Part shown: piece after piece, positions 1 through 43,789 of the stretch | Layout: each line of letters begins with the position of its first letter | Position numbering within the stretch: position 1 is the first letter of the stretch | Origin: a virus | IMG/VR virus record: IMGVR_UViG_3300028920_000126 | Location: 1-43,789 of that record | Strand: one strand, 5' to 3' | DNA: 43,789 nt | The notes under the pieces: generated by a model | Databases searched by the model: none | Told to the model about the DNA's origin: nothing | The model's input: the letters and a program-made list of their open reading frames with translations, nothing else | Position numbers and translations under genes: made by a program

Positions 1-133
1 AGCGAGATCCCGGTCATGAAGGCGTACATCACCAACGAGCACAACATCACGAGGGCTGACATTGCCGCCCTCAACGACCCCTCTGCGGCAGACATTGCCG
101 ACGCCGTCCTGCGCGAGGTGGTCGCCGACCACG
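1..133. repeat. Left copy of the 133-bp terminal overlap
   Basis: Bases 1-133 match 43657-43789 with a single difference (G at 127, T at 43783). The exact match is 126 bp, close to common assembler word sizes. The simplest reading is that the contig is circular and was opened here. A true short terminal repeat of the virion DNA is less likely, because it would lie inside a fibre gene. Confidence 0.9.
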
Positions 134-336
134 CGGGAGTTGCAGGAAGCCTCGCGGAGCTCGTGGAGTTCATCCATGACATCGAGGGCGGTCGGTGGGA
201 TATCGACACGGGCACCGACCAGGCTGTGTTCTACAAGGCGGACAACGTCACCGAGGTGGCGCGGTTCGACCTCAAGGACTTGGCCGGCAACCCGACGTCG
301 AGTCCGAGCTCGGTCACGGAGCGGGAGCGTGCCTGA
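1..336 (+). CDS. Tail-fibre protein, C-terminal part (continues from the right end of the window)
   Basis: This is the 3' end of the gene that starts at 41620. The frame is open from base 1, and the first 133 bases repeat the last 133 of the window in the same reading frame, so the two pieces join into one protein of about 790 residues. The ATG at 16 is internal. The residues here form a helical stretch (repeated DIADAV-type segments) followed by a small terminal domain with GGRWDID and DQAVFYKAD segments. I know this terminal domain style from other phage fibres, where the last residues form the tip or a chaperone-like knob; that role is inferred. The stop codon overlaps the start of the next gene (TGATG). 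Confidence 0.8.
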   Translation, partial: SEIPVMKAYITNEHNITRADIAALNDPSAADIADAVLREVVADHAGVAGSLAELVEFIHDIEGGRWDIDTGTDQAVFYKADNVTEVARFDLKDLAGNPTSSPSSVTERERA

Positions 337-602
337 TGATCATTCTCAAAGGACTGACCCGCCTCATCACCCGAGGTCTTGGCGCCATCGCGACGCCGGC
401 GGAGACCGAGATCCTCAAGGGGAGGTCGTGGCTCGACTTGGACCTGCAGGGCGGGTCTTTGATTCGTACCTCCTTGGAATCCCCGTCGGAGTTGTCTCTC
501 TCTTTGGAGGGGGTTTCGACGGTGACGACGAGCCTGGAGGGCGAGAGCATCCTCGACCTGGGCGACGATGGCGGTAGCACGATCAAGGTGGAGAGCACAT
601 GA
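336..602 (+). CDS. Small repetitive protein downstream of the tail fibre, unknown function
   Basis: An 88-residue protein. The ATG at 336 shares its A with the TGA stop of the fibre gene, and the stop overlaps the next ATG (ATGA), so the three genes look translationally coupled. The N-terminus is basic (residues 1-15), followed by short imperfect beta-type repeats of the form SLESPSELSLSLEG / TTSLEGESILDLGD, alternating hydrophobic and acidic residues. I do not recognise a family. Its position after the last fibre gene suggests a structural accessory or fibre tip protein; that is only inferred from context. Confidence 0.7.
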   Translation: MIILKGLTRLITRGLGAIATPAETEILKGRSWLDLDLQGGSLIRTSLESPSELSLSLEGVSTVTTSLEGESILDLGDDGGSTIKVEST

Positions 603-901
603 GTACCCCAGTTCACAAGGTAGGCGAGGAAGGCAAGGTCATCGACCTCGACTGCGGGACCGACATCTCGGCGTCGACCTCGAGGACCATGCGGGTGACC
701 AAGCCGGATGGATCCCAGGTCAACTGGACCGCCGTCGTCCATCCGTCGGACAATAACAAAATCCGGTATACTGTGCAGAGCGGTGACTGGGATCTGCCTG
801 GCGATTGGTACGTCTTCGCCCAGGTGGTGCTGCCCGGGTACCCGGTGCTGAAGGGGACCACGTACAAGTTCCGGCTGCTGTCGGAATTCGAGGAGAGTTG
901 A
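599..901 (+). CDS. Small beta-sandwich tail/baseplate-like protein (BppU-N-like)
   Basis: A 100-residue protein starting at an ATGA overlap with the previous gene. The pattern is a run of beta strands: a KVGEEGKVIDLD opening, SRTMRVTKPDGS, a VVHPSDNNKIRYTV segment, then SGDWDLPGDWYVFAQV. This series (value and unit of change, 'KPDGS', 'G.I.Y.v..GD.d.pG.W') is typical of the N-terminal domain of phage baseplate upper proteins and similar small virion proteins that attach fibres. The family assignment is by eye. Ends with a strong ribosome site (GAGGAGAGTTGAG) for the next gene. Confidence 0.65.
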   Translation: MSTPVHKVGEEGKVIDLDCGTDISASTSRTMRVTKPDGSQVNWTAVVHPSDNNKIRYTVQSGDWDLPGDWYVFAQVVLPGYPVLKGTTYKFRLLSEFEES

Positions 902-902
902 G

Positions 903-1616
903 ATGGATGAGAAAAAACTATACGACGTCGCCATGAGACGTGCGCTCAACCTCGAGACCGCCATGGAGCCCGAGCCAATGGGACCAGACTGGGGCCCGGC
1001 GCAGGACGAGCAGTACCTCGCACAGCTGCAGGAGATGGAGAGCGGGTATCCCCAGGCAGCCGTGGAGCGATACGAAGAACAGTACATGCAGCCCGAGAGT
1101 GTCGAGGGTGTGATCAGGCCACAGCGAGCCGACGTGTTCGGCAACATCCTCATGCCTGACCCTGCTCTTCATGAGTCCATGGGCAAGTTTGTCAACCTGC
1201 GCGACCCCGATGAGGTCGTGCGGATGGTTGACATGATGGAGCAGGACCAGGCTCGGCAGGACATGCAGTCCGAGAAGATTTACCGAGCTCGCCAGCTCGG
1301 TCAGCAACAGAACATGCTCAACGCTGACATGATCCGGAAGGCTGCGCTCGCCGCCATGGGGGAGGAGCCCGAGATAGATCTGGAGAATGCGATGGCGGTA
1401 TTCCCCAGCGGCATGACCGTCTCGATTGCCGACCCCGACGAGGTCATGATGTTCGTGGACTCGATGTGGAATCAGGCAGACATTCAGGCGGCGGAGGCTC
1501 TCGCGCAACCGCAGCAGCAGCAGCAGCAGCAAGCTCCGGCCCCGGCCCCGGCAGCACCCACTCAGCAGGCACAGCCTACTCCGCCGCCGGGGCCACCGGT
1601 GGCGTACCGGCTCTAG
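903..1616 (+). CDS. Hypothetical protein with Gln/Pro-rich C-terminus
   Basis: 237 residues, preceded by GAGGAGAGTTGAG. The N-terminal two thirds is acidic, methionine-rich and probably helical. Two similar segments, 'NLRDPDEVVRMVDMMEQ' and 'SIADPDEVMMFVDSMWN', look like an internal duplication of an [N/S]xxDPDEVxxxVDxM motif. Residues about 200-237 are low complexity: a glutamine run encoded by six CAG codons plus neighbours, then Ala-Pro and Pro repeats. No family recognised. It is the last gene of the late rightward operon; its TAG stop shares the palindrome CTAG with the stop of the convergent lipoprotein gene. Confidence 0.75.
   Translation: MDEKKLYDVAMRRALNLETAMEPEPMGPDWGPAQDEQYLAQLQEMESGYPQAAVERYEEQYMQPESVEGVIRPQRADVFGNILMPDPALHESMGKFVNLRDPDEVVRMVDMMEQDQARQDMQSEKIYRARQLGQQQNMLNADMIRKAALAAMGEEPEIDLENAMAVFPSGMTVSIADPDEVMMFVDSMWNQADIQAAEALAQPQQQQQQQAPAPAPAAPTQQAQPTPPPGPPVAYRL
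1512..1529 (+). repeat. CAG trinucleotide tract (6 copies)
   Basis: Six perfect CAG units inside the gene at 903-1616, encoding part of a glutamine run. Such a tract can change length by slippage, so copy number may vary between related phages. Confidence 0.9.
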
Positions 1617-1897
1617 TCGGTGAGACGTAGTCGCCACTGGTCTCGATACCAGTGGCTGAACTGGGTACAGCTCATTTGCCGCATGTCGTAGTCGAGATGA
1701 TCGCAGGTGGCCTCGTTGGCCCCGGCGTACCCCTTGGTCAGGTCGACCGTGCATTCGTCGATGCACTCGGCGGGCGAGCCGGCGCCCTCAACCTGACACG
1801 ACACCAGCTTGTAGCAGATGGTCTCGCAGTGGTTCTCGCATGGAGTAGCGCCACACGACCAAAGGAGAACTACGGCAATCACTACTGTTGGCTTCAT
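1613..1897 (-). CDS. Cysteine-rich putative lipoprotein
   Basis: 94 residues. The ATG at 1897 overlaps the stop of the recombination gene (ATGA) and has GGAGGAG just upstream. Residues 1-14 form a short hydrophobic signal sequence (MKPTVVIAVVLLWS) followed by Cys15, consistent with a lipobox LWSC, so the mature protein would be lipid-anchored in the envelope. The remainder has eight further cysteines (C20, C24, C28, C34, C45, C49, C65, C77), suggesting disulfides in the periplasm or at the surface. It is expressed with the recombination gene, not the lysis genes, which suggests a superinfection-exclusion or lysogenic-conversion role by analogy with small phage lipoproteins. That role is inferred; it is not an o-spanin by position. 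Confidence 0.75.
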   Translation of the reverse strand: MKPTVVIAVVLLWSCGATPCENHCETICYKLVSCQVEGAGSPAECIDECTVDLTKGYAGANEATCDHLDYDMRQMSCTQFSHWYRDQWRLRLTD

Positions 1898-3609
1898 CGC
1901 TCCTCCAACTCGTCCGGGGTGTAGAGCCCCGAGGTAATGTCCGGGTAGACGACCCGAGCGAGCTGAGTCCCAGCTCGCCACAGGCACATCATCCCCGGTC
2001 GTTTCTTCCAGTTGTCGTTGCCGAGCAGGCCTGCCCGCTTGGCGTCCTCGAGCGTGAACGTCATGGTGACGGGCTCCGGCTCGTCGCGCCGCTTGGTCTC
2101 CCACGTCGCGCGGTCGTCCGCCTGCTCCTTGATTCGGAAGTACTCGCACGCTGGGTGGCGCTTCACCAGGCCGATGAGAAGCTGCGCACTCGGGCTGGCC
2201 TTCCCTTTCACGAAATGGAATCCGCGGAGAGATGACACTGCATCCATGCCGAAGGTGCGTCCGGTCATAACGATGGCGAGGATCGCCTCAGGGTTGGGGA
2301 AGTCACCAAACATCCTGGACCGGTGCATGCTCTTCGCCAGACCCCACGCCTGACCCATGTCGGCCGGCTCGAGGGCGCGGTCGTAGTCCGGGTTGCGCTT
2401 GACCATGGCGGTTTGTGCTGGGGGAATGACGACGTCGGGCTCGACCACCTCGGGCGCCGTCGGTGGCTCGGGGTCTGGCCCCTGTACCCCCGGAGTCGCA
2501 CCGGATTCAGGACCATCCACACTCACTGCAGGTTGTGCGGACTGAGTGGTCTCACCACCATTCGGGCCAGGGTCATCCGCCTGTGCTGACTCCTCCGCCG
2601 GGTGCGGCGGCTCCTCTTCCTCCCCGGGCATGCTGTCGAGGTCGAGCTCGGGCTGGCCCTCTTTGTGCTGCGGGTTCATCGGGGCGAAGAGCTGCTTCGC
2701 GTCGATGGGCGCATCGATCATCAGCTTGGTGAGACCGTGCCACTTGTTCAATTCGTCCCGGTTTTCGAGGATGGCCTCGCCGAGCGTCTTGCCGTCGCCG
2801 CCTGGCTGCTTGCGGGAGATGCGGTGAGCGTTGGCGATCACGCCGTCGAGGTCGCCGTACTCGTTCAGCCAGCCCGCCGCAATCTTGGTGCCCGCACCCT
2901 TGATGCCGGGGATGTTGTCCGACTTGTCTCCGATGATGGCGAGCAGATCTGCGACCAGCTCTGGATGAACTCCAAACTTCTCGAGGACCTCGTCCTGCCC
3001 GTACTTCTGCTGCGTCATCGGCGAGAAGATTTTTGTGTTGGGAGACACGAGCTGCATCAGGTCCTTGTCTCCGCTGAAGACGATCACCTCGATGCCCTGG
3101 TTTTCGGTGTGCTCGACCAGCGTGGCAATGATGTCGTCCGCCTCGTACCCTTCCGCCCGAAAGATGTGGTAGCCCAGCTCGCGGATCCGGTCGATGGTCT
3201 GGCGCATCTGCTCCTTCATCACCGTCGATGCCTTCTCCCGGTTCGCCTTGTACTCCTTCATGATGGATTGACGCTGGTACGGTGGCCAATCGAGGCACAC
3301 CCCGACGTGGTCGAAGTTGGAGGCGTGGTTCTCGATGAACCGCACAGTCTTGCGGTACGCCGAGCCGACCTCGTCCTGTTCGCTCGCGTGCCAGTGGATG
3401 CGGAAGATGTTGGAGAGGTCCACCAGGCAGGTGTGCTTCTCCTCTGCGGGTTTGTGCTCGGACACGGAGACTACCTCCTCGACGGTACCGAATTCGATCG
3501 CCGCCTGAACGCTGGCGAGGTGACCTGCTTTCTTGAAGCCGTCGGCCTCGACCTTGTGAATGGTAACTTGCCCGCCGTCGGCGAGCTCGACTGTGACATC
3601 CCAAAGCAT
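1894..3609 (-). CDS. Fused 5'-3' exonuclease / RecT-like annealing protein
   Basis: 571 residues in one uninterrupted frame, starting at the ATG at 3609 with GAGGAG 6 nt upstream (an in-frame extension to 3729 lacks a comparable site). Residues about 58-310 are a FEN/PolI-type 5'-3' exonuclease: metal-ligand motifs VDLSN (D64), EADD (E156, D158, D159), SGDKD (D181, D183) and GDKSDNIPG (D228, D231), followed by the GAGTK helix-hairpin-helix loop. Residues 311-404 are a Pro/Glu-rich linker. Residues 405-571 match the RecT-like single-strand annealing proteins of actinophages: AILAIVMTGRTFGMD, FVKGKASPSAQLLIGLV, TLEDAKRAGLLG, NWKKRPGMMCLWRA and the ending GLYTPDELEE. The first 57 residues are unassigned. 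The fusion would put both steps of phage recombination on one chain. Part assignments are firm; the combined activity is inferred. Confidence 0.88.
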   Translation of the reverse strand: MLWDVTVELADGGQVTIHKVEADGFKKAGHLASVQAAIEFGTVEEVVSVSEHKPAEEKHTCLVDLSNIFRIHWHASEQDEVGSAYRKTVRFIENHASNFDHVGVCLDWPPYQRQSIMKEYKANREKASTVMKEQMRQTIDRIRELGYHIFRAEGYEADDIIATLVEHTENQGIEVIVFSGDKDLMQLVSPNTKIFSPMTQQKYGQDEVLEKFGVHPELVADLLAIIGDKSDNIPGIKGAGTKIAAGWLNEYGDLDGVIANAHRISRKQPGGDGKTLGEAILENRDELNKWHGLTKLMIDAPIDAKQLFAPMNPQHKEGQPELDLDSMPGEEEEPPHPAEESAQADDPGPNGGETTQSAQPAVSVDGPESGATPGVQGPDPEPPTAPEVVEPDVVIPPAQTAMVKRNPDYDRALEPADMGQAWGLAKSMHRSRMFGDFPNPEAILAIVMTGRTFGMDAVSSLRGFHFVKGKASPSAQLLIGLVKRHPACEYFRIKEQADDRATWETKRRDEPEPVTMTFTLEDAKRAGLLGNDNWKKRPGMMCLWRAGTQLARVVYPDITSGLYTPDELEER

Positions 3610-3652
3610 CGTCGCTCCTCTCTGGGTTGTATCATGCGGGGCTGACTCCACC

Positions 3653-3667
3653 GCCACACTATGTGGC
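3653..3667. promoter_or_regulatory. Perfect inverted repeat, candidate operator
   Basis: GCCACA-CTA-TGTGGC, six-base arms around a three-base centre, about 45 bp upstream of the recombination gene start. Size and position suit a dimeric HTH repressor. Confidence 0.5.
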
Positions 3668-3705
3668 ACTGCCAGCAGCTCTCGACCCACCCCGGGGGGA
3701 TAACA

Positions 3706-3717
3706 GTCAAAGTTGAC
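3706..3717. promoter_or_regulatory. Inverted repeat over the -35 box, candidate operator
   Basis: GTCAA-AG-TTGAC, five-base arms; the right arm is most of the -35 box of the rightward promoter. Binding here would block polymerase, a standard repressor layout. Confidence 0.5.
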
Positions 3718-3742
3718 CCCGGCCCGCACCTCATGTTATACA
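3713..3742 (+). promoter_or_regulatory. Sigma70-type promoter for the HTH gene, near-leaderless transcript
   Basis: TTGACC (3713-3718), an 18-base spacer and TATACA (3737-3742). Transcription should begin near 3748-3750, only a few bases before the ATG at 3753, and no Shine-Dalgarno site fits between. This resembles lambda cI transcribed from PRM, which is leaderless. Confidence 0.7.
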
Positions 3743-3752
3743 ATGTTGCATT

Positions 3753-3998
3753 ATGTCGAAGCAAGCAGAATTGAGCCCGCTCGGCAAGTACTTGCAACGT
3801 CGCGATTGGACGCAGCAATTATTCGCCGACATCTTGAATACCACATCCGGCCTAGGCTCCTGCACGCAGCCACAGGTGTCCAGATGGGCGCGGGGGAAAA
3901 CAATCCCGCTGCTCGCTATGCAACGTTGTATAATGGTGGCGACCGATGGTGCCGTGACCCCGCTCGCCTGGAGGCGCTATGCATCGAAAAGGCGTTGA
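3753..3998 (+). CDS. Small XRE/Cro-type HTH regulator
   Basis: 81 residues. Residues 8-55 fit a helix-turn-helix: LGKYLQRRDWTQQLFADILN (first helices) and then QPQVSRWARGKTIP, the usual recognition helix with S-R-W and following G-K. The ending 'DGAVTPLAWRR' resembles the C-terminal of YdaS/Cro-like phage proteins. The insert between the two helices (TTSGLGSC) is longer than usual. It is transcribed from a promoter that gives an almost leaderless mRNA, and the neighbouring inverted repeats are its likely sites. It is probably the Cro- or CI-like switch protein; which of the two cannot be told from sequence. Confidence 0.8.
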   Translation: MSKQAELSPLGKYLQRRDWTQQLFADILNTTSGLGSCTQPQVSRWARGKTIPLLAMQRCIMVATDGAVTPLAWRRYASKRR

Positions 3999-4161
3999 GC
4001 ATCAGTTCCGCTCGAGCACGACCATTCGCTCAGATCGCAACCAGCACGTCGACTGCGTCCCGGCTGCATTCTGGTGGTGGTCCATCGCGTGCGCTCTCGG
4101 CGAGGAAGACCTCGAGGGCACCAACTGGTACGAGTGTCCGATGCGTGGATGGGTCGCCTGA
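3979..4161 (+). CDS. Small hypothetical protein
   Basis: 60 residues. The start overlaps the end of the HTH gene, with GGAGG 4 nt before the ATG, and the stop shares its A with the next ATG (TGATG), so both boundaries fit a coupled operon. The sequence has a Trp cluster (FWWW, residues about 31-34), two cysteines and a 'WYECPMRGWV' ending. No family recognised. The reading is supported by its junctions more than by content. Confidence 0.6.
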   Translation: MHRKGVEHQFRSSTTIRSDRNQHVDCVPAAFWWWSIACALGEEDLEGTNWYECPMRGWVA

Positions 4162-4400
4162 TGCCTACCTGTCGCAAGTGCAACGCCGAGATCTTTTGGG
4201 CGCTCACGAAGAATGACGTGCTCATGCCGATCGATGTGGAGCCTGACCCAGACGGCAACATCGAAATCGAAACCAACGAGCTCGATGGCAGTAACCGCGC
4301 AATGGTCGTGGACCCGAAGCAGGCAAACTTGTTTGGCAAGCCGAGGTATGTTTCGCACTTCGTCACTTGTCCCCACGCCAAGGAGTTCAGAAAGAAATGA
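4161..4400 (+). CDS. Zinc-ribbon protein of a widespread phage type
   Basis: 79 residues. C4-x2-C7 opens the protein (CRKCNAEIFW) and an HFVTCPHA segment near the end (residues about 66-73) supplies the other metal ligands. The central 'LMPIDVEPDPDGNIEI' is the hallmark of small phage proteins I know from actinophages and others, always in early or replication regions and without assigned function. Coupled to both neighbours (TGATG before, ATGA after). Confidence 0.7.
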   Translation: MPTCRKCNAEIFWALTKNDVLMPIDVEPDPDGNIEIETNELDGSNRAMVVDPKQANLFGKPRYVSHFVTCPHAKEFRKK

Positions 4401-4951
4401 GTCCGCACTACCGTGGCGACGACATGTCGCATTTGCAGTACTGGGGTACGCCTCACGAGCTGTTCGATACGCTGCACAAACGGTGGACGTTCGACCTCGA
4501 CGTCTGCGCCCAGCCGTGGTCGGCGAAGTGCTCGAACTACTTCACCGAGGATGAGGACGGGCTCCTGCAGTCGTGGGCCGGGCGCAAGGTTTGGTGCAAC
4601 CCGCCGTACGCCGAGCCGCTCGCCTGGCTGGAGCGCGGCTGGCTGCACGCCCTCGAGCATGCCACGGAGGCGACGTACCTCCTGCCCAACTCGACGGACA
4701 CGAAGTGGTTTCAGGACATGTGCTTTCGTGGAGACATCTACTTCGTGCGCGGTCGGCTGAAATTTGAGCCGCCCCCAGATTACGAGCCGCCAGATCCCAC
4801 GAAGAAGATTCCCGGAGCGCCGTTTGGCGTCGTCGTCGTGCGGTTCACGCCGGAACTCGCGCACGGTCACGTCGAGCCAGGATGTTGGTTGATGGATCGC
4901 GCCGGCAAGGCTATATCTCACCGGCGTGGAGTGCAGGGGCATTTGTTCTAG
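4397..4951 (+). CDS. DNA N-6-adenine methyltransferase (phage Dam type)
   Basis: 184 residues, with AGGAG 11 nt before the ATG at 4397. It matches the phage DNA N-6-adenine-methyltransferase family (PF05869): 'YWGTPHELFDTLHKRWTFDLDVCA' near the N-terminus (listed in shorter parts: WGTPHELF, FDLDVCA), the catalytic WCNPPY (NPPY, residues about 72-75), and 'LLPNSTDTKWFQD'. Length is normal for the family. It would transfer a methyl group from S-adenosylmethionine to adenine in DNA, likely protecting phage DNA from host restriction. Target sequence cannot be read from the protein. Confidence 0.9.
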   Translation: MSPHYRGDDMSHLQYWGTPHELFDTLHKRWTFDLDVCAQPWSAKCSNYFTEDEDGLLQSWAGRKVWCNPPYAEPLAWLERGWLHALEHATEATYLLPNSTDTKWFQDMCFRGDIYFVRGRLKFEPPPDYEPPDPTKKIPGAPFGVVVVRFTPELAHGHVEPGCWLMDRAGKAISHRRGVQGHLF

Positions 4952-5035
4952 GCCTTCGGCGGGTCGCCCTCGGCGCGACTTTCCCTCCCCCCGGTTTGGT
5001 TGGCGGGGGCGGCCCGTCGGAGTTTTGGAGGGGAC
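4952..5035. other. Short intergenic gap with GC-rich hairpin potential
   Basis: An 84-base gap between the adenine methylase and the next gene. Complementary runs CCCCC (near 4987) and GGGGG (near 5005) could form a hairpin, but there is no T-tract, so a terminator is not supported. Confidence 0.4.
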
Positions 5036-5272
5036 ATGCAGCTCGAGCTTGGCAAGGTCAGATGGGTGGTCTATGAACCCGTGAAAGCGGCGACTGGTCA
5101 CATTTCTCCGCCGCGCAACCACGTTGCTGACGTCATCGACGGCAGCGTCATCACCCGGTGCGGTCAGGTTTTTGAGGAGGGGCGAGCTCGCCTCGGGCGC
5201 CGGTCGGGGTACGACTGCAAGCACTGCCTGCAGCTGCTTCGCCGCGACCTCGAGGAACAGCTCGATGGGTAA
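5036..5272 (+). CDS. Small hypothetical protein with CxxC motif
   Basis: 78 residues, with GGAGGGG 4 nt before the ATG; the longer in-frame reading from 5000 lacks a site. Residues near the end carry DCKHC (CxxC) and an upstream 'TRCGQVF', which together could bind one zinc ion. The stop lies inside the start region of the nuclease gene (8-base overlap). No family recognised. Confidence 0.65.
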   Translation: MQLELGKVRWVVYEPVKAATGHISPPRNHVADVIDGSVITRCGQVFEEGRARLGRRSGYDCKHCLQLLRRDLEEQLDG

Positions 5273-5696
5273 GCTGAGTCGCGAGAAGGGGAAGCGTTTC
5301 GAGCGGTGGGTGGCCAACGAGTTTCGCGACATCATGCCTGGCGTTGAGGTGCGGCGCGGCCTGCAGTCGCGTAACGGTGGAGAGGTCCCCGACGTCGAGG
5401 TCCCGTGCTTCTGGGTCGAGTGTAAGCACGGGAAGAAGCCCAACATCAGGGCCGCCCTCGAGCAGGCACAGCGCGACTCCGAGGGCACGTCAAAGTTCCC
5501 CACGGCGATCATCAAAGACCATGGCCAGCGCATGCCTCCGATGGTGGTGATGCGGATGGACGACTGGCTGGCAATCATCGAGGAGTGGTACCAATGGCGA
5601 GGCGAGAAGTCGGGAAGCACAGCATCTTCACCTCTTGGTTTCATCCAAGGACCAACCCAGCCCACAGCGAAGGATACGACCGGGTCTACGGAGTAA
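5265..5696 (+). CDS. Hjc-like Holliday-junction resolvase / PD-(D/E)xK nuclease
   Basis: 143 residues, starting at the ATG at 5265 with GAGGA upstream. The N-terminal 'SREKGKRFERWVANEF' gives the family's first acidic ligand; a 'RRGLQSRNGGEVPDVEVP' segment contains the D of the PD motif and 'FWVECKHGK' the ExK. The following 'NIRAALEQAQRDS' is also typical. Such enzymes cleave branched DNA before packaging. The last about 34 residues, beyond the nuclease domain, overlap the next gene out of frame for 103 bases. Confidence 0.8.
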   Translation: MGKLSREKGKRFERWVANEFRDIMPGVEVRRGLQSRNGGEVPDVEVPCFWVECKHGKKPNIRAALEQAQRDSEGTSKFPTAIIKDHGQRMPPMVVMRMDDWLAIIEEWYQWRGEKSGSTASSPLGFIQGPTQPTAKDTTGSTE

Positions 5697-5923
5697 AAGA
5701 AGAGATCTGCTGTCAGGGGAAAAACCTTTTTCTAACACCCGATGGCGAGCAGTACCGCTGCAACGAGTGCGACCAGCTCTGGCCGCTCGACTGCGACCAG
5801 GCTCAGGAGTACGACGCGGAGCACACGGTGCCGACGCGCAACCTGATCGGCGGCACGCCATTCAAAGACCAAGAACGCCGGAAGCGAGAGGGCCATGACC
5901 GAACCTTCAAAAAACGAACCTGA
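5594..5923 (+). CDS. Small zinc-binding hypothetical protein
   Basis: 109 residues; GAGGAG lies 8 nt before the ATG at 5594. Cys pairs (ICCQGKN and YRCNECDQLW, residues about 44-65) suggest a zinc ribbon, and the C-terminus is strongly basic (RRKREGHDRTFKKR). It overlaps the nuclease gene by 103 bases in another frame and there is no later ATG that would avoid this. No family recognised. Confidence 0.65.
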   Translation: MARREVGKHSIFTSWFHPRTNPAHSEGYDRVYGVKEEICCQGKNLFLTPDGEQYRCNECDQLWPLDCDQAQEYDAEHTVPTRNLIGGTPFKDQERRKREGHDRTFKKRT

Positions 5924-6173
5924 GGTTTCCTACTGCGAACTCGGCGCTGTGCCGAAGATGATGTGGCAGTGCCCGACGTGCCTCAAGGTCAAAGAGACGT
6001 TCAGCATGGATCTGATCAACCCCATCGGGCAGGGCGGCGAACTGGAGTGGAAGTGCGAGTGTGGTCACGAGGGAGTGCTTGCCCGTCGTCGCATGGCTAC
6101 CAACACACAGAGCCGAGCCGAACGCCGGCGGTTGTCACGTCTGGCGTTGAAGCAGAAGAAGGTGAAGAGGTAG
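5895..6173 (+). CDS. Zinc-ribbon protein with basic tail
   Basis: 92 residues. Two CxxC/CxC knuckles, MWQCPTC and WKCECGHEG (residues about 24-62), form a probable zinc ribbon. The last 25 residues are rich in Arg and Lys (SRAERRRLSRLALKQKK) and probably bind nucleic acid. It overlaps the previous gene by 29 bases and precedes the terminase small subunit. Function unknown. Confidence 0.7.
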   Translation: MTEPSKNEPEVSYCELGAVPKMMWQCPTCLKVKETFSMDLINPIGQGGELEWKCECGHEGVLARRRMATNTQSRAERRRLSRLALKQKKVKR

Positions 6174-6182
6174 AATGCTTCC

Positions 6183-6863
6183 ATGAAAGAGAAGGACCAG
6201 CGAGCTCCGCGGAAGTGTCGGTACTGCGGCGAGGTGGGTCACTACATCCAGACGTGCCCGAAACGGAAGGCCGACATTGAGGCCGAGCCGCCGCCGATGT
6301 CTCTGGAGCAGCACGGGATGGAGTTCCAGCAGAAGAACCCGCGCAAGCCGAAGCACACCCCCATGGAACTGCAGCGCGAGGTGATGACGCCTGACCTGCC
6401 GAAGCTGTCGAACCGCTACTTCCTCTTCTGCGAGAACCTGCTCAGGGGCATGAAGCAGGGCGAGGCGTACCTGGCGGCGGGGTTTGACTGCAAGGATACC
6501 TCGGCGCCGACCAACGCGTCGAAGGCCTTGAAGCGGGAGGACGTCCGCGTCTACCTTTCGCTGCGCCGGAAGCAGATCATGGAGGAGTGCGAGTGCACCC
6601 TCGAGTGGTGGGTGAAGCGCAACATGGCTATCATCCAGGAGGCCCACGACCTGAAGGAGACCCCGGCCTCGCGGTCGGCGGCCATGGAACGCATCGGTCG
6701 GTACCTCGGCGCCTACCAGAAGGACCGGACCAACGAGGCCGACAAGCGGTCGACGGACGAGCTACTCGCCGACCTGCCGGGGGCCCTGAGGGTTCTGAAT
6801 GGCGGGAGGCTGACCGAGAAGGACCGGGAGCTGATCAGCGACGTGAAGAAGAAGCTGGGATAG
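6183..6863 (+). CDS. terS: Terminase small subunit with N-terminal zinc knuckle
   Basis: 226 residues. Residues about 74-130 match the Terminase_2 type DNA-recognition domain: KLSNRYFLFCENLLRG, GEAYLAAGF and NASKALKREDVRVYLSLRR. Uniquely for this family, as far as I know, residues 12-25 form a retroviral-type CCHC zinc knuckle (C12-x2-C15-x4-H20-x4-C25, followed by P). The protein should recognise the packaging site and load the large subunit onto DNA. It sits more than 11 kb from the large subunit, at the end of the early rightward set. A weak AGAGG site lies about 14 nt upstream of the start. Confidence 0.8.
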   Translation: MKEKDQRAPRKCRYCGEVGHYIQTCPKRKADIEAEPPPMSLEQHGMEFQQKNPRKPKHTPMELQREVMTPDLPKLSNRYFLFCENLLRGMKQGEAYLAAGFDCKDTSAPTNASKALKREDVRVYLSLRRKQIMEECECTLEWWVKRNMAIIQEAHDLKETPASRSAAMERIGRYLGAYQKDRTNEADKRSTDELLADLPGALRVLNGGRLTEKDRELISDVKKKLG

Positions 6864-6871
6864 GCTACAAG

Positions 6872-7450
6872 CTACCCATCGTAGGTGCCGTTCAGGGCTG
6901 CGACCTTCTCGTCCCATTCGATGTGGTCGTAGAACTTCGCCGTGGTGTGGATCGAGCTGTGGCCGAGCACCTCCTGCACCATGTGGAGGTCCCCGGTGGC
7001 CCGTCGCAGGTTGGTCCCCAGGGTGTGCCTGGCTCCGTGGATCGACAGGTGGGGGAGGCCGGAGGCGGCGACCATGCGGTTCCACGCCTTCTGGAGCCCC
7101 TTCCTGGTCATCGGCCCGCGCTGCCCCTCGAAAAGAGCCTCCTCTGGGGCAATGGAGCTCCTCTGCGCCATGTGCTGTAGGACGACCGTGGAGAGGTGGT
7201 TTGACATGGGGAGGATATCCCACGAGGGCTTGCCCCGTTTGGAGCGGTAGACGCGGACTGAGCCCCTGGAGAAGTCGAAATCTCCGAGGCGGAGCCTACC
7301 CAGCTCGTTGACCCGGAGCCCCAGCTCCAGGGCTACCTCGACCAGGAGACAGGCTACGACGTCCGCCTTGCGCCCCTGGGCCGCTCGAGCCCGTGCCGCC
7401 TTCCGGAGCGTGGCTACCTCGTCGGGGTTGTAGTACTGGCTACGCTGCAT
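6872..7450 (-). CDS. int: Compact tyrosine recombinase (integrase)
   Basis: 192 residues, starting at 7450 with GAGG 5 nt upstream. All catalytic positions are visible: R46 in LGLRVNEL, a lysine in the beta-hairpin (K71 or K74, SKRGKP), H138 and R141 in HGARHT, H164 in LGHSS and the nucleophile Y174 in AKFYDH. The usual N-terminal arm-binding and SAM-like core-binding domains are absent or tiny (phage integrases are generally over 300 residues). Such short enzymes can act as integrases, resolvases of genome dimers or inversion enzymes. No attP-like site can be pointed to next to it; only 8 bases separate it from the terminase small subunit. Confidence 0.85.
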   Translation of the reverse strand: MQRSQYYNPDEVATLRKAARARAAQGRKADVVACLLVEVALELGLRVNELGRLRLGDFDFSRGSVRVYRSKRGKPSWDILPMSNHLSTVVLQHMAQRSSIAPEEALFEGQRGPMTRKGLQKAWNRMVAASGLPHLSIHGARHTLGTNLRRATGDLHMVQEVLGHSSIHTTAKFYDHIEWDEKVAALNGTYDG

Positions 7451-7457
7451 GGCTACC

Positions 7458-8147
7458 TCACAGGTTGCAGACCCGGCAGCTGACCTTCCGCTGCCGAGCC
7501 TTGGGGGTGTATCCGGCCTCGAATTTGGCCCGCAGGTCGCGGAGGGCGGCCGGCTGGGTGTCTCGGGACGGGCTACGGAACGTGTGGCCGATCTGCTCCT
7601 CCCAGGCTTCTCCCTGGGCGTAGGCTTCCGGGTGGTGCTTCCAGAGGAGCCACCACTCGTGTAGGGTCTGGAAGAAGCACACGGCGCAGTCAGTGCGGGT
7701 GGGAATGGCTACTCCGGCCTGCTCGCAGCACCGGAGCACCTCGGCCAGACCCCAGCCCCACTCACGCAGGGGGTACTGGATCTCCTTGGCGCCCTCGTAG
7801 GTGCCGCCGACCCGGCCGGGCTCGTCGGCGCGGAGCCCCACACACAGAGTCTCGTCGGGGTGCTGCCGGAGGTACTCGGCGCAGGGCTCGACCTTGATCA
7901 TGCGGGTGCACCACCGCATGCGCCACGAGGGCAGGCACTGCTGCTCGTCGATCAGCTCGGCGAGGGTCGGCGCGGGGACTGCCTCGACCTGGCGACCGAC
8001 GATCTGCTCGACGTGGCGGATGTGGCGCATGAGGTCGGGTAACTCGTTGCCGGTGGGGGTCCAGATCATGCGGAAGTCCTCGCCGAGCTTGGCGAGCTGC
8101 AGCACCATGGCGGTCGAGTCCTTGCCGCCGGAGAAGGCTACGAGCAT
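7458..8147 (-). CDS. PAPS-reductase-like / N-type ATP pyrophosphatase protein
   Basis: 229 residues from the ATG at 8147 (AGAGGTGA upstream). Residues 1-14, MLVAFSGGKDSTAM, carry the SGGKDS loop of adenine-nucleotide alpha hydrolases, as in PAPS reductase, tRNA thiolases and the phosphorothioation protein DndC. Cysteine pairs (TDCAVCFFQ and the final CRVCNL) could hold an Fe-S cluster or zinc. Homologues are common in phages but their substrate is unknown; nucleotide or DNA sulfur chemistry is possible. The start overlaps the end of the cytosine methylase by 10 bases, which suggests a linked function, possibly DNA modification. That link is inference. Confidence 0.8.
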   Translation of the reverse strand: MLVAFSGGKDSTAMVLQLAKLGEDFRMIWTPTGNELPDLMRHIRHVEQIVGRQVEAVPAPTLAELIDEQQCLPSWRMRWCTRMIKVEPCAEYLRQHPDETLCVGLRADEPGRVGGTYEGAKEIQYPLREWGWGLAEVLRCCEQAGVAIPTRTDCAVCFFQTLHEWWLLWKHHPEAYAQGEAWEEQIGHTFRSPSRDTQPAALRDLRAKFEAGYTPKARQRKVSCRVCNL

Positions 8148-9112
8148 GCCATCACCTCTGCGATGAGCCAGCCGACTACTTCCGCTTGCTGCGGACAAAC
8201 CGCGTTCCCGAGCGCCATGAGGACTTGCTTTCGGTCGAGATTGCACTGTCGAACCACGGCAGGGGGAACCCCATCATCCACGTCACGAAGCGTGGGTTGA
8301 GGGACCGTGTCGTCTGCCCAAGCGACCTCGGCAGGGATCGACCACCCTTTGTGCCCTTCCCCGGACTGCCCTTGTAGTCCCTGGTCGACGGCGTCGGCAG
8401 GCGGTCGCCGTGCTTCTCGTTGATCGTCCTGCGGTGCACCACCACGTCGGTCAGGCTCACGCCCGGCTTTGCCTTGGAGCCCTTTTTCTGTCTCGACCCG
8501 CTCGACTTGGCGTCGCCGACCGTCGGCGTCGGCAGGAGCCCCTGCTTCGCCATCGACTCCAGAGACGGGCGCACCGGGCCGACCCGACCCGCGCCGCCGC
8601 CCTGATTGTTTCCGTAGCTGCTCGCCGCGGGCGTGGGCAACAATGAAAATTCGCCGTCGGAGGTGAGGAGCGCCGACATCCGCTGCTGACAGCGGAACCG
8701 GTAGCGTCTCATAGCCGAGCTGTTCCAGTGCGGCCGAGACAGCGTCGACCCACCGGCGGGCTCCGCTGGCGACGTTTTCGACGACGACCCACTCGGGGCG
8801 GAGCGCGGCAACGATCCGTTCAAACTCATACCAAAGCCCCGAGCGACTGCCAGCAAGGCCTGCGCCGCTGCCTGCGCCGGAGATGTCCTGGCAGGGGAAT
8901 CCGCCGCAGATGAGGTCGACGGGGGAGAGGCTACAGGATCGGACGTCTTCATGTTGCACTGCCTCCGGCCAATGCTGCTTCAGCACCGACCTGCAGAATG
9001 GGTTGATTTCGACCTGCCACACTACCTCCGGGTCGTGGCCGGCGTCTCGGAGGGCTGTCTCCAGGCCAAGCTCGATCCCCCCGATGCCACTGAACAGGCT
9101 ACCGATCCGCAT
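8138..9112 (-). CDS. dcm: DNA cytosine-C5 methyltransferase
   Basis: 324 residues from the ATG at 9112. Motif I (FSGIGG, residues 8-13), the catalytic motif IV PCQ (C74), motif VI ENV (112-114), motif VIII-like RRR (152-154) and the ending ALGNAV (about 300-305) are all present in order. The region between about 160 and 275 is rich in Gly, Arg, Asp and Gln and lacks a normal folded target domain; this is where a second reading frame is also open. It methylates cytosine in DNA with S-adenosylmethionine, probably against host restriction. Overlaps both neighbours by 10-14 bases in the leftward operon. Confidence 0.9.
   Translation of the reverse strand: MRIGSLFSGIGGIELGLETALRDAGHDPEVVWQVEINPFCRSVLKQHWPEAVQHEDVRSCSLSPVDLICGGFPCQDISGAGSGAGLAGSRSGLWYEFERIVAALRPEWVVVENVASGARRWVDAVSAALEQLGYETLPVPLSAADVGAPHLRRRIFIVAHARGEQLRKQSGRRRGSGRPGAPVSGVDGEAGAPADADGRRRQVERVETEKGLQGKAGREPDRRGGAPQDDQREARRPPADAVDQGLQGQSGEGHKGWSIPAEVAWADDTVPQPTLRDVDDGVPPAVVRQCNLDRKQVLMALGNAVCPQQAEVVGWLIAEVMACS
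8176..8952 (-). CDS. Overlapping ORF inside the cytosine methylase gene
   Basis: 258 codons on the same strand, shifted +1 relative to the methylase. Its C-terminal 150 residues contain a pattern I recall from many phage and prophage proteins found with cytosine methylases: LLPTPAASSYGNN, LLPTPTVGDAKSSGSRQKKG, RLPTPSTRDYKG and LNPRFVTWMMGFPLPWF. In those proteins the usual ending is LNPxxVEWLMGFPxGW. The presence of this pattern next to an intact methylase frame suggests both frames are real. The N-terminal part (residues 1-90) is low complexity and may not be translated. How it would be started is unclear: ATG at 8952 or a frameshift from the methylase frame. Confidence 0.5.
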   Translation of the reverse strand: MKTSDPVASPPSTSSAADSPARTSPAQAAAQALLAVARGFGMSLNGSLPRSAPSGSSSKTSPAEPAGGSTLSRPHWNSSAMRRYRFRCQQRMSALLTSDGEFSLLPTPAASSYGNNQGGGAGRVGPVRPSLESMAKQGLLPTPTVGDAKSSGSRQKKGSKAKPGVSLTDVVVHRRTINEKHGDRLPTPSTRDYKGSPGKGTKGGRSLPRSLGQTTRSLNPRFVTWMMGFPLPWFDSAISTESKSSWRSGTRFVRSKRK

Positions 9113-9332
9113 TGCACACCTCTCGGAGGGAGCGGACGATGTCGGGCACGTCCTCGTCAGCGCCGACGTTCTCCTCCCAGAGGACCAGCGACTCACGACA
9201 GATGGCGAGCAGGCGGTCACGGTCTGCGGTCACGTTCTCCAGCTCCTGCTGCTGGGCGTCGATGATGCCCGCCTGCTCTCCAAGCTCTCGGTCGAGTTTC
9301 AGGATCGCTTCCTTCATCGCTGCGAATGACAT
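9099..9332 (-). CDS. Small coiled-coil hypothetical protein
   Basis: 77 residues. I chose the ATG at 9332, which follows the upstream stop in the junction TAGCCATG with GGAAGG 10 nt away; a GTG at 9341 is too close to the site. Sequence is helical with heptad-like spacing (AAMKEAILKLDRELGEQAG, then DAQQQELENVTADRDRLLA), probably a coiled coil. It overlaps the methylase start by 14 bases. No family recognised. Confidence 0.7.
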   Translation of the reverse strand: MSFAAMKEAILKLDRELGEQAGIIDAQQQELENVTADRDRLLAICRESLVLWEENVGADEDVPDIVRSLREVCNADR

Positions 9333-9334
9333 GG

Positions 9335-9562
9335 CTACCACGCCTTCCCGGTCACCTGGTGGTGACCACCGGGGTTCAGGTACCCGCGCTGACCGTCGTC
9401 GTCGCGGGACCAGTGAATGAACACCTGCGACCGGTCGCGACCATTGGCTCCACGGCTGGCCAGCTGCGCCTCGACCATGGCCACCGACGCCTCGTCGCCG
9501 GTCCAGATGATGTCCCGACCGCCGTCCCAGTACTCCTCGGTCACGGTGTAGGTCATCGCCAT
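9335..9562 (-). CDS. Small hypothetical protein
   Basis: 75 residues, starting at an ATGA overlap with the upstream gene. The sequence begins MAMTYTVTEEYWDGGRDIIW and is mixed alpha/beta, with an acidic N-terminal half and a 'QVFIHWSRDDDGQRGYLNPGG' turn near the end. No family recognised. Its operon position and tidy junctions support it. Confidence 0.65.
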   Translation of the reverse strand: MAMTYTVTEEYWDGGRDIIWTGDEASVAMVEAQLASRGANGRDRSQVFIHWSRDDDGQRGYLNPGGHHQVTGKAW

Positions 9563-9762
9563 CACCACACCTCCGGCAGTTCGCCGCACTCGACGTACGG
9601 TTTGCGCTTCAGGACGTTGCGACCCGTGAAGGCGTCGCGGAAGAGCTGCCCACAGTCGGGGCATCGGGTGCGCTTGCTTCGCCGGATCCCGCAACGGCAC
9701 CGGACTCGGGGTCCGTGGCGCCACGTCCGCCACGCTCGCTTCAGGCGGTTCCACATGGTCAC
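9562..9762 (-). CDS. Small basic zinc-ribbon protein
   Basis: 66 residues. A GTG start at 9762 is preferred: it overlaps the upstream stop (GTGA) and GAGGAGG lies 4-5 nt upstream; an ATG two codons later is possible. CRCG and CPDCG (residues about 22-38) make a four-cysteine knuckle in an Arg-rich context (KRAWRTWRHGPRVR). Likely nucleic-acid binding; family unknown. Confidence 0.65.
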   Translation of the reverse strand: MTMWNRLKRAWRTWRHGPRVRCRCGIRRSKRTRCPDCGQLFRDAFTGRNVLKRKPYVECGELPEVW

Positions 9763-9950
9763 TCAACCTCCTCAAGTGCCTTCTCCTGCACTCGTTTGTA
9801 CTCGTCGGCGATCCACGGCAGGCAGTACAGATCGTTGCGGTCCACGCCTTTGTCAGCAAACCACTGCTGCACCTTGTCGTTGGCGCGTTTGAGCTGCTCC
9901 TCCGTGTACCCGTCGGTGTTGTCGTCGCTGAATGGTCTCATGAGTGACAT
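9759..9950 (-). CDS. Small hypothetical protein
   Basis: 63 residues with AGGAG upstream in the junction AGGAGTAGCCAATG. Helical, acidic, with 'QQWFADKGVDRNDLYCLPWI' in the middle. No family recognised. It sits in the leftward operon between an HTH protein and a zinc-ribbon protein. Confidence 0.65.
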   Translation of the reverse strand: MSLMRPFSDDNTDGYTEEQLKRANDKVQQWFADKGVDRNDLYCLPWIADEYKRVQEKALEEVE

Positions 9951-9953
9951 TGG

Positions 9954-10226
9954 CTACTCCTGTACGATGATCGGTGGATTGGCCAGCTCTTCGACCCACT
10001 GGCGAACCGGAATGTTGAGCATCTCCTCGACGGCGACCGCCACCTCCAGGGACGGACGGCGCTCACCGCAGAGCACCTTGCGAAAGTTGCCGACATCGAC
10101 GCCGAGGGCACGAGCGACGTCGCTGTGGTACAGGCTGTTGTCGTTGCAGTACTCCAGCACCCGCGCAGCGGCGAGCGTGGTCGGTTGAATTGGGGACGGC
10201 TTGCGTCCGCTTCCTCTGGCTCCCAT
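9954..10226 (-). CDS. HTH protein (XRE-like)
   Basis: 90 residues from the ATG at 10226; AGGAGG lies in the end of the upstream gene. Residues about 20-70 form a helix-turn-helix: ARVLEYCNDNSLYHSDVARALGV is the first part (helices 1-2), then DVGNFRKVLCGERRPSLEVA with the recognition helix. A basic N-terminal tail (GARGSGRKPSP) may contact the DNA groove. It is probably the second regulator of the phage, acting on the early operons; targets are unknown. Confidence 0.75.
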   Translation of the reverse strand: MGARGSGRKPSPIQPTTLAAARVLEYCNDNSLYHSDVARALGVDVGNFRKVLCGERRPSLEVAVAVEEMLNIPVRQWVEELANPPIIVQE

Positions 10227-10228
10227 GG

Positions 10229-11221
10229 CTACTTGTCCTCCTTGTTGATGTCGATCCACTTGCCGACGGTGTGCCAGCAGGCGGAGTCAAATTCGTTGCT
10301 CACGTCGAACGGCAGATCTCCGGACGGCACGTCGAAGTAGCGGTCGCTGATGACGTGCCAGAAAGCCTCCATGGCGGCGTCGACCGCCTCGCGGCGGCGC
10401 AGCGTTTCCGCCTCGTCCTTCGCCATGCTGTAGCACTGCCGACAGTAAGACGCGCCGGCATCCTCGACGTAGCGCAGCCCCTTGAGGTGGCCGCACCCGC
10501 TGCACTCACCGACGTCGGTGGCGCAGCCCCACTCGCAGACGTTGCCGGTGGTGATCTCGCCGTCGCACATGCTGCAGGTGTTGCGGTCGGTGACGGAGAG
10601 GCGGGCGCCGCAGCTACAGTGGAGCGGCTCCTTGCCGGTGACGCAGTTGCAGTCGGCGTCGTGGCCCGGCCACTCCGGGTCGTGGACCTTGTCGACGTGC
10701 ACGGCGTAGCCGAGCATCTCGTCGTAGTCGTCGTAGTCAATGAGGCCGCAGTTGCAGTCGGCGCACGAGTGGCCGGAGCAGTTCTCGTGGTGCAGCGGCA
10801 GCAGCTGGCCTGGGGTGAACTCGTCGGTGCGGGACTGCGTTGCGAAACCGTTGGGCTCCACCACGGTGTCGTCGGGTACGACATGCGTCACGGTCTCGGC
10901 CTCAGGGAACACGAGGTCGCCGTCGTCGTAGTGCGGGTCGACCATGGGGGAGAGGTGGTCCATCACCTTCTCGATGATGTGGTCAGCGTGCTCCTGTGAG
11001 AGGTTACCCTCGTGGCGGGCACAGGCTACATCGACAGCGTGGTCGATGATGTCGGTCAGCTGGTTGGCGGTGCGAGTGCGCAGGTCCTCCCACTTGAGAA
11101 TCTGGCGACAAATCTTCTCGCACATGGCGCGGTCGGAGATCTCGTATTGGTCCTGGAGATCGCTGCGCAGGTTCTTGAGGAGTAGCTCGGCGGAAGTGAT
11201 TGACGCGGAATTGATCGACAT
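10229..11221 (-). CDS. Large Cys-rich metal-binding protein, first gene of the leftward operon
   Basis: 330 residues from the ATG at 11221 with AGGAG 6 nt upstream. Residues 1-90 are helical without metal motifs. Residues about 145-275 hold over 20 Cys/His in clusters: CSGHSCADCNCG, CNCVTG, LHCSCGARLS, TCSMCDG, CEWGCATDVGECSGCG and SYCRQC, consistent with several zinc-ribbon units. I do not recognise the family. As promoter-proximal gene after the repeat-rich hub it is likely to be made first and in quantity, so a regulatory or host-takeover role is plausible but unproven. Confidence 0.7.
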   Translation of the reverse strand: MSINSASITSAELLLKNLRSDLQDQYEISDRAMCEKICRQILKWEDLRTRTANQLTDIIDHAVDVACARHEGNLSQEHADHIIEKVMDHLSPMVDPHYDDGDLVFPEAETVTHVVPDDTVVEPNGFATQSRTDEFTPGQLLPLHHENCSGHSCADCNCGLIDYDDYDEMLGYAVHVDKVHDPEWPGHDADCNCVTGKEPLHCSCGARLSVTDRNTCSMCDGEITTGNVCEWGCATDVGECSGCGHLKGLRYVEDAGASYCRQCYSMAKDEAETLRRREAVDAAMEAFWHVISDRYFDVPSGDLPFDVSNEFDSACWHTVGKWIDINKEDK

Positions 11222-11252
11222 GTTTGCTCCTGTCGAAAGGGTGATTGCTTCG

Positions 11253-11264
11253 TGTACTAGTACA
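11253..11264. promoter_or_regulatory. 12-bp perfect palindrome, candidate operator
   Basis: TGTACTAGTACA, 32 bp upstream of the first gene of the leftward operon. Position suits control of that operon by one of the two HTH proteins. Confidence 0.5.
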
Positions 11265-11284
11265 TACACTACTTGACGTCCGAT

Positions 11285-11402
11285 TGGCTACAAAAAACGA
11301 CCAGTGGCTACCAGCTACTGGCTACCAGCTACTCCACCAGCTACCAGCTACGGGGTACCAGCTACCAGCTACCACCAGCTACTGCCATAGGCTACCAGCT
11401 AC
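11285..11402. repeat. CAGCTAC heptamer (iteron-like) array
   Basis: Eight copies of CAGCTAC start at 11312, 11326, 11338, 11345, 11359, 11366, 11376 and 11396; three spacings are 7 or 14 bases. TGGCTAC variants lie at 11285, 11305, 11319 and near 11389. The strand sense matches the GGCTAC hexamers found throughout the leftward operon, so the two motifs may share a ligand. Confidence 0.85.
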
Positions 11403-11437
11403 TCGAGGCAGTGTAGTGCTCGAGGCCTACATCGCAT

Positions 11438-11478
11438 TGCACTACATGAGCTCGCACTGCACTGCACTGCACTACATG
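11438..11478. repeat. GCACT tandem repeat and TGCACTACATG direct repeat
   Basis: TGCACTACATG occurs at 11438-11448 and 11468-11478 (30 bases apart). Between them GCACT is repeated four times without gaps (11454-11473). An inverted partner TGTAGTGC lies at 11412-11419. Confidence 0.85.
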
Positions 11479-11514
11479 TATGGCAACATATGGCGAGCTC
11501 GCCGCCATACATGT
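11474..11514. repeat. Nested palindromes
   Basis: Eleven-base arms ACATGTATGGC (11474-11484) and GCCATACATGT (11504-11514) form a perfect inverted repeat. The space between includes the 12-bp palindrome GGCGAGCTCGCC (11492-11503), directly touching the right arm. A cruciform or a protein-binding site could form here. Confidence 0.85.
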
Positions 11515-11614
11515 AACCCCTCGAGAAGACTGGCGAAAACCAGGCGCCGGCGGAGCTCGGCGTTATTGTTGGTCTTTTCGGGCACAACGACATCAAAAGC
11601 AGACATCGGCCCTA

Positions 11615-11620
11615 TATAAT
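11615..11620 (+). promoter_or_regulatory. Consensus -10 box for the second rightward operon
   Basis: TATAAT in the context CTATATAATGG, about 100 bases before the first gene. No good -35 box is found 16-18 bases upstream, so the promoter would need an activator or an extended contact. Confidence 0.45.
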
Positions 11621-11716
11621 GGAGGGCTCTTTTTTCTGTCAAACGCGCAACAAAAAGTAACCAGGACCGGTGCTATGTGATAAGGTCAAACAGACATCAA
11701 AACCCTAGGAGCAATC

Positions 11717-11872
11717 ATGACCATCCGTTGCCTTTTCATTGAATCGACTGAGACCGACAAGCTGTATGAGGTGACCCGCCCCGATGGAACCTACATCGGT
11801 GTTTTCACCTCGACCGAAATCCGCGAACGACTCACCTCCCGAGACCCCGACAGTGACCCGGAGTCGTTCTGA
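11717..11872 (+). CDS. Small hypothetical protein
   Basis: 51 residues, with TAGGAG 6 nt before the ATG. Begins MTIRCLFIESTETDKLYEV and continues RPDGTYIGVFTSTEIRERL, a compact beta-alpha pattern; the tail is acidic. Its stop overlaps the next ATG (TGATG). First gene of the second rightward operon. No family recognised. Confidence 0.65.
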   Translation: MTIRCLFIESTETDKLYEVTRPDGTYIGVFTSTEIRERLTSRDPDSDPESF

Positions 11873-12330
11873 TGCGGCGCCCTGACTGCAGCACCAAAGC
11901 ACGACCCTTGGTGTGGATTTACGCACCTAGGTGTCGCGGTATTTTTGACGGCGACAACCGAGCGGAGGGGTTTGAGGAGTATGCGCTAATCAATTGCCCC
12001 GATGGTAGTTCCGAGACCGGATCTACTCGCGTTGGTGTCATTGATTGGCTGTGCTCTCGTTTCGAGAAATGCGTCTCGGGCCATTGGATGCAGTGCTACG
12101 CCGAGCAAGGCAAGGCAGACGCAATGCAGCGTTGGCCAGGCAATTGGAGCGCGTGGGGTGAGGTGAGACCGCGACGCGGCACCACCTATGACGCATGGAA
12201 TCGCCCCGCCGATGGTCGGTTCTCGCTCTCCCTGTGGTCGTCTCACCTCTACTGCGGTGACGTCGACTCTTTTCAAACCAACAAACGACGCAAGGGGCAT
12301 AGCCCCTTGGAGGTGAGTTACAATGGGTAG
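11872..12330 (+). CDS. Hypothetical protein
   Basis: 152 residues, coupled to both neighbours (TGATG before, 8-base overlap after). Rich in Trp, Cys and Arg (VGVIDWLCSRFEKCVSGHWM, WPGNWSAWGEV). No family recognised. Codon choices look somewhat different from the late operon (more CGT and ACC/ATT mixtures), but I could not measure this. Confidence 0.65.
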   Translation: MRRPDCSTKARPLVWIYAPRCRGIFDGDNRAEGFEEYALINCPDGSSETGSTRVGVIDWLCSRFEKCVSGHWMQCYAEQGKADAMQRWPGNWSAWGEVRPRRGTTYDAWNRPADGRFSLSLWSSHLYCGDVDSFQTNKRRKGHSPLEVSYNG

Positions 12331-13159
12331 CTGTCCCCTGAGACCCGAACCCCCGAAGCTTGCATGCTACGCAACCGGCCCGGCTTTCGAGGTGAAGCCC
12401 GGCAAGGTGCAACCGATCCCCTTGCCACCTCGGAAGGAATCCAAGGCTGCTATCCTTTACAAGGTAGGCGGTCTTTCCGCTCCGAGTAAGATGCCCGGTT
12501 ATGGTTACTCGTTGCCGTGCGACGCATGCGTCATTGGTAGCTTGCTCGCCAAGAAGCCCGGCAGTGTGTGCGAAGGGTGCTATGCCAATCGCGGCAACTA
12601 CCGTTTCCCCAATGTGCAAGCGTGCTTGTTTGACCGCCTCGCATGCGTCGCACAACCGGAATGGGCGAGCAACATGGTCGCAGCGATCAATGCGGTCTAT
12701 CCCGATGACAGTGAGTCGCACTACTTCCGTTGGCACGACTCTGGAGACTTGCAATCGGCGCAACACCTCGCGTCGATTGTCGAGGTGTGCAAGCGTACGC
12801 CGCACGTCAAGCATTGGCTGCCGACGAAAGAGCGGGGATTCCTTGCGCGCTACTTGCGCGAGTCTCGCGAGTCGTTCCCGAGTAACTTGTGTGTCCGTTA
12901 CTCGTCTCACTACATCAATCAATCGGCGCCGGGTTGGCTTACTGTCGACAAGCGGACTCGTTGGGATGGTCATTACTCGTGGGTTTACGATCCCACAACC
13001 ATCAATCCGCTCTGTCTCGAAGATGTAGAGTCAGGAGCATGGGGACACCTCTGTCAGCCCACGTTTGACGGGAAGCATGGAACGGGATGCGACACGTACG
13101 GGTGCCGCGAATGCTGGAACAAGGAAACCCGCGTGGTCGTCTACAAGCGCCACGCCTAG
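12323..13159 (+). CDS. Gp88-family protein
   Basis: 278 residues. Matches the phage Gp88 family known from mycobacteriophages (PF17338, by recall): LPCDACVIGSLLAKKPGSVC and then EGCYANRGNY give a Cys cluster (C-x2-C...C-x2-C-Y-A), followed by FRWHDSGDLQSAQHL, TPHVKHWLPTKERGF and a C-terminal GCDTYGCREC cluster. The Cys clusters suggest a metal or Fe-S site. The biochemical function of the family is unknown. Centre of the second rightward operon, among small zinc-ribbon proteins. Confidence 0.8.
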   Translation: MGSCPLRPEPPKLACYATGPAFEVKPGKVQPIPLPPRKESKAAILYKVGGLSAPSKMPGYGYSLPCDACVIGSLLAKKPGSVCEGCYANRGNYRFPNVQACLFDRLACVAQPEWASNMVAAINAVYPDDSESHYFRWHDSGDLQSAQHLASIVEVCKRTPHVKHWLPTKERGFLARYLRESRESFPSNLCVRYSSHYINQSAPGWLTVDKRTRWDGHYSWVYDPTTINPLCLEDVESGAWGHLCQPTFDGKHGTGCDTYGCRECWNKETRVVVYKRHA

Positions 13160-13173
13160 CAAAGGAAACCATC

Positions 13174-13440
13174 ATGGCAAGCATGCAAACCACCATTCTC
13201 CGAAACATTCTCAAGCATGCCGTCGGGCGTGCAATGTTCTGTCCGTTCTGTGAGGTGTGCCTTGACTGTCGCAAGGCTGTCCTTTGCGATTTGCCGGGCA
13301 AGAGTCTCATCATGTGCGCCAAGTGTTGGGACCGGGACGGTCAACCGGCAGTCGACGCACTGCCCGCCGAGTCTCGCGACAAAGTCGAGGTGACCGACGG
13401 CCGCGTGCTCTGGAGTCGCAAGCGGAAGGTAGGTGCGTGA
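13174..13440 (+). CDS. Small zinc-ribbon protein
   Basis: 88 residues from the ATG at 13174 (AAGGAA upstream). Six cysteines: CPFCEVCLDCRKAVLC (residues about 26-41) and MCAKCW (about 49-54), enough for one or two zinc sites. The C-terminus is mixed charged and ends basic. Its stop overlaps the next start. No family recognised. Confidence 0.7.
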   Translation: MASMQTTILRNILKHAVGRAMFCPFCEVCLDCRKAVLCDLPGKSLIMCAKCWDRDGQPAVDALPAESRDKVEVTDGRVLWSRKRKVGA

Positions 13441-13847
13441 TGAGAACCGACAACCGTTTCCGCTCTGTCATGTTTCACGTTGGCCACGTAGGCGACTTGG
13501 CCTACTTCGATTCCTTCCATGGACTCATTCCATGCAAGGTGATCGAGGTAGACACACCTCCGAGTCTCACGCATGACCTAGGGACTCGCGTCACTGTCAA
13601 GGTGACTGCCGACCGTTCCCCGGTCTACAAACGTGGCGAGACCATCATCACCGATTGCGCGACGCGTGTCGTTCCCCGTTGCCGCATCTACACTCGTGGC
13701 GGCGTCAAGCGTATCTCGGGAGGGTATGGTTGGAGCATTTATCCGGAGTCGACTCCGGCTGCACCGCGACCATGCCCACGATGTGGCGAGACTCGGTTGC
13801 TTCTCGTGTCTGACCTTTGTCACGATTGCTCGGAGGTGACGCTATGA
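13440..13847 (+). CDS. Hypothetical protein with C-terminal zinc knuckle
   Basis: 135 residues. The first 100 are beta-rich (FHVGHVGDLAYFDSFHGL, RVTVKVTADRSPVYKRGETI), the last 35 carry CPRCGETRLLLVSDLCHDC, a four-cysteine zinc knuckle. Both ends overlap neighbouring genes by 1-4 bases. No family recognised. Confidence 0.7.
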   Translation: MRTDNRFRSVMFHVGHVGDLAYFDSFHGLIPCKVIEVDTPPSLTHDLGTRVTVKVTADRSPVYKRGETIITDCATRVVPRCRIYTRGGVKRISGGYGWSIYPESTPAAPRPCPRCGETRLLLVSDLCHDCSEVTL

Positions 13848-14014
13848 CACCGAAGCAAGTCAAGGCGACGATTGAGGTGAGTGAAGCTGCGGCCGCTTTC
13901 CGTTTCTGGGCTTCACAGCCCGGGCGCTTGACCCGAGATGAGCGCGAGCAAAAACGCGAAGCTGAGAGACGATTGGAGCGCGCATACAGGGCCCTTTGCC
14001 GCGCGTGCCCGTAG
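13844..14014 (+). CDS. Small basic helical protein
   Basis: 56 residues with GGAGG before the ATG at 13844, which overlaps the previous stop. Highly charged helix (RDEREQKREAERRLERAYRA). Last gene before the strong terminator. No family recognised. Confidence 0.65.
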   Translation: MTPKQVKATIEVSEAAAAFRFWASQPGRLTRDEREQKREAERRLERAYRALCRACP

Positions 14015-14039
14015 CATCACCTCGACAACGAGAGAACAG

Positions 14040-14069
14040 GAGCCCCGGTAACCCCGGGGCTCTTTTTTT
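14040..14069 (+). terminator. Strong intrinsic terminator
   Basis: A perfect nine-base stem (GAGCCCCGG / CCGGGGCTC) with loop TAACC, followed by seven T. It ends the second rightward operon. Confidence 0.92.
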
Positions 14070-14855
14070 GGCACGGGGCTCCCCTGGCGACAGCGCCTGG
14101 TGCTCCATTTTGGTGCACGACACGACGCGTCGAGACTGCACCATTTTGGGGCGAGCTTTCCAGGGTGCACCACCTCGAGGCACCCACCACGAGCTCTGCA
14201 CCATAATTGCGCAGCACACAGGCATCGCCAGGGCTTGGTACTGCCGTTCTATGGCACCCTGCTGTGCTTACTTCTCATGTAGGCGCGTGCTTACCTACCA
14301 TCCTAAGACGAGAGAATCCAACGAAGTCCACAGGGTGGGTGATATGACCCATTATTCTGTCAAGCATTTTCTTTCGCTCTCATTCCGAGGGGTTGGAGGT
14401 GGTTTCGGGGGCTCGAAACTGAGACTTGTGGCATTAATCAGACGTCGGAGGTGTCAGGTTCCAGAGGCTTTGGGGTGCCTGTGATAAGGGAACGCGCGGG
14501 CCCCAATCGGGGCTCCCGTGGCCCTTGGGGGGTGAATCTGGGGACACTTCCGATGTTCTGCCCCCAGTCTAGCCCCTGAGGTGTCTCATGGGCCCCTGTC
14601 GGGGCTCTGCGGAGACCACCGGCGAGCAAAAAACCCCCCTGGCCGCTCTGGTCCCGGCTTATCTCCCCTCGGCGCATTCTGAGGGCTCTAGACACCCGGG
14701 AGACTGGTACCGCTGGTCGCAGCTGTCCGGGCTCGAGGAGGTGCTCCAGAGGGGGCGCGAGAGTTTCACGTGAAGCATTAGACGGGGCGGGCAGTTGGTG
14801 GTATGGCACCGACCTGGGCTCAGAAGTACCGGTCTCAGACGCGATGGAGGAGACG
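14070..14855. other. Non-coding region before the late operon
   Basis: About 790 bases without a gene I can support. It contains TGCACCA-type repeats (14099-14204, listed separately), the palindrome CGACGCGTCG (14123-14132), and two GGGCCCC-xxTC-GGGGCTC hairpins near 14497 and 14590. GGGGCTC recurs five times between 14056 and 14606. A 46-codon reading at 14344 and a 61-codon one at 14588 lack ribosome sites. No consensus promoter is visible, although the late operon must be transcribed from about here; the phage may use an activator. Confidence 0.6.
14101..14204. repeat. TGCACCA operator-like repeats
   Basis: TGCTCCATTTTGG (14101-14113) and TGCACCATTTTGG (14137-14149) are near-identical 13-mers. 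The core TGCACCA recurs at 14166 and 14197, and its inverse TGGTGCA at 14111. Copies are 29-36 bases apart, about three helix turns, as expected for cooperative regulator binding. Confidence 0.6.
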
Positions 14856-15698
14856 ATGGCAGTAGGAACCTCGAAGCCCGTGTTTAGTCTTCGACGTGGT
14901 GAGCTGGCGGCGTACTTCCCGGACGCGAGGTCTGCGGATTTCGATTGGAAGGCGCATCCCCGGTTCGTGTGCGACCGCTGCAGTGGCGTCACCGTGGTGG
15001 ACCGCGACGAGACGATGATTGCTGAGGGGTGCCTGTTCTGTGATGCCCCGCGGCCCGGTGAGGCTCAGTGGGGACCAGGGTTGCTCGAGCAGATGGTAGA
15101 GCTCGGGAGTTTGCGTCAGAGGGTGATGTGGCTCGAGGAGGCGTTGCGGGATGCGCGGAAATACGATCTGAGCGTGCGCCTCAAGCGAAAGATAGACGAA
15201 TACTTGGCCCGGGTCGCGCCCGGGTCTTCGGAGTCGGCTACCACGCGAGGTCATGGTTCACGCGGTGTTGGCGACTCCACGCCCCCGGTCGGTGTAGCTT
15301 CTGTGCCTCCAGGCGTGGAAACCCTACATTCGGAGCCGGCCGGGGGCACCTCCGACCAGCCCGAGCCGAGCGAGCCGGTGAGCGACGAGATGCGCCCCTG
15401 CCCGCGCTGTGGTCGTCCAGGGTGTACCTGCACCGACGAGGAATTGAAGGATGCCCTGCGCCAGGCGCGGGATGACCACGCCTTTGTGTGCCGCCAACTG
15501 GATGCCGCCCTGGTGGCAAGCAAAGCCCTCCGCTTTGAGCGCGACGCTGCCGAGGATGGGTTCAGGTACGAGCAGCAGCGCGCGGATAGAGCCGAGGCCG
15601 AGCGGGACGGCTTCTCGAAGGGCGTCGCTGAGTTGCTCAGGCGCGTGGGCAGACTGGAGTCCGAGGTGGAGCGGCTGCGTGGCGAGGATTCGGAATGA
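14856..15698 (+). CDS. Zinc-binding coiled-coil protein, first late-region gene
   Basis: 280 residues from the ATG at 14856, with GGAGGAG 3-4 nt upstream (an ATG at 14844 lacks a site). Residues about 39-65 hold a CDRCSG...GCLFCDAP zinc pair; residues about 75-115 are helical; 120-180 is a Pro/Ser/Gly linker; CPRCGRPGCTC follows near 183; the last 95 residues form a long coiled coil (DALRQARDDHAFVCRQLDAA, RVGRLESEVERLRGED). No family recognised. A long-loop hairpin terminator follows it, so it may be transcribed separately from the head genes. Confidence 0.7.
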   Translation: MAVGTSKPVFSLRRGELAAYFPDARSADFDWKAHPRFVCDRCSGVTVVDRDETMIAEGCLFCDAPRPGEAQWGPGLLEQMVELGSLRQRVMWLEEALRDARKYDLSVRLKRKIDEYLARVAPGSSESATTRGHGSRGVGDSTPPVGVASVPPGVETLHSEPAGGTSDQPEPSEPVSDEMRPCPRCGRPGCTCTDEELKDALRQARDDHAFVCRQLDAALVASKALRFERDAAEDGFRYEQQRADRAEAERDGFSKGVAELLRRVGRLESEVERLRGEDSE

Positions 15699-15763
15699 CA
15701 CGGGAGGCGGGGGCAGTGTCCCCCGACATCTGACGTTTGGGTCGCTCGAGTTCTGACAGCTTG

Positions 15764-15815
15764 CACCCCCGGCGTCACAGACCCGTGTTTCCAGACTCGA
15801 CGCCGGGGGTGTTTT
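15764..15815 (+). terminator. Long-stem hairpin, probable terminator
   Basis: A perfect 13-base stem, CACCCCCGGCGTC with GACGCCGGGGGTG, a 22-base loop, and then TTTT. The short T-run and long loop make it weaker than the one at 14040. Confidence 0.65.
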
Positions 15816-15849
15816 CGTGGTAGCCGTTGGCAACCCCAGAGGAGAAGCA

Positions 15850-16311
15850 ATGGACCTCAAGACCGTTTCGTTCATTGGTCCGACCCGTATTGGGACCGAC
15901 CTGTTCACCAGCATGTCCTTGCACCCGACGCAGCCGACCGGCACTCAGCGGATCGAGTTGCTCATGGGTGCTGACCCGCCGGAGCCGTTCGTGCTGGTGC
16001 AGTTCAAGAATGTCGAGTACTGGGTGCCTCTGACCAACGTGGCGGCATTCGTGAAGGCGGAAGAGGTTGAACTCGGTGCGGCCGCGGGAATCACTGCGGA
16101 AGAGCAGGAACTCGGGACGGACATCCCGTCGGGGTACTGCTCGTGCGACACGAAGCACTACAACTTTGAGAAGGTCTGCAAAGAGTGCAGTCTCCCCATT
16201 TGGAGGAAGAGCAATGGCAACCAAGAAGACCACCAAAAAGAAGGCCTCATCGGCGAAGGCCCCCCAGGTGAGCTCGTCGGAGGAGAAAGCCTCCCCGACG
16301 TCGAGTTCTGA
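15850..16311 (+). CDS. Hypothetical protein with zinc ribbon
   Basis: 153 residues; the ATG at 15850 has GAGGAGAAGCA directly upstream. The first 95 residues are beta-rich (VSFIGPTRIGTDLF, RIELLMGADPPEP, FVLVQFKNVEYWVPLTNVAA), followed by a zinc ribbon YCSCDTKHYNF...VCKECSLPIW. The last about 32 residues read through the start of the next gene in another frame (98-base overlap) and are hydrophilic. Function unknown. Confidence 0.7.
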   Translation: MDLKTVSFIGPTRIGTDLFTSMSLHPTQPTGTQRIELLMGADPPEPFVLVQFKNVEYWVPLTNVAAFVKAEEVELGAAAGITAEEQELGTDIPSGYCSCDTKHYNFEKVCKECSLPIWRKSNGNQEDHQKEGLIGEGPPGELVGGESLPDVEF

Positions 16312-16636
16312 TTCCGAGGACGCGCCCCGCGCTGTGATGAAGCGCATGAGCGAGTTTCCTAACCTCCCGAAGGCCGATGGCGCTGGCCAGGTGGCGATGA
16401 AGGCGTGGGCCGGCGCGGCTTGCGTCGAGGTGCCCGAGCAGTACATGGTCGCCATGTCTGACGAGGTGTTCACCGGGTTCGGACCGTCGGAGCTGCACAC
16501 GCACTGGTCGGCCCCTCGCAACTTGCCGACCTCGTGGCACGACCTGAAGCTCGGACAGGGATACCTCGCGATCGTCTACCGTGCGGCGGTCATTGTCGAG
16601 TTCCAGCGTCAGGGGTTCATGACGGATGTCCGTTGA
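16214..16636 (+). CDS. Hypothetical protein with Lys/Ser-rich N-terminus
   Basis: 140 residues with GGAGGAAG 5 nt before the ATG. Residues 1-45 are a low-complexity tail (MATKKTTKKKASSAK, then Ser/Glu-rich). The folded part (50-140) includes GAGQVAMKAWAGAACVEV and SWHDLKLGQGYLAIVYRAAV. It overlaps the previous gene by 98 bases and the acetyltransferase by 11. The N-terminal tail resembles the Lys-rich proteins encoded just downstream. No family recognised. Confidence 0.65.
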   Translation: MATKKTTKKKASSAKAPQVSSSEEKASPTSSSDSEDAPRAVMKRMSEFPNLPKADGAGQVAMKAWAGAACVEVPEQYMVAMSDEVFTGFGPSELHTHWSAPRNLPTSWHDLKLGQGYLAIVYRAAVIVEFQRQGFMTDVR

Positions 16637-17108
16637 CGGGTTTCGCCTTCGGCCCCTGCAGTCGGAGGACATCCCGTTTGTCATGTCCACCTGGCTGAAG
16701 AGCCTTTGGAAGGCTCAGGGTCCATTCACGACGTTTCGTGCGTCGAATGGGCGAGCTCGCCGGTACGTGTCGAACACCGTGTTCTTCGCCGAGCATCACC
16801 GTGTGGCCACAGATCTGTTGAAGCGGTGTGGCGCCATCGTGGCGGAGGTGGAGGGCGCGGAGGACGAGATCGCCGGGTACATGTGCGCCGAGCGCAAAGA
16901 GACTGTACAGGGCGAGCAGTTCGTAGCACACTACGTGTACGTCAAGCCGCTGTACCGCAAGCTGGGGATCGCCAGATGGCTGCTCGAGGCAGCTGGGTGG
17001 AAGCCAGGTGAGGACATAGTCGCGACGCATGTCACCTACGTGCAGACGGACGGCAAGTTGACGGAACGGTTTCCAATCGAAAACAATCCGTATCTCATCT
17101 GGAGGTAG
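16626..17108 (+). CDS. GNAT-family N-acetyltransferase
   Basis: 160 residues. Shows the GNAT order: an N-terminal FRLRPLQSEDIPFVMSTWL, a central strand GAIVAEVE...EIAGYMCAER, the beta-4 strand HYVYVKPLYRKLGIARWLLEAAG with the acetyl-CoA pyrophosphate loop (R-K-L-G-I-A, of Q/RxxGxG/A type), and a C-terminal strand. It would acetylate an amine from acetyl-CoA. It lies immediately before five lysine-rich mini-proteins, which are conceivable substrates; GNAT proteins near phage head genes are also known without such neighbours. Substrate unknown. Confidence 0.8.
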   Translation: MSVDGFRLRPLQSEDIPFVMSTWLKSLWKAQGPFTTFRASNGRARRYVSNTVFFAEHHRVATDLLKRCGAIVAEVEGAEDEIAGYMCAERKETVQGEQFVAHYVYVKPLYRKLGIARWLLEAAGWKPGEDIVATHVTYVQTDGKLTERFPIENNPYLIWR

Positions 17109-17111
17109 ACC

Positions 17112-17297
17112 ATGGGCGTTCGCATGAAGCCGACGAAGCTGAGCAAGGCCGAGGGTGGTGTCGTCAAATCGAAGCTGAAGCCGAGACTGTCGGCGCAGCC
17201 GTGCCCGAAGTACGGGAAGAAGGGCGCACTGCCGGAGAAGATGACCAAGGCCACCGTGCCTCGCGTCAAAGGCGTGAATAAGGGGAGCCGGCAGTAA
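17112..17297 (+). CDS. Lys-rich mini-protein 1 of 5
   Basis: 61 residues, GGAGG 5-6 nt before the ATG. About 28% Lys/Arg with only two acidic residues; Pro and Gly spread throughout (KPTKLSKAEGG, KSKLKPRLSAQPCPKYGKK). One cysteine. No fold predicted by eye; resembles disordered DNA- or RNA-binding tails. Its TAA shares a base with the next ATG. Confidence 0.7.
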   Translation: MGVRMKPTKLSKAEGGVVKSKLKPRLSAQPCPKYGKKGALPEKMTKATVPRVKGVNKGSRQ

Positions 17298-17566
17298 TGG
17301 CCCGCACGATGGGTAAGCGGAAGGGCACCGGCCTGGCGATCAAGCGTCGTCGCGCCAAGGCGGCAACGAAGAAGAAGGAAACCGCCAAGGCGGCAGTGCG
17401 CAAGTACGAGACCGAGCGAAAGGCCGGCGGTCTCAAGAGCAAGCTCTTCCGTGGTGAGCCGGGGACCGCTAAGCGCAAGGCTGCAGCCGGCAAGGCCAGG
17501 GGCAAAGAGATCCTCGCCAAGAGTGCCTACAAAAAGGCTCTCAGGAAGAAAAGAAAGAGGCAGTAA
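17297..17566 (+). CDS. Lys-rich mini-protein 2 of 5 (histone-H1-tail-like)
   Basis: 89 residues, about 39% Lys/Arg (22 Lys, 13 Arg) against five Glu. Segments such as AIKRRRAKAATKKKETAKAA and KRKAAAGKARGKEILAK recall bacterial and eukaryotic H1-type tails: Ala/Lys helices when bound to DNA. The central part (VRKYETERKAGG) is the least basic. One-base overlaps with both neighbours. Confidence 0.75.
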   Translation: MARTMGKRKGTGLAIKRRRAKAATKKKETAKAAVRKYETERKAGGLKSKLFRGEPGTAKRKAAAGKARGKEILAKSAYKKALRKKRKRQ

Positions 17567-17709
17567 TGGCTTGCAAGAAATACACGAATCCGCCCTCGAA
17601 GGGGAAGATCCGACCGCGCACGAAGCCGTCGCGGACGCCGACCAATCGCCAGGGTGGCGAGCAGGTCGTTTCCACCTCACGAGCTCGGAAGATGTCGGGG
17701 AAAAGCTGA
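17566..17709 (+). CDS. Basic mini-protein 3 of 5
   Basis: 47 residues, found by reading from the TAATG junction; AGAGG lies 5 nt upstream. About 28% Lys/Arg, rich in Pro, Ser and Thr (KGKIRPRTKPSRTPTNRQ). One cysteine at position 3. Stop overlaps the next ATG (TGATG). No family recognised. Confidence 0.65.
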   Translation: MACKKYTNPPSKGKIRPRTKPSRTPTNRQGGEQVVSTSRARKMSGKS

Positions 17710-18092
17710 TGGCAGCTGGGAAACGAAGAGGGGCGAAGGTAGGCAAGCGTGTCCCGTATGCCAAGGCGAAGGCCATGGCCGACAAAAGGCGTCGTGGGAA
17801 GTCCGACAGTGGATATGCGGGCACCGGTGACGTCGCCTGGGAGCTGGGGAAACGCATCGGCGGCGCCATTCGCGGCAAGGCGAAGAAGTCCCGGGCCGCA
17901 GCTCGCAGCAAGGCAATGACGCCGGCCACGAAGAAGACCCAGCGAAAATACAGCATCGAGGTCGGAAAGCCTCGAGGCACAGGCGTGACCGTCGGCAAGC
18001 CCAAGATCCACAAAAAGGTCGGCGCGAAGAAGCGCCCGGCGGTGGCGAAGAAGACGATGCCGCGTCGCAAGACGCGAGGAAAGAAGGGCTGA
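17709..18092 (+). CDS. Basic protein 4 of 5
   Basis: 127 residues, about 34% Lys/Arg (27 Lys, 16 Arg) and five acidic residues. A short less basic stretch (SGYAGTGDVAWELGKRIGGA, residues 33-52) could be an amphipathic helix; the remainder is Lys/Ala-rich with KK, RRR and KKR clusters. Probably binds nucleic acid. Two bases separate its stop from the next start. Confidence 0.7.
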   Translation: MAAGKRRGAKVGKRVPYAKAKAMADKRRRGKSDSGYAGTGDVAWELGKRIGGAIRGKAKKSRAAARSKAMTPATKKTQRKYSIEVGKPRGTGVTVGKPKIHKKVGAKKRPAVAKKTMPRRKTRGKKG

Positions 18093-18093
18093 A

Positions 18094-18270
18094 ATGGCGA
18101 AGGCGAAATTTGCGAAGTCCGGCAAGCGCAATGTTCTCGGTTCTGCGATGTCGCCGGCGAAAGCCGGCAAGGCAGCCAAGGCAGCCAAGCGCAAATCCGC
18201 CGCCGCGGGCCGGAAGAAGGCCGCCTCTCAGATGAAGGCCTTCAAGAAGAAGTACGGCAAGCGGAAGTAA
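18094..18270 (+). CDS. Lys/Ala-rich mini-protein 5 of 5
   Basis: 58 residues: 17 Lys and 4 Arg (36%), 17 or so Ala, and no Asp or Glu. Repeated AKA/AKAAK units (AKAGKAAKAAKRKSAAAGRK) are the pattern of H1 C-terminal tails. It ends four bases before the terminase large subunit, so its expression is tied to packaging genes. Confidence 0.7.
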   Translation: MAKAKFAKSGKRNVLGSAMSPAKAGKAAKAAKRKSAAAGRKKAASQMKAFKKKYGKRK

Positions 18271-18273
18271 CGC

Positions 18274-19740
18274 ATGACCGTCATGACGGAGTACGAGGCT
18301 CGGCAGCTCGTTGCCGAGGTGCTCCGTCGTGGGCGGTCGAGCTCGGGGTACATACCCCACACGGCGACGCCTACCCAGCAGGCGTTTCTCGACTTCTCCG
18401 GCCTCGAGGCACTCTACGGCGGCGCGGCGGGCGGCGGTAAGTCCGACGCCATGCTGATGGGCGCCCTCGAGCACATCGACAAGCCCGGATACGCCGCACT
18501 CCTTCTCCGCCGAACCTTCAAAGATCTATCGCTCCCTGGCGCTCTTCTCGATCGCGCTCGAGAGTGGCTCTCCGGCGCGGATGTTCACTGGTCCGACAAG
18601 GAGAAGAAGTTCACCTTCCCCTCGGGTGCGAAGCTCGTGTTCGGGTACCTCGAGAGCGAGGCGGACAAGTACCAGTACCAGGGGGCTGAGTTTCAGTACA
18701 TCGGGTTCGACGAGCTGACGCAGTTCTCGGAGACGCAGTACACCTACTTGCTCTCCCGCCTTCGCCGCCTGGTCGGCATGGAGTCAATTCCTCTCAAGGC
18801 GCGCGGCGCGAGCAACCCGGGCGGCGTCGGGCACGAGTGGGTCAAACGCCGTTTTGTGGACAAAGACACTCGCGGCAATCGAAAGTTCTTCCCGGCGAAG
18901 CTGGACGACAACCCGTTCATTGACCAGGAGACGTACGAGCGGTCACTCTCTGAGTTGGATCCGATCACCTACGACCAGCTCCGGCGCGGTTTGTGGGTTC
19001 GCGATACGCACGGCTTGGTGTACAAGTTCAACTGGGACGCCAACGCGATTGAAGACTTCCCGCCGGAGGACTACAGAAGTGGCTGGACGTTCATCCACGG
19101 AATCGACTTGGGCTCGTCTGAAAGAAAGCCTACGACGGCTTTCTGTGTCCAGGCGTTCCACCCAGACATCCTCGCAGTCTACACGGTCTACTCCGAGCGG
19201 CATCAAGCTCTCACACCTACAGATATCGCGAACCGATGGAAGCAGCTCAACGCGGCGTGGCCCGCCGAGCGAACCGTGGTCGACGTGGGCGGTCTCGGCA
19301 AAGGTTATCTGGGAGAGTTCCAACAGCGCCATGGCATCCCTTGTCAGGAAGCTGAGAAAAACAACAAGCTCGGGTACCGGAAACTCGCAAATGGAGATCT
19401 GGCTCGAGGGCGTGTTCTGGTTGTCGCCGAAGACAATACAGAGCTCCTCGAAGAGTTCGACAACCTCCCCTGGAACGAAAAGGGAGACGACAACGAAAAA
19501 GGAAAGCCCTGCCACGTCTCGGACGCCTGGCTCTACTCCTGGCGAGAAGCCCGGCACTGGTTGAGCGAGGAGCCGGTCGAAGGACCTGCACGCGGGACGC
19601 AGGAATGGTATGAGCAGCAGGCAGCGGATATGAAGGAGAGGCACCGTCAGCGTGTCGAAGAAAGTAAGATGACTTCGACTCAGCGGAGGAGGATGAAGCG
19701 ATGGACTCTGGGCAGGAGCAGGATTATTCGGCCCGTTTGA
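18274..19740 (+). CDS. terL: Terminase large subunit
   Basis: 488 residues. ATPase: Walker A GGAAGGGKSD (residues 49-58), Walker B YIGFDE (D146, E147), coupling SNPGG (about 180-184). Nuclease: D278 in HGIDLG, D337 in VVDVGG and D417 in HVSDAW, the three metal-binding acids of an RNase H-type fold. The Walker A with GGG before KS is seen in the Terminase_6 group. The motor cuts concatemers and drives DNA into the head through the portal. Length is normal. The last 13 codons overlap the next gene. Confidence 0.93.
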   Translation: MTVMTEYEARQLVAEVLRRGRSSSGYIPHTATPTQQAFLDFSGLEALYGGAAGGGKSDAMLMGALEHIDKPGYAALLLRRTFKDLSLPGALLDRAREWLSGADVHWSDKEKKFTFPSGAKLVFGYLESEADKYQYQGAEFQYIGFDELTQFSETQYTYLLSRLRRLVGMESIPLKARGASNPGGVGHEWVKRRFVDKDTRGNRKFFPAKLDDNPFIDQETYERSLSELDPITYDQLRRGLWVRDTHGLVYKFNWDANAIEDFPPEDYRSGWTFIHGIDLGSSERKPTTAFCVQAFHPDILAVYTVYSERHQALTPTDIANRWKQLNAAWPAERTVVDVGGLGKGYLGEFQQRHGIPCQEAEKNNKLGYRKLANGDLARGRVLVVAEDNTELLEEFDNLPWNEKGDDNEKGKPCHVSDAWLYSWREARHWLSEEPVEGPARGTQEWYEQQAADMKERHRQRVEESKMTSTQRRRMKRWTLGRSRIIRPV

Positions 19741-19988
19741 TTTCGGACCTGCAGCAGCTCGTGGACTTTGCCCGCGAGAACGGAATCACGAAGCTCGAGG
19801 CCGGCGGGTTTGCATTCGAGCTCGCCCCAGTGGAAATCGCGAAGCACGCTCGGAAGCAAGTCGAGAGCCACATGACAGACCGAGAGCGCGAGGAAGTCCG
19901 AAAGCGGATCCTCGAGGAACGCAAACGGCGCGGACGACCAAAGAATCTCGAATACTGGTCGTCTCCCGACCCGATCAACAGGGAGTAG
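19701..19988 (+). CDS. Small hypothetical protein between terminase and portal
   Basis: 95 residues, starting inside the terminase gene (40-base overlap) after a GAGGATGAAGCG site. The first half contains LVDFARENGITKLEAGGFAF, resembling a short winged or beta-hairpin segment; the second half is a charged helix (TDREREEVRKRILEERKRRG). Many podoviruses have a small gene here without assigned function. Confidence 0.7.
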   Translation: MDSGQEQDYSARLISDLQQLVDFARENGITKLEAGGFAFELAPVEIAKHARKQVESHMTDREREEVRKRILEERKRRGRPKNLEYWSSPDPINRE

Positions 19989-19991
19989 AAG

Positions 19992-21959
19992 ATGTCCGGA
20001 CGCATTTGGTACGACGAGCGGTCTGCGATGAACGACCAAGGTGTGTTCTCGCACGCCTGGTGGAAGGAATCGAAGGAAGAGGTCTGGCGTGCTCTCTGGG
20101 GCGTGGTCAAGGCGCTGCGCAACGAGCAGCAGCACACCGCGAAAAAGAACCTCCACCACAATCGCCTCTACGGCAACATGGCGGTGGTCGGCATCGATGC
20201 GTACAACTACACGCAGCTCGAAGAGCCCTACGAGGATCGGTTGACGTACAACGTGGTCGAGTCCGCGGTCGACACCATCCACGCCGACATCTGTTCGCAG
20301 AAGGCCAAGGCCATGTTCCTCACCGACGAGGGGGACTACAAGGCGCAGCGCCGAGCCGAGCGCCTGAACCGGTACACGTTCGGGCAGCTCATGCATCTGG
20401 ACTTCTGGAAGGACACCTCGCCGAATGTCATCTGGGATGCTCTGGTCTTTGGCACCGGTATGCCGTGGGTCCACGCCGAGCACGGTCGTCCCGCCATTGA
20501 GCGTGTCTTCCCCCATGAGATCATCGTGGACGACATCGACGCGCGCGAGCGCAGGCCGCAAATGATGCTCTGGCACGGGCTGGTCAACAAGGACAAGCTG
20601 CAGCAGAAGTACCGGGACCGAGGCGACAAGCGTGCGGTGAAAAAAATCGAAGAAGCCAAGATCGTGGTGATGGACAACTCCACGAACCTGGCGGTGGCAC
20701 AGGTCGAGGTCGTTCGCGGCTGGCACCTTCGGTCTTCACCGTCGGCGAACGACGGGCGCTTCGTTGAGGCGTGCAACATGGGCGTCCTCGAGGACACGGA
20801 TTGGGAGAAGGACTACTTTCCGATGCCTTCGCTGCGGTACAAGCCGCGCCGGCTCGGGTACTGGGGGAAGGGCGTCCCCGAGATCCTCTCCGGCGCGCAA
20901 CTCGCCATCAACGACCTGTTGTGGCAGATCCACGAGCACCTGCGCCTTGGCGGCATGAAGGTGTTTGTGAAGCCCGGCAGCGGCATGAACATGGCCCACC
21001 TCGACAACGAGATCATGGGCGTGATCGAGACCCTCGAGCCCCCGTTCCTCGCCGACTTCGCCAGTGTGCCGCCCGACCTCGTGTCTCAGTACCACGACGA
21101 GGTGCAGAACGCGTACTCGCTGGTCGGCGTGTCTGTCATGGCGGCGAGCTCGGAATTGCCGGCCGGTCTCACCCGCCCGTCTGGCAAGGCCTTGAGGATT
21201 TACTCCGACAAGAAGAGCCAGCGGTTCGTGAAGTTCGCCCAGGCGGTCGAGGACTGGACCGTCGAGGTGAACGAGCAGCTCATCGAGGTCGAGCGCGACC
21301 TCCAGAAGGACGCCGAGCCCTACAATATCCTGGTCCCGAACGACGACGGCACCGCGGAACTACTGAAGTGGGCCGACGTCGACATGGATCGCGACAAGTA
21401 TGTCATACAGGCGTTCCCGACGTCGTTCTTGTCTTCGACGCCGGCATCGCGCATCAAGGACGTGCAGGAGCTGGTGGCGCTCGAGCCCACTCTCCAGCCC
21501 TACGTGCTCAAGCTGCTCGACTTCCCCGACCTCAAGGCGGTCACCTCGCTGATCAGTGCGACCATCGACGTGGCCATGAAGATGATCGAGCACAACTCCG
21601 AGCTGACGGACAAGTCGGCGGAGAAGTACATGCCTCCGGAACCAGAGATGAATCTGGACTTGACCGTGAAGCTCGCGCAGGCGTATTACCTCCGGGCGAA
21701 GCTCCGGAACGCCAAAGAGCAGGATTTGAAGTACCTGCTGAAGTTCCTGAAGCAGGCACGGCATATGGCCAAGGACGCAGCTCAGAAGCTCATGCAAGAG
21801 GAGATGGCAATGCAGGCCGGCGCAATGGCCCCGCCAGGGGCCCCTGTCGCGCCGCCGCCTGGTGCCGCTCCCGGGGGTGCGCCCGCGCCGGTCGACGTCA
21901 GCGTCACCAACAACATGCCACCAATGCCCATGGGTCCGGGCATGCCGCCCATGGGATGA
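19992..21959 (+). CDS. Portal protein
   Basis: 655 residues, normal for podovirus portals. N-terminal half has the usual DRLTYNVVESAVDTIHAD segment and the 'PHEIIVDD' strand; a long central region continues through GYWGKGVPEILSGAQLAIND and DEVQNAYSLVGVSVMAASS, typical of P22-like portals; the C-terminus (about 615-655) is a Pro/Gly/Ala/Met-rich tail. It forms the dodecameric ring at one vertex through which terminase packs DNA. GGGAG precedes the start. Identification rests on these patterns plus position after terminase and before scaffold. Confidence 0.88.
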   Translation: MSGRIWYDERSAMNDQGVFSHAWWKESKEEVWRALWGVVKALRNEQQHTAKKNLHHNRLYGNMAVVGIDAYNYTQLEEPYEDRLTYNVVESAVDTIHADICSQKAKAMFLTDEGDYKAQRRAERLNRYTFGQLMHLDFWKDTSPNVIWDALVFGTGMPWVHAEHGRPAIERVFPHEIIVDDIDARERRPQMMLWHGLVNKDKLQQKYRDRGDKRAVKKIEEAKIVVMDNSTNLAVAQVEVVRGWHLRSSPSANDGRFVEACNMGVLEDTDWEKDYFPMPSLRYKPRRLGYWGKGVPEILSGAQLAINDLLWQIHEHLRLGGMKVFVKPGSGMNMAHLDNEIMGVIETLEPPFLADFASVPPDLVSQYHDEVQNAYSLVGVSVMAASSELPAGLTRPSGKALRIYSDKKSQRFVKFAQAVEDWTVEVNEQLIEVERDLQKDAEPYNILVPNDDGTAELLKWADVDMDRDKYVIQAFPTSFLSSTPASRIKDVQELVALEPTLQPYVLKLLDFPDLKAVTSLISATIDVAMKMIEHNSELTDKSAEKYMPPEPEMNLDLTVKLAQAYYLRAKLRNAKEQDLKYLLKFLKQARHMAKDAAQKLMQEEMAMQAGAMAPPGAPVAPPPGAAPGGAPAPVDVSVTNNMPPMPMGPGMPPMG

Positions 21960-21971
21960 TAGGAGAACAGA

Positions 21972-23066
21972 ATGCCGGATCCGTTCTACGCCCGAAGCAG
22001 CCTGGATGGGACTATCGCGGAGGCTTCCGCTCCGAAGCCAACACCCGAGGCGGGCTCGGGCGAACCCACGGATCTCGGCACGAGCTCTGCGACTCCGCCG
22101 GTCGATCCCGCGCCCGAGCCTGCCGCCACCCCTGAGGACCCACCGCCGGCGGGGGAGACCCCGGCGCCACAGGTTCCGTCGGAGCCTTCGGAGGCCGCCG
22201 ACGGTGAGTCCACCCCCGAGCCCGCCGAGCTGACCCTCGAGCAAAAGCAGGCCAAGGTCGATGAGCTGCTCGAGATGGTCAAGAAGAACCCGGCCAAGTT
22301 CGCCGTCGAGCACGGCATCGACTTGGCTCCGCGGTTTGCGAAGCTCGGGCACATGGCCCAGGAACTCCGCAAGAAAGAGGCAGAGCTGAAGGAGCTGGCG
22401 GCGGAGAACGAGTCCAAGGTCAAGGAGGCCCAGGAGGCGCTCGATCTCCTGAATCGGGACCGTGTTGGGTTCGTGGAGAAGTACCTCGGCAAGGACGGAA
22501 TGGCGAAGCTGAACCGCGCCGCCCTCGCCAAAGACGACCCGCAATATGGGGCGATTTCTCGGCTCGAGGACGTCATCGACGCCCAGAACGCCAAAATCGA
22601 GGAGCTGACCAAAAAGCTCGATGGACCATCGGACGGAGCGGAACCGGAACCGATTGACCCTCGAATCGAGGCACAGATCTCTCAAAAGGCGCACGATTTC
22701 GGCAACGATTGGCGCCAGCTCGCCGAGCACCCCGAGAACAAACGCCTCATCGCTTTTTACGGTGAGGATGCCGTCAAAGAAGACTCGCTCCAGATCGTTC
22801 AGGCAACGTATCGTGCGACGCGGGAACAGTTGACGGCAGACCAAGTTTGGTCCATGCTCAGAACAGAATTTGAGGAGCGGATGCAGAAGATAAACGGCAC
22901 CGCTCCATCGGCGGAAACGCCATCGAAGCAACCGCAGCAGGCCGGAAGCGAGTCAGGGCCCGAAAACGAAGAACCCCCGCCTCGGCCGGTCGCCGAAACC
23001 GACTTCAGTCGGAACGCAGACCGTGCTCGAATGCGGGCAATCGCGGCCCGACACACCAAAGCGTAA
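21972..23066 (+). CDS. Scaffold protein
   Basis: 364 residues. Residues 1-90 are Pro/Glu/Ala-rich and disordered; 90-170 is a charged coiled coil (ELTLEQKQAKVDELLEMVKK, RKKEAELKELAAENESKVKE); 190-300 is helical; the C-terminus is basic (DRARMRAIAARHTK), as expected for a capsid-binding tail. The composition and position between portal and capsid genes are those of a phage scaffold, which organises procapsid assembly and is then lost. Confidence 0.85.
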   Translation: MPDPFYARSSLDGTIAEASAPKPTPEAGSGEPTDLGTSSATPPVDPAPEPAATPEDPPPAGETPAPQVPSEPSEAADGESTPEPAELTLEQKQAKVDELLEMVKKNPAKFAVEHGIDLAPRFAKLGHMAQELRKKEAELKELAAENESKVKEAQEALDLLNRDRVGFVEKYLGKDGMAKLNRAALAKDDPQYGAISRLEDVIDAQNAKIEELTKKLDGPSDGAEPEPIDPRIEAQISQKAHDFGNDWRQLAEHPENKRLIAFYGEDAVKEDSLQIVQATYRATREQLTADQVWSMLRTEFEERMQKINGTAPSAETPSKQPQQAGSESGPENEEPPPRPVAETDFSRNADRARMRAIAARHTKA

Positions 23067-23087
23067 CGAGCCGCTGCGGAGAGCAGA

Positions 23088-24347
23088 ATGCCTTTGACCG
23101 GCGAAAGTATGGCCACCTATGTGGCGATGCTCAAGGAGTGGTATACCTCGAAGAGGATCGAGTGGATGGTGTACATGAATGCACCGTTCTTCGCGATGCT
23201 CCCCAAAAACCCCGAGATCGGTGGTGAGACGTACGACGTTCCCATCGGGTACGGTGACCCGCAGGCCGGGTCCACCCGGTTCACCATCGCGCAGGGCAAC
23301 AAGACCCCGACGCAGACCACCAAGTTCCAGATGGTCATGAAGGAGGAATACTCCTTCGCCCAGATCGGCCGGAAGGTCATCAAGGCGGCCGAGAAGGATC
23401 GTGGTGCGTTCCTGCCCGCGGTCAAGCCCAACGTGGACGGTGCGTTCCGCACCTGCAAGCGCAACCTGTGCATCGCCGCCCATGGCGACGGCTCGGGTGC
23501 GAAGGCCCGCGTGGCCAGCGGTGGTGGTACTGCCACCCTGACCCTGACCGAGAAGTACGATGCCGTGAAGTTCCAGGTGAACGAGCGCCTCGAGGCGAGC
23601 GCCACCAAGACCGGCGGCGCGTACCCAACGGTCATGAAGAACCAGCCCGGCGCGCTCGGCGGTGGCGGCCTCGTCCGCATTACCGCGATCGACCGCCAGG
23701 CCGGCACCCTGACCATCGCCGACATCGATGCTGGTACCGTCGCCGCCATCGCGGACAACGACTACCTGTATCGTGCCGGTGACTACGACAACGTCATCAA
23801 CGGCTGGCAGGCCTGGGTTCCGCCGACCGCGCCGACCTCGACCCCGTTCAACGGTGTCGATCGCTCGGTCGATCCCGACATGCTCGGCGGCGTCCGTTTC
23901 GACGGCTCGGCGCTCGTCCTGTCGGAGGCCATGACCAACGGTCTCACCGAGGGCGTCATCATCGGTGACGCCGAGGTGGACCATGTGTTCGCGCATCCGA
24001 AGCAGGTGGCCAAGCTCGTGGACCAGCTGGGCGCCAAGGTCGAGTGGCAGGAGTACTCGGTGACCGAGACGATCGGTTTCGAGGGCTTCAAGATCCGCTA
24101 CGACGGCGGCACTGCCCGTGTCTTCGCCGACCGGTACGGGCCGGTCGACCGCGCCCTCGGCGCGACTCTGGAGTCGTGGGAGTTCCTCTCGATGGGCCCG
24201 TGCCCCGAGATCTTCGATGCCGAAACCGACCAGGAGATGCTCCGCGAGAGCGACATCGACGGGTACGAGGTTCGGATCGGCGGGTACCCGGAAACGTCCT
24301 GTAACGCTCCGGGTCACAACGTCAACATCCAGTTGCCGCCACTGTAA
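23088..24347 (+). CDS. Major capsid protein
   Basis: 419 residues, following the scaffold gene. N-terminal MPLTGESMATYVAMLKEWYT and WMVYMNAPFFAML, then a strand-rich centre with a long Gly/Ala region around the middle (insertion domain) and SWEFLSMGPCPEIF near the end. I recognise the type as an HK97-fold capsid protein of podoviruses with a P22-5-like layout, from order and context; no signature motif proves it. It would be the most abundant virion protein; a stable UUCG hairpin follows the gene. Confidence 0.8.
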   Translation: MPLTGESMATYVAMLKEWYTSKRIEWMVYMNAPFFAMLPKNPEIGGETYDVPIGYGDPQAGSTRFTIAQGNKTPTQTTKFQMVMKEEYSFAQIGRKVIKAAEKDRGAFLPAVKPNVDGAFRTCKRNLCIAAHGDGSGAKARVASGGGTATLTLTEKYDAVKFQVNERLEASATKTGGAYPTVMKNQPGALGGGGLVRITAIDRQAGTLTIADIDAGTVAAIADNDYLYRAGDYDNVINGWQAWVPPTAPTSTPFNGVDRSVDPDMLGGVRFDGSALVLSEAMTNGLTEGVIIGDAEVDHVFAHPKQVAKLVDQLGAKVEWQEYSVTETIGFEGFKIRYDGGTARVFADRYGPVDRALGATLESWEFLSMGPCPEIFDAETDQEMLRESDIDGYEVRIGGYPETSCNAPGHNVNIQLPPL

Positions 24348-24357
24348 GGGTGTGAGC

Positions 24358-24379
24358 GTGGGGGTCTTCGGGCCCCCAC
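24358..24379 (+). terminator. UUCG-tetraloop hairpin after the capsid gene
   Basis: A nine-base stem (GTGGGGGTC / GGCCCCCAC, one G-U pair) closed by the very stable cUUCGg tetraloop. No T-run follows, so it is more likely a stabiliser or partial attenuator that raises capsid mRNA above downstream messages. Confidence 0.7.
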
Positions 24380-24398
24380 CTCCAAATAGGAGGGCATT

Positions 24399-24803
24399 AT
24401 GCCTGTGAAGACTGGAAACGCAGAGGTCCGGGCTCCCCAGTTCGGTCTCGTGCAGCTCCTGTGGCAGGGTGTTGGCGCCGGCGCTGCGGCGTTGAGTGCA
24501 CAGACCCCGTCGAATGCGTGTGGCTTTGTGGTCACCCGCACCGGCGTCGGCGCTTTCGACATGGTCTTTGATGAGAAGTGGGCTGGTGGCTGCGTGTTTC
24601 TCAAGGGGATGCTCTACAACGACGGCACTCCCGTCGGTTGCAGCGTCGAACTCTCCTCGAAGTACGACGCGGCGACCAAGACCCTGAGCTTCGACCTGCT
24701 CGACGTGGCGGCGGCCAATCAGGATGTCCCCGTCGGCAACGAGCTGTGGCTCGAGGTCACCATGTCGAACCGTGACATCGCTCCGCCCCTGACACCGGCG
24801 TAG
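24399..24803 (+). CDS. Probable capsid decoration or head protein
   Basis: 134 residues with TAGGAGGG upstream. Mostly beta strands (SNACGFVVTRTGVGAFDMVF, KGMLYNDGTPVGCSVELSS, NELWLEVTMSNRDIAPP). I do not recognise a family. Its place straight after the capsid gene, with a strong ribosome site, suggests a decoration or head-stabilising protein, by analogy with other phages. Confidence 0.6.
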   Translation: MPVKTGNAEVRAPQFGLVQLLWQGVGAGAAALSAQTPSNACGFVVTRTGVGAFDMVFDEKWAGGCVFLKGMLYNDGTPVGCSVELSSKYDAATKTLSFDLLDVAAANQDVPVGNELWLEVTMSNRDIAPPLTPA

Positions 24804-24815
24804 CAGGAGACGAGC

Positions 24816-25010
24816 ATGGGGAAGCTGGCAGACGCGATTCTCGCCAAGCAAGGAGTGTCGGCGGATGCGCCGGCCGAGCCGAGCGGTGATGTTGCCTTCG
24901 AGACAGCAGCCGACGAGCTCTACCACGCCCTCGAGTCCAAGGATAAGAAGGCGTTCAAGAGCAAGCTCAGAGCCATGCTCGACATCGAGAAGACCAAAGG
25001 GGGCGGGTAG
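24816..25010 (+). CDS. Small hypothetical protein
   Basis: 64 residues, GGAGACGAGC upstream. An N-terminal helix (MGKLADAILAKQG), an Ala/Pro linker and a charged helix (ALESKDKKAFKSKLRAML). The last pattern, 'l..gD...f...l..al', is common in small phage proteins encoded between capsid and adaptor. Function unknown. Confidence 0.65.
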   Translation: MGKLADAILAKQGVSADAPAEPSGDVAFETAADELYHALESKDKKAFKSKLRAMLDIEKTKGGG

Positions 25011-25031
25011 CACTGAGACCCGCCCCCGTTT
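24999..25031 (+). terminator. GC-rich hairpin, possible terminator
   Basis: A perfect ten-base stem, GGGGGCGGGT with ACCCGCCCCC, nine-base loop, then GTTT. It overlaps the stop of the preceding gene. The short T-run makes read-through likely. Confidence 0.55.
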
Positions 25032-25040
25032 GGGGGCAAC

Positions 25041-25766
25041 ATGAGTGCGACCCGCCTGGAACTCCGCGACAGAGCCAAACGCCGTGCGGACATGGAGGAC
25101 TCCCGGTTCGTAGATGACCGGGAGTGGAACGACTACATCAACGAGGCGGTCTCCGCGCTCCACGACGTCATCGTCATGGTGTACCGGGACTACTTCCGCG
25201 AGATTGTCGAAATCCCCATCGTCACCGGCACCAAGACCTACGACCTGCCCAACGGCACGAACTACTCCGGCGCCAAGCCGTTCTACAAAGGCAAGGCGGT
25301 CTACTGGAAGGAGTCCGATTACCTCTACGAACTCGACCCGTTCATGATCGGCGAGAACAGCACCTCGTTGTACGCCATCTCGTACGCGGCGAGCATCGGG
25401 CTCGGGGCTGGGCGCACGCTGCGGTATCGGTACATCAACAGCTCGATCGAGTTCTCGCCAGTGCCGACAGAGAACGGCACCGTTGAACTGTGGTACATCC
25501 CGCAGGCCACAAAGCTCCTCGAGGACGACGACGAGATCGACTTCGCCATCGTGAACGGCTGGGAGGAGTACATCCTGCTTGAGGCCGCCATCAAAGCGCT
25601 CGAAAAGGAAGAATCGCTCGAGCAGGCTGCGGTCCTCGGCGCGCAGCTCGCCAGGCTCCGGGACCGCATCACCGTTGCGGCCCAGCAGCGCGACGCCGGG
25701 CGCCCGCAGCGCGTGCGTGACGTTCGTTCGTACCGCTGGTTCCCGCGCCGCCGGAGGATTTACTGA
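25041..25766 (+). CDS. Head-tail adaptor (connector) protein
   Basis: 241 residues. Opens with a helical MSATRLELRDRAKRRADME and a WNDYINEAVSALHDVI segment, then strands (FREIVEIPIVTGTKTYDLP, NGTVELWYIPQATKL), a conserved 'DDEIDFAIVNGWEEYILLEAA' bridge (helix) and a basic end (RSYRWFPRRRR). This is the pattern of portal-bound adaptors of short-tailed phages (P22 gp4/T7 gp11-like). It closes the portal and anchors the nozzle. Assignment from pattern and position. Confidence 0.75.
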   Translation: MSATRLELRDRAKRRADMEDSRFVDDREWNDYINEAVSALHDVIVMVYRDYFREIVEIPIVTGTKTYDLPNGTNYSGAKPFYKGKAVYWKESDYLYELDPFMIGENSTSLYAISYAASIGLGAGRTLRYRYINSSIEFSPVPTENGTVELWYIPQATKLLEDDDEIDFAIVNGWEEYILLEAAIKALEKEESLEQAAVLGAQLARLRDRITVAAQQRDAGRPQRVRDVRSYRWFPRRRRIY

Positions 25767-26086
25767 TGGCGGAGAATCAGCTCGTACCATTCAAGCGTGT
25801 CGAGGCGTCCGGAGACACAGCGGAGATGTTTCGTGTTTTACAGGTGAATCTCGAGCAGTGCCTTCAGTTCATTACCGAAACCGCCATCATTGATGGCAGG
25901 CTCCTGGTTGCCGACCTTGGCGCATCAGTCATCACCGAAATCGCGCACGGGCTCGGGCGTCGTGTGAAGGGCGGGTTTCCCGTCGCCCAGAACGCTGCGG
26001 CAAGGATTGAGGTTCGCCAGGGGGACAGTGAGACCATCTCTGTCTTTTCGACTGCTGCGGTTACCTGCAAACTGTGGGTGTTTTGA
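25766..26086 (+). CDS. Small tail/head-completion protein
   Basis: 106 residues, ATGG shared with the previous stop. The sequence 'SVITEIAHGLGRRVKGGFPVAQN' followed by IEVRQGDSETISVF and KLWVF is a pattern seen in small podovirus virion proteins encoded near the adaptor (the H-G-L-G-R motif and terminal 'lwVf'). Likely part of the tail or head-neck; exact role unknown. Confidence 0.65.
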   Translation: MAENQLVPFKRVEASGDTAEMFRVLQVNLEQCLQFITETAIIDGRLLVADLGASVITEIAHGLGRRVKGGFPVAQNAAARIEVRQGDSETISVFSTAAVTCKLWVF

Positions 26087-26087
26087 A

Positions 26088-29000
26088 ATGGCGAGGGTCG
26101 AGCAACAACCATTCGACATTCCGTTCGTGAGCGGTGTGTCCGAAGATGTTCCTGAGAAGCTCCTCCCTCCTGAGCGCCTGTTGCTGGTGGAAAACGCCGA
26201 CATCAACAAGCGTGGGGTTATTCGGAAAAAGCGTTCGTTTGTTGATGCGCCCATGACCGACACTGCCGCGTCAACAATAGGTCCAGGCATTCGGAAGTTG
26301 GCGCGATTCAGGGATCAGCTTTTGGCTTTCGACCAGTCCAACCGGTTGGCCTACTCGCTGCTCCCTACCCGCGAACAATGGAGTCCTGTTGGAGATTATA
26401 CTCCGTGCCTTATTTCCGACGAGGAAATCGACGGTACATCGGTCGACAACTTCATCGGGACATCTCCCGCGTTCACCGAGGGCATCGATTTCCATACGTC
26501 GCTCGTTGAGAAGTACGGGTACTACGTCGTTACCCACGGTCAGAATTACTTTGTCATCGACAAAAGCAATTTGGCTATCGTGAGCAGCGGTCAGTTGTCT
26601 GGGGTCACGAATCAGTCTATGCAGTTCGTGCGCTCCGTTGACATTCCCGCATCCGACAGAATCGTGGTGATTACCGCTGGTCCTGCTATCACCGCTCACT
26701 TCGTAGACCTCAATCAGCCTGAGAATGGCGTTATCTCGTCAATCGTTCTGGCAAATGACGGACCGGTCGGAAACACCAGATCGATAGATGCTGCGCCTGT
26801 CTACAATGGCAACGCTGAATTCATGGTTGCCTGGAAGAATGTGTCCATAGGAGCTTTTGGTATTGCGGCTCGTGTCTTCAACGATGCTGGTGCTCCTGTC
26901 AGTAACATTGTTGGGTCTACGTTTTCCTTCGTGTCCGAAGACCGAAATTTTGTAGTCCTCGGAGCTCCACGGCAGGGCGTCGGCGGCAACACCTACTGGT
27001 TGTTCTGGGCCGACAAGACCAATGGTGATTGGTATCGGATAGTCTTCACGTACACCGGCGCGGTGTTGACTGTTGTGCAGACCGAAATCCCGTTGGGCCT
27101 AACGACCATCAGCGGGAAAACGGTGTTCAGCGAGGGCGGGGGCGCATGCGCTCACGTCTTTGATGCGACCACTTGTTGGTTTTTTGCGGGCGAGGGTGAC
27201 GGGTCAGACTTTCCGTTGCAGCCAGGCGGACACATCGTCATGGCGATCGTCAATAATGGGTCCGGGGCTCTTCTCCCTTCGGAGTTTCAGAACCGAGGCC
27301 TCGATATCATGTCTCAGCCGTTTCTCTATGACGGCGAACTTTACTTCATCGGCAATATAGGAACTGAACAGCGTCTTCAAAACACGTACTTCCTGATGCG
27401 GTTCAACTCCATCAGCGAACGAGCCACGGTGGTGGGTCGGTTTCTGGTGGGTCGGGCAAGAGAAAATCATGGAGGCAGTCCTCTTGGTGGAGCGGTCAAC
27501 CCGTTCGGTTGGCAGGTTACTGAAGTGGTCGAAGATCAGTCTGCGCCCGGCCGCTTCCATTGCGTTCTGCCGAAGTCGGGCTCCGACTTTGTGACAGGCG
27601 GCGTGGACAACGCCATTTACGGTTCTACTCTGGTCACGATTGATTTCAACGAGACCGGGAACACGGCGGTCATCGGCGACACACTCTACTCTCTTGACGG
27701 AACTCTTTGGGCCTACGATGGGCAGGACCTGGTCGAGTCTGGGTTTCATGTGTTTCCAGAGAAGCTTGAGTCAGTAGGTGTTGCTGGCACCGGCTTGCTC
27801 ACCGCTGGGCAGTACCAAGCCGTTGCGGTATACGCTTGGTACGACTCCTATGGCCGTGTGTACCGATCGGCGCCGACCCCTCTTCCCGCGGAAGTCACTT
27901 CTGCCGGCGGAGACTATTGGGACATCAAGATCCCTACCTTGCAACTCACCAGCAAGGACGACGTCAAGATAGAGGTGTATCGATCGACGTCGAACAACAC
28001 GACGCCTGGCTTTTTCCTCGAGAAGGTTTTCGACAACGATCCGACCTACGCCTTCGTGTCTGAGCAGTTGATTCCTCCGTTGTTCACTTACCTTGGAGAT
28101 ACCGGCGGCATTGCCGGGAGCCCCCAGGATGGATTGAATGACACAGATCTCGTGAACCAACCACAGCTGTACACGGATTCTGGAGAACTCGATCACATTG
28201 CGCCGCCGCAAGCCTCTTACATCGCGGTGCACGGGAACCGCCTATGGGTCGTGTCAGGGGACAACCTCTTTTACTCGAAGACGTGGCGTGAAGGTTTTGG
28301 GATTCAGTTCAACGACGCGCAGCGCGTGATCGTCGACCCAAAGGGCGGCGACATTGTCGGCGTCGCAAGCCTGGGCGAGCAGCTGTTGATCGGCAAAGAA
28401 GAAAGATTGCTTCGTCTGTATGGCGCGGGGCCAAATGATCTCGGTGTCGGGGCGTTCTCTGAGCCGCTCGAGCTGACGTCAGACGTTGGCGTCACCCCGG
28501 GAACACCGATGCTCGAGTGGCAGCACGGGGTGACGTTTCGATCGCCAAAGGGCATCTGGAACGTCAACAAGGACTTCAGCATGAACGACATCGGTCGTTC
28601 GATTGACGACCTCAACAAACTCCCTGTGCTCAATGCGTTGACGAGCACCGACAAGGAAGAGTTTTGGTATCTCGTTCAGGATGCATCAGCCTCTCTTCTT
28701 CTTGCTTTTGACTGGCATGCGGAACAGTGGATTTCTCGTCGGCTGACTTTCCAATCGCAGCCCACGGGTCCCATGGCGCTATGGCGTAACGACCTGTACC
28801 TTGCTGACGATTCGGGCACCATTCTTGTGGAGTCGGACAGCGTGCACGACACCACGCGCATCAAGACTGGCGTGTTTCGCCCAGGTGGCATCACGGGCTT
28901 TCACCGCATGTGGTGGATCTACCTGCACATGGTGTGGAAGGCCGCGCATACGATCAACGTGCGGTTGTGGTATGAGGACGGCACCTACGAGGACTTCTCC

Positions 29001-29201
29001 AAGGAGTTCCTGTCGGCACAGGAGCCCCAGATTCTGCGCATCAAGCCGAAGCGACAGAAGGAGACCGGGTACCAGATTGAGATTTGGGATAGCGATTTTT
29101 CTCTCGCCGACTGCTGTGAATGGTATGGACTGACGCTGGTCGCAGGCGTGAAGCCCCAGCGGCTTCCCGTTCAGCGGTCGAAGAACGTTAGGAGTGAGTG
29201 A
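26088..29201 (+). CDS. Tail nozzle / stabilisation-type protein
   Basis: 1037 residues from the ATG at 26088, one base after the previous stop. The N-terminus (QPFDIPFVSGVSEDVPEKLL, ENADINKRGVIRKKRSF) and the late segment (GEQLLIGKEERLLRLYGAGP, PKGIWNVNKDFSMNDIGRSI, HRMWWIYLHMVW) are typical of the large beta-propeller nozzle or stabilisation proteins of podoviruses, such as P22 gp10 and T7 gp12 type. The centre is a series of beta blades with NGNAEF-, WLFWAD-type strands. It forms the tail tube or hub below the adaptor. Base composition is somewhat less GC-rich in 26100-28300 than in flanking genes. Confidence 0.8.
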   Translation: MARVEQQPFDIPFVSGVSEDVPEKLLPPERLLLVENADINKRGVIRKKRSFVDAPMTDTAASTIGPGIRKLARFRDQLLAFDQSNRLAYSLLPTREQWSPVGDYTPCLISDEEIDGTSVDNFIGTSPAFTEGIDFHTSLVEKYGYYVVTHGQNYFVIDKSNLAIVSSGQLSGVTNQSMQFVRSVDIPASDRIVVITAGPAITAHFVDLNQPENGVISSIVLANDGPVGNTRSIDAAPVYNGNAEFMVAWKNVSIGAFGIAARVFNDAGAPVSNIVGSTFSFVSEDRNFVVLGAPRQGVGGNTYWLFWADKTNGDWYRIVFTYTGAVLTVVQTEIPLGLTTISGKTVFSEGGGACAHVFDATTCWFFAGEGDGSDFPLQPGGHIVMAIVNNGSGALLPSEFQNRGLDIMSQPFLYDGELYFIGNIGTEQRLQNTYFLMRFNSISERATVVGRFLVGRARENHGGSPLGGAVNPFGWQVTEVVEDQSAPGRFHCVLPKSGSDFVTGGVDNAIYGSTLVTIDFNETGNTAVIGDTLYSLDGTLWAYDGQDLVESGFHVFPEKLESVGVAGTGLLTAGQYQAVAVYAWYDSYGRVYRSAPTPLPAEVTSAGGDYWDIKIPTLQLTSKDDVKIEVYRSTSNNTTPGFFLEKVFDNDPTYAFVSEQLIPPLFTYLGDTGGIAGSPQDGLNDTDLVNQPQLYTDSGELDHIAPPQASYIAVHGNRLWVVSGDNLFYSKTWREGFGIQFNDAQRVIVDPKGGDIVGVASLGEQLLIGKEERLLRLYGAGPNDLGVGAFSEPLELTSDVGVTPGTPMLEWQHGVTFRSPKGIWNVNKDFSMNDIGRSIDDLNKLPVLNALTSTDKEEFWYLVQDASASLLLAFDWHAEQWISRRLTFQSQPTGPMALWRNDLYLADDSGTILVESDSVHDTTRIKTGVFRPGGITGFHRMWWIYLHMVWKAAHTINVRLWYEDGTYEDFSKEFLSAQEPQILRIKPKRQKETGYQIEIWDSDFSLADCCEWYGLTLVAGVKPQRLPVQRSKNVRSE

Positions 29202-29761
29202 TGGGCTTCTGGTCTTCGCAACGCAAGGGATACGGAGCTCGCAAGGCGGGCGCTCGGTCAGCTCGTGATTACGCACAGCGCGGAGTTCAGGACACCACTG
29301 CGGGAGCTCTGGCTGGCGGCGCAGGCATGGACATGCTCGCGCAGCAGTACGCCGGCATCATCTCCGGACAGCAGCCGTCTCTCGCAGAGATGCAAATGCG
29401 CGAGGCCTACGGTCAAGCAATGGGTGGGACTCAGGCCATGGTTGCCGGGGCGAGCGGTGCAAACCGGGCCTTGACTCAACGTGCGGCGATGCAGGAGCGC
29501 GGGCGGCTTTCCGGCGAGCTCGCCCGCGGCGGCGCTCAGATGAGGATGCAAGAGCAGGAATTGGCGCGGCAGGGTTTGATGGGCGTTGCTGGCACGCAGC
29601 AACAGCACGCACTCAGCCTCGAGGATCTCATGATGCAGAAGTACGGCGTCGAGATGGGTATGCTCTCGCCGCAGCAGGAAGGCATGGGCGCCAAGCTCCT
29701 CGGGGCGACCATTGGAGCGGCTGGCTCGGTTGTTGGTGGTGCCTTGGCCGGCGGAGGTTGA
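29201..29761 (+). CDS. Small internal virion / ejection protein
   Basis: 186 residues with AGGAG 6 nt upstream; ATG preferred over a GTG one codon earlier. Ala/Gly/Met/Gln-rich helices (GGAGMDMLAQQYAGIISGQQ, REAYGQAMGGTQAMVAGAS), ending in a hydrophobic Gly-rich helix (LGATIGAAGSVVGGALAGGG) that could insert in a membrane. Position before two larger proteins of the same style fits the three-protein ejection set of podoviruses. Confidence 0.7.
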   Translation: MGFWSSQRKGYGARKAGARSARDYAQRGVQDTTAGALAGGAGMDMLAQQYAGIISGQQPSLAEMQMREAYGQAMGGTQAMVAGASGANRALTQRAAMQERGRLSGELARGGAQMRMQEQELARQGLMGVAGTQQQHALSLEDLMMQKYGVEMGMLSPQQEGMGAKLLGATIGAAGSVVGGALAGGG

Positions 29762-29762
29762 T

Positions 29763-31814
29763 ATGGCAACCCGTGAGGAAATCGATCGGCTGGAGGCCAT
29801 GGGGTACATGTACCCTGAAGACGCTGCTCGCGCGCGTTTGACCGCCGTGCCTGCTGCATCGTACGAGCCTCCTGAGGGGCCGCCCGCTCCAATGCAGGAG
29901 GACCCATTCGCCGAAATCAACCGCGGCATCGCTGCGGCGGAGGACGGGGCGACGGGCGTCGCCGGGGCTATCCCGGACCAGCCCATGGTCGAAGGGTTTG
30001 AAATGGTCGAGCCGGGCCTGACCCCGCAGCAGGCGGCGAAGCTGAAAGGACACGCGAGTACTGCTCGATCAGTGTCTCGTCAGCGAAAGAAAGAAGCCGC
30101 CGCGGAGGCCGGCGCAACAGCCGGTGGCGTCTCCCAGCAACGCATGCCCGCAGCATTGGGCGCCGGTGCGCCAGGCGCGCCTCGTGGTGTTGGCGCCGGT
30201 GGCCTGGGGCGACGCGCTCGCGCTGTCACGGAGGCCGGCGCCGGAGAACTCGCCCGAATAGGCATGGAGCGCGGGTCTCTGGCCGAGGGTGCCGCCGAGG
30301 ATATGCAATCCGCTCTCGACGAGATGAGCAGCGCGCACGAAAGAGCGGCCGAAGTTCATCAGAAGCGGTCCAGTTTGATCTCCGAAATGCAGGCGCAGCA
30401 CTCCCGCGACATGCTGGACATGCGCCAGTACCGGATGAATGAGCAGGAGAAGCTCAACTTCGCGAGGGACAGAGCCCAGTACTGGAACTACGAGGGCACC
30501 GATGAGGAGCTGCGCCGGGACATCATGCTGGCCAGCGGCACTGCCTTGAAGAAAGCCAGGCAGCAGGCGGTGCGCGAGGGCGAACTGTACGAGGACGACC
30601 CCGCTCTGGCTGCCTCGATGCCTGAGGCTGCCGACCATCTCAGGCGTCTCGAGGAGGACACGAAGGCCGCGCAGGAGCGCCTCGCCGAGGCAGAGGAGGT
30701 CGACAAGGGTCGCGTGATCGGCGGCGTGTGGAGTACCATCTTGAGCGCGTTGGCCATGGGCATGGGAGCCTTCGGAGCCGCTCTCACCGGTGGTCCGAAC
30801 ATGGCAATGCAGATCATCAACAAGGCGATCGACCGCGACATCAAGGCCCAGCTGGAGAACCGCCAGGGCAAGCGGTACGACATGAAGGACGCTCAGACCC
30901 TGTTTGAGCAGAACATGGCCTTGTACCAGGACGAGATCGCAGCAGCGCAGGCGACCCGGGCCATGACGCTCGAGGCGGCGGCGGCCGAGATTGAGGGGCT
31001 GATGCTCCGGTCGCAGGGCGCGCTCGATGAGGCTCGTGGCATCGAAATGGCGACCCGCTTCCGCGACCAGAAGAAGGCGCTCGAGGCAGATCTGGTGAGT
31101 CGGGGCACCGAGCTACAGATGCGCGGTTTGGATTTCGATCTGAAAGCCAGAGAACTCGCGCAGCGTGCGGCGGCGCAACGGGCCGCCGGCGGTGGCAAGG
31201 TCCCAGTCCCGATGCAGGACAAGATGGGCTCGGCGAAAGCATTCCACCAGTTCCTCGGTCGGGCCAAGGCTCAGTTTGAAGAGGTCGGCAAGTGGGATGT
31301 GTTCATGAACGTCGTAGCCAAGGCGGGTCCTGAAGAGTGGGAGGACGCCATCATGGCGACCTTCGGCGCACAGGATGGCGCAGAGTACAAGAAGCAGTTC
31401 AAGCAGCTCGCCCTGCTGTACACGAAGGCGACGCAGGGCAGTCGCCCGTCCGACTACGACCAGAAGAACGTTGAGTCGATTCTGGCCTCCATCTACACGC
31501 CGAAGGGCATGGGGCGGGAAATCTTCGAGCGCATGGAGAACGATGCCAAGAACCAGATGGCGTCCAACATCATGGCCATGAAGCTCGCGGGTGTGAACAC
31601 CGCGGCGTACGAGATGGACTTCCTGAACGACTTCCGGGTGACGCCGGAGAAATGGTTGAGCGGTGGCGGCGGTCGCGCCTTGGTTCCGTCGTGGGAGCGC
31701 AGCGATGAGCTCGGTTGGTCCGGGCAGTCGTTCCAGCCTGTCGACGCTGGCGGGTTGCAGCAGTATGCGGAGTCGACTCGATACAAAATCAGCACCGGAC
31801 AAGCGGGGATGTAG
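29763..31814 (+). CDS. Internal virion / ejection protein, coiled-coil type
   Basis: 683 residues with GGAGG 5 nt upstream. N-terminal 150 residues are Ala/Gly/Pro-rich; a long helical region follows (about 170-330), then a hydrophobic conserved-looking segment SALAMGMGAFGAALTGG followed by PNMAMQIINKAIDRDIKAQL, which I have seen in other phages' internal proteins, then further coiled coil (residues about 375-490, Ala/Glu/Arg) and a folded C-terminal part. Such proteins are packed in the head and form the trans-envelope channel during DNA ejection. Role by analogy. Confidence 0.7.
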   Translation: MATREEIDRLEAMGYMYPEDAARARLTAVPAASYEPPEGPPAPMQEDPFAEINRGIAAAEDGATGVAGAIPDQPMVEGFEMVEPGLTPQQAAKLKGHASTARSVSRQRKKEAAAEAGATAGGVSQQRMPAALGAGAPGAPRGVGAGGLGRRARAVTEAGAGELARIGMERGSLAEGAAEDMQSALDEMSSAHERAAEVHQKRSSLISEMQAQHSRDMLDMRQYRMNEQEKLNFARDRAQYWNYEGTDEELRRDIMLASGTALKKARQQAVREGELYEDDPALAASMPEAADHLRRLEEDTKAAQERLAEAEEVDKGRVIGGVWSTILSALAMGMGAFGAALTGGPNMAMQIINKAIDRDIKAQLENRQGKRYDMKDAQTLFEQNMALYQDEIAAAQATRAMTLEAAAAEIEGLMLRSQGALDEARGIEMATRFRDQKKALEADLVSRGTELQMRGLDFDLKARELAQRAAAQRAAGGGKVPVPMQDKMGSAKAFHQFLGRAKAQFEEVGKWDVFMNVVAKAGPEEWEDAIMATFGAQDGAEYKKQFKQLALLYTKATQGSRPSDYDQKNVESILASIYTPKGMGREIFERMENDAKNQMASNIMAMKLAGVNTAAYEMDFLNDFRVTPEKWLSGGGGRALVPSWERSDELGWSGQSFQPVDAGGLQQYAESTRYKISTGQAGM

Positions 31815-31817
31815 GCT

Positions 31818-34800
31818 GTGTATCTCTGGGACCAGGAGCAGCAGAAGGTCGTCAAGGTCGATGACGGCACCGTGCAGGAGTCAATCGCCTCCGGCAAGTA
31901 TCTCCCCTTCAAGGGCAAGATGCACGTCCTGGCCCCGGACGGCACTCCTGGCACCATCGACGCGCAGGACGCTCTGTACGCGTTCCAGAACGGGTACACG
32001 TTTGAAACCTCCCAGATGCAGGCGTACCGCCAGTTGAAGGAGGAGCACGGCGACGGCATGACGGCGTTCCTCGCCGGCGCGGCTCGGGGCCTTACGCTTG
32101 GAGGATCCGACATTCTTCTCTCGCCGCACACGATGCCGGCCGGTCCCACCGGTAGCGCGGACGAGCAGATACGTCGGCACCAGGAAGCCAAGGAGCGCGC
32201 CGAGATCCTCCAGATGCTCAAGGAGGAACACCCCGGAAAGAGTGTGGTCGGAGAGGTCGCCGGCATGGTGGTCCCCACCCTCCTCACGGGCGGCTCGGGC
32301 CTCGGTGCTCGCGGCGCGGCCGCCGCCGCCACCCCGGCCGCCGGTGCAGGCGCCGCCGGTCGGCTGGTGGAGCGCGGTGCGGCGCGGATGCTCACGAAGG
32401 CCGGGCTCGATGCCACAAAGCCTGTCGGGCGCATTGTCGGGCGCAGTCTGTCGACCGGTGCTGGTGGTGCGGCCGAGGGCTCACTGTTCGGTGTGGGGCA
32501 AATGGCCTCGGAGCATGCGCTCGCCGGCACGGACGGGACGAAGATGACTGCCGAGGAGCTGCTCGCCGGCGCCGGGCTCGGCGCGGTGCTGGGTGGTGCG
32601 GCCGGAGGCATCTTTGGTGGGGGGCTCCAGACCGCGGGTGAGGCGACTCGGCTCGCCAAAATCAAAGCCGGAGAAACCGCTCAAAGCCTGGTTTCTCTGT
32701 TTGAGAAGAGTTCCGGAAACGAGCCCGCCAAGGGGCTGCGAGGCATGCTCGAGCGGATGATCGAGCGCGGCCGCAAGATCCAAGTGAAGGGGATGGAGTT
32801 CCGCTGGGGGCATCCAGAGGAGGACATGTGGATGTTCATGCGGCCTGGCCCTGAGGGCGAGGCTGCACGGTACGCGGTGTGGGGTCCGAACGCGAGCCGA
32901 CTCAAGGCCTCGTACGTGGACGACCTGACAGAGCTTCACACTCGCGCCCTTGAGCACACCAACGCTGCCTGGACGGAATCGACGGGACGCCTGAAGACCA
33001 AGTCCATGGACAAGCTCATGAAGGAACACCTGAACGAGGTGGCTGACGAGCTGACCAGAGGGCAGGGGCTGACCCGAGAGGAGGCGTACAATCTTGCCTC
33101 CACCATGATGCGCGACAACGCCTACAGGCAGTCGACCAAGATCATCAACGATATGGCGATCGTGCTCGATGATTTGGCGGAGATTCCTGAGGTGTTCGCC
33201 GGTCGAGGATTTACCGGCGCCAACCCGATGAGTCTGCGCAAACAGCTCAACAAGTACATCGATGAGATCGATGACATCTACGAAGGACCGTGGACTCAGG
33301 TGTCGGCTGATTCTCAGCTAGCGAAGATGCACACGGTGATGGACCGGCTCAAGAGGGAGATCGCCAAGCCAGCTCGCCGGCTTGCCAAACTGAAATACCC
33401 GCACGAGGCCCAGACAGTGGCGCGTGAGTGGGCAATTGGAGAGCAGGGTCGTGCCGGCGGCGTGTATGACGAGGTCGAGAAGTTTCTGGAGAACCCCAAT
33501 GTGTGGGGGCGCGCCGGCATGGCGCAGAAGGAAGTCAACCAGGCGTACTACAACTGGCTGCGATGGCAACGACACGCATTGAGCGGCAAGTTCCAGATGA
33601 ACGTCGAGGGTCCTCCGGCCACCGATGTCGTCCGCGGCATCTGGGATACGCCGAAGCGTGGTCGCCGCGAGGGGTTTGATGAGTTTTCGCGAGCGGTCGG
33701 TCGTGGTGGTGAGGGCGAGTACAATCAGTTCCTGCTCGGCCAGAATGAAGCTCGACGCGACTTCATTCGCAAGATCGATGAGTGGTACGACCTGACTCCG
33801 AAGGGGAGAAAGGCGCTCGCCGACGCTGATCAAGTCACCCGAGACTTTGAGAAAACGATTCTGAACCAGCGTGACCACATCGCTCGAAAGAATCAGTTTG
33901 AGGACATCGTCAACGCGACCAACGAGGGCAAGGCTGGCGGCCGAGGACTCACCGGGGCAATCGCCGGCTACGCCGTGGGTGGCTCCCCGGGCGCCCTGTT
34001 CGGTATCGTTGCCGAGGAGCTTCTCGACCCGGTGCGCAGCATTCGTCGACTCGCTCGGCTCGACGCCCTCAAGCGGTCCTTCAAAGAGAAAGCCGGCGGA
34101 GCCGTGGACCGGTTCATCCAGAAGGCGAAGACCGGAAAGCCAGGCGGCAAGGCAGCCTCGAGGTGGCGTCCGCCTGTCGGCGCGGTGTCGTTCCTGGTCG
34201 ACTTCACGCTCGAGCCCGGCAAAAAGAAGAAGCGCAAGGAGACCCGGGCCGATGCGGTCAAGAGAGTCTCCGGCGAAATAGCCCGCTTGCAGACCGACCC
34301 GGAGATGCTCAACGCCAGGCTCGCCCGGACCATAGGTGAGACGATGGACGCCGCGCCTGAAACTTCCATGCAGATGGTAGGCGCAGCCACTCGGGCGGTT
34401 GCGTACATGAATCGGCACATGCCAACTCCCCCAGCCAACACGCTCAATCCGCTCCTGTCCTACGAGGAGTGGGTACCGTCCGACATGGAGTGCTCTGAGT
34501 TTGAGAACCGGATGAGGGCAATCGACGACCCGCTGTCGCAGCTCGATGAACTCGTCAATGGCACACTTTCTCCCGAGGGCGCCGAGGCTCTTCGCGAGGT
34601 GTTCCCAGATCTGGTTCAGGGGTACATTGTCCCCGAGCTGATTGGTCGGATCGCCGAGCTCCAGGAGCAACTCCCGAAATCCGACATCGTCCAGCTCTCG
34701 CTTTTCGTGGGGATGCCTTTGGACGAGACCATGCAGCCGGACTTCATCATGCAGATGCAACAGAACTACGCCACGGAGGATCAGGCAGGCGCCGGCGCTC

Positions 34801-34886
34801 CGCGGCCGAAGCTCCCAACCCCGGACCTTGAGCGCCACGCCGAGGACATGGAAGCTCGCAGCGAAAAGCTCGCTGAACTCGACTAG
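31818..34886 (+). CDS. Large internal virion / ejection protein
   Basis: 1022 residues, GTG start at 31818 (weak GGGGAT site). Residues 1-75 resemble a small beta domain (DGTVQESIASGKYLPFKGKM, DALYAFQNGYTF). Residues about 75-290 hold several Gly/Ala-rich hydrophobic stretches (FLAGAARGLTLGG, VAGMVVPTLLTGGSGLGARG, LLAGAGLGAVLGGAAGGIFG), which may enter the cell envelope; the middle is helical and charged, and another Gly/Ala segment lies near 710-735. Size, composition and position match the large ejection proteins of podoviruses; no catalytic motif was seen. Confidence 0.7.
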   Translation: MYLWDQEQQKVVKVDDGTVQESIASGKYLPFKGKMHVLAPDGTPGTIDAQDALYAFQNGYTFETSQMQAYRQLKEEHGDGMTAFLAGAARGLTLGGSDILLSPHTMPAGPTGSADEQIRRHQEAKERAEILQMLKEEHPGKSVVGEVAGMVVPTLLTGGSGLGARGAAAAATPAAGAGAAGRLVERGAARMLTKAGLDATKPVGRIVGRSLSTGAGGAAEGSLFGVGQMASEHALAGTDGTKMTAEELLAGAGLGAVLGGAAGGIFGGGLQTAGEATRLAKIKAGETAQSLVSLFEKSSGNEPAKGLRGMLERMIERGRKIQVKGMEFRWGHPEEDMWMFMRPGPEGEAARYAVWGPNASRLKASYVDDLTELHTRALEHTNAAWTESTGRLKTKSMDKLMKEHLNEVADELTRGQGLTREEAYNLASTMMRDNAYRQSTKIINDMAIVLDDLAEIPEVFAGRGFTGANPMSLRKQLNKYIDEIDDIYEGPWTQVSADSQLAKMHTVMDRLKREIAKPARRLAKLKYPHEAQTVAREWAIGEQGRAGGVYDEVEKFLENPNVWGRAGMAQKEVNQAYYNWLRWQRHALSGKFQMNVEGPPATDVVRGIWDTPKRGRREGFDEFSRAVGRGGEGEYNQFLLGQNEARRDFIRKIDEWYDLTPKGRKALADADQVTRDFEKTILNQRDHIARKNQFEDIVNATNEGKAGGRGLTGAIAGYAVGGSPGALFGIVAEELLDPVRSIRRLARLDALKRSFKEKAGGAVDRFIQKAKTGKPGGKAASRWRPPVGAVSFLVDFTLEPGKKKKRKETRADAVKRVSGEIARLQTDPEMLNARLARTIGETMDAAPETSMQMVGAATRAVAYMNRHMPTPPANTLNPLLSYEEWVPSDMECSEFENRMRAIDDPLSQLDELVNGTLSPEGAEALREVFPDLVQGYIVPELIGRIAELQEQLPKSDIVQLSLFVGMPLDETMQPDFIMQMQQNYATEDQAGAGAPRPKLPTPDLERHAEDMEARSEKLAELD

Positions 34887-34895
34887 GAGAACCAA

Positions 34896-35369
34896 ATGCT
34901 TAAAGCACTCGCATTCTCGATTCTCATGGCCACGACCGGGCCTGCACAGCTCTACCAGAAGCTGGGGAGCGATGGTGTGGTCATCCCGTCCACAACTTTC
35001 GGCGGACCGCAGCCCCCGTCGTTCGTCGTGAACCGCAACGCCGGCAACACCATGGGCCTGCTAATGGTCTACATCGAAGTGACCGATGCGGACGACTCGG
35101 TCACTGCTATCACCATGAATTGCGCTGCGTCTCCAGACCTCAACACCACCAACTGGTTCCTGCAGACGTGCACCGTGTCTGGCGCTACGGCAACGTGCGT
35201 GATGCCTCTGACGTTCGTGACCGACCCGAGCGGCCTGACGTCGCCGAAGCGATGGATGAGCCGGGTCGACATCGAAGGCGTGCAGAGCATGAAGTGCGTG
35301 TTCACTAACACCGGCGGCACTGCAGCGGACAGTATACGCGTTCTCGCCGCACTTTCCACCAAGGGGTAG
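34896..35369 (+). CDS. Beta-rich protein with signal-like N-terminus
   Basis: 157 residues, CTAGGAGAACCAA before the ATG. The first 18 residues (MLKALAFSILMATTGPAQ) look like a Sec signal peptide. The mature part is beta-rich with four cysteines (NCAASPD, QTCTVSGATATCVM, MKCVF), possibly disulfide-bonded. First of three consecutive genes with such N-termini between the ejection and lysis genes. No family recognised. Confidence 0.65.
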   Translation: MLKALAFSILMATTGPAQLYQKLGSDGVVIPSTTFGGPQPPSFVVNRNAGNTMGLLMVYIEVTDADDSVTAITMNCAASPDLNTTNWFLQTCTVSGATATCVMPLTFVTDPSGLTSPKRWMSRVDIEGVQSMKCVFTNTGGTAADSIRVLAALSTKG

Positions 35370-35372
35370 ACC

Positions 35373-35678
35373 ATGAAGAAGAAAGCAGGAACGATGGCAG
35401 TCCTCGCGGCTGCAGCCGCAGGGTACATGGCTGGCGAATACGACCTCGAGGACGCGTCGGCGGCATCGAGGCGCACCCGGGTGACGGCAAAGGCCGACAT
35501 CACAGGCCAAGAGGCACTCGACCTCGATCGCATCGCGACCAGGATCGTGTGCGCCGACAAGGATTTCGAGATCGACCCGTGCAACACCGCAGCCGTCAAG
35601 GCGAGCCAAGTCCGTGTCACGTTCCGGCTCGGTGACGGCGTGTGGAAAGCCAACGCGGCGAAGTTCAACAGGAGATAG
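35373..35678 (+). CDS. Small protein with signal-like N-terminus
   Basis: 101 residues. MKKKAGTMAVLAAAAAGYMAG is a basic start followed by an Ala-rich hydrophobic core (shown in part), consistent with a signal or membrane anchor. Two cysteines follow (VCADKD, DPCNT), which could pair. Mature region is alpha/beta, basic. No family recognised. Confidence 0.6.
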   Translation: MKKKAGTMAVLAAAAAGYMAGEYDLEDASAASRRTRVTAKADITGQEALDLDRIATRIVCADKDFEIDPCNTAAVKASQVRVTFRLGDGVWKANAAKFNRR

Positions 35679-35680
35679 CC

Positions 35681-36931
35681 ATGAAGCGGTTTGTGCTGGC
35701 GGCAATCATCATGGCCGCCGTGCCGGTCGCCGCCCACGTCTATGACGGCGGCGCCGGCGGAGGCGGTGGTGGTGGTGGCGGACCTCCGGATCCGAGCGTC
35801 AACATCGACTTGAACGACGACGTCTACCTGCGCATGGGCGACGACCAGGACATGCAGTGCGGGTGGAGCGATACCGTGTCGGGGTTCGCCTGTCTCGACG
35901 CCATCGGGTACACGTCGGTCACTATTGGTGGTGGTGTCTCCGGCACCCCTACCCTGGGATCCATCGGCATCGGCAATTTGCTCTACTCCGGCGGCGACCC
36001 TGGCTTCGCATCTACGAGCATCGGCTTCGCCGTAGACTCCGACGGTGTCGCTGCAATTTCCATTGGGTACATTACCAACGCGGACGGCGACTACTCCGTT
36101 GCCCTGGGGACTGATTCTGCTGCTGGCTCTGGCGACTACTCCGTTGCCATTGGCGGAGGTATCACCGGAGCTGGTGACGCCTACGCTATTGGCATCGGGT
36201 ACGGAGCGAATGCCAACAACGACTACTCTGTAGCCATCGGAGAGGACTCCGGCGTGACCGGGCTCTACGGTGTCGCCATCGGACGCGACTCCAATGTCGT
36301 CGGCCAGGCTGGAGTCGCCGTCGGATATTTGGCCAACCAGTCGTCGGGCGACTACGGCGTCTGTATCGGTCGGCAGGCTAACGTCAGCGCCACAGACGCC
36401 ATCGCGATCGGGCGCGAAGCTGGTGGTGTCAACGATTATTCGGCAGCAATTGGTTACCAGGCAACCACAACGCGGGCCAACCAAATGATGCTCGGCACAA
36501 CCGCGCAACCGCTCAACATCGTCACCCACGGCAGTCACGCGCAGGACGGTCCAGTGAAGACCGGGTTGACCAGTGGAGTCAACACGCCGGTGTTCAGTAT
36601 CAGTGTGCCGAGCAATTCCTCGGTCGGCGGCCACATCTTCTGGGAGTGCCACGCCGACGACGGGACCGACTTCCAGACCACGACCGGATCCTACCACTTC
36701 TCCGCCATCAACAAGGCCGGAACCGAGACGTGTCAGATCTCTGCCATGGGGTCCACATCACTGGCGGCGTCGACCGGGTCGGTCGCCAGCTTCAACACCT
36801 TCACCTCTGGAGCTGCGGCGAATACCTGTGAGTTCCAGATGCAGCCATCGGTTTCCGGCATCACGCCGACCACGCTCGAGGGACGCTGGTGGGTGCGAAC
36901 CGACAAGGACGTCACCGTAACACCGTTGTAG
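35681..36931 (+). CDS. YadA-like adhesin-type protein with signal peptide
   Basis: 416 residues from the ATG at 35681 (ACAGGAGATAGCC). A signal peptide is evident: MKRFVLAAIIMAAVPVAAHV. A Gly run (residues about 24-34) follows. Residues about 110-270 contain some ten imperfect 14-residue repeats of the form AIGxxAxANxDYSVAIG (for example DGDYSVALGTDSAAGSGDYS and NNDYSVAIGEDSGV), the left-handed beta-roll of YadA-type trimeric adhesin heads. The C-terminal 130 residues look like a small beta-sandwich. Trimeric head repeats occur in phage fibres, but a signal peptide is unusual there; it may be displayed on the host cell. Confidence 0.75.
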   Translation: MKRFVLAAIIMAAVPVAAHVYDGGAGGGGGGGGGPPDPSVNIDLNDDVYLRMGDDQDMQCGWSDTVSGFACLDAIGYTSVTIGGGVSGTPTLGSIGIGNLLYSGGDPGFASTSIGFAVDSDGVAAISIGYITNADGDYSVALGTDSAAGSGDYSVAIGGGITGAGDAYAIGIGYGANANNDYSVAIGEDSGVTGLYGVAIGRDSNVVGQAGVAVGYLANQSSGDYGVCIGRQANVSATDAIAIGREAGGVNDYSAAIGYQATTTRANQMMLGTTAQPLNIVTHGSHAQDGPVKTGLTSGVNTPVFSISVPSNSSVGGHIFWECHADDGTDFQTTTGSYHFSAINKAGTETCQISAMGSTSLAASTGSVASFNTFTSGAAANTCEFQMQPSVSGITPTTLEGRWWVRTDKDVTVTPL

Positions 36932-36940
36932 GAGAATGAA

Positions 36941-37204
36941 GTGTCGCCGCATGACACAAGAACAGACATCCGGTTCAGGGGCGGGAACGGGTACGTGACC
37001 TGGAGATGGTTGGTTGGTGCCCTGCTCGGGATGGCAGCGCTGGTGGTGGGCGGCATTGCAGCAATCAAGAGTGACATCGAGGTCATCAAAGTGGACGTGA
37101 AGCACATCAACCAACAGATGACGCTGGAGCGAGGCATGGCGAACCGTCATGACGCCGAAATCAGGCAATGCATCGAGCGCATCATCAGACTGGAGGCGAA
37201 ATGA
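36941..37204 (+). CDS. Membrane protein of the lysis region (XhlA-like topology)
   Basis: 87 residues from a GTG start with GGAG 6 nt upstream. One membrane segment (about residues 24-42, WLVGALLGMAALVVGGIAAI) followed by a coiled coil (KSDIEVIKVDVKHINQQM) to the end. Topology resembles small holin-associated proteins. The stop overlaps the next ATG (ATGA). Confidence 0.6.
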   Translation: MSPHDTRTDIRFRGGNGYVTWRWLVGALLGMAALVVGGIAAIKSDIEVIKVDVKHINQQMTLERGMANRHDAEIRQCIERIIRLEAK

Positions 37205-37422
37205 GACTCCCAGGACGCAACCAATGGATCGTGATCACGGGTGGCCTGGTAACGTTGTCCGCTGGCCTGTACGCAGTCTCGGTTTTGCCGCTCGAGAGTG
37301 CCCAGGCGTTCCTCGACTTCGCCGGACCGTTCTCGTGGAAGGTGATCGTGGGAGCCGTTACGATGAGCGGAGGCGTGAAGATTGCCGGCCTGCTCAAGAA
37401 CGGAAAGCAGCCCGAAGAATGA
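37201..37422 (+). CDS. Putative holin
   Basis: 73 residues with GGAGG upstream. Two membrane segments (WIVITGGLVTLSAGLYAVSV and WKVIVGAVTMSGGVKIAGLL), short charged C-terminus. Size, topology and position in a lysis cassette (followed by spanin-like and M15 peptidase genes) suggest a class II holin that opens the inner membrane for the endolysin. Confidence 0.65.
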   Translation: MRLPGRNQWIVITGGLVTLSAGLYAVSVLPLESAQAFLDFAGPFSWKVIVGAVTMSGGVKIAGLLKNGKQPEE

Positions 37423-37727
37423 AATGGTACCACTGGCTCTGGGCTCCGGTGCTGATCGCCATCGTCGTGGTGTCGTACATCCTCGGCCGGCGCAGCAATG
37501 CAGACCTCGCCTCCGAGGTGAGCGTGGAGCTCGACGCCCTCGAGGCCCGCGCCGTCGCCAAGCGGCTAAAGGCCGAGATCGGGGCTGACAACGCCAGGCG
37601 TGTCATCGAGGACACCTACAAGGAGCAATTGGAAAAGCTCGATGAAGATGGGAAGGCTCTTGTGGATAGCCTTGTTGACGATCCTGTCGCTCTTGCTGAC
37701 TTCCTCGTCCGCGTCGGCCGAGGATGA
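37419..37727 (+). CDS. Inner-membrane spanin-like protein
   Basis: 102 residues, start overlapping the previous stop. N-terminal membrane anchor (residues 4-23, YHWLWAPVLIAIVVVSYILG) followed by a charged periplasmic coiled coil (VSVELDALEARAVAKRLKAE...). This is the topology of Rz-type i-spanins, which help fuse inner and outer membranes in Gram-negative lysis. The next gene begins inside it in another frame, as with Rz/Rz1. Confidence 0.6.
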   Translation: MKWYHWLWAPVLIAIVVVSYILGRRSNADLASEVSVELDALEARAVAKRLKAEIGADNARRVIEDTYKEQLEKLDEDGKALVDSLVDDPVALADFLVRVGRG

Positions 37728-38073
37728 CTACAAGAGCGTGGGGCTCAAGGCTGGGGAGACGGTCCCCTTTGACGCGCAGTGCTCGACGCCCGAGCTCGCC
37801 GCTCGCGTGGCGGTAAAGGCTCATCAATGCTCGGAGCTCGTCAAGCTGCGTGTCGAGGAGAAGCAGAAGCTGTGCGACGTCGACATCAGCCTGCTGCGGC
37901 AGAAGCAAGCCATCGAGAACGAGCGCCACGATGGGCAGATGGACATCCTGAAAGACCGCCTCGAAGATGCCACGGCGTGGTATAGATCCCCGGTGTTCGT
38001 GGCCACCGTGACCGTCATTCTGACGGCGGGCGCGATGCTCGGAGCACGGAAGCTGATTGTGGAGACTCAGTGA
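37642..38073 (+). CDS. Secreted coiled-coil protein with C-terminal membrane segment (spanin partner?)
   Basis: 143 residues from the ATG at 37642 (another at 37648); begins within the previous gene, 86 bases of overlap. Residues 5-27 form a signal peptide (LLWIALLTILSLLLTSSSAS, cut after ASA), without the lipobox cysteine of an o-spanin. A coiled coil follows (KLRVEEKQKLCDVDISLLRQ...), with cysteines at three or four positions, and a C-terminal membrane helix (VFVATVTVILTAGAMLGARK). The layout is like a u-spanin but anchored by a signal peptide rather than a lipid. Role inferred. Confidence 0.6.
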   Translation: MKMGRLLWIALLTILSLLLTSSSASAEDDYKSVGLKAGETVPFDAQCSTPELAARVAVKAHQCSELVKLRVEEKQKLCDVDISLLRQKQAIENERHDGQMDILKDRLEDATAWYRSPVFVATVTVILTAGAMLGARKLIVETQ

Positions 38074-38528
38074 TGGACCTCAAGCAGAAGCTGTCGCCAC
38101 ACTTCACCCTCGGCGAACTGGTCCGCACCTCCCACCGGACCATCAGCAACACCCCCTCGCTGGAGCACATCGAGAACCTGACCCAGCTCTGCGAGGAGTT
38201 CCTCGAGCCGGTGCGGCGGGTCTGGGGTCCGCTCTGGATCACCTCGGGGTACCGGTGCGAAGAGCTCAACACCATCATCCGCGGCTCGTACACGTCGGCC
38301 CACCTGCATGGGTGCGCTGCCGACTTCGTGCCGATGTGGGACTCGCCGACGGCTGACATCGTGGAGTGGATCGCCGACAGCACGCTGGATTTCGACCAGG
38401 TGATCGACGAGTACTCCAGCACAGCCAACTGGATTCATCTGGGTATGGCGAAGCCGGGGCGCAAGCCTCGAGGCCAGGTGCTGACCATGCGCAAGGGGAA
38501 GTACTCCCAGTTTGAGAGGCCGGAATGA
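38073..38528 (+). CDS. Endolysin, M15-type D,D/L,D-carboxypeptidase
   Basis: 151 residues. Matches peptidase M15 (PF08291 type): HFTLGELVRTSH near the N-terminus, WITSGYRCEELNTII, the zinc motif SAHLHGCAADF (H at about 85-87 and D at about 91) and WIHLGM (third ligand H at about 129). It cleaves peptide cross-bridges in peptidoglycan at lysis. Typical length. ATG chosen over an adjacent GTG one codon upstream. Confidence 0.88.
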   Translation: MDLKQKLSPHFTLGELVRTSHRTISNTPSLEHIENLTQLCEEFLEPVRRVWGPLWITSGYRCEELNTIIRGSYTSAHLHGCAADFVPMWDSPTADIVEWIADSTLDFDQVIDEYSSTANWIHLGMAKPGRKPRGQVLTMRKGKYSQFERPE

Positions 38529-38773
38529 CAGCTCGGCTGGTTGGCGGGGGACACCTGCCATGGTCGCAAGAGGAGTTCACTCCGACGGCGGGACAGGTTT
38601 CGTTCATCCTCTCAGGTCTCCCGATCGACGCGATTTCTGTAGAATTGTACGTCAACGGTGTTATCTACGACGAGGGTGTTGGTGCCGACTACACGAGGAG
38701 CGGAAGCACCATCACCTGGAACAACCCATTTGTGCTCAAGACCACGGACCAGCTGATCGTCCGTTACCAGTAG
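38525..38773 (+). CDS. Small tail-fibre-associated beta protein
   Basis: 82 residues, coupled to the endolysin gene. The pattern 'EEFTPTAGQVSFILSGLPID' followed by SVELYVNGVIYDEG and DYTRSGSTITW is a widespread phage fibre module of about 75 residues. The next gene ends with a second copy of this module (SVLLLFNGVAMIQG, DYTISGTTITW), so the two arose by duplication. Structural role inferred. Confidence 0.7.
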   Translation: MTARLVGGGHLPWSQEEFTPTAGQVSFILSGLPIDAISVELYVNGVIYDEGVGADYTRSGSTITWNNPFVLKTTDQLIVRYQ

Positions 38774-38782
38774 GAGAAGAGG

Positions 38783-39346
38783 ATGCCTGCCAAGATTCGT
38801 GCAGAACAGCTCGACACGACAACCGGGACCATCTCGACCGTCAACGCTGGAGATGCATCGTCGGAGGGAACCGGGGATGGTGTCTCGAGGCGCGACCACC
38901 AGCATGCGGTGTCGACCGCGACAGCGGTTGAGCTCGCTGAGACGAATGCCGAGGGCGTCTCCGGTAGCCTCTCTCGAGCCGACCACACGCACGACCACGG
39001 CGATCGGTCGGGTGGATCACTGCACGCCGCTGCGACCACGGGCATCAACGGGTTCATGTCGGCCGCCGACAAGACCAAGCTCGACGGGTTGTCGGGCACG
39101 ACCCCAAACCAGGAGCGGGTGACCACCGAGTCGATCATCAATACAGACACCGCTCTCACCGACACGCTCGATAACACCCCGACCTCGAATGCGTCGGTGT
39201 TGTTGCTCTTCAACGGTGTGGCCATGATCCAGGGGGCCAGCGAGGACTACACGATCAGCGGGACGACCATCACCTGGCTCGCCTCGTCTGGCACGGCGCC
39301 AAACATGAAGACGAGCGACGACCTCGTGGCCTACTACCAGAGCTAA
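38783..39346 (+). CDS. Tail-fibre protein with HxH motifs
   Basis: 187 residues. The central part holds 'RRDHQHAV' and 'RADHTHDHG', two HxH motifs that in trimeric phage fibres bind metal ions along the axis. A 'GFMSAADKTKLDGL' segment is another familiar fibre motif. The C-terminal 75 residues duplicate the small protein encoded just upstream. Most likely a short trimeric fibre or linker to the spike proteins that follow. Confidence 0.8.
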   Translation: MPAKIRAEQLDTTTGTISTVNAGDASSEGTGDGVSRRDHQHAVSTATAVELAETNAEGVSGSLSRADHTHDHGDRSGGSLHAAATTGINGFMSAADKTKLDGLSGTTPNQERVTTESIINTDTALTDTLDNTPTSNASVLLLFNGVAMIQGASEDYTISGTTITWLASSGTAPNMKTSDDLVAYYQS

Positions 39347-39350
39347 TCGA

Positions 39351-41537
39351 ATGCCGGCGAAGATTCCACTCAAGCAGCTGGAGATCGGGGCCAATGTCCT
39401 GACCGTTGACACCGACGGAGACGGTGACTACGCCACCATCGCAGCGGCTGTTGCCGCCGCGTCGTCGGGCGACACAATTTACATCGGGCCTGGCACCTAC
39501 TCCGAGACAGTCACGCTCTCGACTGGCGTCAACCTGTACGGTCCCGGGGCGACCATTACCGGGCAGGTGGTGCTCGCCGATGATTGCTCGGTGAAGCTCC
39601 TGCGTGTCACACGCACGGCTTCGGGCACGGCGGTACTGAAATCGTCTGGTACCGGCACAGCTTGGGTCGACATCGATGAGATTGACCTGACCGGCGGCCC
39701 GGCGCTCGGCGTTGTGAACACGTCGGCGACCGGCGTCATCGTCGTCAACGTTCGGCAGATTCACGTCGGCACGGGCGTCGGTGTCGGCGACACCACCAGT
39801 GGGATCGGTCACCTGCACATCGACATCGGCGACATTTACCTCACCGGCAACAACTCGATTGCAGTGGGTCGAGACGGCACCGGCTCCATCGTTGGTCGAA
39901 TCGACCACATCCTCGAGGATGGTACGCCAACCGGCACAACCGGCATCCTTCACACGGCGAGTGATGGAGAGATTGACTTGTTTGTCAATGACCTGGCGGC
40001 TGACACCGCGTGGAACATCGGCAACAACGCTACGCTCAAGATTTGCGTTTTGAAATTGTCGGGGACCAGGACGGAGGGCGCGACCTCTACGGTCGCAGCC
40101 TTGCTTCCTCCTGAAGGATTCTACCCGTCTGCCGGAGGTGTGGCGCTCGTGCATCCCACGGACGCACGCGCCGATTTCAGCACTATCCAAGATGCGGTAG
40201 ACAACACCTCGGCCAGAACGATTGTGGTTTGCCCTGGAAGCTACGATGAACTCGTCACCATCAGCGGAACAGCGGCATGTAGCGCAATCATCGGCCTGGG
40301 CACCCCATGGGATGGTACTGGTGTTCCCGTGGAGATTGATCCTACCGGTGCGAAGCTTGTTTCTGGTGCTGCCGCTGTGCTCGTACAAAAAAGCGTCGAG
40401 CTTCGCAATCTCAAGATCCGTCCCGCAGCACAAGCGGTCAACTCCAACCCGTTCAGTGCGGTCAAGGTCGACAGCGGCAGAGCGTACATCAGCAACTGCT
40501 ACCTTCACGCCAACCCGAGCTTTGGAGGCACGGCATCGTACTACCGAGGCCTGTGGGTTAATGGTTCGGGGCAGTGCGAAGTTTGGGACAGCTTCATTCA
40601 GGCGAGCGACCGGGGCTCCGACCCGAAGGCGGTCTACCACGACAGCCAGTTCAGCTCCCGGTTCTTCAATTGCCAGACAGTGCAGGGATTCGACATCGGC
40701 GACGTCGAGGTCGACGCGGCAACCGCAGAATTCTACTGGTTCGGTGGTATTGTCGGGGGCGACTTCACCGTCACCTCTGCCAACGAGTGGTGGGTCAGCC
40801 CAGACACGCACATCAGCGGCACCCGCACGACGACAGGGAACCCGCAGATTGGTGGCGTCACCCCCAACGGCTCGATGTGGTACGACACCTCGCTCAACAA
40901 GCTGCGCGGGCGCGAGAACGGGTCGAGTGTCAATCTCCGCACCGACGACGACGCCATCCACGACAACGTGAGCGGGGAAATCAACGCCATCACGTCGAAG
41001 GCGACGCCAGTCAGCAACGACCTGTTGCTCATCGAGGACAGCGCGGACAGCAACGCGAAGAAGAAAGTCACAGTGGGGAGTCTGCCGGCGCCGGCAGCTT
41101 CACTGGATGCCGCGCAGTTCACCGACACAACCGGCAATCAGAGCCTCACCACCACTGCCGCAACGGTCAACCTCAACAATACGGCAGTGAGTAACTCCAA
41201 TTACTCGCTTTCCGCCAACGAAATCACGATAAACTCGGACGGCACCTATCTAATCAATCATTGCGTATGCTACGACATCACCGACACAACCGGCGCAACC
41301 CGCGCGTCTTTGTCAACCTGGGTCGAGGAGGACTCGGCGGGGTATGCGCCTATCCCCGGATCCTATGGTCGCTCATACCACCGGGAGGCGTCCGGCGGTA
41401 GCGGTCCGGCTGGCAGCTGTATCGTGGCGCTGTCAAACGGAGACAAGATCCGGCTCCGAGCGCAGCAGCTGTTCGCAACGACCAGCATTGACACCACCGC
41501 GAACCAGGTTTCGCTCAACATTCTGAAGGTGGCGTAA
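39351..41537 (+). CDS. Tailspike-like protein with two beta-helix units
   Basis: 728 residues. N-terminal MPAKIPLKQLE resembles the start of the preceding fibre protein (MPAKIRAEQLD). Two pectin-lyase-type units begin with the same pattern, 'DYATIAAAVAAASSGDTIYI' and 'DFSTIQDAVDNTSARTIVV', each followed by GPGTYSE- or CPGSYDE-type turns: right-handed beta-helices. The C-terminal 130 residues (INSDGTYLINHCVCY, NGDKIRLRAQQL) look like a C1q/TNF-type jelly roll, often the trimer-forming tip. No catalytic residues can be named. Likely receptor-binding or polysaccharide-degrading. Confidence 0.8.
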   Translation: MPAKIPLKQLEIGANVLTVDTDGDGDYATIAAAVAAASSGDTIYIGPGTYSETVTLSTGVNLYGPGATITGQVVLADDCSVKLLRVTRTASGTAVLKSSGTGTAWVDIDEIDLTGGPALGVVNTSATGVIVVNVRQIHVGTGVGVGDTTSGIGHLHIDIGDIYLTGNNSIAVGRDGTGSIVGRIDHILEDGTPTGTTGILHTASDGEIDLFVNDLAADTAWNIGNNATLKICVLKLSGTRTEGATSTVAALLPPEGFYPSAGGVALVHPTDARADFSTIQDAVDNTSARTIVVCPGSYDELVTISGTAACSAIIGLGTPWDGTGVPVEIDPTGAKLVSGAAAVLVQKSVELRNLKIRPAAQAVNSNPFSAVKVDSGRAYISNCYLHANPSFGGTASYYRGLWVNGSGQCEVWDSFIQASDRGSDPKAVYHDSQFSSRFFNCQTVQGFDIGDVEVDAATAEFYWFGGIVGGDFTVTSANEWWVSPDTHISGTRTTTGNPQIGGVTPNGSMWYDTSLNKLRGRENGSSVNLRTDDDAIHDNVSGEINAITSKATPVSNDLLLIEDSADSNAKKKVTVGSLPAPAASLDAAQFTDTTGNQSLTTTAATVNLNNTAVSNSNYSLSANEITINSDGTYLINHCVCYDITDTTGATRASLSTWVEEDSAGYAPIPGSYGRSYHREASGGSGPAGSCIVALSNGDKIRLRAQQLFATTSIDTTANQVSLNILKVA

Positions 41538-41540
41538 TGA

Positions 41541-41604
41541 GACCGGCGGGCGCAGCACCTTACTCCGGCAGAGTCGGGCCCCACCAGCGGGGCGTCCGCC
41601 GGTC
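41541..41604 (+). other. Structured gap with nested hairpins
   Basis: Nine-base arms GACCGGCGG (41541-41549) and CCGCCGGTC (41596-41604) enclose a smaller GCCCC/GGGGC hairpin. No T-run follows; it may slow decay of, or attenuate, the mRNA between the two large fibre genes. Confidence 0.55.
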
Positions 41605-41619
41605 ACCCTGGAGGGACTG

Positions 41620-43789
41620 ATGGCAATCACGAGTCTGTACCTCGAGGCCGACTTCGGCGTGCTCTACACAGGCCTCTCCACCGTGGGGTACACGTTGTAC
41701 AACGCAGCCGGCGGCGTCGTCGTGGCGCGTACCACGACCGGCGTGGCCGAGCGCGGGAGCTCCGGAGTGTATGGTGTGACGGTGCCGACGATCGCGGATT
41801 CGGTCGCCTCCATCGTGTGGGATACCGGCGGCGGCTCGCCCGTCTACGCCTCCGAGGACATCGAGTCGGTCATCCGCCCGGCGCAGGACATTACCAAGTT
41901 GTCGGGTGGCGTATTTGTTGGCCCGCACGGCAACGACGCCAACACCGGCGAGCGCTCGGACCCGGTCGCCACCCTGGCGCAAGCCATCATCGTGGCAAAC
42001 GCCAACGACGTGCGACGCATCAACTTCGTAGGTGACTTCACCGGTCAGTCCATCACTGGCGCCGTCGATGGATTTGAGTTCGTTGGCGACGGTGCCCCAA
42101 GCGCTGGCGCTTCGATCAATCTCAACGGGCAGCTCGTGACCAACTGCTCGTTCGTGCGGCTGAACGTGGGCAACGTTGTGGCCGCCGGTTCGACCAACAA
42201 CGTATTCACCGAATGCAACCTGGCCAACATCCCGACCGGCGGCATCGGCAACCGCTTTGACCGTTGTACCCTGGCCGACACCATCAACATCACCAACGGT
42301 GCTTCACACGTATTCAAGTCGTGCTCCTCTGCGGTCGTTACCGGCGTCGGCTCGGCGCCGACGGTCAGCCCCAACACGTCGACCGGAACCAACATCCTGT
42401 TCACCGACTGGGAGGGAGACCTCACGATTGCGGACATCGTCAACGCCGGTGACGACGTCGAGATCAGCATGCGGGCCGGGGACCTCGTCATCGACTCGAC
42501 CTGCACGGCAGGCACCATCACGGTGCGCGGGACGCCGACGAGCATCACGGACAACTCGACCGGTGCCACCGTGATAGACGAGACCGCCACGGTGAGTGTT
42601 GCTCCGCAGCCGTCTTGGTTCGATGCCATCTACTGCGACCCGACCAATGGCAACGACTCCAACTCGGGCACGCCGGCCGATCCTGTGCTCACCCTGGCGC
42701 AAGCCATCACAAACTGCGGCACGGAGGGCCTGTCCCGTATCGTCATTACGAGCGACACGATCACCACAAACATTCCGCTGGCGGTCGACCCGGGCGGCAT
42801 CGAGATTGTGAGCGCCAACCCAAACCACGAGATTGACATCCAGTCGGTGTCGATCAACGGCACGGTGTTTCGCAACCTCACCATCGACGGCAACCTGCTG
42901 CCCCCGTCAGGGGCCGGGCCTCAGTTTGTCAACTGCACCATCATCTTGGGCAATTGCGGCGGCACCTTTGTGAATTGCAAGTTCAGCGGTGTGCAGACCA
43001 TGGTGGCGGCGTTTGGCATGATCTGCATCGACTGCGACAGCCTCCTGTTCCACACCATCGACATGAATGGTGGTGACCCGTCAGCACCGCTGATCATGAG
43101 CGCCCACAGTGGAGACCTCACTCTTCGGGACTGTTCGGACGCCACGCAGTTGGCTATCATCCGCGGCGACGGATTTCTTGAGCTGAATCTCCTTTCCACC
43201 ATCAGTAACATCGGCCTCGAGGTCGGCGGCACCGTGCGTCTGGTTGACGGCAGCACTGGCGGCACCATCAACGACTACAGCACCACGCAGCTCGTGGACG
43301 ATGAGCAGACCGCGCAGCACGGCGCTGGGTCCTGGCAGACCGGGGCGGCTACCCAACAGGACATCCGCGACGCCATGAAACTGGCTCCGACTGGCGGGGC
43401 GCCGGCGGCCGGTTCGGTGGACGAGCACCTCGATGACATCCTCGCGGATACCGCTGCGATGGAGCCCAATATCGACGCAGCCATCAGCTCGAGGGCGACT
43501 CAGGCCGACATCCTGTCGGACGCTACCCCGTTCCCGGGGTCCAATATCGATGCAGCCATCAGCTCCAGAGAGTCTGATGCAGATGCTGCGACCAGAGCGT
43601 CGGACATACAATCGGACGTTGCGCTGGAGAACGCCCAAACCCGCGGGTTCATTGCGAGCGAGATCCCGGTCATGAAGGCGTACATCACCAACGAGCACAA
43701 CATCACGAGGGCTGACATTGCCGCCCTCAACGACCCCTCTGCGGCAGACATTGCCGACGCCGTCCTGCGCGAGGTGGTCGCCTACCACG
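41620..43789 (+). CDS. Large tail-fibre/spike protein, N-terminal part (continues at base 1)
   Basis: 723 codons here; joined to 1-336 through the terminal overlap it gives about 790 residues. GGAGGG 3-4 nt before the ATG. The first 85 residues form a beta domain ('LSTVGYTLYNAAGGVVVART', 'SSGVYGVTVPTIADS'). Two DUF1565/beta-helix openings follow: FVGPHGNDANTGERSDPVAT and YCDPTNGNDSNSGTPADPVL, each then TLAQAI, so the protein is a tandem duplication of right-handed beta-helix units. Near the C-terminus the element NIDAAISSR occurs twice, a trimeric coiled-coil repeat typical of fibres. Probably the host-recognition fibre. A T at 43783 replaces the G of the left copy (Asp to Tyr) and may be a sequencing error at the contig end. 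Confidence 0.85.
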   Translation, partial: MAITSLYLEADFGVLYTGLSTVGYTLYNAAGGVVVARTTTGVAERGSSGVYGVTVPTIADSVASIVWDTGGGSPVYASEDIESVIRPAQDITKLSGGVFVGPHGNDANTGERSDPVATLAQAIIVANANDVRRINFVGDFTGQSITGAVDGFEFVGDGAPSAGASINLNGQLVTNCSFVRLNVGNVVAAGSTNNVFTECNLANIPTGGIGNRFDRCTLADTINITNGASHVFKSCSSAVVTGVGSAPTVSPNTSTGTNILFTDWEGDLTIADIVNAGDDVEISMRAGDLVIDSTCTAGTITVRGTPTSITDNSTGATVIDETATVSVAPQPSWFDAIYCDPTNGNDSNSGTPADPVLTLAQAITNCGTEGLSRIVITSDTITTNIPLAVDPGGIEIVSANPNHEIDIQSVSINGTVFRNLTIDGNLLPPSGAGPQFVNCTIILGNCGGTFVNCKFSGVQTMVAAFGMICIDCDSLLFHTIDMNGGDPSAPLIMSAHSGDLTLRDCSDATQLAIIRGDGFLELNLLSTISNIGLEVGGTVRLVDGSTGGTINDYSTTQLVDDEQTAQHGAGSWQTGAATQQDIRDAMKLAPTGGAPAAGSVDEHLDDILADTAAMEPNIDAAISSRATQADILSDATPFPGSNIDAAISSRESDADAATRASDIQSDVALENAQTRGFIASEIPVMKAYITNEHNITRADIAALNDPSAADIADAVLREVVAYH
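43657..43789. repeat. Right copy of the 133-bp terminal overlap
   Basis: Repeats bases 1-133 with one mismatch at 43783. Trimming one copy gives a circular map of 43,656 bp. Confidence 0.9.

Follow-up and report, generated by a model that had tools for sequence, protein, structure and literature searches.

The window analysed here, meaning the whole 43,789-base virus record, encodes phage packaging and head proteins together with a compact leftward transcription unit (6872–11221, minus strand; Table 1). In order of transcription this unit runs from a 330-aa Cys-rich protein through a 90-aa XRE-type helix-turn-helix (HTH) protein and four small genes to a C5 cytosine DNA methyltransferase (MTase), an SspD/PAPS-reductase-like protein and a tyrosine recombinase (integrase). 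The Cys-rich protein has neither a family match nor a homologue, and its structure model (pLDDT 38) is unusable. The top match of the PAPS-reductase-like protein is SspD (E = 1e-34), a protein of single-strand DNA phosphorothioation, and the integrase, which lacks an N-terminal domain, has the size of FimB/FimE-type DNA invertases. The hexamer CTCGAG, over-represented in the window at 64 copies, is found once in 6863–11280 where 7.1 copies are expected (P = 0.007), a scarcity that gives the operon the look of a separate module. The palindrome CCTCGAGG is present in 18 copies in the window (2.9 expected), none of them within the gap 5249–14172. Further left, a single ORF (1894–3729) combines an exonuclease-like region with a RecT-like annealing protein.

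Table 1. Genes, GTAGCC copies and leader features of the leftward operon.
Feature	Position	Strand	Remarks
Tyrosine recombinase (integrase), 192 aa	6872..7450	-	catalytic domain only; five GTAGCC from start into first 120 nt
SspD/PAPS-reductase-like protein	7458..8150	-	putative start
C5 cytosine DNA methyltransferase (MTase)	8138..9112	-	TAG stop inside GTAGCC 8136
77-aa gene	9099..9332	-	begins directly after GTAGCC 9333, stops in GTAGCC 9097
75-aa gene	9335..9562	-	TAG stop within GTAGCC 9333
64-aa CxC/CxxC zinc-ribbon-like protein	9562..9756	-	by sequence inspection
63-aa gene	9759..9950	-	begins after GTAGCC 9952
90-aa XRE-type HTH protein	9954..10226	-	begins after GTAGCC 10227
330-aa Cys-rich orphan protein	10229..11221	-	first gene of operon
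GTAGCC	6863..6868	-	8-nt gap after integrase stop; overlaps last base of convergent TerS stop
GTAGCC	7331..7336	-	integrase, Val-Ala
GTAGCC	7352..7357	-	integrase, Val-Ala
GTAGCC	7412..7417	-	integrase, Val-Ala
GTAGCC	7438..7443	-	7 nt into integrase start, Arg-Ser-Gln
GTAGCC	7451..7456	-	directly ahead of integrase ATG
GTAGCC	7571..7576	-	SspD-like gene, Arg-Ser-Pro
GTAGCC	7707..7712	-	SspD-like gene, Val-Ala
GTAGCC	8136..8141	-	MTase stop; adjoins putative SspD-like start
GTAGCC	8929..8934	-	MTase, Cys-Ser-Leu
GTAGCC	9097..9102	-	77-aa gene stop; 10 nt into MTase start
GTAGCC	9333..9338	-	75-aa gene stop, then 77-aa gene ATG
GTAGCC	9952..9957	-	HTH gene stop, then 63-aa gene ATG
GTAGCC	10227..10232	-	Cys-rich gene stop, then HTH gene ATG
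GTAGCC	11024..11029	-	Cys-rich gene, Val-Ala
Array of 12 GTAGCY (4 GTAGCC, 8 GTAGCTG)	11286..11402	-	mostly 7-bp steps, upstream of first gene
Inverted repeat	11473..11515	.	12-nt arms, 100% complementary, 19 nt apart, in predicted leader
Best predicted leftward promoter	11613..11642	-	TTGACA - 18 - TATATA (or 17 - TTATAT); consensus match only

On the sense strand of this block the hexamer GTAGCC (GGCTAC on the plus strand) occurs 19 times from 6863 to 11390–11395, as the first-pass annotation had counted, against 0.58 copies expected from the rest of the window. The lone opposite-strand copy that it had reported in the block is at 10706, and the approximately four same-strand copies it had placed elsewhere lie at 6095, 15236, 33966 and 43347, alongside five opposite-strand copies outside the block. 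The excess also withstands the background comparison that had been proposed as a check: an order-2 Markov model built from the region itself gives 2.65 copies against the 19 seen, and 1.47 against 15 without the array (P about 1e-10). Nor is codon use a sufficient cause, in agreement with the earlier claim, as 10 copies fall in coding sequence against 1.01 ± 0.96 under synonymous-codon shuffling, a number reached in none of 5000 shuffles; by the same shuffling GTAGCC ranks first of all 6-mers in the operon's coding sequence. Val-Ala is spelled GTA GCC in six of 16 cases in the operon compared with two of 45 in the other genes (Fisher P = 0.003). The word is sharp, with one-mismatch variants lacking comparable enrichment; 12 of 14 copies continue with A or T, and beyond this the aligned contexts share just the hexamer itself. 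A sequence-level signal that goes beyond codon use is thus supported.

As an empirical null we took 904 4.5-kb blocks of the remaining loci retrieved and counted dispersed copies alone. The operon block scored −8.5 (log10) and was outscored by just two blocks, both of locus L309, a ranking to be read as a guide and not as a P value since the loci were not a random draw. Words that might have passed for comparable cases were rejected: among those of L309 and L310 (GGGTTT), the L309 word lies inside a longer repeat, GGGTTTTAGC(C/G)GC, whose copies are often spaced by about 40 nt, and the L310 word likewise inside a longer repeat, while AGGAGA of L157 sits mostly at Shine-Dalgarno positions. Within the window, GTTTGA shows nine same-strand copies in a 4.5-kb block of structural genes (29574–33674) where 0.8 are expected.

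For seven of the 15 operon copies a start codon is no more than 15 nt away, which holds for 6% of positions (binomial P = 1.3e-5), and the remainder are within genes or at the operon end. Four (7451, 9333, 9952 and 10227) end at, or one base ahead of, an ATG, and the integrase start region, with five copies, is the densest spot. The three junctions at which a TAG stop plus CC had been described just before the next ATG were recovered at 9333, 9952 and 10227, and two further TAG stops, of the MTase (8136) and the 77-aa gene (9097), bring the copies containing one to five; elsewhere in the window TAG junctions mostly have no CC after the TAG. Because the junctions are only a few bases long, association with starts, with stops and with junctions are inseparable. 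Eight copies are purely codons, in two frames and with unrelated flanks. The run had been said to end exactly with the operon; its last copy (6863) does fall just past the integrase stop, but a further same-strand copy is found past the operon, at 6095. The accessibility predicted for the sites in the mRNA did not differ from that of control 6-mers, a result that does not favour an RNA-level reading.

Upstream of the first gene the word merges into a heptad array, in which the eight CAGCTAC heptamers (plus strand) of the earlier description are found at 11312–11396. Of the promoter-like matches in the intergenic region, the top one points leftward from a position upstream of the array (TTGACA at 11642–11637); from this predicted promoter, array and operon would be co-transcribed, with the array in a leader RNA of nearly 400 nt. 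Array and dispersed word lie within one transcription unit, and across a 200-nt stretch of the leader (sense strand, 11475 to 11272) there are 16 GTAG and one CTAC. Rfam and tRNA scans gave no matches. The arms of the inverted repeat, TACATGTATGGC and GCCATACATGTA, are located between the divergent units, and the E. coli Chi octamer GCTGGTGG has two copies inside the array (11334 and 11372), on the operon's strand.

No relative that shares these operon proteins was recovered. An exact-peptide scan of IMG/VR found none for the integrase or the Cys-rich protein, searches of INPHARED gave none for the Cys-rich and HTH proteins and only partial integrase matches, all under 60% identity, and a search of PLSDB gave none for the Cys-rich protein. 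The phage itself has two distant relatives (L298 and L303), recognized through TerL, a 655-aa protein and the capsid protein; both lack the operon and any GTAGCC excess, and one of these TerL relatives carries an array of another hexamer, with GTAGCC absent as a dispersed word. A distant relative has a 270-bp intergenic array of CCCGNN hexamers with a fixed core and variable bases (L378:19616-19892). Heptad arrays as such are common: GTAGCYN arrays were found in 93 viral stretches on unrelated contigs, and a GTDB scan found GTAGCYR arrays in many bacterial phyla, which makes them uninformative on the host. Since such arrays are common in unrelated genomes, what is unusual here is the word dispersed along one strand, the array alone being no distinguishing feature.

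Among known systems, start-associated sequences (SAS) are nearest in placement and stoperators in orientation logic. The SAS of cluster K mycobacteriophages are a 13-mer, GGGATAGGAGCCC, dispersed through the genome and sited at gene starts (PMC3203893). Like SAS, the mechanism of which is unknown (PMC3203893), GTAGCC is a short asymmetric repeat in a single orientation, some copies of which lie directly upstream of gene starts; unlike that genome-wide 13-mer, it is a 6–7-mer of one operon that also falls within codons and is accompanied by a heptad array, and in the aligned contexts of its copies there was no match to SAS with up to two changes. The L5-type stoperators of cluster A mycobacteriophages are asymmetric, orientation-dependent sites of ~13 bp, reversal of which abolishes repression; they occupy intergenic gaps at >20 places genome-wide and serve a monomeric two-domain repressor of ~183 aa (PMC9283540). 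Here too, asymmetric sites mark a control region and gene junctions with their orientation tied to transcription, 19 of the 20 copies in the operon region following its direction, but GTAGCC is far shorter (6–7 bp), denser and intragenic, and in place of a genome-wide spread 19 of the 23 same-strand copies sit in one operon. The sole repressor-like fold recognized among the operon proteins is the single XRE domain of the 90-aa protein, and an L5-type two-domain repressor was not found among them. Membership in either class fails on consensus, length or distribution.

The array has a parallel of its own in the omega protein (ParB) of pSM19035, which binds consecutive non-palindromic 7-bp repeats (consensus WATCACW) overlapping promoters (PMC9499535). 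As in those omega/parS sites, a control region carries consecutive non-palindromic 7-bp repeats, at least four of them contiguous and unspaced (11306, 11313, 11320 and 11327, in 7-bp steps); unlike those sites, which are not known to have dispersed single copies, GTAGCC is dispersed as well. The scanned proteins of the operon and its neighbourhood included no recognizable ParA or ribbon-helix-helix ParB.

GTAGCC is probably a binding signal for a putative regulator of the operon. Our favoured reading, to which we give a probability of roughly 0.37, is that GTAGCC(W) is the exact cis-recognition word of this regulator, read on the sense strand and most likely at the RNA level. A sequence-specific regulator, encoded by phage or host, would recognize GTAGCC (often with the following A/T) on the sense strand and would act on the operon transcript or on the polymerase transcribing it; the leader array may be its cooperative loading site, and control over translation or elongation could be exerted through the intragenic copies and through those at translation starts, which stand between Shine-Dalgarno and ATG. 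Action on the transcript or its transcription is suggested because the word keeps to a single strand of a single transcription unit, and control at the RNA level is favoured because of the sites between Shine-Dalgarno and ATG, the dense integrase start and the probably transcribed array. T4 RegA, a translational repressor, is likewise a phage regulator that acts at many translation starts, as proposed here, although no RegA homologue was found among the proteins scanned. The intragenic codon copies are numerous, and there a translation-initiation model requires extra assumptions. It is rather doubtful that the operon has an RNA address of its own, an exact six-letter word on the sense strand that is placed at junctions and in synonymous codons, multiplied in the heptad leader array and used by one putative regulator to control the whole transcript at once. 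If true, an operon could be tagged along its length by way of synonymous positions and starts, with one regulator for all genes, and the system would be a compact relative of SAS and stoperators, whose mechanisms are unknown or partly understood.

Almost the same probability goes to a DNA roadblock of the stoperator type, itself a tentative proposal: an asymmetric repressor, for which the 90-aa XRE protein is the candidate, would sit on the array and on the oriented GTAGCC copies and block both initiation and elongation. An XRE-type DNA-binding protein encoded by the operon fits better with action on DNA, but XRE repressors usually bind palindromes, and the top promoter match lies ~210 bp upstream of the array's near edge. 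Site orientation that tracks transcription and tight junctions are shared with L5-type stoperators (PMC9283540), and the omega/ParB protein of pSM19035 binds unspaced 7-bp repeats over promoters (PMC9499535); known stoperators, however, are 13-mers spread genome-wide over short intergenic gaps, set against a 6–7-mer confined to one operon with more than half of its copies intragenic. That the word has no present function, the array being born by slippage and the isolated copies reflecting history or a context preference such as TAG-CC-ATG junctions, seems unlikely. The arrays in unrelated bacterial genomes and viral contigs are in keeping with such an origin, as are the five copies that coincide with TAG stops, but the eight codon copies in two frames with unrelated flanks, the coding excess unmatched in 5000 shuffles and the TAG junctions that mostly lack CC all argue otherwise, and the junction-context explanation is disfavoured.

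Two readings at the level of DNA metabolism carry still less weight. The first-pass annotation had offered antitermination or mRNA binding side by side with primase or replication-fork sites; the former are possible and form the class that we favour, whereas the latter are disfavoured because the word is confined to one strand of a single transcription unit. A role in replication or DNA processing, as primase, fork or Chi-like sites or as iterons with dispersed copies, is accordingly improbable: the array is iteron-like and holds two Chi octamers on the operon's strand, but a spread over the whole replicon would be expected of such sites, GTAGCC spans just 4.5 kb and ends where the operon does, and the octamer has another 10 copies beyond the array, distributed over both strands. 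Least probable is that GTAGCC is the target of DNA modification by the C5 methyltransferase or the SspD-like sulfur-transfer protein. C5 methyltransferases usually have palindromic targets, and CCA, the target of Ssp phosphorothioation, shows no strand bias here (96 versus 99), so that an explanation by phosphorothioation is disfavoured, even though the operon encodes both enzymes and Ssp systems mark one DNA strand (PMC8092258).

The survey of arrays in other genomes yielded observations of separate interest. An apparent link to GP88, present at 10 of the 93 array loci, was rejected as homology with the array of the window, as nine of these are low-GC CAAGCNN arrays in which GTAGC is spelled by accident. 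In low-GC viral contigs, CAAGCNN heptad arrays lie on the flanks of GP88 genes (L098–L175; 27 of 80 GP88 loci, e.g. L161:1893-1939 and L148:2560-2606). Their heptads have five fixed bases and two variable ones that take all 16 dinucleotides, they occur on the GP88 strand only, and 19 of 89 arrays end 0–7 nt ahead of TTGACA, a -35 hexamer. In high-GC viral contigs, inverted pairs of GTAGCCN heptad arrays lie near gene starts (L021:6387-6460, L035:8440-8530, L066:3173-3350 and others), and these pairs could form long hairpins.

Follow-up and report, generated by a model that had tools for sequence, protein, structure and literature searches.

Five genes for small polycationic proteins occupy a variable slot between the terminase gene and a conserved GNAT gene in an environmental phage

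Between the gene for a GNAT-family N-acetyltransferase and that for the terminase large subunit (TerL) of an environmental phage lie five adjacent small genes, here called b1 to b5, which encode strongly basic proteins. The phage is represented by a virus record of 43,789 bases of environmental DNA (IMG/VR IMGVR_UViG_3300028920_000126, positions 1 to 43,789), which was analysed in its full length and is referred to below as the window. The best explanation we can offer, and one to which we give about an even chance of being right, is that b1-b5 form a lineage-specific, mostly unstructured polycationic late set in a variable slot between GNAT and TerL, whose products would bind DNA (or the scaffold) and enter the head like the internal proteins IPI-III of T4, while the GNAT would be a separate enzyme with its own substrate. 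A first-pass annotation had tentatively joined the GNAT and the basic proteins in one system; the comparison with other phages dissociates the two.

The five genes follow one another on the forward strand with hardly any space between them: b1 (61 aa, 17112-17297; 28% Lys+Arg, net charge +15), b2 (89 aa, 17297-17566; 39%, +30), b3 (47 aa, 17566-17709; 28%, +12), b4 (127 aa, 17709-18092; 34%, +38) and b5 (58 aa, 18094-18270; 36%, +21). Stop and start codons overlap at the first three junctions (TAATG, TAATG and TGATG), a single base separates b4 from b5, and three bases lie between b5 and the TerL gene. This tight coupling, the Lys+Arg content of 28-39% and the flanking GNAT and TerL genes had been described in the first-pass annotation and were borne out on re-reading the window, as was the lack of acidic residues in the last protein: the Asp+Glu counts from b1 to b5 are 2, 5, 1, 5 and 0, and b5 is moreover 28% Ala. 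The whole set has a net charge of +116, with predicted isoelectric points of 11.0-12.0, 17-41% hydrophobic residues and at most 5% aromatic ones. Codon scores are positive in frame for all five genes (0.06-0.15 per codon; TerL, 0.08, and the portal protein, 0.15) and negative in the other two forward frames, so that b1-b5 look like genes and not like shadow ORFs. They are the window's sole ORFs of at least 40 aa with Lys+Arg above 25% and Lys above 12%, a 213-aa ORF that also passes this filter being the b4 frame extended upstream; with these arbitrary thresholds, and with ORFs called mechanically, five starts would cluster within 1 kb by chance at a probability of about 1e-6.

The charge of each protein was compared with that encoded by 1,000 dinucleotide shuffles of its own gene. 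Net positive charge exceeds the shuffle mean in all five, strongly so in b2 and b4 (values reached in 2 and 1 of the 1,000 shuffles, respectively), moderately in b5 (11 of 1,000) and weakly in b1 and b3 (61 and 45 of 1,000). Part of the Lys/Arg richness is due to the purine-rich strand, the AT skew of the array stretch being 0.39. The proteins also differ from each other, as had been claimed: paralogy among them was ruled out, with all z values against shuffles at or below 0.4.

No Pfam family was matched by b1-b5 at E values up to 1, nor any PHROG, nor any homologue among the ORFs of the related loci that were fetched. Of the five, b4 was searched by itself against phage and viral contigs, by tblastn and with degenerate patterns, again with no match, while b1, b2, b3 and b5 were compared with the families and with the ORFs of the fetched loci; since homologues were not found, selection on these proteins is not measurable. 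The structure predicted for b4 from single-sequence input is of low confidence and has no compact fold (pLDDT 66, pTM 0.22), with two predicted helices (residues 17-30 and 40-68) and no predicted structure beyond residue 68. The proposed resemblance to histone H1 tails thus holds for composition and fails for sequence: b1-b5 share with such tails and with viral protamine-like proteins their richness in Lys (in some cases also Ala) and, in b4, the sole one modelled, low predicted structure, whereas none matches a Pfam profile of histone H1 or of bacterial H1-like proteins.

The array runs directly into the packaging and head genes. The TerL gene (18274-19740, forward strand) matches Pfam Terminase_6N (1e-10) and phrog_979 (6e-57); it is followed on the same strand by a gene for a 95-aa protein (19701-19988), with weakly similar ORFs in the related loci L089 and L095, and by the portal gene (19992-21959), for which 35 related loci were found and whose product is 26-32% identical over its length to the portal-position proteins of loci L008 and L014. 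Further downstream are a scaffold, predicted from its position and acidity (net charge -24), a weak hit to a major head protein (phrog_14242, E=0.001), an adaptor of SU10 type (Pfam PF24175), a match to an internal virion protein (phrog_511) and an M15 peptidase endolysin. The predicted capsid protein is acidic as well (net -14). Together with the type of portal, the internal virion protein suggests a podovirus-like particle. The left part of the window encodes a 5'-3' exonuclease and a cytosine methylase; the exonuclease match covers both domains within one ORF (1894-3729, reverse strand), the C-terminus of which has a weak RecT match below cut-off, and a GP88-family protein is encoded at 12323-13159 (Pfam PF17338, E=2e-26). 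With a long ORF (41620-43788) that runs off its right end and a short one (16-336) that starts at its left end, the record may represent a nearly complete genome that is circularly permuted.

Upstream of the GNAT gene, and overlapping its start, lies a 140-aa ORF (16214-16636, forward strand; codon score 0.138) with a Lys-rich N-terminus and an otherwise ordinary composition, which matched no Pfam family above cut-off, no PHROG and, by phmmer, none of the ORFs of relatives. No terminase small subunit was recognised in the window upstream of TerL (14844-16636) by homology to the candidates of loci L008 and L100. The ORF at 15817-16311 may be the counterpart of a small gene conserved between GNAT and TerL in relatives, the profile match being insignificant (E=1). 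Scans for promoters and terminators gave nothing exceeding shuffles.

The product of the GNAT gene itself (16626-17108, forward strand) scores above cut-off against two Pfam families, Acetyltransf_7 (E=1.1e-6) and Acetyltransf_1 (E=3.7e-5). Its AlphaFold (AF2) model is confident (mean pLDDT 87.8, pTM 0.83), and searches with the model retrieved GNATs from the PDB and from viral structure libraries. The acetyl-CoA motif R/Q-x-x-G-x-G/A is intact as RKLGIA, and in the alignment of 18 homologues R111 and G114 are near-invariant (at least 90% conserved). By family profile and predicted fold it is a member of the GNAT superfamily, with a presumed acetyltransferase role. Foldseek returned generic GNAT-fold matches (TM about 0.4-0.55); the best in the PDB include polyamine acetyltransferases and yeast HPA2 (TM about 0.4-0.5), which we do not take to indicate the substrate, the similarity being that of the general fold. 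Among phage enzymes, Rac (gp28 of LUZ19 and phiKMV-like phages) is likewise a podovirus GNAT whose gene shortly precedes head genes, in LUZ19 standing two genes ahead of that for the head-tail connector; the enzyme leads to cleavage of the alpha subunit of the host RNA polymerase, for which its acetyltransferase pocket is required (PMC7552054). Its profile match with the GNAT of the window is, however, confined to 32 columns at the acetyl-CoA motif (hhalign probability 24.9, about 25%), and kinship with Rac beyond that motif was rejected, as was kinship with T7 gp13 (hhalign probability 0.2), to which a GNAT of the cobavirus group has been compared (PMC6775973); hence no function is transferred to the enzyme of the window from either. 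GNATs of cobaviruses and Bcep22-like phages are also encoded among virion genes (PMC6775973, PMC9144972), those of cobaviruses near internal virion and tail tubular genes, whereas the GNAT of the window lies upstream of TerL with only b1-b5 between.

Relatives were collected from TerL and portal alignments in IMG/VR and GTDB genomes, a second TerL scan being more specific. The TerL of the window is at most about 50% identical to those of the listed relatives over most of the protein, and scanning IMG/VR with this one protein brought up no close relative; conservation of the array within the genus is therefore not assessable. The matches listed include 49 distinct relatives, defined as loci that include the TerL and portal genes together with no less than 1.2 kb of upstream sequence, and 35 of these carry a homologue of the GNAT beside TerL or portal, in 30 upstream of TerL and in the other 5 between the two genes. 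The basic array is present in none of the 49, absence here meaning absence from the examined flanks of up to 10 kb; the most to be seen within 2.5 kb is one basic gene, in three of the loci. Accordingly, the GNAT belongs to the core and the array is a private occupant of a variable slot. This interval between GNAT and TerL is empty in some relatives, and in others holds a recurring small gene of 70-125 aa or other genes, such as one resembling, by eye, a terminase small subunit (L100) or a zinc-ribbon-like gene (L123, also by eye). In two loci it holds genes for ClpP-like proteases (Pfam CLP_protease; L089:4157-4882 and L090:4309-5010), which are of interest because material enriched with Rac contained ClpX and HslU (PMC7552054). 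Among the relatives with the GNAT gene after TerL and before portal, some have it downstream of a glycosyltransferase-like ORF (L014:3998-4990 and L114:4609-5058). One further locus encodes, about 0.8 kb upstream of TerL, a protein of about 150 aa rich in Arg, Lys and Thr and without a family (L023:1504-1953), a possible single-gene counterpart of the array.

Arrays of basic genes do occur elsewhere. A mechanical scan of the 171 TerL-related loci among the matches listed found, in the 2.5 kb preceding TerL, three to five basic genes in 16 loci and two such genes in 8 more. The 16 are more distant, resemble the marine HTVC103P/HMO-2011 type and lack this GNAT in the examined flanks, as judged by a profile built from the present clade, which is specific to it and might overlook GNATs of other kinds. 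Four to five lysine-rich genes of 45-105 aa stand in a row at L043:114-1174, L053:723-1696, L047:258-1712 and L068:411-2023. The proteins of the marine-type arrays belong in part to PHROGs annotated without function (phrog_17747, phrog_14910, phrog_7595 and phrog_31838), one family downstream in these loci is DUF6321 (PF19846), and relatives of the basic proteins are encoded by the cultured phages HMO-2011, CRP-345, CRP-4 and several pelagiphages. Like b1-b5, they are small and Lys-rich, lie in the packaging or late region and have some genes with overlapping stop and start codons; the likeness is nevertheless one of composition, for the marine phages, with a TerL about 32% identical, form another clade, their arrays adjoin no GNAT of this family, and no pairwise comparison of b1-b5 with the four PHROGs reached p <=0.03 against shuffles. 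The arrangement thus recurs independently of sequence homology. In a few searches of the literature we came upon no description of the marine lysine-rich arrays upstream of TerL. No acetyltransferase is annotated in 49 of the 55 kb of HMO-2011, and none in HTVC103P except a distant toxin-activating lysine-acyltransferase. CRP-4 encodes a GNAT (PMC6918029), which is among the structural matches of the GNAT of the window with TM-scores of only about 0.5, as well as a protein like phrog_7595, around which no GNAT is annotated within 10 kb; co-occurrence in one genome is therefore possible.

These comparisons bear directly on the idea, put forward in the first-pass annotation, of a DNA-condensing set tuned by acetylation. 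That the GNAT acetylates lysines of b1-b5, and so tunes the condensation or release of DNA, would agree with the adjacency of enzyme and array, the intact acetyl-CoA motif and the polyamine acetyltransferases and HPA2 among the top PDB matches, though these share just the general fold; yet we now think it improbable, since the enzyme has homologues in 35 of the 49 listed relatives, none of which has the array, and arrays stand in 16 listed loci without this GNAT, so that the adjacency is explained by the conserved position of the GNAT. Gene order in relatives cuts both ways for the original proposal: arrays exist without the GNAT, but they still lie near packaging genes, and DNA binding or condensation is still the most plausible role by composition, b4 model and position. 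Most improbable of all, in our judgement, is the bolder version in which unrelated phage lineages independently built protamine-like multi-gene sets beside the terminase, loaded onto DNA at packaging as a phage counterpart of viral core proteins, with a GNAT recruited here to modify them. Apart from the T4 internal proteins and Rac, our literature searches found no direct precedent for packaged lysine-rich phage proteins or acetylated virion proteins.

The main rival to the internal-protein reading is action on the host, in which b1-b5 would bind the nucleoid, RNA or transcription machinery of the infected cell and would not be virion components. Genes for host takeover are usually early, and b1-b5 abut TerL in the packaging gene run instead of lying in an early region; we regard this rival as possible but unlikely, even if a small orphan phage protein, gp4 of LUZ24, targets the host DNA-binding protein MvaT (PMC4635203), and Rac shows that a podovirus GNAT encoded beside head genes can act on the host (PMC7552054). 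Somewhat less likely still are assembly factors, that is, accessories of scaffold, portal or terminase acting through protein-protein contacts and absent from mature heads: the array does sit inside the terminase-portal-scaffold block and the predicted scaffold is acidic, but the 49 listed relatives, whose TerL and portal are homologous, have at most one basic gene at this place, and the core assembly machinery can therefore do without b1-b5. As to turnover of orphans, namely genes of recent origin, with or without translation, that lie in a purine-rich stretch and serve no selected role, the skewed composition, the weak charge excess in two of the five proteins and the failure to find homologues (in families and fetched loci, and for b4 also in contigs) are what it would lead one to expect. 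Against it stand the coding-like codon usage of all five genes, their overlapping starts and stops, the strong charge excess in two proteins and moderate excess in a third, and the recurrence of such arrays in other phages, several of them containing families that are conserved from isolate to isolate; we consider it improbable that nothing more is involved.

According to the internal-protein reading, the five genes would be expressed late and made together with the packaging machinery, their products would attach to the DNA of the phage, or to the charged scaffold, and reach the head as small internal proteins, and there they would help to neutralise or organise the packaged DNA, possibly being ejected with it; the GNAT would act separately, on its own substrate. 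Consistent with this are the overlapping or near-abutting gene run into TerL, the coding-like codons, the charge of +116, the lack of a compact fold in b4, the acidic predicted scaffold and capsid protein, the recurrent arrays in the 16 listed loci and the variable slot; the failure to find homologues and the weak charge excess in b1 and b3 count against it. The closest known parallel is that of T4 IPI, IPII and IPIII, which are likewise small, basic, several in number and little conserved between related phages, are present in about 300 copies each per head and bind DNA at low salt (PMC9026906). The likeness is functional and implies no homology, for the T4 proteins are proven virion components with capsid-targeting sequences that are cleaved off, whereas b1-b5 are known from their genes.

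In evolutionary terms, the comparison separates two things that seemed coupled: a GNAT that, on sequence evidence, is a separate and conserved core gene of the packaging module of its clade, and arrays of basic genes found again in unrelated lineages, cultured marine phages included. The proteins b1-b5 are a further case of an already known but poorly understood kind, the small basic proteins of phages. In the usual picture phage DNA is neutralised by counter-ions, and packaged basic sets would run contrary to it: if such sets went into the head along with the genome, some tailed phages would contain genome-condensing proteins in abundance.
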